A stretch of DNA of 64,000 nt from Desulfobacula toluolica Tol2 (lineage in GTDB: Bacteria > Desulfobacterota > Desulfobacteria > Desulfobacterales > Desulfobacteraceae): the NCBI RefSeq assembly GCF_000307105.1, contig NC_018645.1, positions 4,908,001 to 4,972,000 on the forward strand. The letters are read 5' to 3'. Shown here one piece after another: positions 1 to 64,000 of the stretch; within the stretch, counting starts at the first letter, position 1; each line of letters starts with the position of its first letter. The translations under genes were made by a program, and so were the position numbers. Under the pieces are notes generated by a model that saw only the letters and a program-made list of their open reading frames with translations, was not told the DNA's origin and searched no databases.

Positions 1-1
1 G

Positions 2-208
2 GTCATCGGGCTTAAAGGAGCATATGGAATGCTTGGTAAAGGTATGTGGAATGATGAAACCCACAGAGTTCCGACACGGGCGTGGCTCAATGATTGTGTT
101 TTTGTCGATGAAAAAACCGGCTGGCTTGTCGGCAGTGTTGGCACTCTCTTGCATACTCTTGACGGAGGTAAAACTTGGTTTCCTGGCAACCAGTCCGGGA
201 CGAAATAA
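2..208 (+). CDS. YCF48-like / BNR-repeat protein, 3' end only
   Basis: The reading frame is open from the window edge to a TAA and encodes 68 residues. The segment GWLVGSVGTLLHTLDGGKTW is the typical YCF48/BNR repeat unit (Gly-Trp, then a Gly-Gly-x-x-Trp turn) of seven-bladed propeller proteins related to the photosystem II assembly factor. Such proteins are commonly encoded beside MMPL exporters and DUF1302/DUF1329 proteins, and all three of those follow here, so membership in the same operon is likely. The start, signal peptide and most blades lie outside the window. Another open frame from 24 to 236 overlaps it but has no protein-like features. The role in the module is unknown; a periplasmic accessory protein is an inference. 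Confidence 0.7.
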   Translation, partial: VIGLKGAYGMLGKGMWNDETHRVPTRAWLNDCVFVDEKTGWLVGSVGTLLHTLDGGKTWFPGNQSGTK

Positions 209-279
209 AAAAGTACTGCCAATGAAGACAAACTGACAAAAAATCATAAAATATACCAAGAAATGAGAGGCGTTGACTG

Positions 280-2661
280 ATGATAGAGAAGATTGCACAT
301 TTTATTGTTAATCGCAGGTTATTGATCGCCATATTGATGTTTATAGCCACGAGTTTTTTTTTGTACAATGCGCTGCAGATCCCAATTAAAACATTTTTTC
401 CGGATCTGTTGCCACAAAACCACCCCTTTGTGAAACTCATTAAAAAGCATCCCAAGTTTGGCGGAACCAATAGTGTGATTGTCGGGTTGGAGGTCAAAAA
501 CGGGGATATTTTTACGCAAAAAACCCTTCAGAAAATCATTGATTTCAGCAATGATCTTTATTTTCTTCCCAGTGTTGACCGAACAAAAGTGATGTCCCTT
601 GGCGTTAACAAAGTAAGAAATGCCAAGATTACCTCCTGGGGCATATCAAGCCCCTCTATCTTATTTCCGGAAGCACCCAAAACAAAAGAAGGGATTGATC
701 AGCTCAAAGCGGATGTCTACAGCAACCCAACCTATTACGGAAACCTGGTGAGCCTGGATGCCAAAGTAGCCTTGCTTAAAATGGGTTTTTTTGAAGACAA
801 ACTGCAACCTCGTCTAATTTATAAGGAGTTGCAAAAGCTTAAAACCCGCTTTGAGGATGAAAATACAAAAATTCACATTGTGGGAGATCCTTACCTTTAC
901 GGGGTCATATTCTCATATCTGCCCCAGACCGGCATGTTTTTCGTGATAACCATTGTTGCCATGCTTTTGATCGCCTTTTTGTACACGCGAAGTCTGCGTT
1001 TGATTCTGATACCCATGACTTCTGCCTGTATTTGTGCAATCTGGGGGCTTGGCTTTATACAATTGCTGCACTTCAACCTGGACCCGTTGATCCTGGTAAT
1101 TCCTTTATTGATCAGTGCCACTGCCCTGAGCCATTCCATCCAGTTCAACAGGCGGGTCAACGAAGAATATGCGTCTACAGGCAACCTTAGAGAAAGCTGC
1201 ATAATAACCATCAAAGGCCTTTTTTTTCCGGGTCTTGGCGGCATACTTACGGACAGCATGGGTATTTTTCTTATTTCCATGATTCCAATTCCTCTGATGA
1301 ATAAACTGGGTCTGTTTATGTTTCTCTGGTGTCTGTCCATGATACCGGTTGTTCTTGTCTTAAACCCTGTGATCAATCTCTATCTCCCTAGAATGAAAAA
1401 TGCTAAAAAATGGAGAGAACAAAGACGAAACGGCTTTATGGAATCTTTCCTGCTGAAAAAAATCGGGGAGATCAACTGCCGGCCAGGTGCATCCTGGGGC
1501 ATTGTATGCGTTTTTTTAGTTTTTGCTGTGATTGCCTTTTATCTGAATATGGACATTAAGGTGGGCAATGTTAATGAAGGAACTCCCATTTTAAAAGATT
1601 CATCCCAGTATAACCAAGATGTGAAATTTATGGCTGAACGCCTTCCCGGCAGTATGAACCCTATGCTTGTGGTGGTGGAAGGAAAGCAAGAGGGTGCCAT
1701 CAAACAACCGGAACTGCTGAAACTGGTGGATCAATTCCAGGCCTGCATGGCAAAGATTCCGGAGGTGACATGCACTCTTTCTATTGTGAATTTGGTTAAA
1801 GGCATTAACATGGCCTTCTGGGAAAATAACCCCAAATATTTCATGCTGCCCGACTCTGCCAGGGGAGTTTACGCCAACCTTCATCTGCTGACCAGTGGCG
1901 GTGCCGAGCCTGGCGATTACGATACCTATTATGATTTTGATTTCAAGAATCTCAATATCACATTGTACGTTGAAAACCACAAGCCAGAGGTCATCAATAA
2001 ACTTCTTGCAACTGCGAGAGAGTTTATATCTACCCATAAGACCGACCTTGCCGAGTTCAAACTGGCAGGGGGCCGCGTTGGTGTTATTGCGGCATTCAAT
2101 GACTCTATCATGGTGCATGAAACCACCACCCTGGGAGTGGCATTGCTGCTAACCGGCATTGTTACAGGCATCATATTTCGTTCATTTCTTGCGGGACTGC
2201 TTCTGGTAATACCTCTTTCTCTGGCATCCTGGTTTACCTTTGCGTACATGGCAATCCAGGACATAGCCATAAATCTTCAAACGCTCCCTGTATCAATAAT
2301 CGCCATCGGTATTGGAGTGGATTACGGGATTTATCTTTTAAGCAGAATCCGTGAAGAATACGCTATAAAAGGAAATTTGGATGATGCTTTAAAAGAAGCC
2401 ATCGGCACGGCGGGAAATGCTATTGTACTCACGGGAATTGTTATCATTGCTGGTGTAGTATTCTGGAATTTTTCAGACATCAAATTCCAGGCTGAGATGG
2501 GGTTGCTTTTGTCTATTGTCACCATATTTCATCTTCTGGGGAGCCTGCTCCTGCTTCCCGCTATGGTTAAAATTATAAAACCGCAGTTTCTTTTTAAAAG
2601 AGAAACTATAGCAGCGAGAAATTCCGGGCAAGAGGCTGTTTCTTCTCCACTGTTTGAATAG
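280..2661 (+). CDS. RND/MMPL-family exporter (HAE3-like)
   Basis: 793 residues with the duplicated RND layout. One N-terminal helix (about 12-31) is followed by a periplasmic domain, a block of membrane helices (about 218-368), a second single helix (about 404-424), a second periplasmic domain, and a final helix block (about 612-770). The motif GVDYGIYLLSR near residue 679 is characteristic of MMPL/HAE3 proteins. The ATG at 280 has a GAGAGG ribosome site. The family moves hydrophobic substrates such as lipids or hopanoids using the proton gradient, normally without a separate membrane fusion protein. Its neighbours (YCF48-like, DUF1302, DUF1329) form a recurring gene set for handling hydrophobic compounds across the envelope. 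The substrate cannot be told from sequence. The family assignment is secure. Confidence 0.9.
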   Translation: MIEKIAHFIVNRRLLIAILMFIATSFFLYNALQIPIKTFFPDLLPQNHPFVKLIKKHPKFGGTNSVIVGLEVKNGDIFTQKTLQKIIDFSNDLYFLPSVDRTKVMSLGVNKVRNAKITSWGISSPSILFPEAPKTKEGIDQLKADVYSNPTYYGNLVSLDAKVALLKMGFFEDKLQPRLIYKELQKLKTRFEDENTKIHIVGDPYLYGVIFSYLPQTGMFFVITIVAMLLIAFLYTRSLRLILIPMTSACICAIWGLGFIQLLHFNLDPLILVIPLLISATALSHSIQFNRRVNEEYASTGNLRESCIITIKGLFFPGLGGILTDSMGIFLISMIPIPLMNKLGLFMFLWCLSMIPVVLVLNPVINLYLPRMKNAKKWREQRRNGFMESFLLKKIGEINCRPGASWGIVCVFLVFAVIAFYLNMDIKVGNVNEGTPILKDSSQYNQDVKFMAERLPGSMNPMLVVVEGKQEGAIKQPELLKLVDQFQACMAKIPEVTCTLSIVNLVKGINMAFWENNPKYFMLPDSARGVYANLHLLTSGGAEPGDYDTYYDFDFKNLNITLYVENHKPEVINKLLATAREFISTHKTDLAEFKLAGGRVGVIAAFNDSIMVHETTTLGVALLLTGIVTGIIFRSFLAGLLLVIPLSLASWFTFAYMAIQDIAINLQTLPVSIIAIGIGVDYGIYLLSRIREEYAIKGNLDDALKEAIGTAGNAIVLTGIVIIAGVVFWNFSDIKFQAEMGLLLSIVTIFHLLGSLLLLPAMVKIIKPQFLFKRETIAARNSGQEAVSSPLFE

Positions 2662-2745
2662 ATGAGCAAGTCGTCCGTTCGTATATCCGTCATCAGGATT
2701 ATGAAGACAGACGCTATGAACAGATAGGGTTGTTTTATTAACGTG

Positions 2746-2763
2746 CGCCTTTAGGCGTTTTTT
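2746..2763 (+). terminator. Weak terminator-like hairpin after the MMPL gene
   Basis: A CGCC-TTTA-GGCG hairpin (2746-2757) is followed by six or seven T residues. Two further small hairpins follow: CCGCTTTGAGCGG around 2768-2780, and CCCCGGT/ACCGGGG at 2794-2810. The leader of the next gene is therefore strongly structured. The first hairpin may attenuate or end transcription, but its stem is short. Confidence 0.35.
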
Positions 2764-2838
2764 GATGCCGCTTTGAGCGGTTAACAATCAAGCCCCCGGT
2801 TTTACCGGGGCTATGACCATGATAGGAGAAAAAAGATA

Positions 2839-4347
2839 ATGAAAAGGAAATGTTTGTTGTTTGCAATGATGGGTCTGATTTCAATTGTCTCATTGACGGT
2901 CGTGTCCAATATTGGTGCAGTTACGATCGATTCCGAAGGTAATTATCAGCTTGGCGGCTATATACGCCACACTATTGGTGTGCGTATGGAAGACAGCATC
3001 AATCCGACCAATTCCGGACCATTAGCGTCCGGGAATGAGAAAGGGGATTTGTCCACGGCTAGAACTGAATTATTTCTTGATTTTTCAGCAAAATTTAGCG
3101 ATGAATTGCGGTTCAATGCAATTGCCAGAGGATGGCATGAGGGGGTTTACGGTCTTGATGACGACGTTAATCAGTATCCAAAAGACCTAACAACACAGCC
3201 TGGCCCCCATACTAAAGATATGGAGCAGGACTGGGATTTCCGGGAATACTATCTAACCAAAATGGCAGGAAATTTCATCATCAAGGCGGGCAGACAGCAG
3301 ATTGCCTGGGGTGAGGCGGACGCCATGCGGCTCGCAGACGTTATAAATCCTCTGGATTTGAGCTGGAACTGGTCATTTCCAGCATGGGAAGAAATTCGTG
3401 TTCCCCTGCACATGCTTGATGTGGTGTATAATGTACCACAGTCCAAGCACAATCTCGGTTTTGAGGTGGTATGGGTGCCGGCGGACTTCAGACCCCATCA
3501 GTATGCGGCTCCGGGTGGCAACTGGTCCCTTTACAGCGGCGGTTTTGGTTTGCCCGATGTTGTAGGTACTACCATTTTTAATCAAATGCAAGACGATCTG
3601 CCGGACAACGACCTGGGTAACGGACAGGGCGGTCTTAGAATCAAAGGGAAATTTGGTCAGTGGGACACTACACTTTTCGGCTATTATCAGAGGGATCAGA
3701 TCGGAGTAGCCACTCTGGATCCCGGTGCAGCTCTGGATCCTGCAAATTATCCATTCAAGTATGAATACCCCAATATTATAAATATCGGCGGAACTTTTAA
3801 TATGTATTGCTCAGCTCTTGAAACGGTGTTTCGTGGAGAAGCAGCCTATGTAATCGACCAGCCTTATGGTACCAACCTTGGGTCAAATGACGGCAAAGGC
3901 TTTGCACCTGTCACTGAATATGCAGAAAGCGATACCTTTGCCATCATGTTGGGTTTTGATAAAAATGTAATGATCCCCTCTCTCAACCGAACCAAGTCCT
4001 TTTATTTCAGCGGTCAGTGGTTCAACAAATGGATATTGGATCTGGATTCGGACAAATATCTCACTTTTTTGGGAGATAATGATGCTGAAACCTGGCAGAC
4101 GATCGGTTCCCTTTTGATCAATACCGAGTATTATGAAGGAAAAATTATTCCTGAATTACTCGGAGTACATTTTTTTACTTCAGGCAGCGGTTTTTTTGAC
4201 GGTAATATTACATACAAGCCCACCTTTACTTTCAGCGTTACAGCTGGAATTCTCAAAATATGGGGAAACGACAACCAGGCTGGGCTATATTTTGGTCCTG
4301 TTAAGCGTAACGATCAGGTGTACCTAAAGGCTAAATGGAGCTTTTAG
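2839..4347 (+). CDS. DUF1302 family outer-membrane protein
   Basis: 502 residues. A signal peptide (about 1-28, Lys-Arg-Lys then a hydrophobic stretch) precedes a mature start rich in Gly, Tyr and Arg. The body has alternating aromatic and polar beta-strand character and ends in Trp-Ser-Phe, a C-terminal Phe typical of outer-membrane barrels. This matches the DUF1302 family, whose members are found with DUF1329 proteins and MMPL exporters in bacteria that use or export steroids, alkanes and other hydrophobic compounds. The ATG at 2839 follows an AGGAG site. The 178-bp leader is structured, so expression relative to the MMPL gene may be modulated. A role as an outer-membrane channel is an inference from family and context. 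Confidence 0.8.
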   Translation: MKRKCLLFAMMGLISIVSLTVVSNIGAVTIDSEGNYQLGGYIRHTIGVRMEDSINPTNSGPLASGNEKGDLSTARTELFLDFSAKFSDELRFNAIARGWHEGVYGLDDDVNQYPKDLTTQPGPHTKDMEQDWDFREYYLTKMAGNFIIKAGRQQIAWGEADAMRLADVINPLDLSWNWSFPAWEEIRVPLHMLDVVYNVPQSKHNLGFEVVWVPADFRPHQYAAPGGNWSLYSGGFGLPDVVGTTIFNQMQDDLPDNDLGNGQGGLRIKGKFGQWDTTLFGYYQRDQIGVATLDPGAALDPANYPFKYEYPNIINIGGTFNMYCSALETVFRGEAAYVIDQPYGTNLGSNDGKGFAPVTEYAESDTFAIMLGFDKNVMIPSLNRTKSFYFSGQWFNKWILDLDSDKYLTFLGDNDAETWQTIGSLLINTEYYEGKIIPELLGVHFFTSGSGFFDGNITYKPTFTFSVTAGILKIWGNDNQAGLYFGPVKRNDQVYLKAKWSF

Positions 4348-4420
4348 TGATGATAAGTGCTGATTTTTCAGTATTTTTTTTGCTTTTAACAAGACAAATT
4401 TTATTTTGGAGGTAATGATT

Positions 4421-5701
4421 ATGAAGAAAGGGTTTATCTTTTTGGGCTGTTTCATTGTAACGCTGGGATTTATTTCTTTTGCCAACGCTGGTATGAGGGA
4501 ACCTATGGAAGGGGCAGGATGGCACTATCCCTGGAAGGATACCTACTCGGAATGGAAACCTGGGAACATGAAGTATGATGAAGAACTGTTTAACCAGGAT
4601 GTGATTGAAGCCTATGGATGGGAAGCCGAGGATGTAGATAAAATCAAGGATATGATACCTCCGTCCATGTACATAATTTTGAAAAATCCGGATATATGGG
4701 GTCCAAGGCGGATCAATGTTACAGCTTATAGAGAAAATAAAGGTTATCTATGGGACCGTTTTGTAAAAGCCACAAAAGAATACAAGGATACTGCCAAGAT
4801 TGACAAAGGATGGCTTATAAATTACACAGCGGGAGTCCCTTTTCCCGAGCCTAAGGATGGGATTGAGGCGTTATGGAACTTTAAACAACATTTCAGGGAG
4901 GATGACCGGATACTCTCGGCTGTAACTATCATTACCAACCGCGGCGGTCAGGTCAGATACCAGACTTCCGACGGCAACCTTATGTATTTTGACGGCAGGC
5001 TGGAAAAATCGCCAAAACCCCTGTATAAAAGCCCCAATAATGAACGGCGCATTGATGCGTACGCCAATGCTCATCCCTATGAAATGCGGGGAACTTTGTC
5101 GGTGATCACCCAGTACGATGACCCGGAAATGGACGATTCATTTTGGCTGTATTTGCCGGCACTTCGGCGCGTACGCCGCCTCTCAGCGGCTCAGAGAACC
5201 GACCGGCTTCCAGGAGGCCAGGATCTTATGTGGGAAAACTTTGATGTCTTCAACGGCAACCCCAGCAAATATAATTGCAAGCTGATGGGCAAAAAAGAGA
5301 TGCTGTTCGTACATAACGGTGATCCCAAAGGTTCCTGGATTCATGGCAAGCATCTGTCAGGCCCCAATGATTACTACCAGAAAGTACAAGTGTATATAAA
5401 TGAATTGACGCCAAAGGATCCAGACTTTCCCTTTTCCAAAGTCATACTTTATACGGATTCCAAAACCTGGGTGCCCTATTACGGGGAGTGGTACGATAAG
5501 GAAGGGAAATTATATCTTTTCTCCCAGTTCCAGTATGCACCGAATAAAAACGGCATCTTCGTTGCAGTGGTCATGAACCACGTTGATATGCAGAAAATTC
5601 ACAGCACCGGATACGCTGTGACCGATCCCAAGTTCAACACAGGTCTGACGCCGGACTATTTCAAGGTAGATAGCCTGAAGATGGCATATCCTTCGAGATA
5701 A
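4421..5701 (+). CDS. DUF1329 family (LolA-like) periplasmic protein
   Basis: 426 residues from the ATG at 4421, chosen because GGAGGT at 4408-4413 lies seven bases upstream. A TTG at 4406 would overlap that site. The signal peptide ends in Ala-Asn-Ala at about residue 23. The mature protein is rich in Trp, Tyr and Asp and contains the segment LPALRRVRRLSAAQRTD, typical of DUF1329, which is related to the outer-membrane lipoprotein-sorting fold. It follows the DUF1302 gene by 73 bp and is the last gene before a strong terminator. It probably works with the DUF1302 protein at the outer membrane; the ligand is unknown. Family assignment is firm, function is inferred. Confidence 0.82.
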   Translation: MKKGFIFLGCFIVTLGFISFANAGMREPMEGAGWHYPWKDTYSEWKPGNMKYDEELFNQDVIEAYGWEAEDVDKIKDMIPPSMYIILKNPDIWGPRRINVTAYRENKGYLWDRFVKATKEYKDTAKIDKGWLINYTAGVPFPEPKDGIEALWNFKQHFREDDRILSAVTIITNRGGQVRYQTSDGNLMYFDGRLEKSPKPLYKSPNNERRIDAYANAHPYEMRGTLSVITQYDDPEMDDSFWLYLPALRRVRRLSAAQRTDRLPGGQDLMWENFDVFNGNPSKYNCKLMGKKEMLFVHNGDPKGSWIHGKHLSGPNDYYQKVQVYINELTPKDPDFPFSKVILYTDSKTWVPYYGEWYDKEGKLYLFSQFQYAPNKNGIFVAVVMNHVDMQKIHSTGYAVTDPKFNTGLTPDYFKVDSLKMAYPSR

Positions 5702-5725
5702 ACATTATCATGATTTGATTCAAGT

Positions 5726-5775
5726 GCGGGCATTTTGTTACTTTTGCAGGGAAACTGAATGCCCGCCATTTTTTT
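5726..5775 (+). terminator. Intrinsic terminator after the DUF1329 gene
   Basis: A perfect 9-bp stem, GCGGGCATT at 5726-5734 pairing with AATGCCCGC at 5758-5766, is followed by a seven-T run. It closes the MMPL/DUF1302/DUF1329 unit and separates it from the next operon. Confidence 0.8.
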
Positions 5776-5944
5776 GAAGCGGCAACTTTATACAAATGAT
5801 TTAGTGAACAGCTCTTGAACTCAGGCAAAAAACATTATTTTTTAATGCAAAAGCATGGTGTCTCTCTTTCCGATTTTAAATAATCGGAAATACCCCCCCT
5901 TTTTATTCTCTCCCAAATACTGTTTTGGATCTTTTTTAAAATCG

Positions 5945-6021
5945 CTCCTGTTTTTCAGGAGTAAAAAATTTAATAATCAGAATACAAGACTCCTGTTTTT
6001 CAGGAGCTTTGTGTTCTGATT
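5945..6021 (+). promoter_or_regulatory. Tandem palindromes, candidate enhancer (activator) sites, copy 1
   Basis: Two copies of the palindrome CTCCTGTTTTTCAGGAG occur at 5945-5961 and 5990-6006, 45 bp apart, joined by TAAAAAATTTAAT. The second sits inside a larger inverted repeat (5975-6021). The same arrangement recurs at 27138-27200 ahead of the second operon. Both lie about 90-100 bp upstream of a -24/-12 promoter, the usual place for binding sites of a sigma-54 activator. The alternative, RNA hairpins, is less likely because they precede the promoter. Confidence 0.6.
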
Positions 6022-6092
6022 GTAGTTATATTTTATCGCTATTCTTAAAAATAACTTAAAATATAAGGCGCTTACATCACAAACAATCACTT

Positions 6093-6108
6093 TGGCATAC
6101 TACTTGTA
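6093..6108 (+). promoter_or_regulatory. Sigma-54 (-24/-12) promoter, operon 1
   Basis: TGGCATA-N4-TTGTA, with the GG and the downstream GT separated by ten bases as required for sigma-54. It matches consensus except T for C in the -12 element. The first gene starts about 70 bp downstream. The palindromes 90-150 bp upstream fit an enhancer-dependent promoter. Confidence 0.6.
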
Positions 6109-6175
6109 AGAGTAAAGCCAAGACACATGTCATTTGAGAAAAATATGAAAACCAACTTAGATCTGAGGAGGCAAA

Positions 6176-6595
6176 TTGGAAACAAATAAAATTGATCACA
6201 TATGTATAGCAGTTAAAAATCTTGATGAAGCACGCAAGGTGTGGGAACCGGTTCTTGGAAAAACAAAACCAGACGATGAATATATTGATGAGCCGGAAAA
6301 AATTAAAGTTGCACGATACTGGGTCGGTGAAGTTGGTTTTGAACTTATGGAGTCCACAACACCGGATGGAGACGTGGCCAAATTTATCGAAAAAAGGGGC
6401 GAAGGGGTAATGCTCATAAGTTTTAATGTTGATAACACTAGAGAATCCATGGCTGAACTTAAAGAAAAAGATTATCCGTTTATTGGTGGCGCAAGGCCAT
6501 TTCGTGACTGTGAATTCTCCTTTATTCATCCGAAAAAAATGAACGGGGTATTGACTGAACTCATTGATTATAAATGGAAGGAATTTGAAAAATAG
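6176..6595 (+). CDS. VOC-fold protein, methylmalonyl-CoA epimerase-like
   Basis: 139 residues starting at TTG, preceded by GAGGAGG (6165-6171); there is no in-frame ATG nearby. It has the vicinal-oxygen-chelate pattern: His near residue 7 (DHICIAVKNL), a central Glu (GFELME), and a C-terminal Glu (LTELID), which are the usual metal ligands of methylmalonyl-CoA epimerase and glyoxalase-like enzymes. It is the first gene after the sigma-54 type promoter and lies 65 bp ahead of a hydantoinase-like amidohydrolase. An epimerase or racemase acting on the same pathway substrate is plausible. True methylmalonyl-CoA epimerase activity is not assured. Confidence 0.75.
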   Translation: METNKIDHICIAVKNLDEARKVWEPVLGKTKPDDEYIDEPEKIKVARYWVGEVGFELMESTTPDGDVAKFIEKRGEGVMLISFNVDNTRESMAELKEKDYPFIGGARPFRDCEFSFIHPKKMNGVLTELIDYKWKEFEK

Positions 6596-6660
6596 CAGCT
6601 TGGTTATTTTTTCTTATTGCGTTCATGTTTTTACAAAAAAATAAATAAGGAGGTTCATAG

Positions 6661-8013
6661 ATGTTGGATTTAATCATAAAGAATGGAAAAGTATTTATTC
6701 CTGAAAAAGGATTTCTTGATCTTGAAGTAGGAATAAAAGATGGAAAAATTGTGGCACTTGAAAATAATCTTTCAGATTCAAAAGAAGTTCTGGATGCCGC
6801 TGGAAACATTGTCATGCCGGGTGTGATTGATCCCCATATTCACCTTGGAATTTTCAACGATTTTGCCCATGAATGTGAGCATGAGACCAGAGCTGCCCTG
6901 GCCGGCGGCGTAACCACCTGTGGTGTGTTCATGGGCGGTGATCAGTCCTATCTGGGTCAGGTGGGAGAGCTGATTGATGTAATTGAGGCCAAGTCTTCCG
7001 TTGATCTGTTTATGCATCTGGCCATTTTTACAGAAGAGCAGATGTCTGAAATGAAGTCATATTACGAGAAATTTGGCATTACTTCTTTTAAATTCTACAT
7101 GGCAGGCGTTAAGGGCGTTTTCCCAAATGTCAGCGATGGATTTATTTATGAGGGATTTAAAAAAGTAGCAGAATTTGGTGATAAGGCGATCGCATGTGTT
7201 CATTGTGAAGATCAGTCCCTTATTGATGTTGCCTTTGATAAGGTATCTGCCCAAACACCTGAAGGAACACTTGTGGACTGGGCAAAAACAGGACCTGATA
7301 TGGCAGAAGAAGAGGCCATCATCCGTGCGTGTTATCTTGCTGAGAAGGCAGGAAATCGATTGTATATTGTTCATATCTCCACCAAGGATGGGGCCGATCG
7401 CCTGACAAAGATAAAAGCAAACGAGGGTGCAAGGGTTTTTGGTGAAACAACGTCAGCCTATCTTACCGTGAACAAACATGGCGAATTCGGATTAAAGGGC
7501 AAAATGCTTCCTCCTCTCAGAGACAAGTCTGATAATGACGGACTGTGGGATGCCGTAAAGAATGACACAATCGATTCCCTTGGAACAGATAATGTCAGTA
7601 TGACCCTGGAAGTAAAGCAGGAGGAAAACGGAATGCTGGGCGCAATGCCCGGTTACCCCATTCTTCAAACCCATTTTCCTGCAATGATCAACGAAGGATA
7701 CCACAACCGGGGTATTGATATTGAAACCATTATCACAAAAGCAACCATAAATCCTGCCAAGATTTTTGGCCTTTATCCTCAAAAAGGTGTCATAGCAGTG
7801 GGCAGCGATGCTGATATCGTTATTCTTGACCTTGACAATTCCAAGACTGTTGAGAGTAAAAATCTGTTTTCTTACGGTGATTTTTCTCTTTTTGAAGGAC
7901 AAACTATTAAAGGATGGCCAACAACTGTCGTAAAAAGCGGGAAGATTGCTTTCTCAAATGACGAAATCATGGTGGAACCGGGAAGCGGATCATTCTTAAA
8001 ACGGGAACTATAA
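6661..8013 (+). CDS. Dihydropyrimidinase / hydantoinase-like cyclic amidohydrolase
   Basis: 450 residues, full length for the family. Metal-centre residues are visible: His59 and His61 in DPHIH, the carbamylated Lys144 in SFKFYMAG, His181 (CVHCEDQ), His238 (VHIS), and Asp310 in LGTDN. The family hydrolyses cyclic amides such as dihydropyrimidines, hydantoins or allantoin. The region around Asp310 (TDNVS) differs from the usual SDH motif, so the substrate may differ. An AGGAGG site precedes the ATG at 6661. In the E. coli yqe/yge cluster a hydantoinase (hyuA) sits near xanthine dehydrogenase-type genes and yqeB, and related genes are also present here. That makes a role in anaerobic breakdown of N-heterocycles a reasonable inference. 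Confidence 0.85.
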   Translation: MLDLIIKNGKVFIPEKGFLDLEVGIKDGKIVALENNLSDSKEVLDAAGNIVMPGVIDPHIHLGIFNDFAHECEHETRAALAGGVTTCGVFMGGDQSYLGQVGELIDVIEAKSSVDLFMHLAIFTEEQMSEMKSYYEKFGITSFKFYMAGVKGVFPNVSDGFIYEGFKKVAEFGDKAIACVHCEDQSLIDVAFDKVSAQTPEGTLVDWAKTGPDMAEEEAIIRACYLAEKAGNRLYIVHISTKDGADRLTKIKANEGARVFGETTSAYLTVNKHGEFGLKGKMLPPLRDKSDNDGLWDAVKNDTIDSLGTDNVSMTLEVKQEENGMLGAMPGYPILQTHFPAMINEGYHNRGIDIETIITKATINPAKIFGLYPQKGVIAVGSDADIVILDLDNSKTVESKNLFSYGDFSLFEGQTIKGWPTTVVKSGKIAFSNDEIMVEPGSGSFLKREL

Positions 8014-8075
8014 GACTAATTGATTGATATATCTCAAAATAACAGACTGTGTGAAGCAGTTAACGAGGAGATGTG

Positions 8076-8648
8076 ATGTTTGAAATGCGTTTTCATGGAC
8101 GAGGGGGTCAAGGAGCTGTGATGGCATCCAAAATTTTGGCAAAAGCCCTCGTCGAAGAAGGTCATGTTGTTAAAGCGATTCCCTCATTCGGGTTTGAAAG
8201 GCGCGGTGCGCCGGTATCCGCCTTTCTGCGTTTCGGAGACAAGGAAATCAGACAGGTGACAAATATTTACAATCCGGATTGCATAGTGTGTCTTGATCCA
8301 ACCCTTTCCAAATCCGTGGATATTTTTGAAGGCATCAATGATAATGCCATATTTATTCAGGCAACAAAGAAAGATATATCTGAATTATCATTTCCAGATA
8401 CCCTTTCAAAAGTCGGCACATGTGATGCCTTCGGTCTTGCCATGGAGATCATCGGAAGGCCAATTACAAACACAATAATGCTTGGCGTGTTTGCAAAAAC
8501 CACCGGGCTTGTGTCTGTGGGTTCAATTAATAAAGCCATGGAATCCGTTGCTTTCAGGGATGCCGCCCTGAATAAAAATATTACCGCTGTAAAATTAGGG
8601 TATGAGAGAACCACTGTGCTTGAACTTAAAGGAAAGGAGATATCATGA
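8076..8648 (+). CDS. 2-oxoacid:ferredoxin oxidoreductase, gamma subunit
   Basis: 190 residues. The ATG at 8076 sits five bases after GAGGAG; a GTG at 8073 would be too close. The N-terminal FHGRGGQGAVMASKILAKAL and the SFGFERRGAPVSAF motif define the gamma domain of pyruvate/2-ketoisovalerate-type oxidoreductases. It is followed, with ATGA overlap, by delta and then alpha, with beta after an intervening gene. These enzymes oxidise 2-oxoacids with CoA to acyl-CoA, CO2 and reduced ferredoxin. The substrate (pyruvate, 2-oxoglutarate or other) cannot be decided from this subunit. Confidence 0.9.
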   Translation: MFEMRFHGRGGQGAVMASKILAKALVEEGHVVKAIPSFGFERRGAPVSAFLRFGDKEIRQVTNIYNPDCIVCLDPTLSKSVDIFEGINDNAIFIQATKKDISELSFPDTLSKVGTCDAFGLAMEIIGRPITNTIMLGVFAKTTGLVSVGSINKAMESVAFRDAALNKNITAVKLGYERTTVLELKGKEIS

Positions 8649-8938
8649 TTAAACAATCCACCCCCGCCTTTGACAGTTCAACGATTCCCAATGATTTGTG
8701 TCCCATTGCAACACATTTTGTGTTTCTTAAAACCGGTGACTGGAGGGCCATGCGCCCCATTCTCCTGCGGGAAAAATGTGTGAAGTGTGCCACCTGCTGG
8801 CTTTATTGCCCTACTCAGTGCATTTCTGAAAAAGCAACATGGTTTGAAGCAAATCTTGATATTTGCAAGGGATGCGGAATCTGTGCAGAGGAATGCCCCC
8901 ATAATGCAATCATAATGGAAGAGGAAACTGAAGTATGA
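8645..8938 (+). CDS. 2-oxoacid:ferredoxin oxidoreductase, delta (ferredoxin) subunit
   Basis: 97 residues with two [4Fe-4S] motifs, CVKCATCWLYC and CKGCGICAEEC, as in the PorD-type electron-transfer subunit. The N-terminal half (DWRAMRPIL) is also typical of this family. Its ATG overlaps the gamma stop and its stop overlaps the alpha start (ATGA both times), so translation is coupled. It carries electrons from the thiamine centre toward ferredoxin or the neighbouring Fe-S and flavin proteins. Confidence 0.9.
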   Translation: MIKQSTPAFDSSTIPNDLCPIATHFVFLKTGDWRAMRPILLREKCVKCATCWLYCPTQCISEKATWFEANLDICKGCGICAEECPHNAIIMEEETEV

Positions 8939-10131
8939 CCGAAAAAATAGTTTGTGACGGGAATGAAGCGGCTGCATGGGGTGTTGCCAAAGCCAAACCT
9001 GATATGGTCGCAGTATATCCTATAACTCCTCAATCTTCCCTTGCCGAGTATATTGCTCAGTTTGTGGCGGACGGGGTGATTGATGCTGATTTGATGGATG
9101 TAGAAGGAGAACACAGTGTTTTGTCGGTTCTCCAGGGAGCATGTCTTGCAGGGGCAAGGACCTATACGGCTACCTGTGGCCAGGGGCTTGCTTTTATGTT
9201 TGAGCCTTATTTTCGAACACCGCCTTTAAGGCTTCCCATTGTTATGTCCATTGTGACACGGGACGGCATTACCCCTCAATGTGTATGGGGAGGGCAACAG
9301 GATGCCATGACGGTAAAAGAAGTCGGTTGGATTCAAATGTATTGCGAAACAAACCAGGAAATTCTTGACACCATGATCCTGGCTTACAGGATCGCGGAAA
9401 ATCGAGATGTTATGTTGCCGGTGAATGTATGTCATGATGGAAATTATCAATCTTACGGCGTAGAGCAGGTTTTACTGCCGGATCAGGATATGGTGGATGG
9501 GTTTCTTGGCGAAAAAAATACAAACTGGCATGCTGCTCTTGATCCTGAAAAACCCATGGGAATTGATCCTTTGACAGGTGGTGCAGGCGGTGAGGGGCCT
9601 TCGCGTTTCGTAAGATACAGGAAAGGGTCCTGCAAGGGAATGCAAAATGCCCTTGATGTCATCACGAATGTCCATGAAGAATGGGGTGAACTCACAGGAC
9701 GACATTATGCACCTTTGGTTGAGGAATACAGATTAGACGATGCGGATTATGCAATCGTCACCATAGGCGGGATGACCGGAGCCGGCAAGGATGCTGTTGA
9801 TGAGATGCGCCTTGAAGGAGAGAATGTGGGTCTTATCAAAATCAAAACCTTTCGTCCCTTTCCCCAGGAAGCTTTATTAAAAGCTGTTTCCAAGGTTGCG
9901 GCCGTAGGTGTTGTGGATCGGTCTGTTAATTTTGGTTGGAATTCCGGCCCTGTTTATCAGGAAATCTTAGGGATTCTTTATCAAATGGAAAAAAAGATTC
10001 CAGCGGTCAGTTTTATTGGAGGTCTGGCAGGAGCCGATATTACCATCAACGATTTCAAAGACACCATTATGACAACGAAAAGGGCTTTAAATGGTGATTT
10101 GCCGAAATCAACAATCTGGATAAATGAATAG
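8935..10131 (+). CDS. 2-oxoacid:ferredoxin oxidoreductase, alpha subunit
   Basis: 398 residues. The N-terminal pyrimidine-binding domain shows GNEAAAWGVAKAKPDMVAVYPITPQS, quoted here only as the start of the domain, then DVEGEHSVLSVLQGA. The C-terminal part (VGLIKIKTFRPFP) is the usual domain II. It makes the thiamine-diphosphate site together with the beta subunit. The downstream beta gene is separated from it by an NAD/FAD oxidoreductase gene, an uncommon order. The start overlaps the delta stop. The family is certain; the oxoacid specificity is not. Confidence 0.9.
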   Translation: MTEKIVCDGNEAAAWGVAKAKPDMVAVYPITPQSSLAEYIAQFVADGVIDADLMDVEGEHSVLSVLQGACLAGARTYTATCGQGLAFMFEPYFRTPPLRLPIVMSIVTRDGITPQCVWGGQQDAMTVKEVGWIQMYCETNQEILDTMILAYRIAENRDVMLPVNVCHDGNYQSYGVEQVLLPDQDMVDGFLGEKNTNWHAALDPEKPMGIDPLTGGAGGEGPSRFVRYRKGSCKGMQNALDVITNVHEEWGELTGRHYAPLVEEYRLDDADYAIVTIGGMTGAGKDAVDEMRLEGENVGLIKIKTFRPFPQEALLKAVSKVAAVGVVDRSVNFGWNSGPVYQEILGILYQMEKKIPAVSFIGGLAGADITINDFKDTIMTTKRALNGDLPKSTIWINE

Positions 10132-10140
10132 GTGATTATC

Positions 10141-11397
10141 ATGCATACCAACTATCTTATTATTGGCGGAAGCCATGCAGGACTTTCCGCCATTGATGCC
10201 ATCAGACGATGCGACAGTGAAGCTGCTCTGACATTGGTGACAACGGAAAAAAGACCGCCTTATTCTCCAACTGCTTTACCATATATAATTTCCGGTAAAA
10301 CAGAACCGGCGAAGACGGATATCATACCATCTAACTACTTCAAAGACCTTGATGTTAATTATATAAACGGTGCTTCCGCAACTCAAATAGACACCCAAAT
10401 CAATCAGGTAAGGTTGAATAACGGGGGCACAATTGACTATGAAAAATTACTTGTTGCAACGGGTGCAAGTGCTTTGGTCCCGAACATTGCCGGAATTGAA
10501 GATGTTGAGTTCTCTTGTATCCGCACAATGGCGGATGCTGAAAAAATAAAAAAAGAGATGGCACAGGCCAAGTCCGCACTCATCATAGGGGCTGGTTTCA
10601 TCGGCATGCACGCTGCGGAGAACCTTGCAAATTCGGGCTTAAGCGTAACCGTTGTAGAAACCTTTGACTACATTATGCCGGCAAGTTTTGATATTGAATC
10701 GTCTGATCTCATCAGAAAGGCTTTTGTTGAAAAGGGCATTACCATACTCACAGGCAAACAAGTATCAAAGGTTTACAAAAGTGGCGATCAAACTGTTCTT
10801 TCACTTGCGGACGGAGATGAGATTTCCGGGGACATGCTTGTCATTGCAGCAGGCATTAAACCCAATACCGATTTTCTTGCAGATTCCGGAATTAACTGTG
10901 ATCATGGGATTGTTGTGGATGAAAGGATGCGTACTTGTGTTCCCAATGTGTGGGCAGCAGGTGATGTTGCTTGTGCCTCCGATTTTTTCTCTCCAATGAA
11001 AACCATCGGCGGAACAATTCCCTGCGCAACAGCGCAGGGAAAGATTGCAGGTATGGATATGTCGCAAGATTCCTATGTTAAGGATTATCCTGGAAATTTG
11101 AATATGAATACCTTTGGATTTTTCGGGAATTTTGCTTTTTCCATAGGAAATGTGGCAGACACATTTCCTGACAGCAAATTAGAATTTGAAATACAAACTG
11201 ATCCGGAAAAAAAGAGTTTTTGCAAATTTGTTTTTGACGGACCTGTTTTAACAGGGGTTTCCGCCATTAACAGGCGGCTTGATCCTGGCATTTTAAAGGA
11301 ATTAATCCTGCGTAAAACAGACCTTTCCACAAAAAAAGAAGACTTTATAAAAACTCCCCTTGAAACCGGAAGACAAGTGATGAGGGAATTGTTTTAA
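10141..11397 (+). CDS. FAD/NAD(P)-dependent oxidoreductase inserted between alpha and beta subunit genes
   Basis: 418 residues from the ATG at 10141, with AGGTGA six bases upstream; a GTG at 10132 is the alternative. Two dinucleotide-binding motifs are present: IIGGSHAGLSA near residue 7 for FAD and IIGAGFIGMHAA near 145 for NAD(P). The segment AAGIKPNTDFL precedes the second FAD motif ending in WAAGDVA. This is the ferredoxin/rubredoxin reductase and CoA-disulfide reductase-like superfamily. It lacks the redox-active CxxxxC pair of disulfide reductases. Its place inside the oxidoreductase operon suggests that it links 2-oxoacid oxidation to NAD(P), as described for some aromatic-degrading anaerobes. 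Confidence 0.82.
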   Translation: MHTNYLIIGGSHAGLSAIDAIRRCDSEAALTLVTTEKRPPYSPTALPYIISGKTEPAKTDIIPSNYFKDLDVNYINGASATQIDTQINQVRLNNGGTIDYEKLLVATGASALVPNIAGIEDVEFSCIRTMADAEKIKKEMAQAKSALIIGAGFIGMHAAENLANSGLSVTVVETFDYIMPASFDIESSDLIRKAFVEKGITILTGKQVSKVYKSGDQTVLSLADGDEISGDMLVIAAGIKPNTDFLADSGINCDHGIVVDERMRTCVPNVWAAGDVACASDFFSPMKTIGGTIPCATAQGKIAGMDMSQDSYVKDYPGNLNMNTFGFFGNFAFSIGNVADTFPDSKLEFEIQTDPEKKSFCKFVFDGPVLTGVSAINRRLDPGILKELILRKTDLSTKKEDFIKTPLETGRQVMRELF

Positions 11398-11424
11398 ACA
11401 ATTTAATAAAAAGGAGATACGGTT

Positions 11425-12744
11425 TTGGGGAAAAGTTACTCAACCATAGCTTTTGATCCGGATAAATGTGACGGATGTGATGACTGTGTGAATGCCTGCG
11501 CTTTGATCTATGATGAAGAGGGGTCCATTGAAAATTCACGCATTCAGCTTGCAAAAGATGAAAATAAAAAATTTGGACTGGCCTTGTGCCGCCAGTGTGC
11601 TGAACCTGAATGTGTTCAGAATTGTCCTGTGGGAGCGCTTTCCAAAGACCCGGATACAGGTGTTATTTCTTGCAATGACTCTTGTATCGGCTGTAAAATC
11701 TGCACGCTCAGCTGTGCTTATGCAGGCATTACGATCAATGCCATTACAAAAAGGGTCATGAAATGCGATCTTTGTGGCGGAGATCCTGCATGCACAAAGG
11801 CATGTGAAAAAGGCGCATTGAAATTTCTTAAAAACAATGAAATGTTCAAATCCTGGGGCGATAAAGAAGATCTTGTTGCCCCTGGCATTTCATCTTGTCT
11901 AGGGTGTAATACAGAGCTTGTTTTCAGGCATACCTTAAGAAAAGTCGGTTCAAACACCATACTTGCCATTCCTCCCGGATGTACTGCCGGAGTCGGGGCT
12001 GTCGGTGTTAATGGGGTTACGGCCACAAAGGTGCCGTCCTTTCATCCTCTGCTGACCAATACATCCTCAATGCTTGCGGGGATAAAAAGATATTATAACA
12101 GAATAGGACGGGATATAACCATGATGGCCTTTGCCGGAGACGGCGGAACCGCAGATGTCGGTTTCCAGTCTCTGTCCGGTGCTGCGGAACGCGGTGAACA
12201 GATGATTTATATCTGTATCGATAATGAAGGCTACATGAATACCGGTGTGCAAAGATCAAGCACAACACCTTATGGCGCATGGACAACCACTACGCCGGTC
12301 GGATCTGCGTTAAAAGGCAAAACCCGCGATGCCAAATATCTTCCTATCATTATGATGATGCATAATTGCGAGTATGTTGCAACGGCTTCGACATCTTTTA
12401 TGGATGATTATTACGAGAAGCTGGACAAGGCCTATGAGGCCTCAAAAAAAGGAATGGCATATCTGCATGTGTTTTCTCCATGTCCAACGGGTTGGCGGTT
12501 TCCGCCGGAAAAACTCATTGAGGTTGGAAGAAAGGCAGTCGAATCCAATATTGTGCCTTTATGGGAATATACAAATGCAACAAAAAAACTTGAGTTTACT
12601 CACCCTGTGGATGATCCGGTTTCGATAAAAGATTATCTTTTTCTGATTGGTAAATACAAGCATCTTGATGAAGCCCAGCTTGAATTTATTGAACAGAATA
12701 GAGACAGAAGAATCGAGATGCTTAAAAATATATCAAACTCATAA
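11425..12744 (+). CDS. 2-oxoacid:ferredoxin oxidoreductase beta subunit fused to a four-cluster ferredoxin domain
   Basis: 439 residues from a TTG start with AAGGAG eight bases upstream. Residues 1 to about 140 form a HycB/DmsB-like ferredoxin with four Cys clusters (CDGCDDCVNAC, CRQCAEPECVQNC, CNDSCIGCKICTLSC, CDLCGGDPACTKAC). The rest is a beta subunit with SSCLGCNTE and the thiamine-diphosphate signature GDGGTADVGFQSLSGAAERG followed by DNEGYMNTG. Normal beta subunits are about 300 residues and carry no such domain. The fusion gives the enzyme extra Fe-S relay capacity in addition to the separate delta subunit, perhaps to reach the NAD/FAD protein encoded just upstream. Confidence 0.88.
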   Translation: MGKSYSTIAFDPDKCDGCDDCVNACALIYDEEGSIENSRIQLAKDENKKFGLALCRQCAEPECVQNCPVGALSKDPDTGVISCNDSCIGCKICTLSCAYAGITINAITKRVMKCDLCGGDPACTKACEKGALKFLKNNEMFKSWGDKEDLVAPGISSCLGCNTELVFRHTLRKVGSNTILAIPPGCTAGVGAVGVNGVTATKVPSFHPLLTNTSSMLAGIKRYYNRIGRDITMMAFAGDGGTADVGFQSLSGAAERGEQMIYICIDNEGYMNTGVQRSSTTPYGAWTTTTPVGSALKGKTRDAKYLPIIMMMHNCEYVATASTSFMDDYYEKLDKAYEASKKGMAYLHVFSPCPTGWRFPPEKLIEVGRKAVESNIVPLWEYTNATKKLEFTHPVDDPVSIKDYLFLIGKYKHLDEAQLEFIEQNRDRRIEMLKNISNS

Positions 12745-12761
12745 AAAAAAGGAAACGGGAG

Positions 12762-15350
12762 ATGTATGAAAACGCTGTACAGAATTCTGTAAAACCCGGC
12801 AAATGGATTAATTCAACCTGTAAAATGTGCCTTCACTCATGCAGCATAAGAGTTCATGTCACCGATGACGGCGTGGTGAACAAGATTGAGGGAAATCCAA
12901 CAAACCCGAGCAATGAATGCGGACTTTGTCCAAAAGGCAATTCTGCGCTTATGAGGCTTTATGATCCTCAACGCATTAAAACCCCTATGAAACGAACCAA
13001 TCCGAGAAAAGGTCCGGATGATGATCCTGGATGGGTACCTATTTCATGGGACGAAGCCTTGGATATTGTCGGCAAGGAGCTGAAGAAAACCTTTGATGAT
13101 GATCCCAGAAAATTGCTGCCGGCAATTAATGATTTTCACAAACTTTATTTGTGGGGATGGCCTGCTGCCTTTGGCGGAAATAACAATTATTTTTCGGTTG
13201 TGGGAACCTTATGTGGTGGCGGTTATCATCCCATGAACGGTTTTATCCACTCTACCTTTGCCGCAGGGAATGACTCTGATTATTGCAATTACTGGATCAA
13301 TAACGGTGGTTGCGACGGTTTTTCTTCCCATCTCCATGTGGCAGGTGCGGCACGCCATATGGCCAGAGCCCGTGCCAGGGGCATGAAACTGGTCTCCGTA
13401 GACCCGAGACTATCCACATCCGCTGCAAAATCAGATGAGTGGATTCCCATCAGGCCGGCAACAGACAGGCATTTTGCACTGGGCCTGTGTTATGTGATGA
13501 TTTCTGAAAACCTCTATGATGCCAAATTTTTAAAAAAAGACACCAATGCGGTTTATCTGGTGGGACCGGACGGCTTTTTTGTAAGGAATAAAGATAAAAA
13601 ACCATATGTGTGGGATTCCGTTGAAAATAAAGCAAAAACTTATGATGATAAAACCATTAAAGACTATGCCCTTGAAGGAGAATACGAGGTTGAGGGCGTA
13701 AAAGCATCTCCTGCCTTTCAGATATTTAAGAATCATATAAAGAACTGCACCCCGGACGAGGTCTCTCAGATCACCACGATTCCGGCAAAGGATATCCAGC
13801 GCATCGCAAGGGAATTTGCCAAAGCAGCCTCTATCGGGTCTAAAATAGAGATTGATGGAAAAGAACTGCCGCTGAGACCTGCCGGTTATAATTATTATAG
13901 GGGAGCCCAGGGACATAAAAGCGGAACCATGAGCAACCATGCATATAAACTGGTGAATTTTCTGGTGGGAAGCATTGATGCACCCGGTGGCCATGTTGGT
14001 TTTACTCTGGATGATGTTATGATTGACAGAGGACATATCTGGGAAGGAGAAGGCGGACAGATCAAAACCACTCCCCATCAGCTTGGTCCTGGAGTGCCCT
14101 TTGCCTATCCGCCAAATACCGCACATTTAATGGATTATTTCCCCGTTGGAGTTCATACCGGCCATCTGATCGCTGAAACTTTTTTTGACCCTAAAAAATG
14201 GGGAATGGATTTTCAACCGGACACTATGCTGATTTGTCATTCCAACCCATTGTGGAACATGAACGGGCCCCAGGATAAATATTTTGCGATCATGCGAAGC
14301 ATGCGGTTTATAGTTGCCATAGATATTCTGCTCAATGAAAGTACTGTGTGGGCGGATGTGGTTCTTCCAACCCTTGATAACCTTGAACGCTGGAACATGA
14401 CGATGATCGAACCGACCGTTACGGAAGGACCTTGTCTGACACAGCCGATTATCAAACCGCTGTATGATGTAAAGAGTGAAGAGGAAATTTTCAACGAAAT
14501 TTCAGAAAGAGTCGGCATCCTTGATCAATGGAATGAAGTTCAAAATTTTGCAAATATGTTTTTTGAAAAACCTGAACTTATGCTCAAGCCCGGGGTGAAA
14601 TATTCGGATAAGGATATTGCTGAAAGAAAAGGCAAATTGTGGGACAACAAAGACCTTGAGTGGTTTAAACAAAAAGGTCATGCAGTCACAAAGAGACAGC
14701 CGGATAAATTCTACCGTCCATGGGAAGGTCAGAGAATTCATTTTTATCTTGAAGATGTTCTTAAAGAAAAGAAACAGCTTCAGGAAAAAATGAAAAAAGC
14801 AAAGGTTCCCTTTTACGATATCTGGCAATGGGATGATTACCAGGGAGTTCCAACTGATGTTTTGGATCCCATTCACAAAGAAGCAGCTGAATTTGATATG
14901 TATGCCATCAGTTTTAAAGACGTCCAGATAAATTTCGGCGAAAGTCTAAGTATCCCATGGATTTCTGATATTGTGCGCAAAGATCCTGTTCACATGGGAA
15001 TTTTGATCAACACCAAAACCGCTGAAAAGCGGGGGATCGGCAATGGGGATCTGATGAAGGTCACCTCTCCTTATGGCACCATTATGGGGCTTGCCAGATT
15101 AACAGAAGGGGTTCACCATGAAACAATTGCTGTTTCCAACGCATTGACACGATGGACCGGCTACCATGCCGTGGTAAAAGCCGGTGGCGGACATTTTAAC
15201 AAACTTCTTCCGGCAAACCTTGAAAACACATGCGCATGCAGCGGACAAATGGAAGCGGCCGCAAAGGTAAAGGTGGAGTTTTTCAGGAAGAATCCCAATG
15301 ATGGACAAGTCGTTGAAAGTGAATTTTCAAAATATCGTTATGAAAAATGA
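12762..15350 (+). CDS. DMSO-reductase-family molybdopterin oxidoreductase, catalytic subunit
   Basis: 862 residues. The N-terminal [4Fe-4S] motif is Cys20-x2-Cys23-x3-Cys27-x25-Cys53, followed by GLCPKG. The likely metal ligand is Cys151 in GTLCGGGYH. The C-terminal dinucleotide-binding domain (GNGDLMKVTSPYG, then a conserved NALTRWTG) is intact. There is no twin-arginine signal, so the enzyme should stay in the cytoplasm. Genes for a four-cluster Fe-S subunit and an NrfD-like membrane subunit follow, giving a PsrABC/DmsABC-like complex. The substrate is unknown; sulfur compounds and hydroxylation or hydration reactions are all possible in this family. No in-frame UGA (selenocysteine) is needed. 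Confidence 0.87.
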   Translation: MYENAVQNSVKPGKWINSTCKMCLHSCSIRVHVTDDGVVNKIEGNPTNPSNECGLCPKGNSALMRLYDPQRIKTPMKRTNPRKGPDDDPGWVPISWDEALDIVGKELKKTFDDDPRKLLPAINDFHKLYLWGWPAAFGGNNNYFSVVGTLCGGGYHPMNGFIHSTFAAGNDSDYCNYWINNGGCDGFSSHLHVAGAARHMARARARGMKLVSVDPRLSTSAAKSDEWIPIRPATDRHFALGLCYVMISENLYDAKFLKKDTNAVYLVGPDGFFVRNKDKKPYVWDSVENKAKTYDDKTIKDYALEGEYEVEGVKASPAFQIFKNHIKNCTPDEVSQITTIPAKDIQRIAREFAKAASIGSKIEIDGKELPLRPAGYNYYRGAQGHKSGTMSNHAYKLVNFLVGSIDAPGGHVGFTLDDVMIDRGHIWEGEGGQIKTTPHQLGPGVPFAYPPNTAHLMDYFPVGVHTGHLIAETFFDPKKWGMDFQPDTMLICHSNPLWNMNGPQDKYFAIMRSMRFIVAIDILLNESTVWADVVLPTLDNLERWNMTMIEPTVTEGPCLTQPIIKPLYDVKSEEEIFNEISERVGILDQWNEVQNFANMFFEKPELMLKPGVKYSDKDIAERKGKLWDNKDLEWFKQKGHAVTKRQPDKFYRPWEGQRIHFYLEDVLKEKKQLQEKMKKAKVPFYDIWQWDDYQGVPTDVLDPIHKEAAEFDMYAISFKDVQINFGESLSIPWISDIVRKDPVHMGILINTKTAEKRGIGNGDLMKVTSPYGTIMGLARLTEGVHHETIAVSNALTRWTGYHAVVKAGGGHFNKLLPANLENTCACSGQMEAAAKVKVEFFRKNPNDGQVVESEFSKYRYEK

Positions 15351-15362
15351 AGGAGGTGACAT

Positions 15363-15980
15363 ATGACTGTAAAATGGGGAATGGTATTGGATTTAAAACG
15401 ATGCATTGGATGTAATGCCTGTACAGTAGCCTGTAAACAGGAGAACAGTGTTCCAGCCGGCATCAATTGGACGGAAACCCTGAGTGAAGAGATAGGCACA
15501 TATCCCAACGTGACACGGGCCTATATTCCCACCACCTGCAACCATTGTGAAGACGCCCCTTGCGCCAGGGTATGTCCCACCGGGGCAACCTATATTACAG
15601 ATGACGGAATCGTGCTGGTGGACGATAATAAATGCATAGGGTGCGGTGCCTGTATAACGGCTTGCCCGTATAAAAAAAGAGCGAAACTTGCTAAAGAACC
15701 GTTTGAAAAAGGACTCTATACCGCCGGGGAAATTACGCCTTTTGAAGTTCAGGGTTATACACGATTTACCGTTGGTACGGCTGTAAAATGCACCTTCTGC
15801 CATGAAAGGGTGAACCAGGGGCTTGATCCGGCCTGCGTTGTTACATGCCCGACAGAGGCACGGATTTTTGGTGATCTTAATGACCCTGAAAGTAAACCGC
15901 GCAAGCTGATTCAGGCCAGAAAGGGTTATCAAGCGTTGTCAGAGCTGAATACCAAACCAAAAGTTTTTTATGTGGATTAA
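15363..15980 (+). CDS. Four-cluster ferredoxin subunit (DmsB/PsrB type)
   Basis: 205 residues, with a strong AGGAGGTGA site before the ATG. Four Cys groups typical of the electron-transfer subunit of molybdopterin oxidoreductases are seen: CIGCNACTVAC, CNHCEDAPCARVC, CIGCGACITAC, and CTFCHERVNQGLDPACVVTC. It should connect the catalytic subunit upstream to the membrane protein downstream. The lack of a signal peptide agrees with a cytoplasm-facing complex. Confidence 0.9.
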   Translation: MTVKWGMVLDLKRCIGCNACTVACKQENSVPAGINWTETLSEEIGTYPNVTRAYIPTTCNHCEDAPCARVCPTGATYITDDGIVLVDDNKCIGCGACITACPYKKRAKLAKEPFEKGLYTAGEITPFEVQGYTRFTVGTAVKCTFCHERVNQGLDPACVVTCPTEARIFGDLNDPESKPRKLIQARKGYQALSELNTKPKVFYVD

Positions 15981-16005
15981 CAGGGAAACTAAGCAGGAGA
16001 AAATT

Positions 16006-16887
16006 ATGAGTTCAAGAACGTATGATATCGTGGGGGACGATTTTAGAGTAGGATATAGAAAGCAGAACGCATGGGGTTGGAAAATAGCCCTCGCATTTTT
16101 CTTTGGTGATGTGGGAGCAGGAACTTTCTTTGTTTCGGCATTTTATGATTACATGCCGGGTCTGATTTTTGGTTGGATTCTCACCACTTTTTTTAAACCA
16201 ACAGCGCTTTTCATGCATTTAGGACAACCGAAAAGGTTCTGGCGAGCCATTACAAATCTGCGCACTGCTTGGATCAGCCGAGGTGTTCTGGGCGCGATTC
16301 TTTTCACGGGGTTTGGATTCTTTCATATGATAAATCTGAAATGGGCTGTTTTCGGCTCTTTTGCAGGAGGCCTTGTGTTCTTTCTGGCCATGCTGGGTTG
16401 TTTTATCGTGATGATTTATCTGGGATATGTGTTGTCCCATTCTCCTTCCATTCCGCTTTGGAATAGCGGTTTAATGCCGGTGATATGTCTTGTGTATGGA
16501 CTTATGGGCGGGGTAACCGTGACGATCCTTTTTGGTGGCAACTCCCTTGATCCCAGTGCATTGCAAATGCTGAAAACAATTGAGTTGATTCTCATTGGAA
16601 TTACCGCTGTAAGCATTGTAAGCATGCTTCATGGTGCAGCGTATCAAAGCAGCACCGGCATGGCAACCATTCTGCAATTACTTTTTGGAGAATATGCAAA
16701 ATGGTTCTTGGGGTACGTTGTGCTGGTAGGTATTATCGGTGCAGGACTTTTGGCATTAACCGGTTCCATATCGGTTTTTGTGCTGCTCCTTGTGGCTGTC
16801 ATGGAGTTGATCGGAGATTTTGGACTTAAGATGGTATTGTTTAAATCGGCTCTATATTCTCCGCCGCTTACTCATTCCATGGTTTAA
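16006..16887 (+). CDS. NrfD/PsrC-like membrane subunit
   Basis: 293 residues from the ATG at 16006, chosen for the GCAGGAGA site just upstream; an ATG at 15970 would overlap the previous gene. It is strongly hydrophobic with about eight predicted helices starting near residue 20. Segments such as FFGDVGAGTFFVSAF and LHLGQPKRFWRA-like text (MHLGQPKRFWRAITN) match NrfD/PsrC proteins. It should anchor the complex and exchange electrons with the quinone pool, completing a catalytic/Fe-S/membrane trio. A hairpin lies downstream. Confidence 0.87.
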   Translation: MSSRTYDIVGDDFRVGYRKQNAWGWKIALAFFFGDVGAGTFFVSAFYDYMPGLIFGWILTTFFKPTALFMHLGQPKRFWRAITNLRTAWISRGVLGAILFTGFGFFHMINLKWAVFGSFAGGLVFFLAMLGCFIVMIYLGYVLSHSPSIPLWNSGLMPVICLVYGLMGGVTVTILFGGNSLDPSALQMLKTIELILIGITAVSIVSMLHGAAYQSSTGMATILQLLFGEYAKWFLGYVVLVGIIGAGLLALTGSISVFVLLLVAVMELIGDFGLKMVLFKSALYSPPLTHSMV

Positions 16888-16921
16888 CAGGATACAGTTA
16901 ACTTGAAAGAGATCTGCCTTG

Positions 16922-16954
16922 GGCGGCTCTTCGAGAATTTTTCGAAGAGCCGCC
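16922..16954 (+). terminator. Strong hairpin after the NrfD-like gene
   Basis: A long near-perfect inverted repeat (GGCGGCTCTTCGA pairing with TCGAAGAGCCGCC) lies between the membrane-subunit gene and fmdE. No T run follows directly, so it may end transcription inefficiently or protect the upstream mRNA from 3' decay. Confidence 0.55.
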
Positions 16955-17044
16955 AGGTGGTTTGTTCTATAGGTATCCGGACAAAAACAATTTTTGCTGA
17001 TAAGCGGATAAAAATATTGAGGTTTAAATATTAGGAGAAAGTAG

Positions 17045-17722
17045 ATGTCTCTTCGAAAAAATTTTGAAACCCTTTTAAATGAATCGGCCATAATACATGG
17101 ACATTTATGTTCAGGTCAGGTGATCGGCGTTCGCATGGCCATACTCGGGTGTCGCCTGATTGGGCTGGATGATCCCCGGTCCCATACTCAAATAAAAAAG
17201 CTCATTGTCTACCTTGAAATGGATCGGTGCGCAGGGGATGCCGTGGCCCATGTAACAGGCGTAAAGCTGGGCAGGCGGAGTTTGAAATTTATGAATTACG
17301 GAATTATGGCAGCCACATTTCTCAACCTTGAAACCCAGAAAGCCTTCCGGATCATATCCACAGAAGAATCAAGAGATCTTGCACAATTTTATGCGCCGGA
17401 AATTGAAGGAAAAGCAGCCCAGCAACTTGCGGCGTACAAGCGCATGCCGGACTATGTTCTGTTCAGGGTTCAGGAGGTAAATACCTTTCTTAAAGATTAC
17501 GACATGCCCGGCCCGACCCGCAGTAAAACCATATGCAGCCGGTGCGGCCAGGTGGTAAGGGATCATCGCGAGGTAATGATTGACAATATGCCTGTCTGCC
17601 GACCATGCACGGAAAAGGTCTATTTTTCAGATCCCCATGAAATATCAATGGGAGATATGGATTGGGCCCCGGTAAACAAGAACACTGTTTTAGACACCCA
17701 TATGATGGAAAACCAAAATTAA
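17045..17722 (+). CDS. FmdE family protein
   Basis: 225 residues with the FmdE motif HGHLCSGQ (His18-Gly-His20-x-Cys22) and Glu-Met-Asp-Arg-Cys-Ala-Gly-Asp-Ala further on. A C-terminal zinc ribbon is present (CSRCGQ ... CRPC, about residues 160-180). FmdE was first seen in operons of molybdenum formylmethanofuran dehydrogenase and is often found beside molybdenum enzymes in bacteria. Its precise role is not established. Placement between the DMSO-reductase-type complex and the xanthine-dehydrogenase-type genes fits a molybdenum-related role. Its last 21 bp (17705-17725) recur at 27723-27743. Confidence 0.85.
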   Translation: MSLRKNFETLLNESAIIHGHLCSGQVIGVRMAILGCRLIGLDDPRSHTQIKKLIVYLEMDRCAGDAVAHVTGVKLGRRSLKFMNYGIMAATFLNLETQKAFRIISTEESRDLAQFYAPEIEGKAAQQLAAYKRMPDYVLFRVQEVNTFLKDYDMPGPTRSKTICSRCGQVVRDHREVMIDNMPVCRPCTEKVYFSDPHEISMGDMDWAPVNKNTVLDTHMMENQN

Positions 17723-17734
17723 AAACAAGCTTAA

Positions 17735-17905
17735 ATAAAACACCTCAAAAGGATTCCCACCAAAGAATCTTTACATGAACTGGGTTTGGATTATGTGAGC
17801 AACGATTTTGAAAAGCGGGGGCTATTAACTGAGAATGAAGATCTGCCTTCTACGGAAGAATACCAGGAAAATACTGGTAAACATGAAGGACTAACCAACA
17901 GATGA
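17735..17905 (+). pseudogene. Possible gene remnant
   Basis: A 56-codon open frame between fmdE and the xanthine-dehydrogenase genes reads like protein (ELGLDYVSNDFEKRGLL) but has no ATG or ribosome site. Only internal TTG or GTG could start it. It may be the 3' remnant of a lost gene. I do not recognise the family, and chance is possible. Confidence 0.2.
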
Positions 17906-17986
17906 CTGCATTGGATTAGTTATGCTTGAAAGATATTGTTCCATAAGCCATTTTTAAATAACTTAATTTAACAGGAGGCAAAAACA

Positions 17987-18847
17987 GTGAGTAGCAGAAT
18001 TTTACCAAAATTTGAATTGTTCATGCCGGAAAGTATCGAGCAGGTTGTTGATTGTCTTGGCAAGCATGGCAATAACGCTGCCGTTATGGCAGGCGGAACC
18101 GACTTGATGGTTCGTATGAAATCCGGGTTTTCCCCGGAGTATGTTGTCAGCCTTTCCAATGTGCCGGGGCTTGACCATGTTATATATGATGAAGATAAGG
18201 GATTGACCATCGGAGCGATGGCAACCTTAAATCAGGTGCTTGAATCCCAGGATGTTAAAGACAACTATCCGGCTCTCCATAAATCAGCCTATGAAAATGG
18301 AACGGAGCAGACACGTAATGTTGCCACTGTTGTTGGAAATATTTTAAATGCCTCTCCGGCAGGGGATTGTGCATGTGCGATCCTTGCATTAGGAGGATAT
18401 GTTGTCCTGCATGGTCCTGATGGCAGTCGTCAGGTTAATATTGACGATTTCTGGATTAATTATCGTGAAACGGAAAAGAAAACTGATGAATTTGCAGTAG
18501 AAGTTGTTATCCATCCCTCGAAAAACAGTAAATCTTCTTTCTCTGCTTTAACCAGAACTAAAAAAGATCTGGCAAAAATAAATGCGGCAGCTGCCATTAC
18601 AATGGAAAAAAACATCTGCTCCAAGGCCCGCCTGGCAATGGGGGCCGTTGGCCCGACCCATATCCGCCTCAAAAAATGTGAAGCCTTGTTGGAAGGGCAT
18701 GAAATTAATGACGACATCCTTGAAAGGATTGTTGAACTTGCCCCAACAGAGATAAATCCCATTGATGATGTTCGTTCCTCTGCAGAATACAGGCGCAGCG
18801 TTTCAGGTGTTTTAATGAAAAAAGTCATTAAAGAAATTTTGAGTTAA
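17987..18847 (+). CDS. Xanthine dehydrogenase-family FAD-binding subunit
   Basis: 286 residues starting at GTG, with an AGGAGG site. The FAD-binding signature AVMAGGTDLMVRMKSG lies near residue 36 and TVVGNILNASPAGDCA near 110, as in CoxM/XdhB proteins. A C-terminal CO-dehydrogenase flavoprotein domain follows. It passes electrons from the [2Fe-2S] subunit to NAD or another acceptor. The next two genes supply the [2Fe-2S] and molybdenum subunits, completing an alpha-beta-gamma hydroxylase. Confidence 0.9.
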   Translation: MSSRILPKFELFMPESIEQVVDCLGKHGNNAAVMAGGTDLMVRMKSGFSPEYVVSLSNVPGLDHVIYDEDKGLTIGAMATLNQVLESQDVKDNYPALHKSAYENGTEQTRNVATVVGNILNASPAGDCACAILALGGYVVLHGPDGSRQVNIDDFWINYRETEKKTDEFAVEVVIHPSKNSKSSFSALTRTKKDLAKINAAAAITMEKNICSKARLAMGAVGPTHIRLKKCEALLEGHEINDDILERIVELAPTEINPIDDVRSSAEYRRSVSGVLMKKVIKEILS

Positions 18848-18871
18848 ACTCAAGAAAAAGGGATGTATGAA

Positions 18872-19345
18872 ATGAAAACATGTGATATTACGCTTTTTGT
18901 CAATAAAGAACAATACAGCATGACCATTCCTGTGAACAGAACTCTTCTCCAGGTACTCAGGGATGATTTGGAGCTTATGGGAACAAAATATGGTTGCGGA
19001 ACAGGAGAGTGCGGTTCCTGTACAGTCCTTATGGACGATAAACCTATTCTATCCTGCCTGACACTGGCTGCGGTTATGCACAAAAAAAATATAACCACCA
19101 TCGAAGGCCTTGAGGAGGATGGTGTTTTGCATCCTGTCCAAGAGGCTTTTGTTGAAAAAAATGCGGTTCAATGCGGATTCTGCACACCAGGCATGATTAT
19201 GAAATCCACGGCTTTGCTGGCAAAAAACTCAAACCCCACAGAGGCTGAAATCAGAAGTCATCTGGAAGGAAATATTTGTCGCTGCACAGGCTATGTGAAA
19301 ATCATTGATGCTGTTCAATATGCCAGCAAACAAATGGACAAGTAA
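18872..19345 (+). CDS. Xanthine dehydrogenase-family [2Fe-2S] subunit
   Basis: 157 residues from the ATG at 18872, which has AAAAGGGA at a better distance than the ATG at 18863. The plant-type cluster motif Cys42-x4-Cys47-x2-Cys50-x11-Cys62 is followed by the second motif CGFCTPG ... CRCTG, the standard XdhC/CoxS layout. It carries electrons from the molybdenum site to the FAD subunit. The size is normal for the family. Confidence 0.92.
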   Translation: MKTCDITLFVNKEQYSMTIPVNRTLLQVLRDDLELMGTKYGCGTGECGSCTVLMDDKPILSCLTLAAVMHKKNITTIEGLEEDGVLHPVQEAFVEKNAVQCGFCTPGMIMKSTALLAKNSNPTEAEIRSHLEGNICRCTGYVKIIDAVQYASKQMDK

Positions 19346-19359
19346 AAGGAGGATTTCCC

Positions 19360-21768
19360 ATGGCTTCTATTATAGGCAAACGAATTCCAAAAATTGATGC
19401 AAAAGCAAAAGTGACGGGCCGGGCGGCTTATGCGGGTGATCTTAAATTCCCGGGAATGCTGTATGGAAAAGTTGTTCGGTGTATGAAGTATGCCCATGCC
19501 AGGGTGTTAAATCTTGATATATCTGAAGCGCAAAAAGTTCCCGGGGTTGTGAAGATTCTCGGTCCGGATGATGTGACGCAAAAGAAATATTCAAACTGGG
19601 TGATTGATCTCTTTTACCCGAAAAACTTTGCTGAGCTTGTAGGTGATCTTGATGATCAAAACATATTTACAAACCATGTGAGACACCAGGGGGATGCCAT
19701 TTGCGGAATCATCGCAAGAACCGAAGAGCTTGCGGAAGCTGCGGCAAAACTGATCAAGGTTGAATATGAAGAACTTCCTGTTTATCACACGGCAACACAG
19801 GCAAAAAATGAGGAAGCTTTTCAGATTGATTCCCAAAAACCGGGCAACTTGGCATTTGAGCTGCCTGAACAGGTTTTTCCCGGCAATACTTATGGCTGGG
19901 GCGATGCGGAAGAATTGATGAAAGAGGCCGATCTGGTGGTTGAAGATACTTTTTATGTACCAAAGGTAAAGCAATGCCAGATGGAAAACCACACCTATAT
20001 TTCACTTTATGACGATGAAGGCAGAATGAACTGCTGGTCCTCCACCCAGATGCCCAAGCCGGTCCAAAAAAAGATTTCAGACCTGTTTGAACTTCCAATG
20101 AATAAGGTTAAGGTTAATCAGACCATTATTGGCGGTGCTTTTGGGGTGAAGCTGGGGATGATCATGGAACCTGAGGCCTGTGCCATGGCAATGAGTGTGC
20201 CCGGAAAGTATGTTAAGGTCTCTGCCTTAAGGGAAGAAGACTGGCTAATGTCCGAAAGCCGCCATCCGGGAGAATACTCAATTAAGATCGGACTGAAAAA
20301 TGATGGCACTCCAATTGCCTGCACGGCAAATTTTTTAACCAATGGGGGCGGGTATTACAGCCATTCTTCCGGAGCGCCTGCCGTGGCCGGAACCTGGATG
20401 ATCGGAATGTACAAATTTGCGGCCTGTAATTTCAAATGCCAGCGATACTATACCAACCAGATGAACTGCGGTGCATTCAGGGGGTATGGAAATCCCCAGA
20501 CTAATTTTGTTTTGGAACAGATCATTGACCGGGCCTTGAAAAAACTGGATATTGATCCTGTGGAATGGAGGCGAGAATGGCATAAAACCACCGGTGATGA
20601 CGGATGGATGCTTGGGGTTCCCTATTCTTCTTGTGCCCTTGATGCCTGTCTCGACCAGGGTGCTGAATCGTTTGGCTGGTTCGAAAAACGCAATAAATAC
20701 AAGACACAGACCGGGACAAAAAGAAGAGGGATCGGGGTTGCAGTCATGAACCATACAAGCGGTGCCTTTCCGTTTCTCCATGAACACACCACATGTACTG
20801 TTAAGCTTAATGAAGATGCTTCCGCAGAAATCATAACATCGGCATCTGACCTGGGCACAGGTGCCCACACAGCCTTACAGCAAATCGCAGCAGAAACACT
20901 GGGGTTTGACTTAGAGAAGGTACATATGAAGGTTGGAGACTCGGATGCTGCAGGCTATGATATCGGCGCCCATGCCAGCCGTACTATTTATGTGGCAGGC
21001 CTTGCCGTACTAAAGGCGTGTAATGATGCAAAAGATCAAATCCTTGAAAAGGCAGCCATCAGCCTTGAAACTGATAAGGAGGCTCTTGAAATAATTGATC
21101 AAAAGGTCTGTGTTAAGAAAGATCCGAATACCTTCATCTCAGTGGAGCAAATATGCTATGAAGGTGTTAACGCTTTTCTTGACGGTGCTACAGGTCAAAG
21201 AATAGGTACCCCGGGACAAATCCAGGGATATTCAAGCCATTATGCCGAACATAATTCTCCCCCGTTTGCAGCGTGTTTTGTTGAAGTTGAAGTGGACACG
21301 CAAACAGGCGAAGTGGCAGTGATTGAAGTTGTAAGTTCTCATGATATAGGCAAGGCCATCCATCCGCCATCGGTTGAAGGCCAACTGGAAGGCGGTGTAC
21401 ACCAGGGCCTTGGAATGGTTCTTACTGAAGAGACCTATTATAATGAAAAAGGGCTTTGCGTGAATAATAATTTCACTGATTATAAAATGTTCGGACCTTC
21501 AGATATGCCTGTCTGCAAATCCATACTGGTTGAAGAACCTGATCCTATAGGGCCATACGGCGCAAAAAGTTGCGGCGAATCCGGACTTGTAGCTCCTACA
21601 GGTGCGACTGCAAACGCAGTTTATAATGCCATCGGCATCCAGTTCACCGGCGCACCCATTACGGCGGAAAAAATACTGAAAGCTATTAAGGAATTCGGCA
21701 TTGATTCCGATACCATCCTTCCATTCGGATATGGTTGCGAGGACAATGATATCCCGAATTTAAAATAA
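19360..21768 (+). CDS. Xanthine dehydrogenase-family molybdenum-binding subunit
   Basis: 802 residues. Molybdopterin-binding segments are present: GAFGVKLGM (about residue 258), AFRGYGNPQTNF (about 374), and the catalytic Glu740 in KSCGESGL. It hydroxylates an aromatic N-heterocycle or aldehyde using water as oxygen donor. There is no CoxL-type signature (AYRCSFR), which argues against CO dehydrogenase. A YqeB-like maturation gene follows, and this pairing is typical of hydroxylases that carry a labile selenium atom. Purine, nicotinate or similar substrates are possible, but none is proven by sequence. Confidence 0.9.
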   Translation: MASIIGKRIPKIDAKAKVTGRAAYAGDLKFPGMLYGKVVRCMKYAHARVLNLDISEAQKVPGVVKILGPDDVTQKKYSNWVIDLFYPKNFAELVGDLDDQNIFTNHVRHQGDAICGIIARTEELAEAAAKLIKVEYEELPVYHTATQAKNEEAFQIDSQKPGNLAFELPEQVFPGNTYGWGDAEELMKEADLVVEDTFYVPKVKQCQMENHTYISLYDDEGRMNCWSSTQMPKPVQKKISDLFELPMNKVKVNQTIIGGAFGVKLGMIMEPEACAMAMSVPGKYVKVSALREEDWLMSESRHPGEYSIKIGLKNDGTPIACTANFLTNGGGYYSHSSGAPAVAGTWMIGMYKFAACNFKCQRYYTNQMNCGAFRGYGNPQTNFVLEQIIDRALKKLDIDPVEWRREWHKTTGDDGWMLGVPYSSCALDACLDQGAESFGWFEKRNKYKTQTGTKRRGIGVAVMNHTSGAFPFLHEHTTCTVKLNEDASAEIITSASDLGTGAHTALQQIAAETLGFDLEKVHMKVGDSDAAGYDIGAHASRTIYVAGLAVLKACNDAKDQILEKAAISLETDKEALEIIDQKVCVKKDPNTFISVEQICYEGVNAFLDGATGQRIGTPGQIQGYSSHYAEHNSPPFAACFVEVEVDTQTGEVAVIEVVSSHDIGKAIHPPSVEGQLEGGVHQGLGMVLTEETYYNEKGLCVNNNFTDYKMFGPSDMPVCKSILVEEPDPIGPYGAKSCGESGLVAPTGATANAVYNAIGIQFTGAPITAEKILKAIKEFGIDSDTILPFGYGCEDNDIPNLK

Positions 21769-21868
21769 AGAAAGGTGGCTTAAAAAGAAGGATTAGTCCC
21801 TGTTCATTCTGTCAACAGGATTTGGATGGGATGAACAGGCTCACCAAGATTATTTTAATGGAGAACCA

Positions 21869-22681
21869 ATGGACCGTAAACTTATACTCATGCGTGGTGG
21901 TGGAGACTTGGGTTCTGCAGTTGCACACAAACTTTACAGGTGCGGCTTCAGAGTTGTTATTTCAGAGGTTGAAAATCCTCTGGTGGTCAGAAGAACCGTT
22001 TCTTATGCCCAGGCGGTGATAGAAGGTGAATCCATAGTTGAAGGCGTAAAGGCTGTTCTTGTTAAAACCCAGGATGATATTATTCCAGCCATATCCCATG
22101 GCGATATTCCTGTTTTTATTGATCCTCAATTAGATATCATTGAGCGCTTGAAACCCTATGCCGTTATTGATTCAACCATGTCAAAAAAAAACAGGGGCAT
22201 GAACATTCAAATGGCGCCCCTTACCCTGGCCCTTGGTCCAGGATTTAAAGCAAAAGAGGATGTCGATGCCGTTATAGAAACCAAACGAGGCCATTTCCTG
22301 GGCAGGATAATCTACAATGGCCAGGCCATCGCCAATACAGGTATTCCCGAGAGTGTCAACGGCTATGGCAAAGAGAGGGTTCTAAGGGCTCCTTGCCAGG
22401 GAACTGTAATGCATAAACGGGAAATAGGAGATTTTATAAATAAAGGTTGCGTCATCTGTTCTGTTAACAACGAGCCGGTTAAAGCTCCTTTTGATGGAAT
22501 GCTGAGAGGATTGATCATGCAAGGCGCAAGCGTTAAAAAAGGGTTGAAAATAGGGGATGTTGATCCAAGATGCAAAAAGGAGTATTGTTACAGCTTCTCG
22601 GATAAGGCCCGGGCTGTTGCCGGGGGCGTGCTTGAGGCGGTTCTGCATCATTTACATCATGCAAGAATACCCAATCAATAA
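21869..22681 (+). CDS. yqeB: YqeB-type selenium-dependent molybdenum hydroxylase system protein
   Basis: 270 residues. It begins with a Rossmann-like motif, LILMRGGGDLGSAVAHKLYR, and continues with VVISEVENPLVVRRTVSYAQAV, the pattern of the EF2563/YqeB family related to XdhC. Comparative genomics links this family to selenium-dependent molybdenum hydroxylases. Its place directly after the xanthine-dehydrogenase-type subunits agrees. It probably helps insert or modify the molybdenum-selenium cofactor. The ATG at 21869 has a GGAGA site. Confidence 0.85.
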   Translation: MDRKLILMRGGGDLGSAVAHKLYRCGFRVVISEVENPLVVRRTVSYAQAVIEGESIVEGVKAVLVKTQDDIIPAISHGDIPVFIDPQLDIIERLKPYAVIDSTMSKKNRGMNIQMAPLTLALGPGFKAKEDVDAVIETKRGHFLGRIIYNGQAIANTGIPESVNGYGKERVLRAPCQGTVMHKREIGDFINKGCVICSVNNEPVKAPFDGMLRGLIMQGASVKKGLKIGDVDPRCKKEYCYSFSDKARAVAGGVLEAVLHHLHHARIPNQ

Positions 22682-22805
22682 AATACAATTAACTCAGGGA
22701 TAAAGCCTTGCAGGGGCGATTGCTGTATTCCTTGGAATGACGGTAATCTGCCTTTCTGATTGATCGTTTTGGTAATTTTTTAAAGCGAGGTCATTAATGT
22801 TAATA

Positions 22806-22839
22806 CTCAAGCCGTAACCCGACGGGGGTACGACCTGAG
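22806..22839 (+). ncRNA. Structured leader hairpin upstream of the first MoeA-like gene
   Basis: The leader holds a compact stem-loop: CTCA/TGAG at the base, an internal loop, CGTA/TACG, then CCC/GGG. A second potential stem (CCTGA ... TCAGG) overlaps the ribosome site region at 22834-22858. The mutually exclusive pairing at CCTGAG could act as a switch. A relation to known molybdenum-cofactor RNA motifs is only a hypothesis. Confidence 0.35.
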
Positions 22840-22859
22840 GGAAAAGAAGGAATCAGGTT

Positions 22860-23876
22860 ATGCAAAGCGTCACCGTAGAAGAATCCATAGGAATGGTGCT
22901 ATGCCACGACATCACGAGAATTGTTCCGGACCTGTTTAAAGGCAGAGCGTTTAAAAAGGGACATGTCATCAGGGAGGAGGATATTCCCAGGCTCCTGGAG
23001 TTGGGAAAGGAACATATCTATGTCCAAAGCTTTGACGGCAGTGTTCATGAAAATGATGCGGCACAGCGTATTGCGCGGGCTGCTGCGGGGAACGGGTTGA
23101 CACTTTCAGAACCCTACGAGGGAAAAGTATCGTTTACCGCAAAGACAGACGGCCTGTTGAAAGTCAATATTGATGCGGTAAACAGGATGAACGATATCCA
23201 GGATATCATGTTCGCGACCCTTCAATCAAATCACCAGGTGGCTGCGGGGACTTCCCTTGCAGGGACAAGGATCATCCCCCTTTCCACTGATGAGGCGAAG
23301 GTTGAGGCTGTGGAACAGATCTGCAGGGCCGCATTTCCAGTAATTGAAATCAAGCCTTTTGCCCGGTTGAGAGTCGGCATGGTCACCACGGGAAACGAGG
23401 TGTACAAAGGCCTTATCAAAGATGGTTTCGGTCCCGTGGTCCGGAAAAAATTTGATGCGCTGGGAAGCGTCGTATCCCGGCAGATATTTGTTCCCGATGA
23501 TATTGAAATGACTGTTGCGGCCGTTCATGAACTTCTGGACGAAGGTGCAGAGATGATAGCGGTGACCGGCGGGATGTCCGTGGATCCGGACGATCTGACC
23601 CCGGCATCCATAAAAGCCGCCGGCGGACGGATCATAAGCTATGGTGCGCCTGTCCTGCCCGGAGCCATGTTCCTTCTGGCCTATATCGGAGATGTGCCCG
23701 TGGTGGGTCTGCCCGGATGTGTCATGTATCACAAGGCCAGCATATTTGATCTGATCGTGCCCCGGCTTCTTGCCGGTGAAACAGTAGAAAGATCCGACAT
23801 CACAGCCATGGGACATGGCGGATTCTGCTCCAGTTGCGAGCATTGCCGATATCCGTTATGCGGATTCGGCAAATAA
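22860..23876 (+). CDS. MoeA/MogA-like molybdopterin-binding protein with C-terminal Cys cluster (paralogue 1)
   Basis: 338 residues. The molybdopterin-binding domain is visible ([42 protein letters not shown]), but the MoeA N-terminal domains are replaced by a shorter SAF-like region. The C-terminus carries Cys-x2-Cys-x2-Cys-x4-Cys followed by GFGK, probably a metal or Fe-S site. A paralogue at 27765 has the same architecture. Such proteins accompany selenium-dependent molybdenum hydroxylase genes, and a role in cofactor delivery or modification is inferred. Confidence 0.82.
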
Positions 23877-23886
23877 GAGGGTAAAA

Positions 23887-25785
23887 ATGTTTAAAAATAT
23901 GAAAATCGGAACAAAAATTGTAGGCGGTTTTTTTATCGGCATTCTTTTGTCAGTTATAATTGGTGTTACAGGTGTGTACAATATCAGTAAAATCGGCGAT
24001 ATTGTTAACCGTCTGGCAACACAGGGAATTCCTGAAACATCTGCTGTGATTGAGACTGAGCGGGCCACTTGGCATACCCATATTCTGTCCTATGAATTTG
24101 ATCTAAAACAAGACAAACAAAGTAAAAAAGAATGGATCAGCCAGCGCGAAGAGATAAAAAAAGGCCTTGATAAACTTGAGCCCATTGCCACGGCTTTAAA
24201 TCATAAGGACATATTAAAGTCAGTTAATGATATTAAAAAGATGCTGGGGGAGTATTCAAAGATCAGTGAAGAATACACATCCCTGGCCCTGAAAAATAAA
24301 GAAATCGAAAAAAACCTGAAAACCGGCGCTTCCATTGTTGCCAAACATTGGCTTGATTATATTCTGGATCAGAATATGAAAATAGAACGATCAATTGAAA
24401 ATCGGGAGCTTGATGATATTATTATAAGGGTAGACATGATCAAAATAGCCAACGATGGTATGAATTTTTTTAATGAGATCATAAAAAACCAATACCTTTA
24501 TACTATTTACCAGGAGGATGAACAGGCCCTGGCAATAAACTCCAACATCAGCAAACTTATTGGTATTGCTAATAGTGTAATCAACATGTCTATAGATTCG
24601 GCAAATGTTGAAACGGGTGAAGCAATACTTTCTGATACGGAAAAAGCGGAGAAACTGTTTGAAGTCTGGGTACTAAACAAGAAAAGGCAGGCAGAGCTTC
24701 TATCCTGGCTGGATAAAAATGTCAGGGCAATTGTCAACCTTACCACTAAAACAGCATTAGAAGCGGATAAGGCTGCCTATGACATGGGAATTTCCACCGC
24801 AGGGCTTGTATTCAATTTAAGGATGCTTCTTTCCATCATAATAGCCTGCTCCGTTATCATCGGTTTGGGTTTGGCCTTTTTTATCACCAGGGGCATCACC
24901 AAACCATTGAATATGCTTATTAACGGTTTGCAGAAAGGGGCGGACCAGGTTTCTTCCGCTTCGACCCAGGTTTCATCTTCAAGCCAGTCCCTTGCAGAAG
25001 GCGCTTCGCAACAGGCAGCCTCCATTGAAGAGACATCTTCATCAATGGAAGAAATGTCTTCAATGACCAAGAAAAACGTTGAAAACATCAAAGAAGCCCA
25101 GAATAAAATGGTTGAAGCCGGCCAGATTGTGGTTAATGCCAATAAAAATCTGGAAGAAATGATTGGCGCTATAAATGAGATCACAAAGTCTAGTGAGGAA
25201 ACCAGCAATATAATTAAGACCATTGATGAAATAGCTTTTCAAACCAATTTACTTGCGTTAAACGCTGCAGTTGAGGCTGCCCGGGCAGGAGAAGCCGGTG
25301 CAGGCTTTGCCGTTGTTGCAGATGAAGTGAGAAATCTTGCCATGAGGGCTGCAGAAGCTGCAAAAAACACATCTGAATTAATTGACGGGACGGTTAAAGC
25401 AGTTAAAAAAGGCAATGAACTCACAAAGAGAACCCAGGAAGCATTTAAGGCAAATGTAGACATTTCCATGAAAATCGGAGAACTTGTTGATGAAATTTCA
25501 GGGGCATCTGATGAGCAGGCCAATGGTATTGAACAGGTGAATACCTCCATTGCGGAAATGGACAAAATTGTCCAGCAGAATGCAGCCAATGCCGAAGAAT
25601 CCGCCTCTGCATCCGAAGAGATGAGTGCCCAGGCAGAGCAGCTAAAGGAATATGTCAGCGATCTTGTTATTATGACAAACGGCGAAAAAAACAGAAAACA
25701 CACAGCATTTCCAAAAGAAAAATGCCTCATTCCACCTCCCATCCAAGTCCGGCAAGTAAAAATAAAAAACTTTCATACAAGGTAA
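23887..25785 (+). CDS. Methyl-accepting chemotaxis protein (frame 0 product)
   Basis: 632 residues from the ATG at 23887 with GAGGG upstream; the longer open frame overlaps moeA-like and is unlikely. It has one helix (about 9-31), a four-helix-bundle ligand domain, a second helix (about 307-330), a HAMP domain, and the signalling domain. The conserved tip [21 protein letters not shown] lies near residue 448. The last 34 residues of this frame look unnatural. A -1 shift at A-AAA-AAC (25686-25692) gives a tail ending VRPDQVIPFDDNDI, typical of chemoreceptor ends, with its stop overlapping the moeA start. It may sense a substrate of the surrounding enzymes. Confidence 0.88.
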
Positions 25786-25856
25786 GCGAAGTCAGACCGG
25801 ACCAGGTAATCCCTTTTGATGATAACGATATATCAAATTGGAGACCAAAACAATGA
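25686..25856 (+). other. Candidate -1 frameshift site and alternative chemoreceptor tail
   Basis: The heptamer A-AAA-AAC sits exactly in the X-XXY-YYZ phase of frame 0 (GAA AAA AAC). Slipping back one base continues through 54 further codons to a TGA at 25854-25856, which overlaps the moeA ATG (ATGA). The tail contains [18 protein letters not shown], which resembles normal chemoreceptor C-termini. A lost A in a run of eight, or a base-calling error, would give the same picture. Confidence 0.6.
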
Positions 25857-27067
25857 AAACGAGCTTGATCGGCTATCAGGAAGCAATTCAGCTTATACTA
25901 TCAAATATTACACCACTGAAAAGTGAAACTGTGTCTTTGACCGAATATGACGACAGGGTGATTGCCGGGAATCTTAATGCGTTGGTGAATTCACCCTCTG
26001 TGAACGCATCCATGAAAGATGGGTATGCCATCAGATCAAGCGATATTGCTCACGCCACTTCTGAAAATCCGGTTCAACTCAAGATCAATGGTATGGCGAC
26101 TGCCGGAAACCAGTGCAAGCAAAGTGTTAAGACTGGAACCGCTGTTCGAATTCTGACCGGTGCTAAAATCCCTAAAGGTGCCAATGCGGTTGTGGCAGAA
26201 GAATTTACTGCTTCAAGTAAAGATGTGGTCACTGTAAAAAAGCATTCAGAGCCAGGTCGAAACATTCTTCCAAAAGGTTGTGATGCGGCATTCAATGATC
26301 GAATATGCAGCAGGGGGGAGCGATTGTCCCCAGGGAAAATGGGATATTTGGCGGCATCAGGCCACAACAAAATTCCCGTGTTAAAAAAACCCGATATAGC
26401 CATCATTGCAACAGGTGATGAGATGGTGACGCCTGGCTGTCCTCTGCCGGAGGGCAAGCTGTTTGCCAGCAACTTGATCACTTTGAATGCCTGGTGCCGA
26501 CGCTATGGCATGAAAACATCCATGGAAATTGTGAAAGACAAACCAGAGGCAATCTTAAAAACACTGAAACAAGCTGTCAAAACACATGATACAATTTTAA
26601 CCAGCGGTGGAGCATGGACCGGAGACCGGGATTTTGTGGTAAAAATTTTGCAACGGCTGGGATGGAAACAGATTTTTCACCGGGTCAGAATAGGTCCGGG
26701 AAAAGCAGTTGGTTTTGGTCTTCTTAATGAAAAGCCAATCTTTGTTCTTCCAGGTGGTCCTCCATCCAATCTGTTGGCATTTCTTCAGATCGCTTTACCC
26801 GGAATCTTAAAACTCGGCGGTTACAGTTCAACAACATTGCCAAAAATCCAAGTGAAGCTTGAGGACACTATTATAAACCAAGATATTGAATGGACGCAAT
26901 TTATCTTTGGTATTTTTAAGAAAGGAAATGGTCATACCCATTTCAGACCCATTAAACTCAAAAGCCGGCTTCAAACCATAGCAAAAGCAGAAGGAATTCT
27001 TATCCTTCCCGAGGGAACGATAAAAATTCCAGTCGGATCAATCGTGCCGGTGCAACTCCTGATTTAA
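25853..27067 (+). CDS. moeA: Molybdopterin molybdotransferase MoeA
   Basis: 404 residues from the ATG at 25853, nine bases after GGAG; a TTG at 25838 would include that site. It has the full MoeA layout: SVNASMKDGYAIRSSDI near residue 48, TGDEMVTPG near 182, LTSGGAWTGDRD near 245, and VLPGGPPSNLLAF near 299, plus the C-terminal domain IV. It inserts molybdate (or tungstate) into adenylylated molybdopterin. The SGG-A/V-S-x-G-D region reads SGGAWTGDRD, slightly different from E. coli. The start is coupled to the -1 frame end of the chemoreceptor gene. It is the third MoeA-domain gene in the island. Confidence 0.9.
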   Translation: MKTSLIGYQEAIQLILSNITPLKSETVSLTEYDDRVIAGNLNALVNSPSVNASMKDGYAIRSSDIAHATSENPVQLKINGMATAGNQCKQSVKTGTAVRILTGAKIPKGANAVVAEEFTASSKDVVTVKKHSEPGRNILPKGCDAAFNDRICSRGERLSPGKMGYLAASGHNKIPVLKKPDIAIIATGDEMVTPGCPLPEGKLFASNLITLNAWCRRYGMKTSMEIVKDKPEAILKTLKQAVKTHDTILTSGGAWTGDRDFVVKILQRLGWKQIFHRVRIGPGKAVGFGLLNEKPIFVLPGGPPSNLLAFLQIALPGILKLGGYSSTTLPKIQVKLEDTIINQDIEWTQFIFGIFKKGNGHTHFRPIKLKSRLQTIAKAEGILILPEGTIKIPVGSIVPVQLLI

Positions 27068-27137
27068 ACTTTCTTCCATATTTTTTATTTATTGATCTTA
27101 AATTTTTAGTTTCCATTTTAGTTTCTTTCTAAAATTA

Positions 27138-27212
27138 CTCCTGTTTTTCAGGAATAAAAAATTTAATGTTTATGGACACAAAGCTCCTGTTTTTCAGGAA
27201 TTTTGTGTCCTG
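27138..27212 (+). promoter_or_regulatory. Tandem palindromes, candidate enhancer (activator) sites, copy 2
   Basis: CTCCTGTTTTTCAGGAA occurs at 27138-27154 and 27184-27200, 46 bp apart, with the identical linker start TAAAAAATTTAAT. The second copy sits in a larger inverted repeat (GGACACAAA/TTTGTGTCC). The layout matches the element at 5945-6021. It lies about 90 bp upstream of a -24/-12 promoter. Confidence 0.62.
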
Positions 27213-27271
27213 AAGATCGTGATATTTTTTAACATATTGAATTTATTTACAATAATCATATGCTAATCTAT

Positions 27272-27287
27272 TGGCAAGCCTTTTGCA
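27272..27287 (+). promoter_or_regulatory. Sigma-54 (-24/-12) promoter, operon 2
   Basis: TGGCAAG-N4-TTGCA, with GG and GC exactly ten bases apart, an excellent sigma-54 match. The next gene starts at 27334, giving a leader of about 37 nt. Confidence 0.75.
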
Positions 27288-27333
27288 ATAGTATGGATTA
27301 GCAGCAAACGCCTTGTTTTTTTGGAGAAGTAGA

Positions 27334-27723
27334 ATGTTTAAAATACTTTTTTATTGTTCTCAGGAATTAAATGGTTCCTTTACGGAATTAAGAAAAATAG
27401 TAGAGAAAGAAATTTCTTCGGATCATATCGATATCATCAAAAAGTTTCATACATTATCAAAGAAACTTAAAGACGTTAACAATCAATATAATATCGCAAT
27501 TCTCACGGCCTGCAATATGGAGGAGCTTAATTGTCTTCATGCTTGGAAAGACTGCTTAATTCACATGGATATTATTCTTATTGTACCTAAAAATGATAAA
27601 AAAGCCCTCATTTATGGAAGAGAACTTTATCCGCGATATATTACCGAGATTGGTCGTAATTATGGGTACTTGAATCATATTTTACATAATTTAATTCAGC
27701 GTTCAAAGACCAGAGAAATTTAA
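27334..27723 (+). CDS. Small protein of unknown function, possibly receiver-like
   Basis: 129 residues from the ATG at 27334, with GGAGAAG upstream; the longer frame from a TTG at 27313 is less likely. It has alternating hydrophobic strands and charged helices (YNIAILTAC, MDIILIVPKNDKKALIYGREL), reminiscent of a degenerate response-regulator receiver or another alpha/beta fold, but the phospho-accepting Asp is not evident. It is the first gene after the best sigma-54 promoter in the window and is followed by molybdenum-cofactor genes. I do not recognise the family. Confidence 0.65.
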   Translation: MFKILFYCSQELNGSFTELRKIVEKEISSDHIDIIKKFHTLSKKLKDVNNQYNIAILTACNMEELNCLHAWKDCLIHMDIILIVPKNDKKALIYGRELYPRYITEIGRNYGYLNHILHNLIQRSKTREI

Positions 27724-27764
27724 TGGAAAACCAAAATTAAAAATGATCATAAAGGAGAAATTGC

Positions 27765-28796
27765 ATGTTAGAAAAAGTGTCGGTACAAAACGCGGTTGGT
27801 ACTCGCCTTGCCCATGATATTACTGAAATCAGACCGGGTGAATTTAAGGGCCCTGCATTCAGAAAAGGGCATACAGTCTGTGATGGAGATATCTGCCATC
27901 TTCAAAAACTTGGCAAGAACCATCTCTATCTGCTTAATATGGAAGAAGGTGAAATCCATGAAAACCAGGCTGCAAAAATTCTGGCAAAAGGTCTGGCCGG
28001 TCAAGGGATAGAATGGAATGACGATCCAAAAGAAGGGAAAATCACCTTGCATGCCGCATATGACGGCATTCTTTCCATTAATATCGCATCATTGGCTGCA
28101 TTCAATCTGATAGATGAGGTCATGTGTGCTACCCAGCATAATAACACACTTGTTAAAAAAGGCGATCTGGTTGCTGCCACCCGTGCAATTCCTCTGGTCA
28201 TGAAACAGGCGCCTATTGAACGAGCCGCGTTGATCGGGTCCCATGATAAAGGAATAGTCAGCGTCAAACCGTTGAAAAACCTTAAAACAGGCTTGGTTAT
28301 AACAGGGAGTGAGGTTTATAACGGATTGATTGAAGACGGGTTTGCTCCAGTGTTGTCAAAGAAAATCAATGATCTTGGTTCCCGGATACTGAGCGTAAAA
28401 TATGCGCCTGATGATTCAAATCATATTCAGCAGGCTATTTTAAACTGCCTGGATTCAGGGTGTGATCTCATTATTTTGAGCGGCGGGATGAGTGTTGATC
28501 CCGATGACGTGACCCGGACGGGTATTCAGCAGGCCGGGGCAACCGAGATGTATTACGGGAGTGCGGTGCTGCCGGGTGCCATGTTTCTTGTGGCATATAT
28601 CAATGATATACCGCTTTTGGGTGTGCCTGCATGCGGACTGTTCCATCGAATTACAGTATTGGATCTGATACTCCCGAGAGTCATGGCAGGGGAGCATATA
28701 GATAAAAAAGAATTGGCATTTCTGGGTCATGGCGGGCTTTGCATGAATTGTAAGAAATGCACGTTTCCCCATTGTCCCTTTGGAAAAGGTGTTTGA
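27765..28796 (+). CDS. MoeA/MogA-like molybdopterin-binding protein with C-terminal Cys cluster (paralogue 2)
   Basis: 343 residues, colinear with the paralogue at 22860: SAF-like N-terminus (VGTRLAHDITEIRPGEFKG), molybdopterin-binding domain ([31 protein letters not shown]), and a C-terminal Cys-x2-Cys-x2-Cys-x4-Cys followed by PFGKG. AAAGGAG precedes the ATG. Two diverged copies in one island suggest that each serves a different enzyme, perhaps the xanthine-dehydrogenase type versus the DMSO-reductase or aldehyde oxidoreductase type. A 21-bp stretch just upstream (27723-27743) equals the end of fmdE. Confidence 0.82.
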   Translation: MLEKVSVQNAVGTRLAHDITEIRPGEFKGPAFRKGHTVCDGDICHLQKLGKNHLYLLNMEEGEIHENQAAKILAKGLAGQGIEWNDDPKEGKITLHAAYDGILSINIASLAAFNLIDEVMCATQHNNTLVKKGDLVAATRAIPLVMKQAPIERAALIGSHDKGIVSVKPLKNLKTGLVITGSEVYNGLIEDGFAPVLSKKINDLGSRILSVKYAPDDSNHIQQAILNCLDSGCDLIILSGGMSVDPDDVTRTGIQQAGATEMYYGSAVLPGAMFLVAYINDIPLLGVPACGLFHRITVLDLILPRVMAGEHIDKKELAFLGHGGLCMNCKKCTFPHCPFGKGV

Positions 28797-28893
28797 TTTC
28801 TAAATAAGTTGGATAATAAAATCATCCGGGTCGGTTTGGGCTTAGGATCTGAACTCAAAAAGGATTCATCATAACTTTAAAAAAGGTGGGCAG

Positions 28894-29685
28894 ATGACAG
28901 GCTATAAAAATTGCATAATGAGTAAATTTTCCGGTCCGGAAAAAGATGAAATTTGTCTTGATCTGATTAAGGAAGATCCGCTTTCAATAAGAATACAGGG
29001 AAAACCCTATACGGTTGTTCTGCGGACACCTGGTGATGAAATCGCTCATGTTGCCGGATTTTGTTTAGGAGAGGGGATCATTGATTCTTCTGATGATTTT
29101 GAAAATCTCGGATATTGCGGTGAAGATGTGAATGTTGTTACGGTTACGTTAAAACCTGAGAGGCTTAACCGCATACCGGATATTTTGAAACGCAGGGGTT
29201 TTATCAGTCAGACCAGCTGCGGAATTTGTGGCAAAGAACTTGTTGATGATCTTAAACAAAATATAACACCGATATTGGAAGGTCCGAAAGTTGATGCAAA
29301 AATGGCAACCCATTGCCTTAATACGCTTTCAGATCACCAGACTCATCGCCAAAGTTGCCATGCTGCCGCGATTTTTACAGGAGACGGAAAGCTTTTATCT
29401 GTAGGAGAGGATGTCGGACGTCACAATGCCCTGGATAAATCAATAGGAAAGCTTGTTCAGGATGGGAAACTTGATATGGGGTCTGTGCTGGTTCTTACTT
29501 CAAGAATCAGCTATGAGCTTGTTCAAAAAGCGGCACGGGCAAAAATCCCTGTTATATTTGCAGTTTCAGGACCGACTGCGCTTGCGGTGGAACTGGCTGA
29601 AAGTCTCGGCATGGCGCTTGTCTGCCAGACCAGAAATAAGGATTTGTTTGTTTTTTGCGGAGAGCATCGTCTTGCCATGGTGTAA
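28894..29685 (+). CDS. fdhD: FdhD sulfur carrier for molybdenum cofactor
   Basis: 263 residues. The sulfur-transfer motif with Cys109 and Cys112 (TSCGICGKE), the HQTHRQSCHAAAIF-type segment and GEDVGRHNALDKSIG are all typical of FdhD. FdhD carries sulfur from IscS to the bis-MGD cofactor of formate dehydrogenase-like enzymes. No formate dehydrogenase is in the window, so the client may be the DMSO-reductase-family enzyme at 12762 or one elsewhere. Its presence in this operon supports a cofactor-maturation module. Confidence 0.9.
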   Translation: MTGYKNCIMSKFSGPEKDEICLDLIKEDPLSIRIQGKPYTVVLRTPGDEIAHVAGFCLGEGIIDSSDDFENLGYCGEDVNVVTVTLKPERLNRIPDILKRRGFISQTSCGICGKELVDDLKQNITPILEGPKVDAKMATHCLNTLSDHQTHRQSCHAAAIFTGDGKLLSVGEDVGRHNALDKSIGKLVQDGKLDMGSVLVLTSRISYELVQKAARAKIPVIFAVSGPTALAVELAESLGMALVCQTRNKDLFVFCGEHRLAMV

Positions 29686-29756
29686 TACAAACAACCACAA
29701 TATTTTTTTGTCACCAAAGGTGATTTTTAATACGATATCGAAACAGGAGTCAGAAA

Positions 29757-30272
29757 ATGACACCCATCCAAATCATTGGCCATGCAGGTTGCGGAAAGAC
29801 CACCTTGATCGTTGATCTGGTTAAAGAGCTGACCAAAAGGCAGATTTCGGTCGGTACCCTGAAACACAGTGCCCATGCGCACGAGCTGGACAAACCCGGG
29901 AAGGATTCCTATCGTCACAGAAAGGCCGGTGCCTGTCCTGCCGCAATGATGACAGAAGAGATGGCTGCCGTTTACCTGCCTAGAAATCATACCAATACGC
30001 CTGATCAATTGATCAAAACATATTTTAAGCAGACTGATATTATCTTGATTGAAGGTTGGATCAGCGGTCCGTATGACAAGATTGAACTCTGGAGGGAAGT
30101 TGTTAAGCGCATGCCGCTTTTCCCCGACCTGAAAAGAGTGAAAGCATTGGTGACCGATGATGCACTTCCATCCAGGGTTGTACAGGATGCCGGATCAAAT
30201 GAAATTGACTGTCTGAAACGCTCTGATGTTGAAGGACTTGCCGATTTTGTTATGGGTCTTACAAATGGATAA
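29757..30272 (+). CDS. mobB: Molybdopterin-guanine dinucleotide biosynthesis protein MobB
   Basis: 171 residues with a P-loop near the start (GHAGCGKTT, residues 8-16), then KHSAHAHELDKPGKDSYRHRKAG, the usual MobB second motif. It is a GTP-binding adapter that helps MobA form the guanine dinucleotide cofactor. A bis-MGD cofactor is needed by the DMSO-reductase-family enzyme of this island. MobA itself is not in the window. Confidence 0.88.
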   Translation: MTPIQIIGHAGCGKTTLIVDLVKELTKRQISVGTLKHSAHAHELDKPGKDSYRHRKAGACPAAMMTEEMAAVYLPRNHTNTPDQLIKTYFKQTDIILIEGWISGPYDKIELWREVVKRMPLFPDLKRVKALVTDDALPSRVVQDAGSNEIDCLKRSDVEGLADFVMGLTNG

Positions 30273-30283
30273 CGATTGAAGCT

Positions 30284-30308
30284 GGGGGTTTTCAAAAAAC
30301 CCTACCCC
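30284..30308 (+). terminator. Possible terminator hairpin after mobB
   Basis: GGGTTTT pairs with AAAACCC, extended by GG/CC. The following stretch is T-rich but broken. It may partly separate mobB from the ferredoxin and aldehyde oxidoreductase genes. Confidence 0.35.
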
Positions 30309-30356
30309 ATATTATTTTATTAATTGTCATAATATGACTCTTGCCAAGGAGGAATT

Positions 30357-31004
30357 ATGAAACCAAAAAAAATTTCGACCAAACAATTTTCACGAAGAGA
30401 ATTTTTCAGGAGGGCCGGAAAAAAAACCGGCGGCGTATTAGCTGGAATGGCTCTGTTTCAGGGAATTACAGGCAGTGCGTATGCCTATCGATCTGACGGC
30501 CAAGGCTGTGAACTTCCAAAGGTCAAGTATGAATTACAATTTGACCCAAAAAAATGTGCAGGATGTGGATATTGTGAAGTGGCCTGTGCCCAGTTTCATG
30601 AAGGTGACGCCGGTGCAACGCATAGAAACCGTTTCACTGCAAAACCGTTAATCAAAAGCATGGGCATTTCTCCCATTTCAGCCAATGCCCCTGGTTGGAC
30701 ACAGCCCATTGCCATGGCAACATTTGCCGATTTCAGCACCAATGAATTTTGCCGTCAGTGCGATTCTCCAGAATGCCTGGATGCCTGCCCTGAAAATGCC
30801 ATATATGTTGATTCCAAAACAGGGGCACGGGTGGTGGATGAAGAAAAATGTGTTGGTTGCGGAGACTGTATTGAAGCTTGTCAGTTTGAAATGATGCATC
30901 TTAATCCTGAAACTGAAAAAGCCTATAAATGCGACCTGTGTGATGGAGATCCCCAGTGTGTAACCTGGTGCCCCACAAAAGCCATAACATTCCATAAATT
31001 ATAG
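30357..31004 (+). CDS. Tat-exported four-cluster ferredoxin
   Basis: 215 residues. The N-terminus has a twin-arginine signal (SRREFF, residues 12-17, then a hydrophobic stretch ending at Ala-Tyr-Ala). The mature part has four [4Fe-4S] motifs: CAGCGYCEVAC, CRQCDSPECLDAC, CVGCGDCIEAC, and CDLCDGDPQCVTWC. AGGAGG precedes the ATG. It is immediately followed by an aldehyde ferredoxin oxidoreductase, for which it is probably the electron-transfer subunit. The Tat signal is odd because that partner has no signal of its own. Either the pair is exported together or the ferredoxin works with another periplasmic enzyme. Confidence 0.88.
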   Translation: MKPKKISTKQFSRREFFRRAGKKTGGVLAGMALFQGITGSAYAYRSDGQGCELPKVKYELQFDPKKCAGCGYCEVACAQFHEGDAGATHRNRFTAKPLIKSMGISPISANAPGWTQPIAMATFADFSTNEFCRQCDSPECLDACPENAIYVDSKTGARVVDEEKCVGCGDCIEACQFEMMHLNPETEKAYKCDLCDGDPQCVTWCPTKAITFHKL

Positions 31005-31020
31005 TTAGAAGGATAATGAA

Positions 31021-32991
31021 ATGACAAATCAAACATATGGTAACATGGGAAAAATCCTCAGGATAGATCTTACAACAGGAAGCACAAAAACAGAAGATGC
31101 CACTCCATACTATAAAGAGTGGTTAGGGGGAAGATGCTTAAGCCATCACCTTCTTTTCAAGGAAGTGGACGTGGCAAAAACAGACCCCCTCTCCCCCCAG
31201 AACATGATATTGATCAGCACAGGGGTTTTGGGCGGAACCACATTTCCAAGTTCCGGCAGAACCCATGCAACTTTTCTGTCTCCCCATAATACCAGCGGTT
31301 GGGGGGACAGTAACTGCGGAGGTCATTTTGGACCTTCTATGAAGCGCTGTGGCTATGACATGCTTATTATTACGGGTAAATCCCCCAAGCCTGTTGTAAT
31401 CCAAATGGAAAACGACTCGGTCAAACTCTCTCCCGCACAAGACCTTTGGGGAAAAGGGTGTAATGATACCCAGGCAGAACTGTTAAACAAGAATGGAGAA
31501 GAGGCAAAAATCCTTTGTATCGGTCCGGCCGGTGAAAATTTGATTACGTTTGCCAATGTGCGTACCGAGCAGACAAACTCCATGGGGCGTTGCGGTCTGG
31601 GTGCTGTATTTGGTTCCAAAAACCTTAAAGCCATTGTTGCCAAGGGAACCAAACCTGTGAAACTCTTTAAGCCAAAAGAGTTTTATAAACTTAGCCTTGA
31701 ACTTCGCAACACGTTCATGGATCCTGATTATGGCATGGTTCACAGCCTGACCTATAAATTGATGTCCACCGGGGGAGTTCCAGCCGTTACCAATCTCATT
31801 GCCCAGACAGGTATGACTCCTATCAGAAACTGGCAGAGATGCGGTATTGATCCTAAATTTGACAAACTTGTAACCTATTGGTTTGAAAAATGGGGCACCC
31901 GCAGGGAGTCCTGTTTTAGCTGTCCTGTCCACTGCCATGCTTCCTACGCAGTAACTCAGGGCAAATATCCCACCCGGGGCGGCGGTCCTGAATATGAAAC
32001 CACCACCGCATTTGGACATAAATGTGATGTGACAGATGAAAAAGTTGTTCTCAAGCTCAATACCATGTGTAATGACTACGGCCTTGATACCGTAGAAACA
32101 GGTGCCCTTTTCTCAACATTGATGGAACTGAGAGAAAAAAATATCATTGATAAAAAATTCACTGATGATGTTGACCTGGTTTTTGGAAACGGCGATGCCA
32201 TGGTGGAACTCATGCCGAAAATAGTGTTTAAGAAAGGATGCGGGAAAAAACTGGTTTTAGGACCCTACCGGCTTGCCCGGACACTTGGTGAAAAAGCCAT
32301 GGAATCAGTCTACCACCAGAAAGGAATGTGTGCCACCGGGGTTGAAACACGTTCAACCATCGGCTCCATGCTTCAATTTGCTGTTTCTCCGAGAGGCTCG
32401 CATCACCTGAGCGGTCTGCCCACTGCAGAATGGGTCAATGTGCCTGCTCTCGGCTTGCATGTTACAGGCCATAAAGAAGCAGGGGATATCAGGTCATACC
32501 ATCCCGAGGGAAAAGCAAAACTGGTACAGTATTATGAAAATCTTTTCTTTATGAGCGATTCTTTAGGAGTCTGCAAGTTTAATTTTGGACATCTGGGCTA
32601 TTTCCATGACAAGCCGGAACATCTGGAATACATGTATGATATGGTTCTTAAGGGGATTTATTATGCTTCCGGCATCAAGTATAGCAAAGAGGAGTTGTTT
32701 GCCATCTTTGAAAAATCCAACCAGATTGAAAGAGCTACCATTACAATGCGCGGGATCAGAAGAAAGGATGATCAGCCAAACCATAAATGCCTGACACAAA
32801 GTTGTCCCGGTGATCACCCTGCGGGACCTGTTCCTTTACCACCAATTGATAGTAAAAAATACAATAAAATCCTTGATGCTTACTATAAAGTCAGAGGCTG
32901 GGATAAAAAGACAGGTATTCCAAAGCAAGACCATCTAAAAGAACTCGGGCTTGTGGATGTTGCAAGAAAATTAAAAAAAGCAATCGCCTGA
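31021..32991 (+). CDS. Aldehyde ferredoxin oxidoreductase family tungsten enzyme
   Basis: 656 residues. The N-terminal domain starts GNMGKILRIDLTTG, and the cofactor-binding segment SNCGGHFGPSMKRCGYD follows. The [4Fe-4S] ligands are Cys298-x2-Cys301-x3-Cys305 and Cys518. The family oxidises aldehydes to acids or runs related low-potential reactions, using a tungsten bis-pterin. Benzoyl-CoA reductase BamB also belongs to it. The genes for a ferredoxin upstream and a MoaD-like protein downstream form a typical set. No signal peptide is present. The substrate cannot be told. Confidence 0.9.
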   Translation: MTNQTYGNMGKILRIDLTTGSTKTEDATPYYKEWLGGRCLSHHLLFKEVDVAKTDPLSPQNMILISTGVLGGTTFPSSGRTHATFLSPHNTSGWGDSNCGGHFGPSMKRCGYDMLIITGKSPKPVVIQMENDSVKLSPAQDLWGKGCNDTQAELLNKNGEEAKILCIGPAGENLITFANVRTEQTNSMGRCGLGAVFGSKNLKAIVAKGTKPVKLFKPKEFYKLSLELRNTFMDPDYGMVHSLTYKLMSTGGVPAVTNLIAQTGMTPIRNWQRCGIDPKFDKLVTYWFEKWGTRRESCFSCPVHCHASYAVTQGKYPTRGGGPEYETTTAFGHKCDVTDEKVVLKLNTMCNDYGLDTVETGALFSTLMELREKNIIDKKFTDDVDLVFGNGDAMVELMPKIVFKKGCGKKLVLGPYRLARTLGEKAMESVYHQKGMCATGVETRSTIGSMLQFAVSPRGSHHLSGLPTAEWVNVPALGLHVTGHKEAGDIRSYHPEGKAKLVQYYENLFFMSDSLGVCKFNFGHLGYFHDKPEHLEYMYDMVLKGIYYASGIKYSKEELFAIFEKSNQIERATITMRGIRRKDDQPNHKCLTQSCPGDHPAGPVPLPPIDSKKYNKILDAYYKVRGWDKKTGIPKQDHLKELGLVDVARKLKKAIA

Positions 32992-33057
32992 ACCAGGCAA
33001 TCTATAATTAGCAGGGTATGAAAATCCCTAAACATTAATTAATTTAAAGGAGGTTTT

Positions 33058-33282
33058 ATGGAAATTACTGTTAATACTCCTATCACCCATTTAAGACCTG
33101 ATTTGCGAAATGCAACGGTTGAAGTGGCTGAAGGAAAGACACTTCGGGAATTCATGAAAGACGTAAGCTTATCGGATTATTCTATCGAGTATGTCCTGAT
33201 AAACAAAAAGAAAGCAGAGATGACTCAGCAGTTACAATCTGGGGACGATCTTTTTTTTATCCCAATGATGGCTGGTGGTTGA
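33058..33282 (+). CDS. MoaD/ThiS-like sulfur carrier protein
   Basis: 74 residues ending in Gly-Gly, the C-terminus that becomes a thiocarboxylate in MoaD and ThiS. The beta-grasp pattern is clear (TVEVAEGKTLREFM, LQSGDDLFFIPMMAGG). A strong AAAGGAGG site precedes the ATG. MoaD-like genes next to aldehyde ferredoxin oxidoreductases are common and probably supply sulfur for the tungstopterin of that enzyme. Confidence 0.88.
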   Translation: MEITVNTPITHLRPDLRNATVEVAEGKTLREFMKDVSLSDYSIEYVLINKKKAEMTQQLQSGDDLFFIPMMAGG

Positions 33283-33334
33283 TGACTCATCTGCCCTTTG
33301 GTTCCCATTTATCTTAAACGGTTTTTTCATAATA

Positions 33335-33430
33335 ACCGCCACGGGCAGACCTGATATTTCACCTTGGTTTGCCCACAACAAAAAATGAAAAATATCTGAT
33401 TCCAAGAGGTTAGAAATTCTTTCATATAAA
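33335..33430 (+). repeat. Dispersed intergenic repeat, copy A
   Basis: Core with GGGCAGACC ... GGTTTGCCC hairpin, then CACAACAAAA-ATGAAA, a type 1 tail (CTGATTCCAAGAGGTTA), ending CTTTCATATAAA. Related copies lie at 37236, 38719, 52899 and 56545. Confidence 0.7.
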
Positions 33431-33493
33431 TGACCTTATGTTTAGCCGGGGGGCGCATTTATATTATGTTTGCTGTCATTATGGGGAATACAG

Positions 33494-34651
33494 ATGAAAA
33501 AAAACAATGTATATGAGACCCTTGCCCGTAACCTATCCTGTCTGAGTATGGGAATTCCGTTTAAAGAAGGACTGGGGGATATTCTAAAAGAAAATCTCAC
33601 AAAAAAAGAAGCGGCGGCGGCCCTGACGATGCCCACCACCGTCATCCCGCTAAAGGTCACAAGCATTGACACTCTTGATCCGCCTGACGGCATGACCCGG
33701 AATGAACTGGAGAGACATCTTAAAAACCTTTCAGACAAAGGCATGGTGTTTTCCGCAGAGGCCGAAGACGGATCTCCTGGTTACGCATTGCTGCACAACG
33801 GTTTCGGGTTTCCCCAGACGTTTTTCTGGAAAGGTGAGGATACTCCCCATGCCCGGAAGATGGCGAAGATGGTGTCCAAATATTTCAATTCCAAAATGAG
33901 CCGGGAGATACACGACACAGACCCTAAGGCCTATCGCTATATCCCCGTAGGAAAAACCATCCAGTCTGCCCCTCAGAGCGTGTTGCCCTTTAATCTGATG
34001 GAAAAGGTCATTGAAGATGCCCGTGGCATTGCATTGGGGCATTGCCCCTGCCGAGTGGGCTTTGCCCTTGTCGGCGGCGGATGTGATCACCCCACTGAGG
34101 TCTGCATGAAATTTAATGATATGGCCAGTTTTGTCATCGACAAGGGCTTTGCAAGAGAAATTACCAAAACCGAAGCCCTTGAAGTGATAAAACTGGCCGA
34201 GGAACATGGGTTGGTCCATTTTGTGGATAATACCGAGGGAGAGATTCAGCATAACTGCAACTGCTGCGGGTGCGCCTGCTGGAATGTGGGTGCCATTCGA
34301 CGAAGATCAACCCCCAGGGATGCAATTATGGCAACCTATTTCATCCGGGAAACAGACATTGATAAATGCATCGGGTGTGGGGCGTGTGCAGATATCTGCC
34401 CGGTGGATGCCGTGAATATGTCGGCCGATGATGTGTCGGAAACTGATACCGACTGGTGTATCGGTTGTGGTGTCTGTGTCACGGCCTGCCCTACGGACGC
34501 AATTGCCATGGTATATAGGAAAGATAAAACGCAGGGTCTTCCGGCGCAAACCTTTGGTGATTTGCATGAGTTGATTTCGATATATCGCAAAAATAAAATT
34601 AAACCTGCAACAATCGGATTAAATTTGAAAAAATCCGTGAGGGATGGATAA
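33494..34651 (+). CDS. Winged-helix-like / double [4Fe-4S] ferredoxin protein with extra Cys clusters
   Basis: 385 residues from the ATG at 33494 (GGGGA upstream); a TTG at 33470 is possible. The first 100 residues contain a helix-turn-helix-like part (MTRNELERHLKNLSDKGMVF). The middle has two unusual Cys groups, GHCPCRVGF ... GGGCDHPTEVC and HNCNCCGCAC. The end holds two regular ferredoxin motifs (CIGCGACADIC, CIGCGVCVTAC). Similar proteins are seen in sulfate reducers and methanogens without a firm function. It could be a redox-sensing regulator or an electron carrier for the adjacent tungsten enzyme. It is separated from moaD by repeat copy A. Confidence 0.75.
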   Translation: MKKNNVYETLARNLSCLSMGIPFKEGLGDILKENLTKKEAAAALTMPTTVIPLKVTSIDTLDPPDGMTRNELERHLKNLSDKGMVFSAEAEDGSPGYALLHNGFGFPQTFFWKGEDTPHARKMAKMVSKYFNSKMSREIHDTDPKAYRYIPVGKTIQSAPQSVLPFNLMEKVIEDARGIALGHCPCRVGFALVGGGCDHPTEVCMKFNDMASFVIDKGFAREITKTEALEVIKLAEEHGLVHFVDNTEGEIQHNCNCCGCACWNVGAIRRRSTPRDAIMATYFIRETDIDKCIGCGACADICPVDAVNMSADDVSETDTDWCIGCGVCVTACPTDAIAMVYRKDKTQGLPAQTFGDLHELISIYRKNKIKPATIGLNLKKSVRDG

Positions 34652-34789
34652 AAAAAAGTTTGGACTCTTGTTAACCGTTTCAGTTTTGGATTGACTTGAA
34701 TACCGCTGACTTGGAATCTGTATAGGATGACCCAAGCCAGCGATGATTCGTAAAATAAAAACACACAACACAATGGGGTAAGCTATCCG

Positions 34790-36247
34790 CTATTTTTCAA
34801 ATCCGTATTTATCCCAGTTGTTTCTTACTTTTTCAATCACTTCAGGCGTATAAATATTGGGATTGTCCCATGAATGGCGATACGGTGTCTCTTCCGGTTT
34901 CCAGGAATGGGGAATGGTTGCGTCAAAAACAACATTGCTGCCGTCTCCGGAAACCCTTTGTTCCGGCCCCAGGTAGGAGGTGCCGTAAGGGTAATTAAAC
35001 GCATGTTTGTTCACGGCTATGTCTTCGGCAGGGTCCAGGCGTGTGCAGAAGGCATGAAACCACTCATTTAGATTGGTGATATCAATATCATCATTCACAA
35101 CAACAACCTTGGTGGACAAGGCCCCCATTTTATGTCCCAGAATCGTTGCGCCTATTCTGGAGGCAATGTTGGGATACGGGGTTTTCGTGGCCACCACAAC
35201 AATGTGAAGCCCGCCTTCCGGAGGCACATAAACCGAGGTTACCGGCAACCCGTTTTCTTTTAATATCCGCAAATACTCCGATGACATGCCCATGCCGGCG
35301 ACGATGGTGCTTTCACATACGGGCAGCCCTAAAATTGAGCTGATAAACAGGGGATTGTTTCGGTGTGTAATTGTCTTGACCTTAAAAACCGGGTGCTTAA
35401 AGAACAGTTTGGACCGGTATCCTGCATAATTGGTGGAAGGGCCTTCATCTGCCAGCGGCTCATCCACTGACAACTCTCCCTCCAGGATAATTTCAGAATT
35501 TGCCGGAACTTCCAGGTCTATACTGGTGCATTTTACCAGCTCAAGTGGTTCTTTTTGCAGGGCTCCGATGATGTCGGGTTCACTGACACCGGCCGGCAGA
35601 CTCGTGCTTGCAATCAAGCCAGTCAAGGGAGAACCTCCAATGGCAATGGCAAAGGGCATGGGCTTTCCAGCAGGTTTATACTTTTCATAATACATCATGC
35701 CGATATGCTGAGCAGGTGAAGTGAAAACCGTGGTGGATGTTTTATCCAGAATCATGGAACGGTAATTACCGTAATTCACCCAGCCGCTGTCAGGGTCTTT
35801 GCATATTGCGCTGTTCCAGGTCCCGATATTTCTGGCCTGACGCGAATCCAGCCCGGCATGGCCTTCGGATGGTACGGGAAAGGAAAAAAGATCTATATTG
35901 TCACCGGTTATCACGTTTTCCTGGCAGGGTGCGTTCTTCACCAGCACCGGCTTGATAGGATTTTCCTTTCTTTTATTGTATTCGGCCATTATCTCATTAA
36001 AATGACTGTCCGGGTCCATCTCAAGGGATATGGCATACCTCCGCCATGTGCCGATGGGGGTCATCACTACATCCCACCCTGGATACCCTTTAATATCTGT
36101 AAACAGCTGGGCCGGGCCCTGCCGCTGACAATTTCGCCGGGTGATCACAGACATTTCCATATCAGTACTCACCTGCCTGTCAACAACCACCAGATCCCCT
36201 GTTTCCTTTAATCTCTCCACATATTCTCTAAAGTTATGGTACGGCAT
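34790..36247 (-). CDS. UbiD-family decarboxylase (prFMN-dependent)
   Basis: 485 residues, normal for UbiD. The family pattern is visible: NIGTWNSAICKDP with downstream Arg, VFTSPAQHIGMMYYEKYK, LEGELSVDEPLADEGPSTNYAGY in the place of the usual Glu-rich active-site loop, and NDDIDITNLNEW. UbiD enzymes use prenylated FMN to decarboxylate or carboxylate aromatic and unsaturated acids; anaerobes use them on phenol-type or hydroxybenzoate substrates. The partner flavin prenyltransferase UbiX is not in the window. It is on the minus strand, convergent with the ferredoxin-like gene. A TAAGGAGG site precedes the ATG. Confidence 0.88.
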   Translation of the reverse strand: MPYHNFREYVERLKETGDLVVVDRQVSTDMEMSVITRRNCQRQGPAQLFTDIKGYPGWDVVMTPIGTWRRYAISLEMDPDSHFNEIMAEYNKRKENPIKPVLVKNAPCQENVITGDNIDLFSFPVPSEGHAGLDSRQARNIGTWNSAICKDPDSGWVNYGNYRSMILDKTSTTVFTSPAQHIGMMYYEKYKPAGKPMPFAIAIGGSPLTGLIASTSLPAGVSEPDIIGALQKEPLELVKCTSIDLEVPANSEIILEGELSVDEPLADEGPSTNYAGYRSKLFFKHPVFKVKTITHRNNPLFISSILGLPVCESTIVAGMGMSSEYLRILKENGLPVTSVYVPPEGGLHIVVVATKTPYPNIASRIGATILGHKMGALSTKVVVVNDDIDITNLNEWFHAFCTRLDPAEDIAVNKHAFNYPYGTSYLGPEQRVSGDGSNVVFDATIPHSWKPEETPYRHSWDNPNIYTPEVIEKVRNNWDKYGFEK

Positions 36248-36575
36248 ACCAGCCTCCTTATAAAAGCAAATTAGTTCATCTTATTTTGGTACAGGCTAAT
36301 CAGATTCAAGCCTTACTGTCAAGGCAAAATTTATTTTATAAGGATAAATACAATATCTACACAATAATTATTAGGTTAATAATAATTATTGATTTATTAT
36401 ATAAGCACAAAGTCTTATTGCGCTTTATAATTTAAATCCATAACCTTTTGTATGAATCTATGTTTGAATGAAGGCGGCTGCTGAAAATTTTCAACCTGTG
36501 CGGTTAGTCTTTCAGCTTATACCAGATGGTTGGAATAGTACATAATTTCAGAAAGGCATCAAAAACCATTTTGTT
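36248..36575. other. Gene-free AT-rich stretch
   Basis: 328 bp between the UbiD gene and the lipoprotein gene, both on the minus strand. It is AT-rich with short inverted AT repeats around 36370-36400. It probably contains the ubiD promoter. No RNA structure or open frame is supported. Confidence 0.5.
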
Positions 36576-37127
36576 TTACTCTGAGGGCTTGCGACCGGGT
36601 ACTTTCCAAAAGCTCCAGTCAATTTGTCCCCCTCTTTTGTCGCCGTGAATCCCGCCTCCTCCATCGGAGACCCTTCCACTGTAACCGAATGCAATTGCAG
36701 CGGTATCAGCAGGCAATTCAAATTGCTTGTTAAAAGTCATCTTTCCAAGTGTATGAAAATCAAGACGGTAGGCAAAAATCCGTATCAATTTTGAATCCAG
36801 GACAATACCATCAGGGTCCAGCATGTAAAGATTGAGTGTTAAGTTGTCCAGAGTGCCAAAGCCCATGGTGAGGAAACGCCTCAATTTTACCTCACCGGAA
36901 ATCTGCAAATTTTGCATCTTTTTTTGATGTGTATAGTCAATGGTCACATCGCGGGTCTGCCAGCTTCCTTTATAGGGTTTGCCATCCTGTACAGTTATGC
37001 GGTTGTCTTCTGCAACCCATGCCCCCTTGTAAGTAAAAAACTTGGCAGAACAGCCGGCCAGGAGCACTATCAAAAGACACAAAAAAAATGAATAAAATAA
37101 AATCAAAGTTGTTGTTTTTGCATGCAT
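36576..37127 (-). CDS. Putative lipoprotein
   Basis: 183 residues from the ATG at 37127, chosen because GAGGAGG lies just upstream on the minus strand; the longer frame begins at 37172. The signal peptide ends in a lipobox (LLAGC) near residue 26. The mature part is beta-rich (GSWQTRDVTIDYTH, GEVKLRRFLTMGFGTLDNL). I do not recognise the family. It lies upstream of the UbiD gene on the same strand, but the 328-bp gap makes co-transcription uncertain. Confidence 0.7.
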   Translation of the reverse strand: MHAKTTTLILFYSFFLCLLIVLLAGCSAKFFTYKGAWVAEDNRITVQDGKPYKGSWQTRDVTIDYTHQKKMQNLQISGEVKLRRFLTMGFGTLDNLTLNLYMLDPDGIVLDSKLIRIFAYRLDFHTLGKMTFNKQFELPADTAAIAFGYSGRVSDGGGGIHGDKRGGQIDWSFWKVPGRKPSE

Positions 37128-37235
37128 ATTATCCTCCTCAACAATGAGTTGATGTTTGAGATCATTCATCATTCATTTCAATAAATTAAGCACGAAACTG
37201 TATGAGAGCAATAGCTTCTATCCTGGCACATTCAA

Positions 37236-37319
37236 CTAACGGCCATGGCAGATCACTCTGCCACAACAAATAATGAAAAATATTTAATTTCAACAGGTTA
37301 AAAATTCTTTCATATAAAA
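37236..37319 (+). repeat. Dispersed intergenic repeat, copy B
   Basis: A shortened core (GCCATGGCAGA ... CTGCCACAACAAA) with a type 1 tail (TTTCAACAGGTTA), ending CTTTCATATAAA. It lies upstream of the AraC-family gene. Confidence 0.65.
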
Positions 37320-37516
37320 TCAAAGACAATACAGCGGTCAAATAAAAAAGGCATGGGTTGCTCAAACGGCAACCGGGCCAGCGAGCAGGAATCCATAAAA
37401 GGTGCGGTTTGATGTTGCTTTATAATTTTGTAATTAAGTGTATTTAGCAAAACAATCCAGAATATTTGCCGTAAAAAACTTGCTCTTTGTGGCAAGGAGT
37501 ATTTTTTATACTTTTA

Positions 37517-37546
37517 TTGACAAAAAGAAAAATTTTATTCTATAGT
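37517..37546 (+). promoter_or_regulatory. Sigma-70 type promoter upstream of the AraC gene
   Basis: TTGACA (37517-37522), an 18-bp spacer, and TATAGT (37541-37546). A start near 37553 would lie about 25 nt ahead of a complete terminator hairpin. Confidence 0.6.
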
Positions 37547-37577
37547 CTTTGCATATTAAAAGAATCAAGCCAAGAAG

Positions 37578-37621
37578 GCCGGGATAATATGAATATTATC
37601 TATATTTCCCGGCTTTTTTTT
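37578..37621 (+). terminator. Intrinsic terminator between promoter and AraC gene
   Basis: The stem GCCGGGA (37578-37584) pairs with TCCCGGC (37607-37613), with an inner AT-rich inverted repeat, followed by eight T residues. It stands between the promoter at 37517 and the AraC-family start, so it is either an attenuator or the end of a roughly 70-nt small RNA. Confidence 0.65.
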
Positions 37622-37724
37622 GTGTGCATATAATGTTTGAGTTTATTCAGCATGGAAAGCCTGGATCTATAAGTCAGGAATCGTTACATCTCAAGTAATG
37701 TTTTGCTATGGACAGGTAAAAAAA

Positions 37725-38705
37725 ATGCATACACAAATAAAAGAAAAGATATTTAAAAAAGCGTCTTTAGATTCCCGCCAAGAAAGATTCAACCGTTTTG
37801 GAACCCGCTGGAAAATTTCTCCTGAGATTGGTAAAGGAAAAATTAAAACGTTAAGTTTTAAAAGTGGAATACAGATATATATTTATGATTACAACACATC
37901 AGAAAAGTTAGTCAGAAAAAGCTGCAGCAATTTTCCCGTATTCGGTTTCAGATTTTGTATTTTTGGAAATACCCGATTAGATATGAAGTGTTTAAAAAAA
38001 ACTTTGATTGTAAAAGACAGTGAAAGTGGATTTTTTTATTTTCCAAGCATGGAAGGTTCCCATGAAGACATGCCAGGAGTTCATATTTACAAAGTCTTAA
38101 TATTGGTCAAACCCTCTTGTTTTTTGTCTTTGATGGAAGATGAAGTATACAAAATCCCCATGAGATCAAAGATAACTTTGAATGACAAACAGATAATGTG
38201 TGATCCCTTTAATTTTACGGGTATCATAACGCCTTCCATGCGCATGATTCTGGAGCAGATTATCCATTGCCCCTATGACGGTGCAACCCGTAGAATTTTC
38301 ATTGAGGCCAAGGCAATGGAGCTGATTGCATGCAAACTTGATCAGCTTAAATCAGTTAAACACAAACCAAAGAATCATTCATATTTAAAATCCTGTGATA
38401 TGGACAGAATGCAATATGCAGGAGAATTATTGTCAAAGAATATTGAGACTCCGCCAAACATGCTTGAACTCGCTAAGGATCTCGGTGTTTCACGATCAAA
38501 ATTATATAATAATTTCAAACAAGTTCATGGTATCTCACCTATGGAATATTTTCGTTTAAAGCGTATTGAAAAAGCCGGTGTTCTTGTTAAAAATAAAAAT
38601 ATGAATTTAACCCAGATAGCTTATTCACTGGGCTATTCAAACTCCAGCCATTTTGCCAAAACCTTTAGGGAATATTTTGGCATTCCCCCGAGTCGCTATC
38701 GTTAA
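37725..38705 (+). CDS. AraC-family transcription regulator
   Basis: 326 residues from the ATG at 37725 (ACAGGT upstream); an ATG at 37698 in the same frame is the alternative. The C-terminal 100 residues hold the two helix-turn-helix units (LAKDLGVSRSKLYNNFKQVHG and LTQIAYSLGYSNSSHFAKTFRE). The N-terminal part resembles PchR-type regulators of siderophore uptake genes. A TonB receptor gene follows 300 bp downstream, with two 18-bp direct repeats in its promoter region that are good operator candidates. Control of the uptake locus 38998-43373 is inferred from position. Confidence 0.85.
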   Translation: MHTQIKEKIFKKASLDSRQERFNRFGTRWKISPEIGKGKIKTLSFKSGIQIYIYDYNTSEKLVRKSCSNFPVFGFRFCIFGNTRLDMKCLKKTLIVKDSESGFFYFPSMEGSHEDMPGVHIYKVLILVKPSCFLSLMEDEVYKIPMRSKITLNDKQIMCDPFNFTGIITPSMRMILEQIIHCPYDGATRRIFIEAKAMELIACKLDQLKSVKHKPKNHSYLKSCDMDRMQYAGELLSKNIETPPNMLELAKDLGVSRSKLYNNFKQVHGISPMEYFRLKRIEKAGVLVKNKNMNLTQIAYSLGYSNSSHFAKTFREYFGIPPSRYR

Positions 38706-38718
38706 TTTTTTTCATTTA

Positions 38719-38814
38719 ATAACTGCCAGGGGCTGATCTGGTATTTCTCCTTGGTTTGCCACAACAAAATATGAAAGTCGCTGTTTGGATTTTTTTTAAG
38801 ACTTTCATATAAAT
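38719..38814 (+). repeat. Dispersed intergenic repeat, copy C
   Basis: Core GCCAGGGGCTGATCTGG ... CCTTGGTTTGCCACAACAAAAT, then a type 2 tail in which ATGAAAGTC pairs with GACTTTCAT. It lies directly after the AraC-family gene. Confidence 0.7.
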
Positions 38815-38877
38815 CATGATACTCCGCAGCAACTCAATAAGAGCAAAATCGATCTTGCCATGGGGTCCACTTTATTC

Positions 38878-38916
38878 AAATGGACTGCATTGATAAACAA
38901 ATGGACGCAATTGATA
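38878..38916 (+). promoter_or_regulatory. Direct repeat, candidate AraC-type operator
   Basis: AAATGGACTGCATTGATA (38878-38895) and AAATGGACGCAATTGATA (38899-38916) match at 15 of 18 positions with a 21-bp period, two helical turns, typical of AraC-family sites. They lie about 95 bp upstream of the TonB receptor start. Confidence 0.55.
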
Positions 38917-39009
38917 GTCTGAAGTCGTTTTTTTGTGCATATATTGATCTGATTTATAAATAAAATAGTCTGAAAGGTATTGATTATAAGATAAAATTTG
39001 GAGGGATTT

Positions 39010-41091
39010 ATGCACGTATTTAAGAGGTCGGCAAGGATTCAATATTTTAATTTGGTTTTTTTTGTGCTTGTGCTTATATTGGTTTCATCTTCTTTTGCCC
39101 AGGAAAAATCATCTGATTCGTTTAAATTGGAAACCATAACTGTGACTGCGGAAAAACAGGAAGATGATGTTCAAAAAGTTCCTTCTGCAATAACTGTTTT
39201 TACTGAAGGCGATCTTGAGGATGCAGATATAGAGGAAATAGGAGAGGTCATCAAACAGGTTCCCAATATGACTTTTGGAAAGACTTTCCTTGGGGATGAA
39301 GCTGTATTCAGGGGAATTCGTAACAGCCAGTTCACGAACAAAAATCCTGTTGTCATTTATATCGACGGCATTCCCCATGATAACGTCGCCAATTTTGATG
39401 CAGATCTTAATAATGTTGAGAGGGTCGAAGTACTCAGAGGCCCCCAGGGAGCTTTGTATGGGAAAAATTCAATTGGCGGGATCATCAATGTCATAACAAA
39501 CAAACCAGATAACAATTTTAATGCAAAATGCACTACTGAGTTTGGAGAAAATGATACTTATGGAGCAAAAGCCTACGTTGAAGGCCCTATTGTAAAAGAT
39601 ACTCTTTTTTTTGGGGTCACAGGGTCATGGAATGAGACACAGGGATTCATGAAAAATAATTATCCTGGTGAAGATAATTTTGATGGTGATCAAGCCATTA
39701 GAACAAAAGCACTTTTCAAATGGGTGCCCACGGATCGGATGAAAGTAAATTTTCATGCCGGAGCAAGTCGTACCAGCAGAAACAATGGCGCCTTGATTCG
39801 TTCTGACGAGGTTCGTTATTATGATTTCAGAGACCCTGAAGATAAAATTGAAACTGACATTTTAAATTTCGGCCTTAACCTTGTCTATGAATGGGATGAA
39901 ATTGAATTTACCTCTGTCAGCACATTTAGCGATAATGAAAGAATTTTAAGGCAAAATCTTAATTATTACCGGTCAAAACCCACATGGATAGGTTTGGGTA
40001 CTATTGAAAATTCCATGTTTACACAAGAATTTCGTTTTCAGTCAAACAACAATAATAAAAGTTTAAAATGGCTTGGTGGTATTTATTATTCAAAGGACAA
40101 AGAAGATTTAATTGAAAGTGGAAGCATCATGAACACAGAAGCCACTCTTGGATTTAATAAAAAGATAGACTATCCGGGAGCTTTGGATGAAGAGGCCGTG
40201 TCCGCCTTTGGCCAAGTTACTGTTCCTGTGGGCAGCAGGTTTGATTTTACTGCAGGATTAAGATACGAGTACATTCAAAAGCAATTAAACCACAGGTATA
40301 CGGAGACCCGTGTTGATACGGGAGAAATTCTTAAGCAAGGCGCCTATGATATCGATGAGGACTGGGGTGCATTCCTTCCCAAAGGCGTTCTCTCCTGGAA
40401 AATAAACGAAGACGCCATGATTTATGCAAGCGTTGCAAAAGGATACCTGGCCGGGGGTCTTCATGCCTATGAAACCGACAAAGAAAGTGCAAAATTCGAT
40501 GAACAGACCTCCATTGATTATGAAATCGGAACAAAAACCTCATGGCTTGATGACCGGCTCTTCTTAAATGCGACCCTGTTCTATATGGATATCAAGGATA
40601 TGCATGTATACAGCATGACTGAATTCTATATTTTTGTCGCCTCAAATGCAGGCGCGGCTCACAGCAAGGGAATTGAAATTGAGGCAAAGGCAAGGCCCGT
40701 GAAAGGAGTTGATTTAACGGCACAATTGGGCTGGATTGATGCTGAATATGATGATTACAACAATTATACCGGCAACCGTATCCAGCGAACCCCTGAATAT
40801 ACCTTAAATCTGGCTGCACAGTACAGGCATGCTTCAGGATTTTTTGTGCGCGGGGAGATGCAGGGTAACGGAAAAACCTATTATGACGATGCTAATACAG
40901 ACAGCCAAAAATCTTATGAAATATTCAATATCAAGGCAGGATATGAAAGCTCAGGCTGGGCTTTATCTGTTTACTGCAAAAATATTTTTGACAAAGAGTA
41001 TTTCAGTTATGGCAGATCCTGTGGAATCGGCACCATTAAGGAGGTGGGTAATCCAAGGACAATCGGACTTATCGCATCTATATCTTTCTAA
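39010..41091 (+). CDS. TonB-dependent outer-membrane receptor
   Basis: 693 residues from the ATG at 39010 after GGAGGG; a TTG at 38998 overlaps that site. The signal peptide ends at Ser-Phe-Ala-Gln (about residue 31). The TonB box region (ETITVTA) and the plug (VPSAITVFTEGDL, VEVLRGPQGALYGKNSIGGIINVIT, the last quoted only in part) precede a 22-strand barrel ending in Ser-Ile-Ser-Phe. The type is close to siderophore or metallophore receptors. It is followed by a methyltransferase-like and a periplasmic binding protein gene, with no ABC permease in the window. Regulation by the upstream AraC protein is likely. Confidence 0.88.
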   Translation: MHVFKRSARIQYFNLVFFVLVLILVSSSFAQEKSSDSFKLETITVTAEKQEDDVQKVPSAITVFTEGDLEDADIEEIGEVIKQVPNMTFGKTFLGDEAVFRGIRNSQFTNKNPVVIYIDGIPHDNVANFDADLNNVERVEVLRGPQGALYGKNSIGGIINVITNKPDNNFNAKCTTEFGENDTYGAKAYVEGPIVKDTLFFGVTGSWNETQGFMKNNYPGEDNFDGDQAIRTKALFKWVPTDRMKVNFHAGASRTSRNNGALIRSDEVRYYDFRDPEDKIETDILNFGLNLVYEWDEIEFTSVSTFSDNERILRQNLNYYRSKPTWIGLGTIENSMFTQEFRFQSNNNNKSLKWLGGIYYSKDKEDLIESGSIMNTEATLGFNKKIDYPGALDEEAVSAFGQVTVPVGSRFDFTAGLRYEYIQKQLNHRYTETRVDTGEILKQGAYDIDEDWGAFLPKGVLSWKINEDAMIYASVAKGYLAGGLHAYETDKESAKFDEQTSIDYEIGTKTSWLDDRLFLNATLFYMDIKDMHVYSMTEFYIFVASNAGAAHSKGIEIEAKARPVKGVDLTAQLGWIDAEYDDYNNYTGNRIQRTPEYTLNLAAQYRHASGFFVRGEMQGNGKTYYDDANTDSQKSYEIFNIKAGYESSGWALSVYCKNIFDKEYFSYGRSCGIGTIKEVGNPRTIGLIASISF

Positions 41092-41128
41092 ATAATTAGA
41101 TTTCCAAACAGGTAAAAGGGAGAATTTC

Positions 41129-42139
41129 ATGAAAGCATTTCCAATAATCAATAACTCCTGGGCTGATATTTATAAACTGATAAAAATGAAAACACAGGGC
41201 AATGTATTGGTTACGGCAATCAAATGGAAAATTTTCGATTATTTAACCGAGCCTGTTCTTGCCGATACCATTGCAGAAAAGCTCAGGTTTCATCCAAGAA
41301 ATACCCAACTTTTTTTAAATGCCCTTGCAGGAATGGAACTTATTCAAAAAAAAAATAATTTATTTTTTAATATTGAAAAAAGTGCTGAATTCTTATTAAC
41401 CTCAAGCTCTTCATATCTGGGGCAATTTTTTTGCCGTGTTCACGAATGGCATGAACAGTCAAGAACACAGATGGAACAGCTCCTGATCAACGGTCCGGAA
41501 ACAGGCATGGATAAAGTGGATGCTTCAACATGGGTAGAGTATACAAGGCAGGCCTCTGCACATCAGTTTTGCGGACCTGCCCAGAAAATTGCAAACATTG
41601 TGAGTTCATTACCCGAATTTTCCGGCATGAAAAAAATGCTTGAACTGGGAGGCGGGGCAGGATTTTACACCATGGTTATCGTCTCAGCCCATGAGAGCCT
41701 GAAGGGTGTTGTTCTTGACCTGCCTCCTGTTGCGGCTCTTACCCGTGAATTTATTCGAAAATATGAGGCCCTGGACCGTGTGTCTGCAATGGAGGGGGAT
41801 TATACAACAGATTATTTGGGTAATTCCTATGATTTAATCTTTGCCGCAGGAACACTGAATTTTGCCAAAATCCATATTGATAAAATTTTCAAAAAAGTTT
41901 ATGAGGCCCTGAACCCCGGAGGAATTTTTATATCCCAGCACGATGGTATTTCACATGAACGAACCAGGCCGGGAGATCTTGTTTGTGATTTTCTTTTTTC
42001 CGAACTGTCGGGAATGGATCTTATTTTTCCAAAAGGCATGATTGCAGAGGCCATGATTAAATGCGGGTTTAGATCAGTGCAAACTCTTACCATAAAAACC
42101 AATTTTGGGGATATGGATATTGATATAGCAAAAAAATAG
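41129..42139 (+). CDS. SAM-dependent O-methyltransferase-like protein
   Basis: 336 residues. An N-terminal dimerisation winged helix (IKWKIFDYL, TIAEKLRFHPRNTQLFLNAL) precedes a SAM-binding domain with LELGGGAGFYTM near residue 171 and VVLDLPPVA. This is the layout of the plant-type/acetylserotonin O-methyltransferase family. It lies 37 bp after the TonB receptor gene and 22 bp before the binding protein gene. It may modify an imported chelator or tetrapyrrole; the substrate is unknown. AAAGGGAG precedes the ATG. Confidence 0.83.
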   Translation: MKAFPIINNSWADIYKLIKMKTQGNVLVTAIKWKIFDYLTEPVLADTIAEKLRFHPRNTQLFLNALAGMELIQKKNNLFFNIEKSAEFLLTSSSSYLGQFFCRVHEWHEQSRTQMEQLLINGPETGMDKVDASTWVEYTRQASAHQFCGPAQKIANIVSSLPEFSGMKKMLELGGGAGFYTMVIVSAHESLKGVVLDLPPVAALTREFIRKYEALDRVSAMEGDYTTDYLGNSYDLIFAAGTLNFAKIHIDKIFKKVYEALNPGGIFISQHDGISHERTRPGDLVCDFLFSELSGMDLIFPKGMIAEAMIKCGFRSVQTLTIKTNFGDMDIDIAKK

Positions 42140-42161
42140 TTGTTAAAAACAAGGTAAAAAA

Positions 42162-43373
42162 ATGTTCAAACTCAATACTCCGTGTCTATTGTTTAAATTA
42201 TATGTTGTGGTCGTCATGATTTTTGGTTTTTCAGAAAAAGTATTATGCCTTGAAAAGGATTTTACAAAAATAAAAGACAGCAGGGGAATTATTGTTAAAG
42301 TACCCAAAAAGATCAACCGGGTGGTGACCATAAGCGACGGCATGGTTGAACAGGTCATGACACGACTTGGCGTTGCCGAAAAAATTGTTGGCGCCGGTTC
42401 CGAATGTATCCCGAAAAAACAATGGAATTCTACATATCCTGCCCTTGGTAAAAAAAAATATACATATAAGGGTGGGATGCACACCGCCACCTATTTGAAT
42501 CCATGGTTCATTGATATTCCCCTGATTACAAGATATGGAGCCGGAATAAATTATGAAATGCTTACGGCCCTTGAACCTGACATTGTTATTATTCGTGCGG
42601 GTTCATGTTCGTTTTCCGGCAGCAAGCATGTAATGGAAAAAAGCATATCCCTTATTGAATCCCTGGGTTTTCCCGTTGTGGTGCTTCATGGACCAGACAC
42701 ATATGATGATCCTGACATCCTTACCATATTTCAGGAAATTAAAATTCTGGGAAAGGTGTTTGACAAAATTAAAACAGCTGACAATTTGATAAATTTTCTA
42801 AAAAAAACACTTGAATTTATTAAAATCCGAACCAAAAACATCCAGGAATCTGAAAAACAAAAAATTCTTTTACTGGGACTGTCTCAAACAGCCAGGAGTG
42901 ATGGCGGTGCAGGCCATGTAAAAGGTGCCGATACCATTGAGTCATATTTTATGAATAAATTTGTACATGCAGAAAATGTCTGCAAACAAAAAGGAGCATG
43001 GAATATTCTTAACACGGAACAGATTCTGGCTCTTGATCCTGATGTTATTATCCTTATTACCGCGTGGGGGTATCACCCGCCACAAGAACTTTATGACGCC
43101 CCTTATTATCAGAGCCTCAAGTATCTTAGGGCAGTCACAAATCATAATGTAGCATCTTTGCCGTTCAGCCCCTGTAATTGTGAAAAAAGACTTGAATTTC
43201 CCATAGACGTTATGATTATGGCTAAAACCGCTTATCCTCTACTGTTTAAAGATATAGATCTTGCTTCCTGGCTTTTGAATTTTTATAAAAATCTTTATGG
43301 GATTGATTCAGCCACTGCAAAGGGTCTCAGGTCATGCCAGTGGATGGACTGGACCTTGGATCAGGAAAAATAA
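42162..43373 (+). CDS. Periplasmic binding protein of Fe3+-siderophore/B12 type
   Basis: 403 residues with a signal peptide ending near residue 29 (VLC). The domain is PF01497-like: VVTISDGMVEQVMTRLGVAEKIVGAG near the start and MLTALEPDIVIIRAG, then a second lobe with LNTEQILALDPDVIILI. Such proteins deliver siderophores, haem or corrinoids to an ABC importer. The ABC permease and ATPase genes are not adjacent; the next genes are recD and recB on the other strand. It is longer than usual (about 300-350 residues). Confidence 0.85.
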   Translation: MFKLNTPCLLFKLYVVVVMIFGFSEKVLCLEKDFTKIKDSRGIIVKVPKKINRVVTISDGMVEQVMTRLGVAEKIVGAGSECIPKKQWNSTYPALGKKKYTYKGGMHTATYLNPWFIDIPLITRYGAGINYEMLTALEPDIVIIRAGSCSFSGSKHVMEKSISLIESLGFPVVVLHGPDTYDDPDILTIFQEIKILGKVFDKIKTADNLINFLKKTLEFIKIRTKNIQESEKQKILLLGLSQTARSDGGAGHVKGADTIESYFMNKFVHAENVCKQKGAWNILNTEQILALDPDVIILITAWGYHPPQELYDAPYYQSLKYLRAVTNHNVASLPFSPCNCEKRLEFPIDVMIMAKTAYPLLFKDIDLASWLLNFYKNLYGIDSATAKGLRSCQWMDWTLDQEK

Positions 43374-43423
43374 AAGGAGAATCAAGATCAACACATATCA
43401 ATACACCCAAAATTTGACATCCG

Positions 43424-45412
43424 TTAACGGATCAGATCACCAAGGCCAGAGGCCCTGTGGGTGCGCTGCCCAACAGCAGATGACAGGATATTGTCATGGG
43501 CGCCGACCAGGGTAAACCAGGAACGGGCACGGGTGATGCCCGTATAGACAAGTTCCCGGGTCAGCACAGGACTCATGGTGTCAGGCAGTACCAAAGCCGT
43601 GTGGTCGAACTCAGACCCCTGGGATTTATGAACGGTCATGGCATAGACCGTTTCCACCTCCCCGAGACGGGAGGGCAGCACCCGCTTGAGGGAACCGTCA
43701 GCCATGGGAAAAACAACCCTTAATCCCCGGATTGATGGATTGTGTTCGTCCATCACAAGAAGCACAATGCCTATATCCCCGTTCATCAGCCCGAGGCTGT
43801 AGTCGTTACGGGTCACCAGGACAGGACGGCCCGGATACCACCCCCGGGTTGAGCGGATCAATCCTGATTGGTAAAGAATATTGGCGATCATTGTATTCAG
43901 ACCTTCAACGCCCCGGCTGCCTTTTCGAAGTGGAGTCAACACCTGAAATCGATTGAAATTGTCCAGTACTGCCCAAAGCCAGGCAGTCTCGGATTCCCAT
44001 TTTCCCGGACCTTGGGCCATGCTCTCAAGATAGGCGCGGTAACCGTTTGGCCTGTCCTGATCCTTTTTTGGGGCAAATGCATTGGGATTACCATCAAGTA
44101 CAAGATGCCGGAACCCTTTATCATCACAAGTGTTGATCATAAGATGAACAATATCGGGAAAGCTCTGGTTCCAGACATCAACCACCCGCTTTTTATCGCC
44201 TTGATTAACGGATCGGGCAAGTGCGCCGATTCCGCTTTGTTCACCAAACCTATGGCTTTTTCTCAATACCACGATCTGCTGGTCAAGATCGCTGCCAGGA
44301 CCGGAAAATGCCGACACATCAAAGCCGGTTGACTGCTGTATCCAATTTACGGTTTCAGCCCTGTAACAGGGATTGGCAGCATTTGCGCACAGATCCCCCA
44401 GCACAGATCCTGCCTCCACCGATGCCAGCTGATCTTTGTCGCCAAGAAGAATCAGCCTTGCCGTTGACGGCAGCGCCCCAAGCAGGGCGTCCATCATCTC
44501 AAGGTCGATCATGGAGGCCTCGTCCACCACCAAAAGATCCACATGGAGTGGATTGTGCCGGTTGTGAATAAAATTGCGGGAATCGGGACGTGAACCCAGC
44601 AGCCGGTGAAGAGTTGATACCTTGGTGGGCATCTTTGCCCCGATCTCTTTTGGCAGACGGTCCATGGCCTTGCTGATGGACTCGGTCAAGCGTGCTGCAG
44701 CCTTGCCCGTGGGCGCGGCAAGACGAATTCTCAAGACTTTGTTTTTTTCCATGGCCAGGCCCTGCAAAAGCCCCAGCAATTGAACCACAGTGGTTGTCTT
44801 GCCCGTGCCCGGCCCCCCGGAAATCACGCTGAATGCACTGGTTGCGGCTACGGCTGCTGCAATGCTCTGCCAGTGTACTTGTTTTTTTTGTGTTTCCATG
44901 GGTGTTCTCAACGGAGCAAAAAGTTTATCAAGGCGATTTTCAAGATTGTCCGGCACTGGAAATGTTTGACCGACACGAAACAAAATTTCTTCGGCCACCC
45001 TCCTGGTATAATGCCAGTACCTGCGAAGATAAAGACGGCCCGAATTCAGTACCAAAGGGGTGGCAGCGGTGTCCGTTCCCACAAGGGATGAAGCACCAAG
45101 GCTCTCTTCCCATTGAGCTTGCGTGATATTGTAAAGAATCTGGGAGGGTTTTGGCGGCATTAACTCCCCTGTCTCCCCCTCGGGAGGAAGGGACAAGGTG
45201 GCATCAGGATCAGCCAGGGCGGCACTCAGATCCAGGCAAACATGGCCCCTGCCCAGCTGGTGGCCTGCAAGAGCCGCTCCGATCAGCACCAGGGCGGAAG
45301 CGTCTTTCTCCTGTCGGCCCAGAAACATAACAAAGGCACGATCCAAAGGCCTCAGCCAGCCTCGGTCAGTCCAGGTTTGAACCAGATCATGGGGGTCAAC
45401 AGTCAGTATCAT
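43424..45412 (-). CDS. recD: Exonuclease V subunit RecD
   Basis: 662 residues from the ATG at 45412, with AAGGAG upstream inside the end of recB; a longer frame starts at 45439. The superfamily 1B helicase motifs are visible: Walker A GGPGTGKTTT near residue 200, VVDEASMIDLEMM for Walker B, and VHKSQGSEFDHTALVLP near the C-terminus. RecD is the 5'-3' helicase of RecBCD, which processes double-strand ends. The order recC-recB-recD with short overlaps indicates one operon. The locus is visibly richer in G+C than its neighbours. Confidence 0.92.
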   Translation of the reverse strand: MILTVDPHDLVQTWTDRGWLRPLDRAFVMFLGRQEKDASALVLIGAALAGHQLGRGHVCLDLSAALADPDATLSLPPEGETGELMPPKPSQILYNITQAQWEESLGASSLVGTDTAATPLVLNSGRLYLRRYWHYTRRVAEEILFRVGQTFPVPDNLENRLDKLFAPLRTPMETQKKQVHWQSIAAAVAATSAFSVISGGPGTGKTTTVVQLLGLLQGLAMEKNKVLRIRLAAPTGKAAARLTESISKAMDRLPKEIGAKMPTKVSTLHRLLGSRPDSRNFIHNRHNPLHVDLLVVDEASMIDLEMMDALLGALPSTARLILLGDKDQLASVEAGSVLGDLCANAANPCYRAETVNWIQQSTGFDVSAFSGPGSDLDQQIVVLRKSHRFGEQSGIGALARSVNQGDKKRVVDVWNQSFPDIVHLMINTCDDKGFRHLVLDGNPNAFAPKKDQDRPNGYRAYLESMAQGPGKWESETAWLWAVLDNFNRFQVLTPLRKGSRGVEGLNTMIANILYQSGLIRSTRGWYPGRPVLVTRNDYSLGLMNGDIGIVLLVMDEHNPSIRGLRVVFPMADGSLKRVLPSRLGEVETVYAMTVHKSQGSEFDHTALVLPDTMSPVLTRELVYTGITRARSWFTLVGAHDNILSSAVGQRTHRASGLGDLIR

Positions 45413-48400
45413 GGGAATCTCCTTCTTGAAACAGCTCATTTTCTTGTAACAGTTCGCCTTTTTTTAACAATTCGTCTTTTTGGAATAATATATCCAGGAT
45501 GGTGATCAGCTTTTTTGAGGGTTTGTCAGCATACAGGCCCTGGCCGGAAGCCGTAACCCCCCGCAAAAAAAGATAGACCACCCCGCCCACGTCACGGTCA
45601 TAGTCATAATTGTTCAGCCTTGCCTTGAGAAGGCGGTGCAGGGCCAGGGTATACAGCACATATTGAAGATCATATCGATGTTCCAGCATGGCATGTGCCA
45701 TGGCCTCTGTTCCATAAGCGTCCTGGGTTTCGCCCAGGTGGTTGGACTTGTAATCCAGTACAAAATAGCGCCCCTGAAAACAGAAAACAAGATCAATAAA
45801 TCCCTTGAGCATGCCGTTGACAAGATTCTCCTGCAACAGGGGCCTCACCCTTCCCTGCAGAATATTGTTTGTAACCAGGCTGTCCAGCACACACACATCC
45901 ACATCATGAGCTGCAAACATGAACTCCATCTCGGCTCTGCAATTGTTCAAGACAAGGTCTGACAGCCGCATGGGACTGTCCGGCAGGGGCAGCACCACGG
46001 TGACAAATTCCATGAGCCAGTCGGTCAGAACTTCTGCCCAGCCGTCCCATCCCCGCCGCGCACAAAGCATTGCAATCCGCTTGAGGATGACTGTCCGATC
46101 CTGTGCGACCCTGTCAAATCCATGGGTTGCAGCCCATTCCAAAATATCGTGAAGAAACGTTCCCGGCTCAGGGCCTCTTGGAAAACAATGGATGGAGCGG
46201 GCATCAGCCATGATCCGGGGTGCAAGATTTATTTGTGTTTCTCCTTCCAGAAGCTGATCCTGGGCCGCACTGTCCGGGGAATCAATTTCTTCATTTGCCT
46301 GATTTGCCTGATTTGCCTGATTTGCCTCGTTTACCTCATTTAAATAGTCGGCAAAATGTTTTTCCTGTCGGGGCATGGCAGCACCGGACAAGATTCCAGA
46401 ATAACTTGTAATTCGCCAATTACGGGGAATGATACCTTCAAAAACAGCTGCCTGGGACAGGTCGGGTGGTTCCGGGCCGGGCTGAAAAACATTTAGGGAA
46501 GGCACAGGCAGCGGTTCAATAGTCATGTCAAGACAATCCGCCTTGAAATCAGTCAGGATTGAAGAAAGTTCGGCTGTCTGAACCATCCTGCCCCCGGAAA
46601 GCAGGTATCCCATGCCCGACTGGTGAAGGGTTGTGGTCTCCCCGGATTTTTTGGTTGTTTTTCCCATCACCCCAATGCCCAGCCAGCAGGCAAAGCAGGA
46701 TCGGGTCAGGGCAACATAAAGCATGCGAAGATCCTCTGCCAGCCTTTCCTTATCTGCCAGTTCAAGTTCTTCTTCTCCCGGATTCACCTCCAGCCGGAAA
46801 TTGCCTTTGTCATCATGGATCTTAACCATGGGCGTGTTGCGGGCTGTAAGGTTGCGGAAGCTGCAAATAAAAGGCAAAAACACCAGAGGGTACTCAAGAC
46901 CCTTTGATTTGTGTATGGTCACCACCCTTACCAGGTCCCGGTCGCTTTCAAGGCGCAGAATTTCATCGTCAACACCGCCTGCAGACTGCTCAATCTGCCC
47001 TGCCAGCCACCGGATCAGTGCCTGCTCTCCGTCCAGGGTTGCGGCCGCTGTCTGGAGCAGTTCGGCAAGATGCAGCAGATTAGTCAGTTGCCGTTCTCCT
47101 GAGGGTGTTGACAAAAGGCGGGCCCCCACATTGAATTCAAGAAGCAGGGCGCGTACCATTGGCAGCACTCCCTGGTTGCGCCAGATTTTCTGAAATAGCT
47201 TAAACCGTACAAGTTCGGCTTCCCAGGCAATTTCATCGCGGTTTAATTTGTCCAGCAGTTTAAGAGGCAGATCCAGAACAGGTGTTGCCAGGGCAGTTCT
47301 CAACATCCGCTCGTTGGAAGGCTCCATGCAGGCCTGGAGAAGATACAGCAGACAAACAGCCTCCTGAGTGTCAAACACGGATTCCCTATCCGAAAGATAG
47401 ACCGATCTGACCCGCCTTTTTTCAAGGGCAGCGCGAACAGCACGGGCTTCCATGCCGTCTCTTACAAGAACAGCCATGTCCGAGGGGCAAAGAGGTGTGA
47501 TCCGCCCATCTTCTGTTTGAAACCCTGCGCGGCAGGGAGTCTGTCCCCCCAGATTCAACAGCCGGACGATCCTGCCTGCCGCAGCATCTGCCATCCGTGT
47601 AAGATAGCCGTCAGGGCCGGTCTTGACAACGGGCCCTTCCTGGTCCATCTGCCACAGGGTCACAGGAGTGGCCTCTTTTCCATCCACCATCAACTGCTCG
47701 GATCTTCCACGGGCAAGTACCGGTTCAAACAAGATTTCATCTTTAAATAAAAACGCTCCGTCGGGAAACCCGGAAGCTTGGCCAAACATCCGGTTAACGG
47801 CATTCACCATGCCTTTTGTGGACCGGTAATTTTTCTCCAGGGTGTAGTGACGCCCCCGTGTGTCTTTTCTGGCCGCAAGATATGTGTGAATGTCGGCTCC
47901 CCTGAAGGCATAGATCGCCTGTTTGGGGTCTCCGATCATAAACAGGCCTGCCTGTTCCTGTTCCAGATAGATGGTGCCAAAAGAGTCATATTGCACAGGA
48001 TCAGTGTCCTGGAACTCGTCGATCATGGCCACGGGAAACTGGCAACGGATTACTTCGGCCAGATGGCTGTCCGGCCTGGACAAAGCCTGCGCCAGACGGC
48101 TTAAAAGATCGTTGAACCCCATTCTGGAAAGCCTGGTTTTTGCCGCTGTGATACGATTGTTGATCCGGACTGCGGCATGAGACACAAGAGCTTGTTTGAC
48201 ATCAAGAGAATCAATACGTTCATTCATTTGATCAAGAGCGTCATAAGCAGGGTGCATGGGAGGACTCTTTTTTTTTGACACCCCGTTGGCAAGGCCCTGC
48301 GCTGAAAATTTTTCCAGGGCCTGATCGTCCGGCAACGGGCCGCCTTTGTTGACCCACAGATCCATCTGGGTTATCCAGCCTGTCAGTGATGCTTTTCTGT

Positions 48401-49163
48401 ACTTGTTGTTGTTCAGGGTTTTGTCTGTCTGGGCCTTGCGCACCCGGTCAACAGCTTCTTCAAAGTCTGACGCCCATATAATGCGGGCATCTTCAATTGA
48501 TTGCCTGCGGTTTTCCAACACCTCAAACGGATCGGCATTGACTTGTATTCCTGCATTGATAATGGGTGAAACCTGTTTCAACAGGGCCTGGGGGGTGGTG
48601 ATTGCAGCAACAGCCTTTAACAATGCCACTGTCTCCACACTTTGGGGATAAAAGCTTTCACGCCAGAAATCGCAGGCTGCCTCCTCCATCAAATCCTGGT
48701 CGCTGGGTGCAAGCTCCAAATCAAAAAGCGAGAGACTGTCAAAAGCGTGCTGGCGAAGCATGCGCCTACACCAGGCATGAATGGTATGGATGGCTGATTC
48801 ATCCATCCATAAAGCGGCCTGGTCAAGCAGACGTGCCTTGCCCGGCAGGTGGTCGGGATCGTATTCGGCTTTAAGATTTTCCAGGAATTCATCTCCATCA
48901 CCCTGCCCCCGGAAAAAAGCCGCAGCCTCGGTAAGGCGATTTCTGATCCTCTCTCTGAGTTCTTCAGTTGCTGCATTGGTAAAAGTGACCACCAGTATTT
49001 CCGGCGGAATCAAGGGGCGAAAAAAACCGTTCTCTTTGCCGTGCCCCAGAACAAGACGCAGGTAAAGAGCCGCAATGGTGTAAGTCTTGCCCGTTCCAGC
49101 ACTGGCCTCAATGAGCCGGGTGCCGTGAAGGGGAAAGGTCAGGGGATTTAATTTTTCCGGCAT
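45396..49163 (-). CDS. recB: Exonuclease V subunit RecB
   Basis: 1255 residues. The start is taken at 49163 because AAGGAGG lies eight bases upstream; an ATG at 49169 overlaps the recC stop. Walker A is EASAGTGKTYT with Lys26, the helicase motif MIDEFQDTDPVQY lies near 385, and the C-terminal nuclease motif (IDLVFCFQGRYFVLDYKSNH) lies near 1135. It is the 3'-5' helicase and nuclease of RecBCD. A low-complexity Asn-Gln-Ala repeat (near residue 948) sits in the linker before the nuclease domain. Confidence 0.93.
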   Translation of the reverse strand: MPEKLNPLTFPLHGTRLIEASAGTGKTYTIAALYLRLVLGHGKENGFFRPLIPPEILVVTFTNAATEELRERIRNRLTEAAAFFRGQGDGDEFLENLKAEYDPDHLPGKARLLDQAALWMDESAIHTIHAWCRRMLRQHAFDSLSLFDLELAPSDQDLMEEAACDFWRESFYPQSVETVALLKAVAAITTPQALLKQVSPIINAGIQVNADPFEVLENRRQSIEDARIIWASDFEEAVDRVRKAQTDKTLNNNKYRKASLTGWITQMDLWVNKGGPLPDDQALEKFSAQGLANGVSKKKSPPMHPAYDALDQMNERIDSLDVKQALVSHAAVRINNRITAAKTRLSRMGFNDLLSRLAQALSRPDSHLAEVIRCQFPVAMIDEFQDTDPVQYDSFGTIYLEQEQAGLFMIGDPKQAIYAFRGADIHTYLAARKDTRGRHYTLEKNYRSTKGMVNAVNRMFGQASGFPDGAFLFKDEILFEPVLARGRSEQLMVDGKEATPVTLWQMDQEGPVVKTGPDGYLTRMADAAAGRIVRLLNLGGQTPCRAGFQTEDGRITPLCPSDMAVLVRDGMEARAVRAALEKRRVRSVYLSDRESVFDTQEAVCLLYLLQACMEPSNERMLRTALATPVLDLPLKLLDKLNRDEIAWEAELVRFKLFQKIWRNQGVLPMVRALLLEFNVGARLLSTPSGERQLTNLLHLAELLQTAAATLDGEQALIRWLAGQIEQSAGGVDDEILRLESDRDLVRVVTIHKSKGLEYPLVFLPFICSFRNLTARNTPMVKIHDDKGNFRLEVNPGEEELELADKERLAEDLRMLYVALTRSCFACWLGIGVMGKTTKKSGETTTLHQSGMGYLLSGGRMVQTAELSSILTDFKADCLDMTIEPLPVPSLNVFQPGPEPPDLSQAAVFEGIIPRNWRITSYSGILSGAAMPRQEKHFADYLNEVNEANQANQANQANEEIDSPDSAAQDQLLEGETQINLAPRIMADARSIHCFPRGPEPGTFLHDILEWAATHGFDRVAQDRTVILKRIAMLCARRGWDGWAEVLTDWLMEFVTVVLPLPDSPMRLSDLVLNNCRAEMEFMFAAHDVDVCVLDSLVTNNILQGRVRPLLQENLVNGMLKGFIDLVFCFQGRYFVLDYKSNHLGETQDAYGTEAMAHAMLEHRYDLQYVLYTLALHRLLKARLNNYDYDRDVGGVVYLFLRGVTASGQGLYADKPSKKLITILDILFQKDELLKKGELLQENELFQEGDSHDTDC
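46293..46328 (-). repeat. 9-bp tandem repeat inside recB
   Basis: Four units of ATTTGCCTG (the last with C), read on the minus strand as Gln-Ala-Asn triplets in the RecB linker. The units keep frame, so copy-number change would alter only linker length. Confidence 0.8.
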
Positions 49164-49165
49164 AA

Positions 49166-52100
49166 TCATGCCTCCTTTCTAACGGCATTGACCAAAGGTT
49201 TATAAAGAGTTTGACAAAGCCGTTCAAAGCTGTTGTCCCGGGCCTGCCACAGTGCGTCAAAATCAGGAAAGGCTCGTTGAAGGTAAGGATCATAGCCAAG
49301 CTCTCCTTGTGATTGGAAGCCGTCTCCTTCATAAGTTTTTAATGCCTTGCTCTTTGCTGTTTGAGCATCTTTTGTCATCAGAGCGTCAACATAGGCAATT
49401 CCCGTCCTGGCCGTCACGGCAAGCGGGCGAGTAAGCCCTGTCCAAAACTGTTCAATAAGGGTCATGAGAATTTCCATGGCTTTTGCAGGCTCAAGGGGAT
49501 CAAGGCTTGCAATCCCGTCCGGGGCAACAAGGAAACTGGCAAGATTTATGCCCTGGGCGCAGCCTGAAACATGCCGTATCCAGAGGGGAATCAGGCAGTA
49601 AATCCGCAAAACATTTCCCTTTTTGTCCAGAATGGATTTGGGATAAAATTCCCACCGCCCGAAACGTGGCAAAGCGTCCGGGGAATCTGTTTGATAAAGC
49701 CGATCCAGCCAGTCGTCCAGAGCAGTTAACAAAGACCGTTCAGGATCAAGGGGAATCGATATTTCCATGGGGTCACACTTTAGCGGCCACTTGGACAAGA
49801 GGGTCTGGTGGTGCTTGAGCATTAGCATAACCGGTTCTGAAAGCTGTTGTGCAGCCAGCAGGCCGAATCCCGCCATGGGCAGTTCTCCTGTGCGGGTCAG
49901 ACGCTCGGCTTCTTTTAAAACAGCGGTTTGCATCTGTGCAGGATCTGCTGAAAGCCCTGCTTCCAGAAGCTGGTTGCCAAGCCCGAAAGGTGCAAGGGCG
50001 TCAAGGACAAAGGGCTCCTGGTCTTGACTGACAACACGGATTTGATCAAAGTATATGGAAAGGCTCTGGTTGAAAAAATATTTCACGGGATTTTTCACAA
50101 ACCTGATCAGCGAACCAAGGTTAAGAATTTCATCAAACAAGGTCTTCTCCAGGGAATCTTCAATGATCCCGGATTCCTTAACTTCAAGGGAACTTCGCCA
50201 CTCATGGGCATAGGTAAAAAGCCTGGGTTGCGTTTTGAGAAAATATGCACTGCCAAAAGGCTGAAGGGGATGAATACAGGTAAGCTGATCTATAAGTGTG
50301 TTTTTTTCATTGTCGTCATCCCCACAATCTTCAAGGCTCCAGCCTGCGCTTATATAGTCACGAAGCTGGCCCACCAGAACCGACGGCATGCGGGGGCTGT
50401 TATCCCGGACATCTCTTCCCACATAACTGATATAAAATTTTTCCCGGGCCGAGAGCAGGGCTTCCAGAAAAAGATAGCGGTCATCCTCCCGCCTGGACCT
50501 GTCTCCCGGTCGATAAAGACCTTTTTGGGCCATAAGGTCGAAATCAAGCGGCGGATGGCTCCTTGGAAATTCTTTGTCGTTCATTCCCAAAAGGCACACC
50601 ACCTTAAAGGGAATGGCACGCATGGGCATGAGGGTGCCGAAATTGACCATCCCGGCAAGAAACCGCTGGGATATACTGGATTGTATTATCATTCCAAGAA
50701 AAAAATCCCGTACAACGGCAAGGGTCAGCTCCCTGTCAAGTTCGGCCTGGGTACAGGCGTCGAGCCAGTTGTCCAGCACCTCGTCCAGGCGGTTGAGAAT
50801 CAGCCGGTCCCGGCTTTCTTCAGGCAGAAAACAGTTTTTTGCAAGAGATCGGATTCGCAAACACCATTGTTCAGGAGACCCCGGCCTGCTCAATATTTTC
50901 CATAGGCTTTCCATCTGCTCGATCACGGCTGCCAGGGGGCCGATCAGGGCGGCTTCAAGCCCCCCCACTTCATCATAGGGTTCAATACCGTTCCATTCCT
51001 GGGCCTTACCCACGGCATAGCCCAGCAGCATTCTTTTCAGGCCAAACTCCCAGGTATTCTGTTCAAGACCGGGCGGCAGCCCAAAACCGGTGCGCTGATC
51101 CGGGTTCAATCCCCAGCTTATGCCTGCGCCCTTGATCCATTGGTGAAGCTTTGGCAGGTCGGCTTCTTTAACACCGAACCTGTTTCGAAAGGCCGGAACT
51201 TCCAGCAGGTCCATGATGTCGCTGACAGCCATGCGCGAATCGGGCAGGTGCAGAAGTTTTTCAAGGGCCTTGAGCAAAGGAACGCTTTCCCTGCCGGGTT
51301 TGTCTGCAATGGTAAAGGGAATAAACCGTGAATCATGAAACGCAAGGTTGCCGAACACAGCTTCGATATGAGGTGCATAGGCCTCGATATCCGGAGTCAT
51401 CACAATGACATCCCTGGGATTTAAGCATTCAATGGTTTCAAAACAATGAAGAAGCTGGTCCTGAAGGATCTCCACCTCCCGCTGGCGGCTGTGGGCCAGC
51501 TGGAAACTTATGGACAGATCATCTTCTGTCACCTGTTGTTTGTCTTCTTTTTCACCGGGCAAAGGAACAAGGTCGAGGATCGCCTGCTGAACCTGTTGCA
51601 GCAGACTGCCGTTTGTGCCCTGCGCAATAAAATCATCAAACAGGTCTATCTGGGCAAACTGCTGTTGATAGGTATCAGGCTCGTCATATCCGTAAAGAAG
51701 GCCGATGTAATCCCTGCCCTGTTTGCCCCATGCCGCAAGCAGCGGGTTGGCGTGCTGGTGCAGCAGTTCCGGATCAAGAGGGTCCGGCATGGAATCCTTG
51801 CTGCGATGACGGGCATGTTCGATGCGCAACAGGTCACGGTCTTCAATGATATCTGCCCAGAAGTGGCGGCAGGGATTGTGTACAAACAGCAGCACCTGGC
51901 AAAGGCGGGACACGGCATGCAGGGTTTCCAGCACCTGTTGGGGCAACGATGAGATCCCAAATACCATTACCCGGGGCGGCAGGGTATCGGGCCGGTGATC
52001 CATTTGGGCAATCTGCCTGAGAAACCGCTGGTGAAGGTCTGCACGACCGATCTCCTGAAATTGTGTTGGAATATCGTTTTTCAGCCTGCGCCACAATTGG

Positions 52101-52672
52101 GCCTGCCATTTGTGTTCCAGGGGCAATTCAACGGGTTCACCCCTGCCGGTTTTGAGCCGATCTTTGCCTTTTGACCAGTCTTCTAACCAGTCGGCCCGGT
52201 AGACCTGATACTGATCATAGAGGTCTGCCAGGTGACAGGCCAGCTGGTATTGCTTGCGCTGGTCCTCATCGTGTTCAAGGAACCGGTTCAGGGGTAGAAA
52301 CGCCTCCTCCTCCGACAGCAGGGGCAAGAGCCTGAAAAACCGCCAAACCAGCCGATCCCTGTCATAGGGAGAGTCCACGGGGATACTGTCATTTCCCAGT
52401 ACGGAACGATAGGCGGTCCAGACGTAGCGTCCGGGCAGATGAACTTCAAGCCCGGCACTGATACCGCACCCGTCGTCATCAGCCAGGGCAAGCTTGAGCC
52501 ACTGGGCCATGCCGTTGCTCTGAACGATGAACTGCTCGGTTTCCAGCACCTTCAGGGGATGGGCCTTGATCCAGCCTGCAGCCACTTTTCTCAAGTCTTC
52601 CAGGTGGTTGGAATGGATAATGGAAAGGCCGGGGACAATTTCTTGTACGCTGTTGATCTTGTGGTTCTCCAT
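49166..52672 (-). CDS. recC: Exonuclease V subunit RecC, intact copy
   Basis: 1168 residues, full length for RecC. The N-terminus (GLSIIHSNHLEDL, FIVQSNGMAQWLKLAL) is the standard RecC start. The middle has the inactive helicase-like fold (FKVVCLLGMNDKEFPRS), and the C-terminal part has the inactive nuclease-like domain. RecC recognises Chi and holds RecB and RecD together. Its stop overlaps the recB start region. Its first 689 codons are inside the tandem duplication and are repeated at 54237-56318. Confidence 0.92.
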   Translation of the reverse strand: MENHKINSVQEIVPGLSIIHSNHLEDLRKVAAGWIKAHPLKVLETEQFIVQSNGMAQWLKLALADDDGCGISAGLEVHLPGRYVWTAYRSVLGNDSIPVDSPYDRDRLVWRFFRLLPLLSEEEAFLPLNRFLEHDEDQRKQYQLACHLADLYDQYQVYRADWLEDWSKGKDRLKTGRGEPVELPLEHKWQAQLWRRLKNDIPTQFQEIGRADLHQRFLRQIAQMDHRPDTLPPRVMVFGISSLPQQVLETLHAVSRLCQVLLFVHNPCRHFWADIIEDRDLLRIEHARHRSKDSMPDPLDPELLHQHANPLLAAWGKQGRDYIGLLYGYDEPDTYQQQFAQIDLFDDFIAQGTNGSLLQQVQQAILDLVPLPGEKEDKQQVTEDDLSISFQLAHSRQREVEILQDQLLHCFETIECLNPRDVIVMTPDIEAYAPHIEAVFGNLAFHDSRFIPFTIADKPGRESVPLLKALEKLLHLPDSRMAVSDIMDLLEVPAFRNRFGVKEADLPKLHQWIKGAGISWGLNPDQRTGFGLPPGLEQNTWEFGLKRMLLGYAVGKAQEWNGIEPYDEVGGLEAALIGPLAAVIEQMESLWKILSRPGSPEQWCLRIRSLAKNCFLPEESRDRLILNRLDEVLDNWLDACTQAELDRELTLAVVRDFFLGMIIQSSISQRFLAGMVNFGTLMPMRAIPFKVVCLLGMNDKEFPRSHPPLDFDLMAQKGLYRPGDRSRREDDRYLFLEALLSAREKFYISYVGRDVRDNSPRMPSVLVGQLRDYISAGWSLEDCGDDDNEKNTLIDQLTCIHPLQPFGSAYFLKTQPRLFTYAHEWRSSLEVKESGIIEDSLEKTLFDEILNLGSLIRFVKNPVKYFFNQSLSIYFDQIRVVSQDQEPFVLDALAPFGLGNQLLEAGLSADPAQMQTAVLKEAERLTRTGELPMAGFGLLAAQQLSEPVMLMLKHHQTLLSKWPLKCDPMEISIPLDPERSLLTALDDWLDRLYQTDSPDALPRFGRWEFYPKSILDKKGNVLRIYCLIPLWIRHVSGCAQGINLASFLVAPDGIASLDPLEPAKAMEILMTLIEQFWTGLTRPLAVTARTGIAYVDALMTKDAQTAKSKALKTYEGDGFQSQGELGYDPYLQRAFPDFDALWQARDNSFERLCQTLYKPLVNAVRKEA

Positions 52673-53169
52673 GGTTCGCTCCTGAACGGATTATGCCGGT
52701 TGAAGTTATGCTGAATCTCCCTGAAAGGAGCCATTACCAATATTCGCAATGCTTGTAAAGATTTTATATGAACGCAGTAGGTTCTGGGTGCTTTTGATCA
52801 GGAAGGGTTTCATCTTGCTTTTCCAATGCATTGCACAGATGAACCTGCCTGAATTCATGCAAGTTCATTACAGGGTTATTATCGGCAATTGCATTTTCAT
52901 ATGAAAGTCTTCAAAAATCCAAACAGTGACTTTCATGTTTTGTTGTGGGCAAACCAGGATGAAAGAACAGTTCTGCCCATGGCAGCTATATGAAAGCTCT
53001 TTTAACCTGTTGGAATCAGATCTTTTTTATTTTGCATAAATAAATTTATCTGTCATTGTGTTATTTTTTTGATATGATGGTCATGTAAAAATTCTAAAAA
53101 ATCGGTTTTGATGCATAAGTATGCAAATCTTTCTATCCTGACAATTTTTTATTTTAAGGAGAAAATAAA
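52673..53169. other. Intergenic region recC / Old Yellow Enzyme, copy 1
   Basis: 497 bp between divergent genes. It contains dispersed repeat copy D (52899-53022) and presumably both promoters. No open frame or further RNA structure is supported. The same region recurs at 56319-56815. Confidence 0.6.
52899..53022 (-). repeat. Dispersed intergenic repeat, copy D
   Basis: On the minus strand: a type 1 tail (CTGATTCCAACAGGTTA) ending CTTTCATATA, then the core GCCATGGGCAGAA ... GGTTTGCCCACAACAAAA, then a type 2 tail (ATGAAAGTC ... GACTTTCAT). It is the most complete copy. Confidence 0.72.
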
Positions 53170-54624
53170 ATGAAAACAAACAGCTTGTTTCAATCCATCT
53201 CTTTAGGAAAATTTGACTTGAAAAACAGAATAGTTATGGCACCCATGACACGAGGGCGTGCCGGGTCAAAGCGTATACCCAATGATCTGATGGCACAATA
53301 TTATCACCAGAGATCTTCTGCCGGGCTTCTGATAACCGAGGCAACCGTAGTGTCAGAGCAGGGTATCGGCTGGATTGATTCGCCGGGAATCTACACCAGA
53401 GAAATGGTCGAGGGCTGGCGGAAAGTCACGAAGAAAATTCAACCAACCGGTACGCCTATTTTTTTGCAGCTTTGGCATTGCGGCAGGGTTTCGCACAGTG
53501 ATTTTCATAATGGCAAACCTCCTGTTTCTGCTTCGGCAATCAAGCTCAACGGCGATTATATCCACACTCCTCTTGGCAAAAAATCTTACGAAACACCTCG
53601 GGCATTATCCGTGGATGAAATCAGAGCAACCATTAATGATTACCGCAAGGCAGCGGTGAATGCCAAAGAAGCCGGTTTTTCAGGGGTGGAAGTTCACGGA
53701 GCCAATGGGTATCTGGTAAATCAATTTCTTGATTCAAAAACCAATCACCGCGATGATCAATACGGGGGAAGCCTTGAAAATAGATTCCGTTTTTTTAAAG
53801 AAGTGCTGAAGGCTGTTCTGGAGGTCTGGCCTTCAAATCAGGTCGGTGCCCGTATCTCACCGAACGGTGTATTTAATGACATGGGCAGCGATGACTTCAG
53901 AGAAACTTACCTTTATGTGGTGGAAGAATTAAATAAATTTAATCTTGGCTATCTGCATATTATGGACGGCCTGGCCTTTGGTTTCCATGACAAAGGAGAA
54001 CCAATGACCCTGGCTGAATTCAGGCCGGTTTATCAAGGGATCATTATCGGCAATTGCGGTTATACCAAAAAATCTGCCCAAGAAAGAATAGACGAAGGCA
54101 ATGCGGATTTGATTGCCTTTGGCCGACCGTTTATCACAAACCCAGACCTGCCCGAACGGTTCAAGAATAACTGGCCGCTTTGTCCTGCCGAAGACATGAC
54201 GTTGTGGTATTCCCCGGGAGCCAAAGGGTATACGGATTATAGCATATTTAAAAAGGGAATGGCACGCATGGGCATGAGGGTGCCGAAATTGACCATCCCG
54301 GCAAGAAACCGCTGGGATATACTGGATTGTATTATCATTCCAAGAAAAAAATCCCGTACAACGGCAAGGGTCAGCTCCCTGTCAAGTTCGGCCTGGGTAC
54401 AGGCGTCGAGCCAGTTGTCCAGCACCTCGTCCAGGCGGTTGAGAATCAGCCGGTCCCGGCTTTCTTCAGGCAGAAAACAGTTTTTTGCAAGAGATCGGAT
54501 TCGCAAACACCATTGTTCAGGAGACCCCGGCCTGCTCAATATTTTCCATAGGCTTTCCATCTGCTCGATCACGGCTGCCAGGGGGCCGATCAGGGCGGCT
54601 TCAAGCCCCCCCACTTCATCATAG
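53170..54624 (+). CDS. Old Yellow Enzyme chimera: OYE fused to antisense recC sequence
   Basis: 484 residues. Residues 1-361 equal the intact Old Yellow Enzyme at 56816. After the duplication junction (54252-54254) the frame continues for about 120 codons through recC sequence read on the wrong strand, so the C-terminal part is rich in Arg and Ser and resembles no domain. Only the last three native residues are lost, and the flavin barrel could still fold. Motifs are as in the intact copy. The extension should not be read as a new domain. Confidence 0.85.
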   Translation: MKTNSLFQSISLGKFDLKNRIVMAPMTRGRAGSKRIPNDLMAQYYHQRSSAGLLITEATVVSEQGIGWIDSPGIYTREMVEGWRKVTKKIQPTGTPIFLQLWHCGRVSHSDFHNGKPPVSASAIKLNGDYIHTPLGKKSYETPRALSVDEIRATINDYRKAAVNAKEAGFSGVEVHGANGYLVNQFLDSKTNHRDDQYGGSLENRFRFFKEVLKAVLEVWPSNQVGARISPNGVFNDMGSDDFRETYLYVVEELNKFNLGYLHIMDGLAFGFHDKGEPMTLAEFRPVYQGIIIGNCGYTKKSAQERIDEGNADLIAFGRPFITNPDLPERFKNNWPLCPAEDMTLWYSPGAKGYTDYSIFKKGMARMGMRVPKLTIPARNRWDILDCIIIPRKKSRTTARVSSLSSSAWVQASSQLSSTSSRRLRISRSRLSSGRKQFFARDRIRKHHCSGDPGLLNIFHRLSICSITAARGPIRAASSPPTSS

Positions 54625-56318
54625 GGTTCAATACCGTTCCATTCCTGGGCCTTACCCACGGCATAGCCCAGCAGCATTCTTTTCAGGCCAAACTCCCAGG
54701 TATTCTGTTCAAGACCGGGCGGCAGCCCAAAACCGGTGCGCTGATCCGGGTTCAATCCCCAGCTTATGCCTGCGCCCTTGATCCATTGGTGAAGCTTTGG
54801 CAGGTCGGCTTCTTTAACACCGAACCTGTTTCGAAAGGCCGGAACTTCCAGCAGGTCCATGATGTCGCTGACAGCCATGCGCGAATCGGGCAGGTGCAGA
54901 AGTTTTTCAAGGGCCTTGAGCAAAGGAACGCTTTCCCTGCCGGGTTTGTCTGCAATGGTAAAGGGAATAAACCGTGAATCATGAAACGCAAGGTTGCCGA
55001 ACACAGCTTCGATATGAGGTGCATAGGCCTCGATATCCGGAGTCATCACAATGACATCCCTGGGATTTAAGCATTCAATGGTTTCAAAACAATGAAGAAG
55101 CTGGTCCTGAAGGATCTCCACCTCCCGCTGGCGGCTGTGGGCCAGCTGGAAACTTATGGACAGATCATCTTCTGTCACCTGTTGTTTGTCTTCTTTTTCA
55201 CCGGGCAAAGGAACAAGGTCGAGGATCGCCTGCTGAACCTGTTGCAGCAGACTGCCGTTTGTGCCCTGCGCAATAAAATCATCAAACAGGTCTATCTGGG
55301 CAAACTGCTGTTGATAGGTATCAGGCTCGTCATATCCGTAAAGAAGGCCGATGTAATCCCTGCCCTGTTTGCCCCATGCCGCAAGCAGCGGGTTGGCGTG
55401 CTGGTGCAGCAGTTCCGGATCAAGAGGGTCCGGCATGGAATCCTTGCTGCGATGACGGGCATGTTCGATGCGCAACAGGTCACGGTCTTCAATGATATCT
55501 GCCCAGAAGTGGCGGCAGGGATTGTGTACAAACAGCAGCACCTGGCAAAGGCGGGACACGGCATGCAGGGTTTCCAGCACCTGTTGGGGCAACGATGAGA
55601 TCCCAAATACCATTACCCGGGGCGGCAGGGTATCGGGCCGGTGATCCATTTGGGCAATCTGCCTGAGAAACCGCTGGTGAAGGTCTGCACGACCGATCTC
55701 CTGAAATTGTGTTGGAATATCGTTTTTCAGCCTGCGCCACAATTGGGCCTGCCATTTGTGTTCCAGGGGCAATTCAACGGGTTCACCCCTGCCGGTTTTG
55801 AGCCGATCTTTGCCTTTTGACCAGTCTTCTAACCAGTCGGCCCGGTAGACCTGATACTGATCATAGAGGTCTGCCAGGTGACAGGCCAGCTGGTATTGCT
55901 TGCGCTGGTCCTCATCGTGTTCAAGGAACCGGTTCAGGGGTAGAAACGCCTCCTCCTCCGACAGCAGGGGCAAGAGCCTGAAAAACCGCCAAACCAGCCG
56001 ATCCCTGTCATAGGGAGAGTCCACGGGGATACTGTCATTTCCCAGTACGGAACGATAGGCGGTCCAGACGTAGCGTCCGGGCAGATGAACTTCAAGCCCG
56101 GCACTGATACCGCACCCGTCGTCATCAGCCAGGGCAAGCTTGAGCCACTGGGCCATGCCGTTGCTCTGAACGATGAACTGCTCGGTTTCCAGCACCTTCA
56201 GGGGATGGGCCTTGATCCAGCCTGCAGCCACTTTTCTCAAGTCTTCCAGGTGGTTGGAATGGATAATGGAAAGGCCGGGGACAATTTCTTGTACGCTGTT
56301 GATCTTGTGGTTCTCCAT
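54237..56318 (-). pseudogene. recC: recC, truncated copy
   Basis: 693 codons: the first 689 of recC followed by Leu-Asn-Met-Leu and a stop from the opposite strand of the Old Yellow Enzyme gene. It lacks the last 479 residues, including the part needed to join RecB and RecD, and no recB follows. It is a by-product of the tandem duplication. If expressed, it could titrate partners or Chi recognition. Confidence 0.9.
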
Positions 56319-56815
56319 GGTTCGCTCCTGAACGGATTATGCCGGTTGAAGTTATGCTGAATCTCCCTGAAAGGAGCCATTACCAATATTCGCAATGCTT
56401 GTAAAGATTTTATATGAACGCAGTAGGTTCTGGGTGCTTTTGATCAGGAAGGGTTTCATCTTGCTTTTCCAATGCATTGCACAGATGAACCTGCCTGAAT
56501 TCATGCAAGTTCATTACAGGGTTATTATCGGCAATTGCATTTTCATATGAAAGTCTTCAAAAATCCAAACAGTGACTTTCATGTTTTGTTGTGGGCAAAC
56601 CAGGATGAAAGAACAGTTCTGCCCATGGCAGCTATATGAAAGCTCTTTTAACCTGTTGGAATCAGATCTTTTTTATTTTGCATAAATAAATTTATCTGTC
56701 ATTGTGTTATTTTTTTGATATGATGGTCATGTAAAAATTCTAAAAAATCGGTTTTGATGCATAAGTATGCAAATCTTTCTATCCTGACAATTTTTTATTT
56801 TAAGGAGAAAATAAA
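56319..56815. other. Intergenic region truncated recC / Old Yellow Enzyme, copy 2
   Basis: Second copy of 52673-53169, including dispersed repeat D'. It carries the promoter region for the intact Old Yellow Enzyme gene. Confidence 0.6.
56545..56668 (-). repeat. Dispersed intergenic repeat, copy D'
   Basis: Same sequence as copy D, duplicated together with the 3.6-kb unit rather than independently inserted. Confidence 0.72.
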
Positions 56816-57910
56816 ATGAAAACAAACAGCTTGTTTCAATCCATCTCTTTAGGAAAATTTGACTTGAAAAACAGAATAGTTATGGCACCCATGACACGAG
56901 GGCGTGCCGGGTCAAAGCGTATACCCAATGATCTGATGGCACAATATTATCACCAGAGATCTTCTGCCGGGCTTCTGATAACCGAGGCAACCGTAGTGTC
57001 AGAGCAGGGTATCGGCTGGATTGATTCGCCGGGAATCTACACCAGAGAAATGGTCGAGGGCTGGCGGAAAGTCACGAAGAAAATTCAACCAACCGGTACG
57101 CCTATTTTTTTGCAGCTTTGGCATTGCGGCAGGGTTTCGCACAGTGATTTTCATAATGGCAAACCTCCTGTTTCTGCTTCGGCAATCAAGCTCAACGGCG
57201 ATTATATCCACACTCCTCTTGGCAAAAAATCTTACGAAACACCTCGGGCATTATCCGTGGATGAAATCAGAGCAACCATTAATGATTACCGCAAGGCAGC
57301 GGTGAATGCCAAAGAAGCCGGTTTTTCAGGGGTGGAAGTTCACGGAGCCAATGGGTATCTGGTAAATCAATTTCTTGATTCAAAAACCAATCACCGCGAT
57401 GATCAATACGGGGGAAGCCTTGAAAATAGATTCCGTTTTTTTAAAGAAGTGCTGAAGGCTGTTCTGGAGGTCTGGCCTTCAAATCAGGTCGGTGCCCGTA
57501 TCTCACCGAACGGTGTATTTAATGACATGGGCAGCGATGACTTCAGAGAAACTTACCTTTATGTGGTGGAAGAATTAAATAAATTTAATCTTGGCTATCT
57601 GCATATTATGGACGGCCTGGCCTTTGGTTTCCATGACAAAGGAGAACCAATGACCCTGGCTGAATTCAGGCCGGTTTATCAAGGGATCATTATCGGCAAT
57701 TGCGGTTATACCAAAAAATCTGCCCAAGAAAGAATAGACGAAGGCAATGCGGATTTGATTGCCTTTGGCCGACCGTTTATCACAAACCCAGACCTGCCCG
57801 AACGGTTCAAGAATAACTGGCCGCTTTGTCCTGCCGAAGACATGACGTTGTGGTATTCCCCGGGAGCCAAAGGGTATACGGATTATAGCATATTTAAAAC
57901 AGTTGAATAA
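56816..57910 (+). CDS. Old Yellow Enzyme family NADH:flavin oxidoreductase, intact copy
   Basis: 364 residues, normal for the family. Motifs: APMTRGRA near residue 24, LQLWHCGRVSH near 100, the His-Gly-Ala-Asn substrate-binding motif in VEVHGANGYLVNQFL near 180, DDQYGGSLENR, and IAFGRPFITNPDLPERF near 325. The protein binds FMN and reduces activated C=C bonds or nitro groups, close to N-ethylmaleimide reductase. AAGGAG precedes the ATG. It is divergent from the recC copy. The native end is Thr-Val-Glu, replaced in the chimera at 53170. Confidence 0.92.
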   Translation: MKTNSLFQSISLGKFDLKNRIVMAPMTRGRAGSKRIPNDLMAQYYHQRSSAGLLITEATVVSEQGIGWIDSPGIYTREMVEGWRKVTKKIQPTGTPIFLQLWHCGRVSHSDFHNGKPPVSASAIKLNGDYIHTPLGKKSYETPRALSVDEIRATINDYRKAAVNAKEAGFSGVEVHGANGYLVNQFLDSKTNHRDDQYGGSLENRFRFFKEVLKAVLEVWPSNQVGARISPNGVFNDMGSDDFRETYLYVVEELNKFNLGYLHIMDGLAFGFHDKGEPMTLAEFRPVYQGIIIGNCGYTKKSAQERIDEGNADLIAFGRPFITNPDLPERFKNNWPLCPAEDMTLWYSPGAKGYTDYSIFKTVE

Positions 57911-58069
57911 ATTGTTCTTTTACAGAAAGATATAGACGATCAATGGTTCAAAGCATTTGCCTTATTCTTCTGAAACCGCCTTAGCAATCCTGCCTTTATC
58001 CGGCAAAGCCGGCAGCAGAGGCTTTGCCCCTGAAACCGGCTATGTCTTTTCAGTAAGAGATCTAATCTT

Positions 58070-60106
58070 TTAAAATGTGTAGTTATAGCTGACAAAAAAA
58101 CCACGTCCTGGCTTGGGAAATCCTTTTTTTTCATAATAATTGTGATCCAGGAGATTATCCACTTTTAAGGTCACTTTGTGGTTATTATAAAATTTTACAC
58201 CCAAAACCAAATCAACCACGGTAAATCCAGGATATTCTATTTCAGGATACCCGGCAGCATTCCAATCAGTATCCTTCATGGGGCCCTGACTGCGAAAATG
58301 AAGCTTGCCATCCAACAGGCCGTCACTATAACCGATACCATAATTGACTGTATGATTTGACACGTTATGAATATCTTTTTGGGTTTTATCGGTCAATTCT
58401 TCTTCTGCACTGAAAATACGGGTTCCGTTTACAAAAAATTCAAATGAACGGTTCCATTTGAGGGGGATGCCGACATCATAGGAAAGCAGGTATTCCAATC
58501 CATGCATTTCGGCTCCCATGCCGTTTTTATAGGTTTTAGTATTACCGGACTGTTCGGTGATGATTTTATCATCCACATCTGAGTGGAAATAGGTTAGGTC
58601 TGCATTGAATCCTGAACTTGGTCTGGCATATCCCATTCCCAGATCATAGGTAACCGAAGATTCAGGGTCCAGATTGGGATTTCCCTTGGTAATCATGTTA
58701 ACCCCTTCGACCAAGCGTTCTGAATATCCTGCCAGCTGGGCTGCAGATGGGGGAACAAAGGCCTTTCCTATAGTAGTGTGTATACGGATACCTGAATCAA
58801 AAAGATAATTCAAACCGGCTCTTGGACTAAAAGTGGAAAAAGACTCTGTTTTCGGATTAAAATCTGTTTTATATGCAGTCACTTCGGTTGAGACGTCAAA
58901 TGTATCGTACCTCCCGCCCGCAGTAAAGGTCATGCGATTGTCCATGATTTTCCAGATGGTTTCAAGGTATCCGGCAATATTCCGGCGGCTTTCATCCGGT
59001 GAGTAGGGGGCTTTTCTGGTATTGTCCTTATTATAGCTTCTGGATTCTTTATCAATATCCTGGTAATCAGCGCCGAAAATGAATTTATGGGCTTGCCATG
59101 TAATTTCATCTTTGAGCTGTAAACCGATCCAGTTGATTTCAGAATCATAGCTTTGGTAGGGATCAGCCGGGGCAGAAGGCCAGCCTGCATAGTGTTTGTA
59201 GCTTTCAGATAGTTCCCGTGTTTTGTATCCTGTGATACCCAGGCGGTGACTGGCAGTAATTTGGCCTTCAGCAGTCACGTCAAATCCGTGGCGGTCTATA
59301 TCCTTGTGACCGGACTCGATATCACCCTTAAAAATATCGCCAGGGGTTTTAATATCACGTCCTTGATAAGCATCCAGCCCCATGTCAACCCGCCAATTTC
59401 CTCCAAGATTTGCCCCCAGTCTTACATCGGCATTTTGGGTCATATATTCTGTATTGGCGCGTTTGTCTCCGTTTCCCATTTTTAAATCATCCTGCTGGTC
59501 ATATCTTCGGGCTGATAGATCAAAATCGAAAATATCGTTCAAACTGCCGCCCAAAGCGGCTTTTTGAAAATTGGTATCAAAGGAGCCATATCCCAATTCC
59601 ACCATTCCCGTCAGTTCACCCGTATTTTTTTTGGTAATCACGTTAACAACACCGCCCATGGCTTCACCACCGTACAACGAGGAGGCTGGACCTTTAAGCA
59701 CCTCAATTCGTTCAATATTGTCACTTAAAATTGTGGATAGGTTGGTGGCACCGGCGGGCCGGCCGTCAATCAGAATCAATGAGTGTTTCGTGATTCCTGA
59801 AAATTCAGGTCTGAATCCGCGAATACCGATCCCGGCTAACGCACCGGGGTATTCAATCACCCCGATGGATGAATTTTTCTTTAGTTGTTCGGTAATGGTT
59901 TCACCAGTGGTCAGTTCAATTTCACGGGCATCAATTAATTCTATTTTAACCGGTAAGTTTTGAATTTTTTCTTCACTTCTGGTGCCGGTGACCACCATTT
60001 CATCCAATTTTGCAGGTTTTTCACCGGCAATTGCCGGGTTGACCAAACAAAGGCCAGGAACAATAAGGGTCAAGACGATCATGAGTGTGGGTATTCGTTT
60101 GTACAT
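58070..60106 (-). CDS. BtuB-like TonB-dependent receptor under cobalamin riboswitch
   Basis: 678 residues from the ATG at 60106 (GGAGGGG upstream); an ATG at 60118 overlaps that site. The signal peptide ends near Ala-Ile-Ala. The TonB box is DEMVVTG; the plug has VEVLKGPASSLYGGEAMGG-type sequence (IEVLKGPASSLYGGEA here). The C-terminus ends in Tyr-Asn-Tyr-Thr-Phe, a barrel end. A cobalamin riboswitch and a terminator-like hairpin in the leader point to corrinoid import, repressed when B12 is plentiful. It is divergent from the CobN-type gene. Confidence 0.88.
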   Translation of the reverse strand: MYKRIPTLMIVLTLIVPGLCLVNPAIAGEKPAKLDEMVVTGTRSEEKIQNLPVKIELIDAREIELTTGETITEQLKKNSSIGVIEYPGALAGIGIRGFRPEFSGITKHSLILIDGRPAGATNLSTILSDNIERIEVLKGPASSLYGGEAMGGVVNVITKKNTGELTGMVELGYGSFDTNFQKAALGGSLNDIFDFDLSARRYDQQDDLKMGNGDKRANTEYMTQNADVRLGANLGGNWRVDMGLDAYQGRDIKTPGDIFKGDIESGHKDIDRHGFDVTAEGQITASHRLGITGYKTRELSESYKHYAGWPSAPADPYQSYDSEINWIGLQLKDEITWQAHKFIFGADYQDIDKESRSYNKDNTRKAPYSPDESRRNIAGYLETIWKIMDNRMTFTAGGRYDTFDVSTEVTAYKTDFNPKTESFSTFSPRAGLNYLFDSGIRIHTTIGKAFVPPSAAQLAGYSERLVEGVNMITKGNPNLDPESSVTYDLGMGYARPSSGFNADLTYFHSDVDDKIITEQSGNTKTYKNGMGAEMHGLEYLLSYDVGIPLKWNRSFEFFVNGTRIFSAEEELTDKTQKDIHNVSNHTVNYGIGYSDGLLDGKLHFRSQGPMKDTDWNAAGYPEIEYPGFTVVDLVLGVKFYNNHKVTLKVDNLLDHNYYEKKGFPKPGRGFFVSYNYTF

Positions 60107-60150
60107 TTTCCCCTCCATAAAACAAGCGTCATCATAAAAAGTGAGGTGGG

Positions 60151-60175
60151 ATAAAAAAAGCTCAAAAAAATTGAG
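60151..60175 (-). terminator. Terminator in the TonB receptor leader
   Basis: On the minus strand, CTCAA pairs with TTGAG and is followed by a run of seven T. It lies between the riboswitch and the receptor start, so it may be the riboswitch-controlled terminator. Confidence 0.5.
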
Positions 60176-60358
60176 TGTATCATCCCTTTGTCTAACCTGG
60201 ACGGTCTCTTTATAGGCTAACGCCCGGTTTTACCGGGGTGTTTTACAAACAAAAATCCCCGGATCATTTTATTAATAAACGATCTGGGAGTCCCTGATTT
60301 TTTCCACAGATTCACATGTGCCATCCCTTTGTCCACGAGGAGTGACATTTCCTATTTC

Positions 60359-60516
60359 CAGGCAGGTCTTCTGACTTTCGGTTCATCCTAGTAGCTGTTC
60401 CTTCCCGGCATAAAACAGCCAGTGGTTTCTTTACAGCGTTCGTCTCCGATTACAGCGGCGGGCCCGTCCCTGATTCAAACAGGGTTCCCATATTATCCCA
60501 TGTCGGGCACCTGAAA
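60359..60516 (-). ncRNA. Cobalamin riboswitch upstream of the TonB receptor
   Basis: On the minus strand the conserved core is present: GGGACGGGCCCGCCGCTGTAA, quoted here only to 20 positions as GGACGGGCCCGCCGCTGTAA, GCCACTGG-like ACCACTGGC, GCCGGGAAGG, and the B12 box AAGTCAGAAGACCTGCCTGG. The order and spacing fit the cobalamin class. It should lower receptor expression when adenosylcobalamin is bound. Confidence 0.9.
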
Positions 60517-60756
60517 ATTGTAAAAATACTTAAAAGAAAAAAAAGATGAAGTCAAATAAAATTTAAAAATTGTTTTTTTTAATCAAACAAAGCATTCATT
60601 TATTTTGAATCATTATGTTCATCCGGCTTTTTTCGAGTATTATCAATTGTTGTCAATATATTAAAAGCTTGGTGAATGGATAAAACAAACGACGCTGTTT
60701 ATACTGAAATTATGCTTGACTTTTTCTTATTTGTCTTGTAGCACAGAGTAAATTTT

Positions 60757-60910
60757 ATCTGGTGCCATCGGCTTAATAGGGAATTTCGTGTAATTCGAAA
60801 ACGGGCCCGCCGCTGTAATCGGGGACAAATGCTGCAATATGCCACTGTTGATATAATGGGAAGGCGCAGCATGAGGATGATCCGAAAGTCAGAATACCTG
60901 CCTGGTAAAA
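60757..60910 (+). ncRNA. Cobalamin riboswitch upstream of the CobN-type gene
   Basis: Plus strand: GGTGCC near the start, AATAGGGAA, ACGGGCCCGCCGCTGTAA, ATGCCACTG, ATGGGAAGGCGC, and the B12 box AAGTCAGAATACCTGCCTGG. All conserved blocks are in order. A strong terminator hairpin follows. Confidence 0.92.
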
Positions 60911-60975
60911 CATAGGAAAACCGTGTACGGCAATGCCGGTTTTTCATCGGATCTATTTGGATAAAAAAGGGACAT

Positions 60976-61019
60976 CCTCGGGTCGTAAATTATTTACGGT
61001 TCGGGGATTTTTTATTTTT
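60976..61019 (+). terminator. Riboswitch terminator ahead of the CobN-type gene
   Basis: A 14-bp stem with several G-U pairs (60976-60989 with 60993-61006) is followed by ATTTTTTATTTTT. Ligand-induced termination is the likely control, since the next start codon is at 61037. Confidence 0.8.
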
Positions 61020-61036
61020 GGGCAGGGAATGTGAGA

Positions 61037-64000
61037 ATGGAAAAAAAACCGTTAAAAATTGTTTATTGCTATACCCATATGTTTTCAAAAAAACTCTGGC
61101 AGAAAGCTGCTGCCAGGTTGAAAGATCAGGGGATTGATCTCATGTTTTTCAGGCAGGGATCAGATCCGGAAGGATTGAACAGCCGGCAAACCATCCACGG
61201 GGATGTGTTCATGGGAGAGGTGACCAAGGCATTGCCCGGATTCCGGCAGGTTCTGGATCAAGCCCGATCCTTTGAACACCGGATGCTGCTCAGTGAAGAA
61301 GGGGCGGATGATTTTTCCAGTTTTACCCGACAAGAAACCCTTAAGGTTCATGAATACCTTAATTTGCCCCATGAAAACAATTTTATCAATGCCATGCTTT
61401 TTATTGCATCCTTATGCAACATTCCGGTCTCATTCAATGATCCTGAAACCGTTGCCACCTGCGGCGTGTATCATCCTTCAGCAAATACCTGGTTTGGAAC
61501 TGCAAATGAGTATATGAACTGGTATATTAGCAAAAAGGCGGACTTTATTCCTTTTGGATGTGCAGGGATTGTCTGCGCTTACAACCAGATTATTGAAGAA
61601 AACACAAAAGAAATAGACGCCCTGATAAGGATTCTTGAAACAAACGACCTGATACCCTTTTGTGTGTTTACCCGGGGCGAGGCCCATGCTCCGGATTCAT
61701 ATGATCAACAAAGCAATGCCACGTCTAAAAACCCGTATGACTGGATGAGACTGTTTGAAGCCGGTGATATCCGGCCTGATATTTTGCTCAACCTGCTTGC
61801 GGGAAGATTCCTTGCCCGGCCTGAAGACGGAAAATTTTTAAACAGCCTGAACATTCCTGTGATACAGCTTATCAAATCCTATGCTCACTCTGTCGATCAG
61901 TGGAAGGCAGACCCGGCAGGCCTTAAAAGCCACAGCATGATTTATTCCCTTTCCCAGCCGGAAATGAACGGGGTAATAGAACCCACCATGGCAGCCTGTG
62001 TGGAAGACCCCGGGGAAGGCGCAAGAACAGGCGAATACCGGTTTGAACCTGTACAGGAACGCCTGGAATCACTGGTAAAACGTATCCGGCGATGGCGAAT
62101 TCTCCAAAAAAAGGCCAATCACGAAAAAAAAATCACCATCGTGCTTCACAACAATCCCTGCAAAGGAGTGGAATCCACCGTGGGCATGGCCGTGGGCCTG
62201 GATACATTTGAAAGCCTGGGGGCAACTATAAGGGCATTGGGTGCGGCCGGATATGATATTAAGGATTGCCCGGTTGAGGGTTTGGCTCTGAAAAACGCTG
62301 TTTTTGAAAAAAAAGCATTTTCAGAATTCAGATGGACCACGGTGGATGAAATCGTGTCCAAAGGTGGTGGGCTGCATTTCATGGGCGCAGATGAATATCA
62401 ACCCTATTTCAACGGTTTGCCCAAAGCAGCAAAAGAAAAAATTGAAAAGGACTGGGGACCATTTCCAGGCCAGGGAATGGTTTATGAAAAACAGGACCGA
62501 AAAAACCTTGTTATCACAGGACTTTGTTTCGGCAATCTCAAAATTATGGTTCAGCCTAAAAGGGGATGTTATGGTGCCAAATGCAACGGTGAGGTGTGTC
62601 GTATCCTCCATGAACCGGATTTGTCTCCACCCCACCACTGGCTGGCGTCCTATAAGTTTATCCGGGATACCTCGGATGCTGTTCTTCATTTTGGTGCCGA
62701 AGGGGCATTGGAATACCTGCCCGGCAAGCGGGCCGCACTTTGCCAGACCTGTTTTCCGGATATTTCTCTGGGCGATTTACCCAATATCTATGTATATTGC
62801 ATGGATATTCCCGGAGAGGGGCTCATGGCAAAACGACGGGCACAGGCCGTGATTGTGGATCATCTTTCTCCGGTTCTCAGCCACATGGGGGCAGATGAAA
62901 ATCTCATTGAGCTTGAGAGCCTGCTTGCACAATACCAAAAGGCAGACCAGCTGGAGGAATCGGACCGCAGACAAAAACTCAAACAAAAGATGCTGCCCTT
63001 GATGGCTGAACTGGAACCGGATGAAAATAAAAAAGGATCAGACGATTTCGAAGATCGGCTCCATACCCTGGGCCGCAGGATCAGGCAGCTTAAAACGGCC
63101 TGTTTTCAAAGTGGGCTTCATGTCCTGGGCAAGGCCCCTGACGAAGAGGATATGAATGCCATGCTGGAAACACTGGAACAGACTGTCCGGGATGATGATC
63201 TCCTTGCCCGGGAAAAAATATTTTTTATTACCGAGAAATTGCAGCAGTGCCCAAGGGAGCTTGAAGCCGTTGTTCAATGCCTGGACGGGAAGTATCTTGA
63301 AGCAGGGCTTGGCGGTTCTTTTTACCAGGGAAAGCTTGAAACCCTTCCCACGGGCCGTAATTTTTATCCTGTTGATATTGCTGCTCTTCCCACAAAAACG
63401 GCATGGGAAACAGGAAAAATAATGGCAGACAAGCTGCTTGAAAAATATTTCACACAAGAGGGCGAATTTCCGGAAAATGTAGGGATCAGCCTTTGGAGTT
63501 CCGATGCCTTTAAGGCCGACGGAGAGCTGTTTTCACAAATTCTCTATCTTCTGGGGGTGTGTCCTGTATGGGCAGATAACGGCCGGGTCAAAGGTCTTGA
63601 TGTCATTGAGACAGACCGGCTGTTACTGACAACGGCAAATCATGAAACAATACACCGGCCCCGGGTGGATGTGACCATCCAGACCAGCGGTATTTTAAGG
63701 GATATGGTGCCCAATTTTTGTGATCTCATGGATGAGGCGGTGGTCATGGTCAGCCGCCTGGATGAACCCTCTGACGTTAATTATGTGGCAAAACGAACCC
63801 GGGAACAAATTCTGGAATTAAAGAAAAAACTGGGCAAAGACCTGCCTGAAGAGGCCATTGCCCGCATGGCCTGCTTCCGGGTTTTTTCTTCCAAGCCGGG
63901 AACCTACGGGCTTGGGGTCGGGCTTGCCCTGGATGCCTCGGCCTGGAAAAATAAAAATGACCTGGCCGAAGCCTATGTCAACTGGGGGGGATATGCTTAT
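61037..64000 (+). CDS. cobN: CobN-type cobaltochelatase subunit, 3' end beyond the window
   Basis: 988 codons are open from the ATG at 61037 to the window edge with no stop. Family motifs: NPCKGVESTVGMAVG near residue 372, the CobN/BchH segment GKCNGEVCRILHEPDL-like (AKCNGEVCRILHEPDLSPPHHW, the last part not needed), and DAVLHFGAEGALEYLPGK near 555, which differs from the usual FGTHGSLEWLPGK at several positions. CobN inserts cobalt into hydrogenobyrinate diamide with CobS and CobT, or acts with magnesium-chelatase-like partners where those are absent. Control by a B12 riboswitch supports a role in cobalamin synthesis or remodelling. Confidence 0.88.
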   Translation, partial: MEKKPLKIVYCYTHMFSKKLWQKAAARLKDQGIDLMFFRQGSDPEGLNSRQTIHGDVFMGEVTKALPGFRQVLDQARSFEHRMLLSEEGADDFSSFTRQETLKVHEYLNLPHENNFINAMLFIASLCNIPVSFNDPETVATCGVYHPSANTWFGTANEYMNWYISKKADFIPFGCAGIVCAYNQIIEENTKEIDALIRILETNDLIPFCVFTRGEAHAPDSYDQQSNATSKNPYDWMRLFEAGDIRPDILLNLLAGRFLARPEDGKFLNSLNIPVIQLIKSYAHSVDQWKADPAGLKSHSMIYSLSQPEMNGVIEPTMAACVEDPGEGARTGEYRFEPVQERLESLVKRIRRWRILQKKANHEKKITIVLHNNPCKGVESTVGMAVGLDTFESLGATIRALGAAGYDIKDCPVEGLALKNAVFEKKAFSEFRWTTVDEIVSKGGGLHFMGADEYQPYFNGLPKAAKEKIEKDWGPFPGQGMVYEKQDRKNLVITGLCFGNLKIMVQPKRGCYGAKCNGEVCRILHEPDLSPPHHWLASYKFIRDTSDAVLHFGAEGALEYLPGKRAALCQTCFPDISLGDLPNIYVYCMDIPGEGLMAKRRAQAVIVDHLSPVLSHMGADENLIELESLLAQYQKADQLEESDRRQKLKQKMLPLMAELEPDENKKGSDDFEDRLHTLGRRIRQLKTACFQSGLHVLGKAPDEEDMNAMLETLEQTVRDDDLLAREKIFFITEKLQQCPRELEAVVQCLDGKYLEAGLGGSFYQGKLETLPTGRNFYPVDIAALPTKTAWETGKIMADKLLEKYFTQEGEFPENVGISLWSSDAFKADGELFSQILYLLGVCPVWADNGRVKGLDVIETDRLLLTTANHETIHRPRVDVTIQTSGILRDMVPNFCDLMDEAVVMVSRLDEPSDVNYVAKRTREQILELKKKLGKDLPEEAIARMACFRVFSSKPGTYGLGVGLALDASAWKNKNDLAEAYVNWGGYAY

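Follow-up and report, generated by a model that had tools for sequence, protein, structure and literature searches.

The window, that is, the whole stretch of 64,000 nucleotides analysed here, comprises bases 4908001-4972000 of the Desulfobacula toluolica Tol2 genome, a single contig of 5,197,905 bp, and carries two operons that are each preceded by a pair of short palindromes and a -24/-12 promoter (Table 1). In operon 1, an epimerase-like gene and a cyclic amidase gene are followed by five phenylglyoxylate dehydrogenase-like genes, three of whose products score above the NCBIfam curated cut-offs and two below, and then by further oxidoreductase, cofactor and chemoreceptor genes. As gaps of 157, 264 and 178 bp interrupt this operon, it may hold further promoters. 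The second operon opens with a gene for a 129-aa protein and joins cofactor-maturation genes to an aldehyde oxidoreductase gene. Two more palindrome pairs lie outside the window, one before a bamB gene and the other, here called copy 3, 2.6 kb left of the window. The genome also has a second bamB copy, upstream of which the genome-wide relaxed pair search found no palindrome pair; directly before it, a remnant of an epimerase-like gene can be recognized by eye (L002:1980-2040).

Table 1. Features of the locus. Positions refer to the window unless a locus (L001, L002) or the genome is named.
Feature	Position	Strand	Basis or remark
Histidine kinase, 1283 aa	genome 4900002-4903853; L002:5002-8853		PAS, HisKA, HATPase, receiver domains
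NtrC-type response regulator, 475 aa	genome 4903858-4905285; L002:8858-10285		receiver and sigma-54 AAA+ domains
bamB (tungsten benzoyl-CoA-reductase type)	L001:12447-14474	-	solved benzoyl-CoA reductase 4z3w, 5.5e-229
Second bamB copy	L002:2074-4101		82% identical to first
bamB proximal dyad	L001 about 14612-14644		
Copy 3 proximal dyad	L002 about 10420-10454		
Decayed duplicate of regulator 3' end, HTH partly lost, reading ...FLMQKHGVSLSDFK-stop	5791-5883	+	blastn
Copy 1 distal palindrome (UAS a), CTCCTGTTTTTCAGGAG	5945-5961	.	sequence reading, pattern searches
Extended dyad, copy 1 proximal palindrome	5975-6021	.	DNA fold z -7.4
Copy 1 proximal palindrome (UAS b), CTCCTGTTTTTCAGGAG	5990-6006	.	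sequence reading, pattern searches
Copy 1 sigma-54-type promoter, TGGCATACTACTTGTA	6093-6108	+	TTGTA replaces TTGCA
Methylmalonyl-CoA epimerase/glyoxalase-like gene, first of operon 1	6176-6595	+	G062 relative 88%
Hydantoinase/dihydropyrimidinase-like cyclic amidase	6661-8013	+	84% in G062
Five phenylglyoxylate dehydrogenase PadEFGHI-like genes	8073-12744	+	profile matches
Molybdopterin oxidoreductase, Fe-S and NrfD-type membrane subunits	12762-16887	+	NrfD PF03916; PadBCD-like by position only
FmdE-domain protein	17045-17722	+	80% in G062
Xanthine-dehydrogenase-type three-subunit Mo hydroxylase	17987-21768	+	no subunit at curated cut-off
YqeB, selenium-dependent Mo cofactor protein	21869-22681	+	
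Molybdenum cofactor synthesis domain protein	22860-23876	+	
Methyl-accepting chemotaxis protein	23815-25785	+	
MoeA-like protein	25838-27067	+	
Copy 2 distal palindrome (UAS a), CTCCTGTTTTTCAGGAA	27138-27154	.	sequence reading, pattern searches
Extended dyad, copy 2 proximal palindrome	27174-27210	.	DNA fold z -5.1
Copy 2 proximal palindrome (UAS b), CTCCTGTTTTTCAGGAA	27184-27200	.	sequence reading, pattern searches
Copy 2 sigma-54-type promoter, TGGCAAGCCTTTTGCA	27272-27287	+	sequence reading
129-aa protein, first gene after copy 2	27334-27723	+	no Pfam family above cut-off
MoCF-domain protein, FdhD, MobB	27765-30272	+	MoCF, FdhD relatives in G062 gene run
Fe-S protein, aldehyde ferredoxin oxidoreductase (31021-32991), Fe-S protein	30357-34651	+	

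Elsewhere in the window, an exact tandem duplication with a unit of 3646 bp (50606-54253 and 54252-57899) carries an FMN oxidoreductase gene and part of recC, leaving a shortened recC-like copy (54237-56318) beside the full gene (49166-52672); it is either very recent or an effect of assembly. Two divergent cobalamin riboswitches are also found (60344-60529 on the minus strand and 60743-60919 on the plus strand), the former upstream of a TonB-dependent receptor gene (58070-60118).

The earlier note on this DNA had placed a palindrome pair, a linker and a -24/-12 promoter before each of the two operons, and all of these elements are present where it put them. At copy 1 the palindromes read as it had written them; at copy 2, however, each has one arm mismatch. 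The linker TAAAAAATTTAAT lies immediately 3' of the copy 1 distal palindrome and is identical in copy 2. Downstream of all four genome pairs stands TGGCA-N6-TTG[C/T][A/T], with the features of a sigma-54 promoter, namely GG at -24, GC at -12 and a fixed spacing (TGGCA-N6-TTGCA/T). Three of five promoters, those of copy 2, of the first bamB and of bamB in the related genome G019, have the exact consensus, and the -12 element is weakened to TTGTA in copies 1 and 3, which share all 16 bases of TGGCATACTACTTGTA. The two palindromes of a pair are spaced 44 bp from centre to centre at bamB, 45 bp at copies 3 and 1 and 46 bp at copy 2. From the centre of the proximal palindrome to the GG at -24 the distances are 93, 98, 97 and 82 bp for bamB, copy 3, copy 1 and copy 2, respectively, and from the distal centre 142 bp (copy 1) and 128 bp (copy 2).

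Within the window, the single motif with a free spacer and up to two mismatches is not remarkable, and as evidence it is weak: it has five matches, with a shuffle mean of 1.56 and 3 of 100 shuffles reaching five. Genome-wide, the exact 15-mer TCCTGTTTTTCAGGA, which includes the T5 spacer, occurs at eight places, all between 4894621 and 4935199, and the T tract is always on the same strand as the gene that lies downstream; about 0.01 would be expected in random sequence. CTCCTG-N5-CAGGAG, with both half-sites exact and any spacer bases, has five genome matches, all at 4894620-4914006, and the 15-mer with up to two mismatches gives at least 118 strand matches versus 30 for a control. The relaxed pair TCCTGN5CA-N30-60-CCTGN5CAGG is found at exactly four places, before bamB (minus strand) and at copies 3, 1 and 2, together spanning 41 kb, and the control pattern at none. 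The earlier note had held that pairs lying at random or at gene ends would count against its proposal; this genome-wide search did not refute it, each of the four being followed by a sigma-54-type promoter. Distant regulon members were set aside, since this relaxed search returned only the four places in the island. An extra site accompanied by a half-site (L001:14887-14950), some 410-480 bp upstream of the start codon of bamB, stands outside the pair count. An RNA element was also considered and rejected, since transcription is proposed to start downstream of the sites and an Rfam scan of the two window copies found no family. The exact palindrome string has no match in the PMC papers searched.

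A PAS/hybrid histidine kinase and an NtrC-type response regulator are encoded at genome bases 4900002-4905285, and the stop codon of the regulator gene is 98 bp upstream of pair 3. The activator had been expected to lie outside the window, which is the case, the candidate ending 2.7 kb left of its start. The related proposal of one activator for both operons is supported by the shared putative enhancer pairs and sigma-54 promoters; it had called that activator unknown, but a candidate adjoins pair 3. In the regulator, PF00072 and PF00158 score far above cut-off and no Pfam helix-turn-helix does so. The GAFTGA loop, which contacts sigma-54, reads GVFTGA here, and the four closest relatives aligned have GVFTGA or GIFTGA; among solved structures, NtrC-family activators are nearest in sequence. 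An AlphaFold model of the 80% identical G019 orthologue, built on a 10-sequence alignment (mean pLDDT 79.9, pTM 0.54), has a C-terminal, HTH-like arrangement of one long and two short helices at residues 414-466, and its best Foldseek matches are NtrX, NtrC4 and NtrC1, with a whole-chain TM of about 0.5. A long helix plus two short ones is the pattern of the NtrC/Fis-type DNA-binding domain. The regulator thus has the features of an NtrC-type (group I) enhancer-binding protein, its DNA-binding domain being predicted in the model of the G019 orthologue only. The genome encodes five further regulators of 45-49% identity (E 1e-120 or better) and probably still more of the kind; Desulfobacteria are described, in a passage of PMC12316311, as rich in sigma-54 activators. 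Because several regulators are so similar, it is from gene position that we infer which of them binds. A search of a plasmid collection with the regulator (E 1e-100) found no match, and a plasmid origin was set aside on this ground.

Copies 1 and 3 are not independent, as both descend from one duplication. That is, window positions 5791-6284 are a decayed duplicate of L002:10112-10729, with blastn identities of 82% over L002:10112-10166 and 73% from 10238 on. Since the duplicate includes the 3' end of the regulator gene, the regulator probably once stood directly before the copy 1 operon. In a comparison of the two copies, with features selected in advance, 49 of 50 bases are conserved in the sites and promoter, as against 160 of 241 in the remaining non-coding columns (Fisher P 4e-7). 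The copy 3 promoter now apparently reads into a TauE-type permease gene.

The strict form of the pair occurs in two of 86 family genomes, the home genome and G019, and these same two are the only ones of 84 family genomes searched to encode the regulator at 80% identity or more; G058 and G059 follow at 66-67%, and the others reach at most 53% among the matches listed for these 84. On the G019 contig (JAKSAX010000431.1, L010) the order is regulator (80%), pair, TGGCAGGTTTTTTGCT and bamB (91%). Among 58 regulator loci from named genomes (L007-L064), L010 alone has an exact site, and four others (L007, L012, L014, L041) have a one-mismatch site. In a sample of 389 genomes of the order, from which G019 is absent, the strict pair is found in the home genome and in G201, and the regulator at E 1e-165 or better in four genomes, G201 not among them; the G201 match (L065) consists of repeated TCCTG-N5-CAGGA-like units with other, AAA-rich spacers, and looks like a short repeat array. 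At L007 and L008, whose regulators are 65-67% identical, one-mismatch sites are paired 42-43 bp apart, an arrangement absent from 100 shuffled versions of each locus; TGGCATCATCCTTGCT lies some 220 bp beyond the pair and, in L008, a chemoreceptor gene comes next. After the regulator gene both have a single TCCGG-N5-CAGGA, followed in L008 by a sigma-54 match. No pair was found in L009, L014 and G356 (regulators 47-55%) or in L070-L075 (47-52%), so the motif appears confined to close orthologues; in G356 and L009 other palindromes follow the regulator. The palindrome is not a general feature of bamB operons either, a proposal rejected because 28 of 30 bamB loci, taken from 49 matches, lack a site at up to one mismatch in flanks of up to 1.5 kb.

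Other parts of the island can be followed in these relatives. At position 21526 of the G019 contig, after a chemoreceptor gene, CTCCTGTTTTTCAAGAG and then TAAAAATCCAACATTT look like a second distal site, which was not counted as a pair because the contig ends there; a chemoreceptor search without low-complexity filter gave a weak match in G019. The kinase matches this contig from residue 369 onwards (65%); as its N-terminal 368 residues are unmatched, the G019 counterpart has a different sensor part or none, and the sensed signal may differ. Homologues of the 129-aa protein (E 9e-10 to 2e-8) come immediately after the regulator gene in L009 and in G356, where a CheW-domain gene follows, and near it in L070. 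Besides the window gene, members of this family of about 130 aa lie at L009 4464-4826, L112 3101-3496 (minus strand) and L070 1129-1476; two members were scanned and gave no Pfam family above cut-off.

A contrasting case is G062, whose regulator relatives do not exceed 47% identity. Here genes for the epimerase, amidase, PadE, PadI, PadB, NrfD, FmdE, MoCF, FdhD and bamB form one run at 68-89% identity, in which bamB shares 88% identity with the second bamB of the home genome, and this single run indicates that genes split over several home operons belong together in G062. The 40 kb examined hold no pair, even with two mismatches per site; four single one-mismatch sites lie elsewhere, and neither of two sigma-54 matches in the region precedes the operon. 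Upstream of the operon are instead a GntR/FCD regulator gene and, by reading, a TTGACA-type, sigma-70-like sequence. The same operon under apparently unrelated control would amount to regulatory rewiring. These 40 kb gave no match to the xanthine-dehydrogenase-type enzyme, YqeB, the chemoreceptor, MoeA or the 129-aa protein, and the aldehyde oxidoreductase query matched only bamB, and weakly; owing to this absence from the run, the pathway membership of all six is less certain.

On this evidence, the palindrome pairs are very probably enhancers (UAS) for the island's own NtrC-type regulator, acting with its kinase, and at least four promoters would respond. Specifically, a signal, probably an aromatic substrate or intermediate, would lead the kinase to phosphorylate the regulator, whose dimers would bind the two CTCCTG-T5-CAGGAG sites 44-46 bp apart and assemble into an AAA+ hexamer. 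By DNA looping, the hexamer would then reach and open the -24/-12 promoter, which lies about 80-100 bp downstream; this would take place at bamB, copy 3, copy 1 (epimerase, amidase and Pad-type genes) and copy 2 (cofactor-maturation and aldehyde oxidoreductase genes). A local two-component/sigma-54 regulon is well supported as real by all the sequence evidence. The type of control is ordinary; the island is a new and well-delimited example of it.

It is unlikely that the sites are sigma-54 enhancers of another NtrC-type regulator, with the adjacent one a bystander. Six regulators at E 1e-120 or better, the adjacent one included, do offer candidates, but the only family genomes with the strict pair are the two that encode an orthologue of the adjacent regulator at 80% or more, in both directly after its stop codon, and G062, with the same operon and lacking this regulator, has no pair in the 40 kb examined. 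That the repeats are functionless relics of local duplication seems hardly credible: copies 1 and 3 are duplicates and bamB is likewise duplicated (82% identity), yet the sites and promoter have been kept while their surroundings decayed, and G019 has the identical arrangement.

We regard as very unlikely another reading, in which the palindromes are hairpin terminators or insulators ahead of each operon, be it exclusively or with the proximal site serving both purposes. In all four home copies the proximal palindromes lie inside long hairpin-capable dyads (DNA fold z -5.1 to -9.2), with 33 of 40 flank positions paired, or 36 of 50 with G019, whose dyad is weaker (3/10 flank pairs, z -3.6); the null mean is 21.9 and 0 of 20000 shuffles reach 36. 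In copies 1 and 2, a simple terminator scan marks the proximal palindrome as terminator-like on either strand. Upstream of the G019 kinase gene, at L010:3898, these half-sites recur with a different spacer; with a T run behind them, they resemble an ordinary terminator and were dropped as a candidate site. The five distal sites, however, pair only 1-5 of 10 flank bases (of two folded, copy 1 gave z -3.8 and copy 2 z -0.5), and a strong T tail is seen by eye in the bamB copy only. Termination would not account for the tandem arrangement at 44-46 bp, the identity of the half-sites, their restriction to 41 kb or the presence of a promoter 80-100 bp downstream. The proximal dyad may additionally serve as an insulator or terminator, beside the enhancer role favoured here.

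The name molybdenum/tungsten regulon, given in the earlier note, does not suit the targets, which look aromatic-catabolic: benzoyl-CoA-reductase- and phenylglyoxylate-dehydrogenase-type genes, a cyclic amidase and a chemoreceptor would belong to an anaerobic pathway of Mo/W-using enzymes in a host that is probably a sulfate reducer. The Mo/W cofactor genes probably ride along because the pathway enzymes need them. From the Pad-type genes, phenylacetate was a first guess for the substrate; PMC5109826 states, however, that D. multivorans does not need its Pad genes for phenylacetate, and cites the same for D. toluolica. An anoxic oxindole-isatin-anthranilate route is listed in PMC6221969, and the breakdown of indole or isatin would agree with the combination of a cyclic amidase, an adjoining 2-oxoacid oxidoreductase and a distinct BamB. 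Indole would be converted to isatin, which the cyclic amidase would open to 2-aminophenylglyoxylate; the Pad-type oxidoreductase would yield 2-aminobenzoyl-CoA, to be dearomatised by a dedicated BamB subtype. A new anaerobic N-heterocyclic or amino-aromatic route (e.g. from indole) under this switch, with the proximal site a combined enhancer and hairpin element, is a speculative and, on balance, doubtful extension of the proposal.

To our knowledge, few binding sites have been defined for clusters of the tungsten benzoyl-CoA-reductase type, and the island offers a testable set of regulator, sites and targets for one of them. In the proposed switch, bamB, the Pad-type operon, cofactor-maturation genes and chemotaxis would be joined. 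NtrC-type (group I) systems are alike in having a receiver-AAA+ protein with a C-terminal DNA-binding-like region and paired palindromes 80-150 bp before a -24/-12 promoter. NtrC sites also have the 6-5-6 layout of the palindromes described here; unlike them, the latter have the half-site CTCCTG, a T5 spacer in constant orientation (in the home genome) and a long proximal dyad. Two-component control of anaerobic benzoyl-CoA metabolism is a trait shared with BamVW, whose control concerns class II bam genes; the targets here, in contrast, include Pad-type, amidase and cofactor genes. This system of Geobacter metallireducens, named in PMC4424350 and PMC11497800, is likened here by description. 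In the sigma-54 regulons of Desulfovibrio vulgaris reconstructed by comparative genomics, passages of PMC4641369 likewise place the activator gene beside its target operon and a palindrome upstream of the sigma-54 promoter, although regulators, motifs and pathways differ. Finally, in the catabolic modules of Desulfobacteraceae portrayed in PMC11887813, sigma-54-type regulators also lie in or beside the pathway cluster; those are described there as mostly single-component, whereas a two-component pair is found here.
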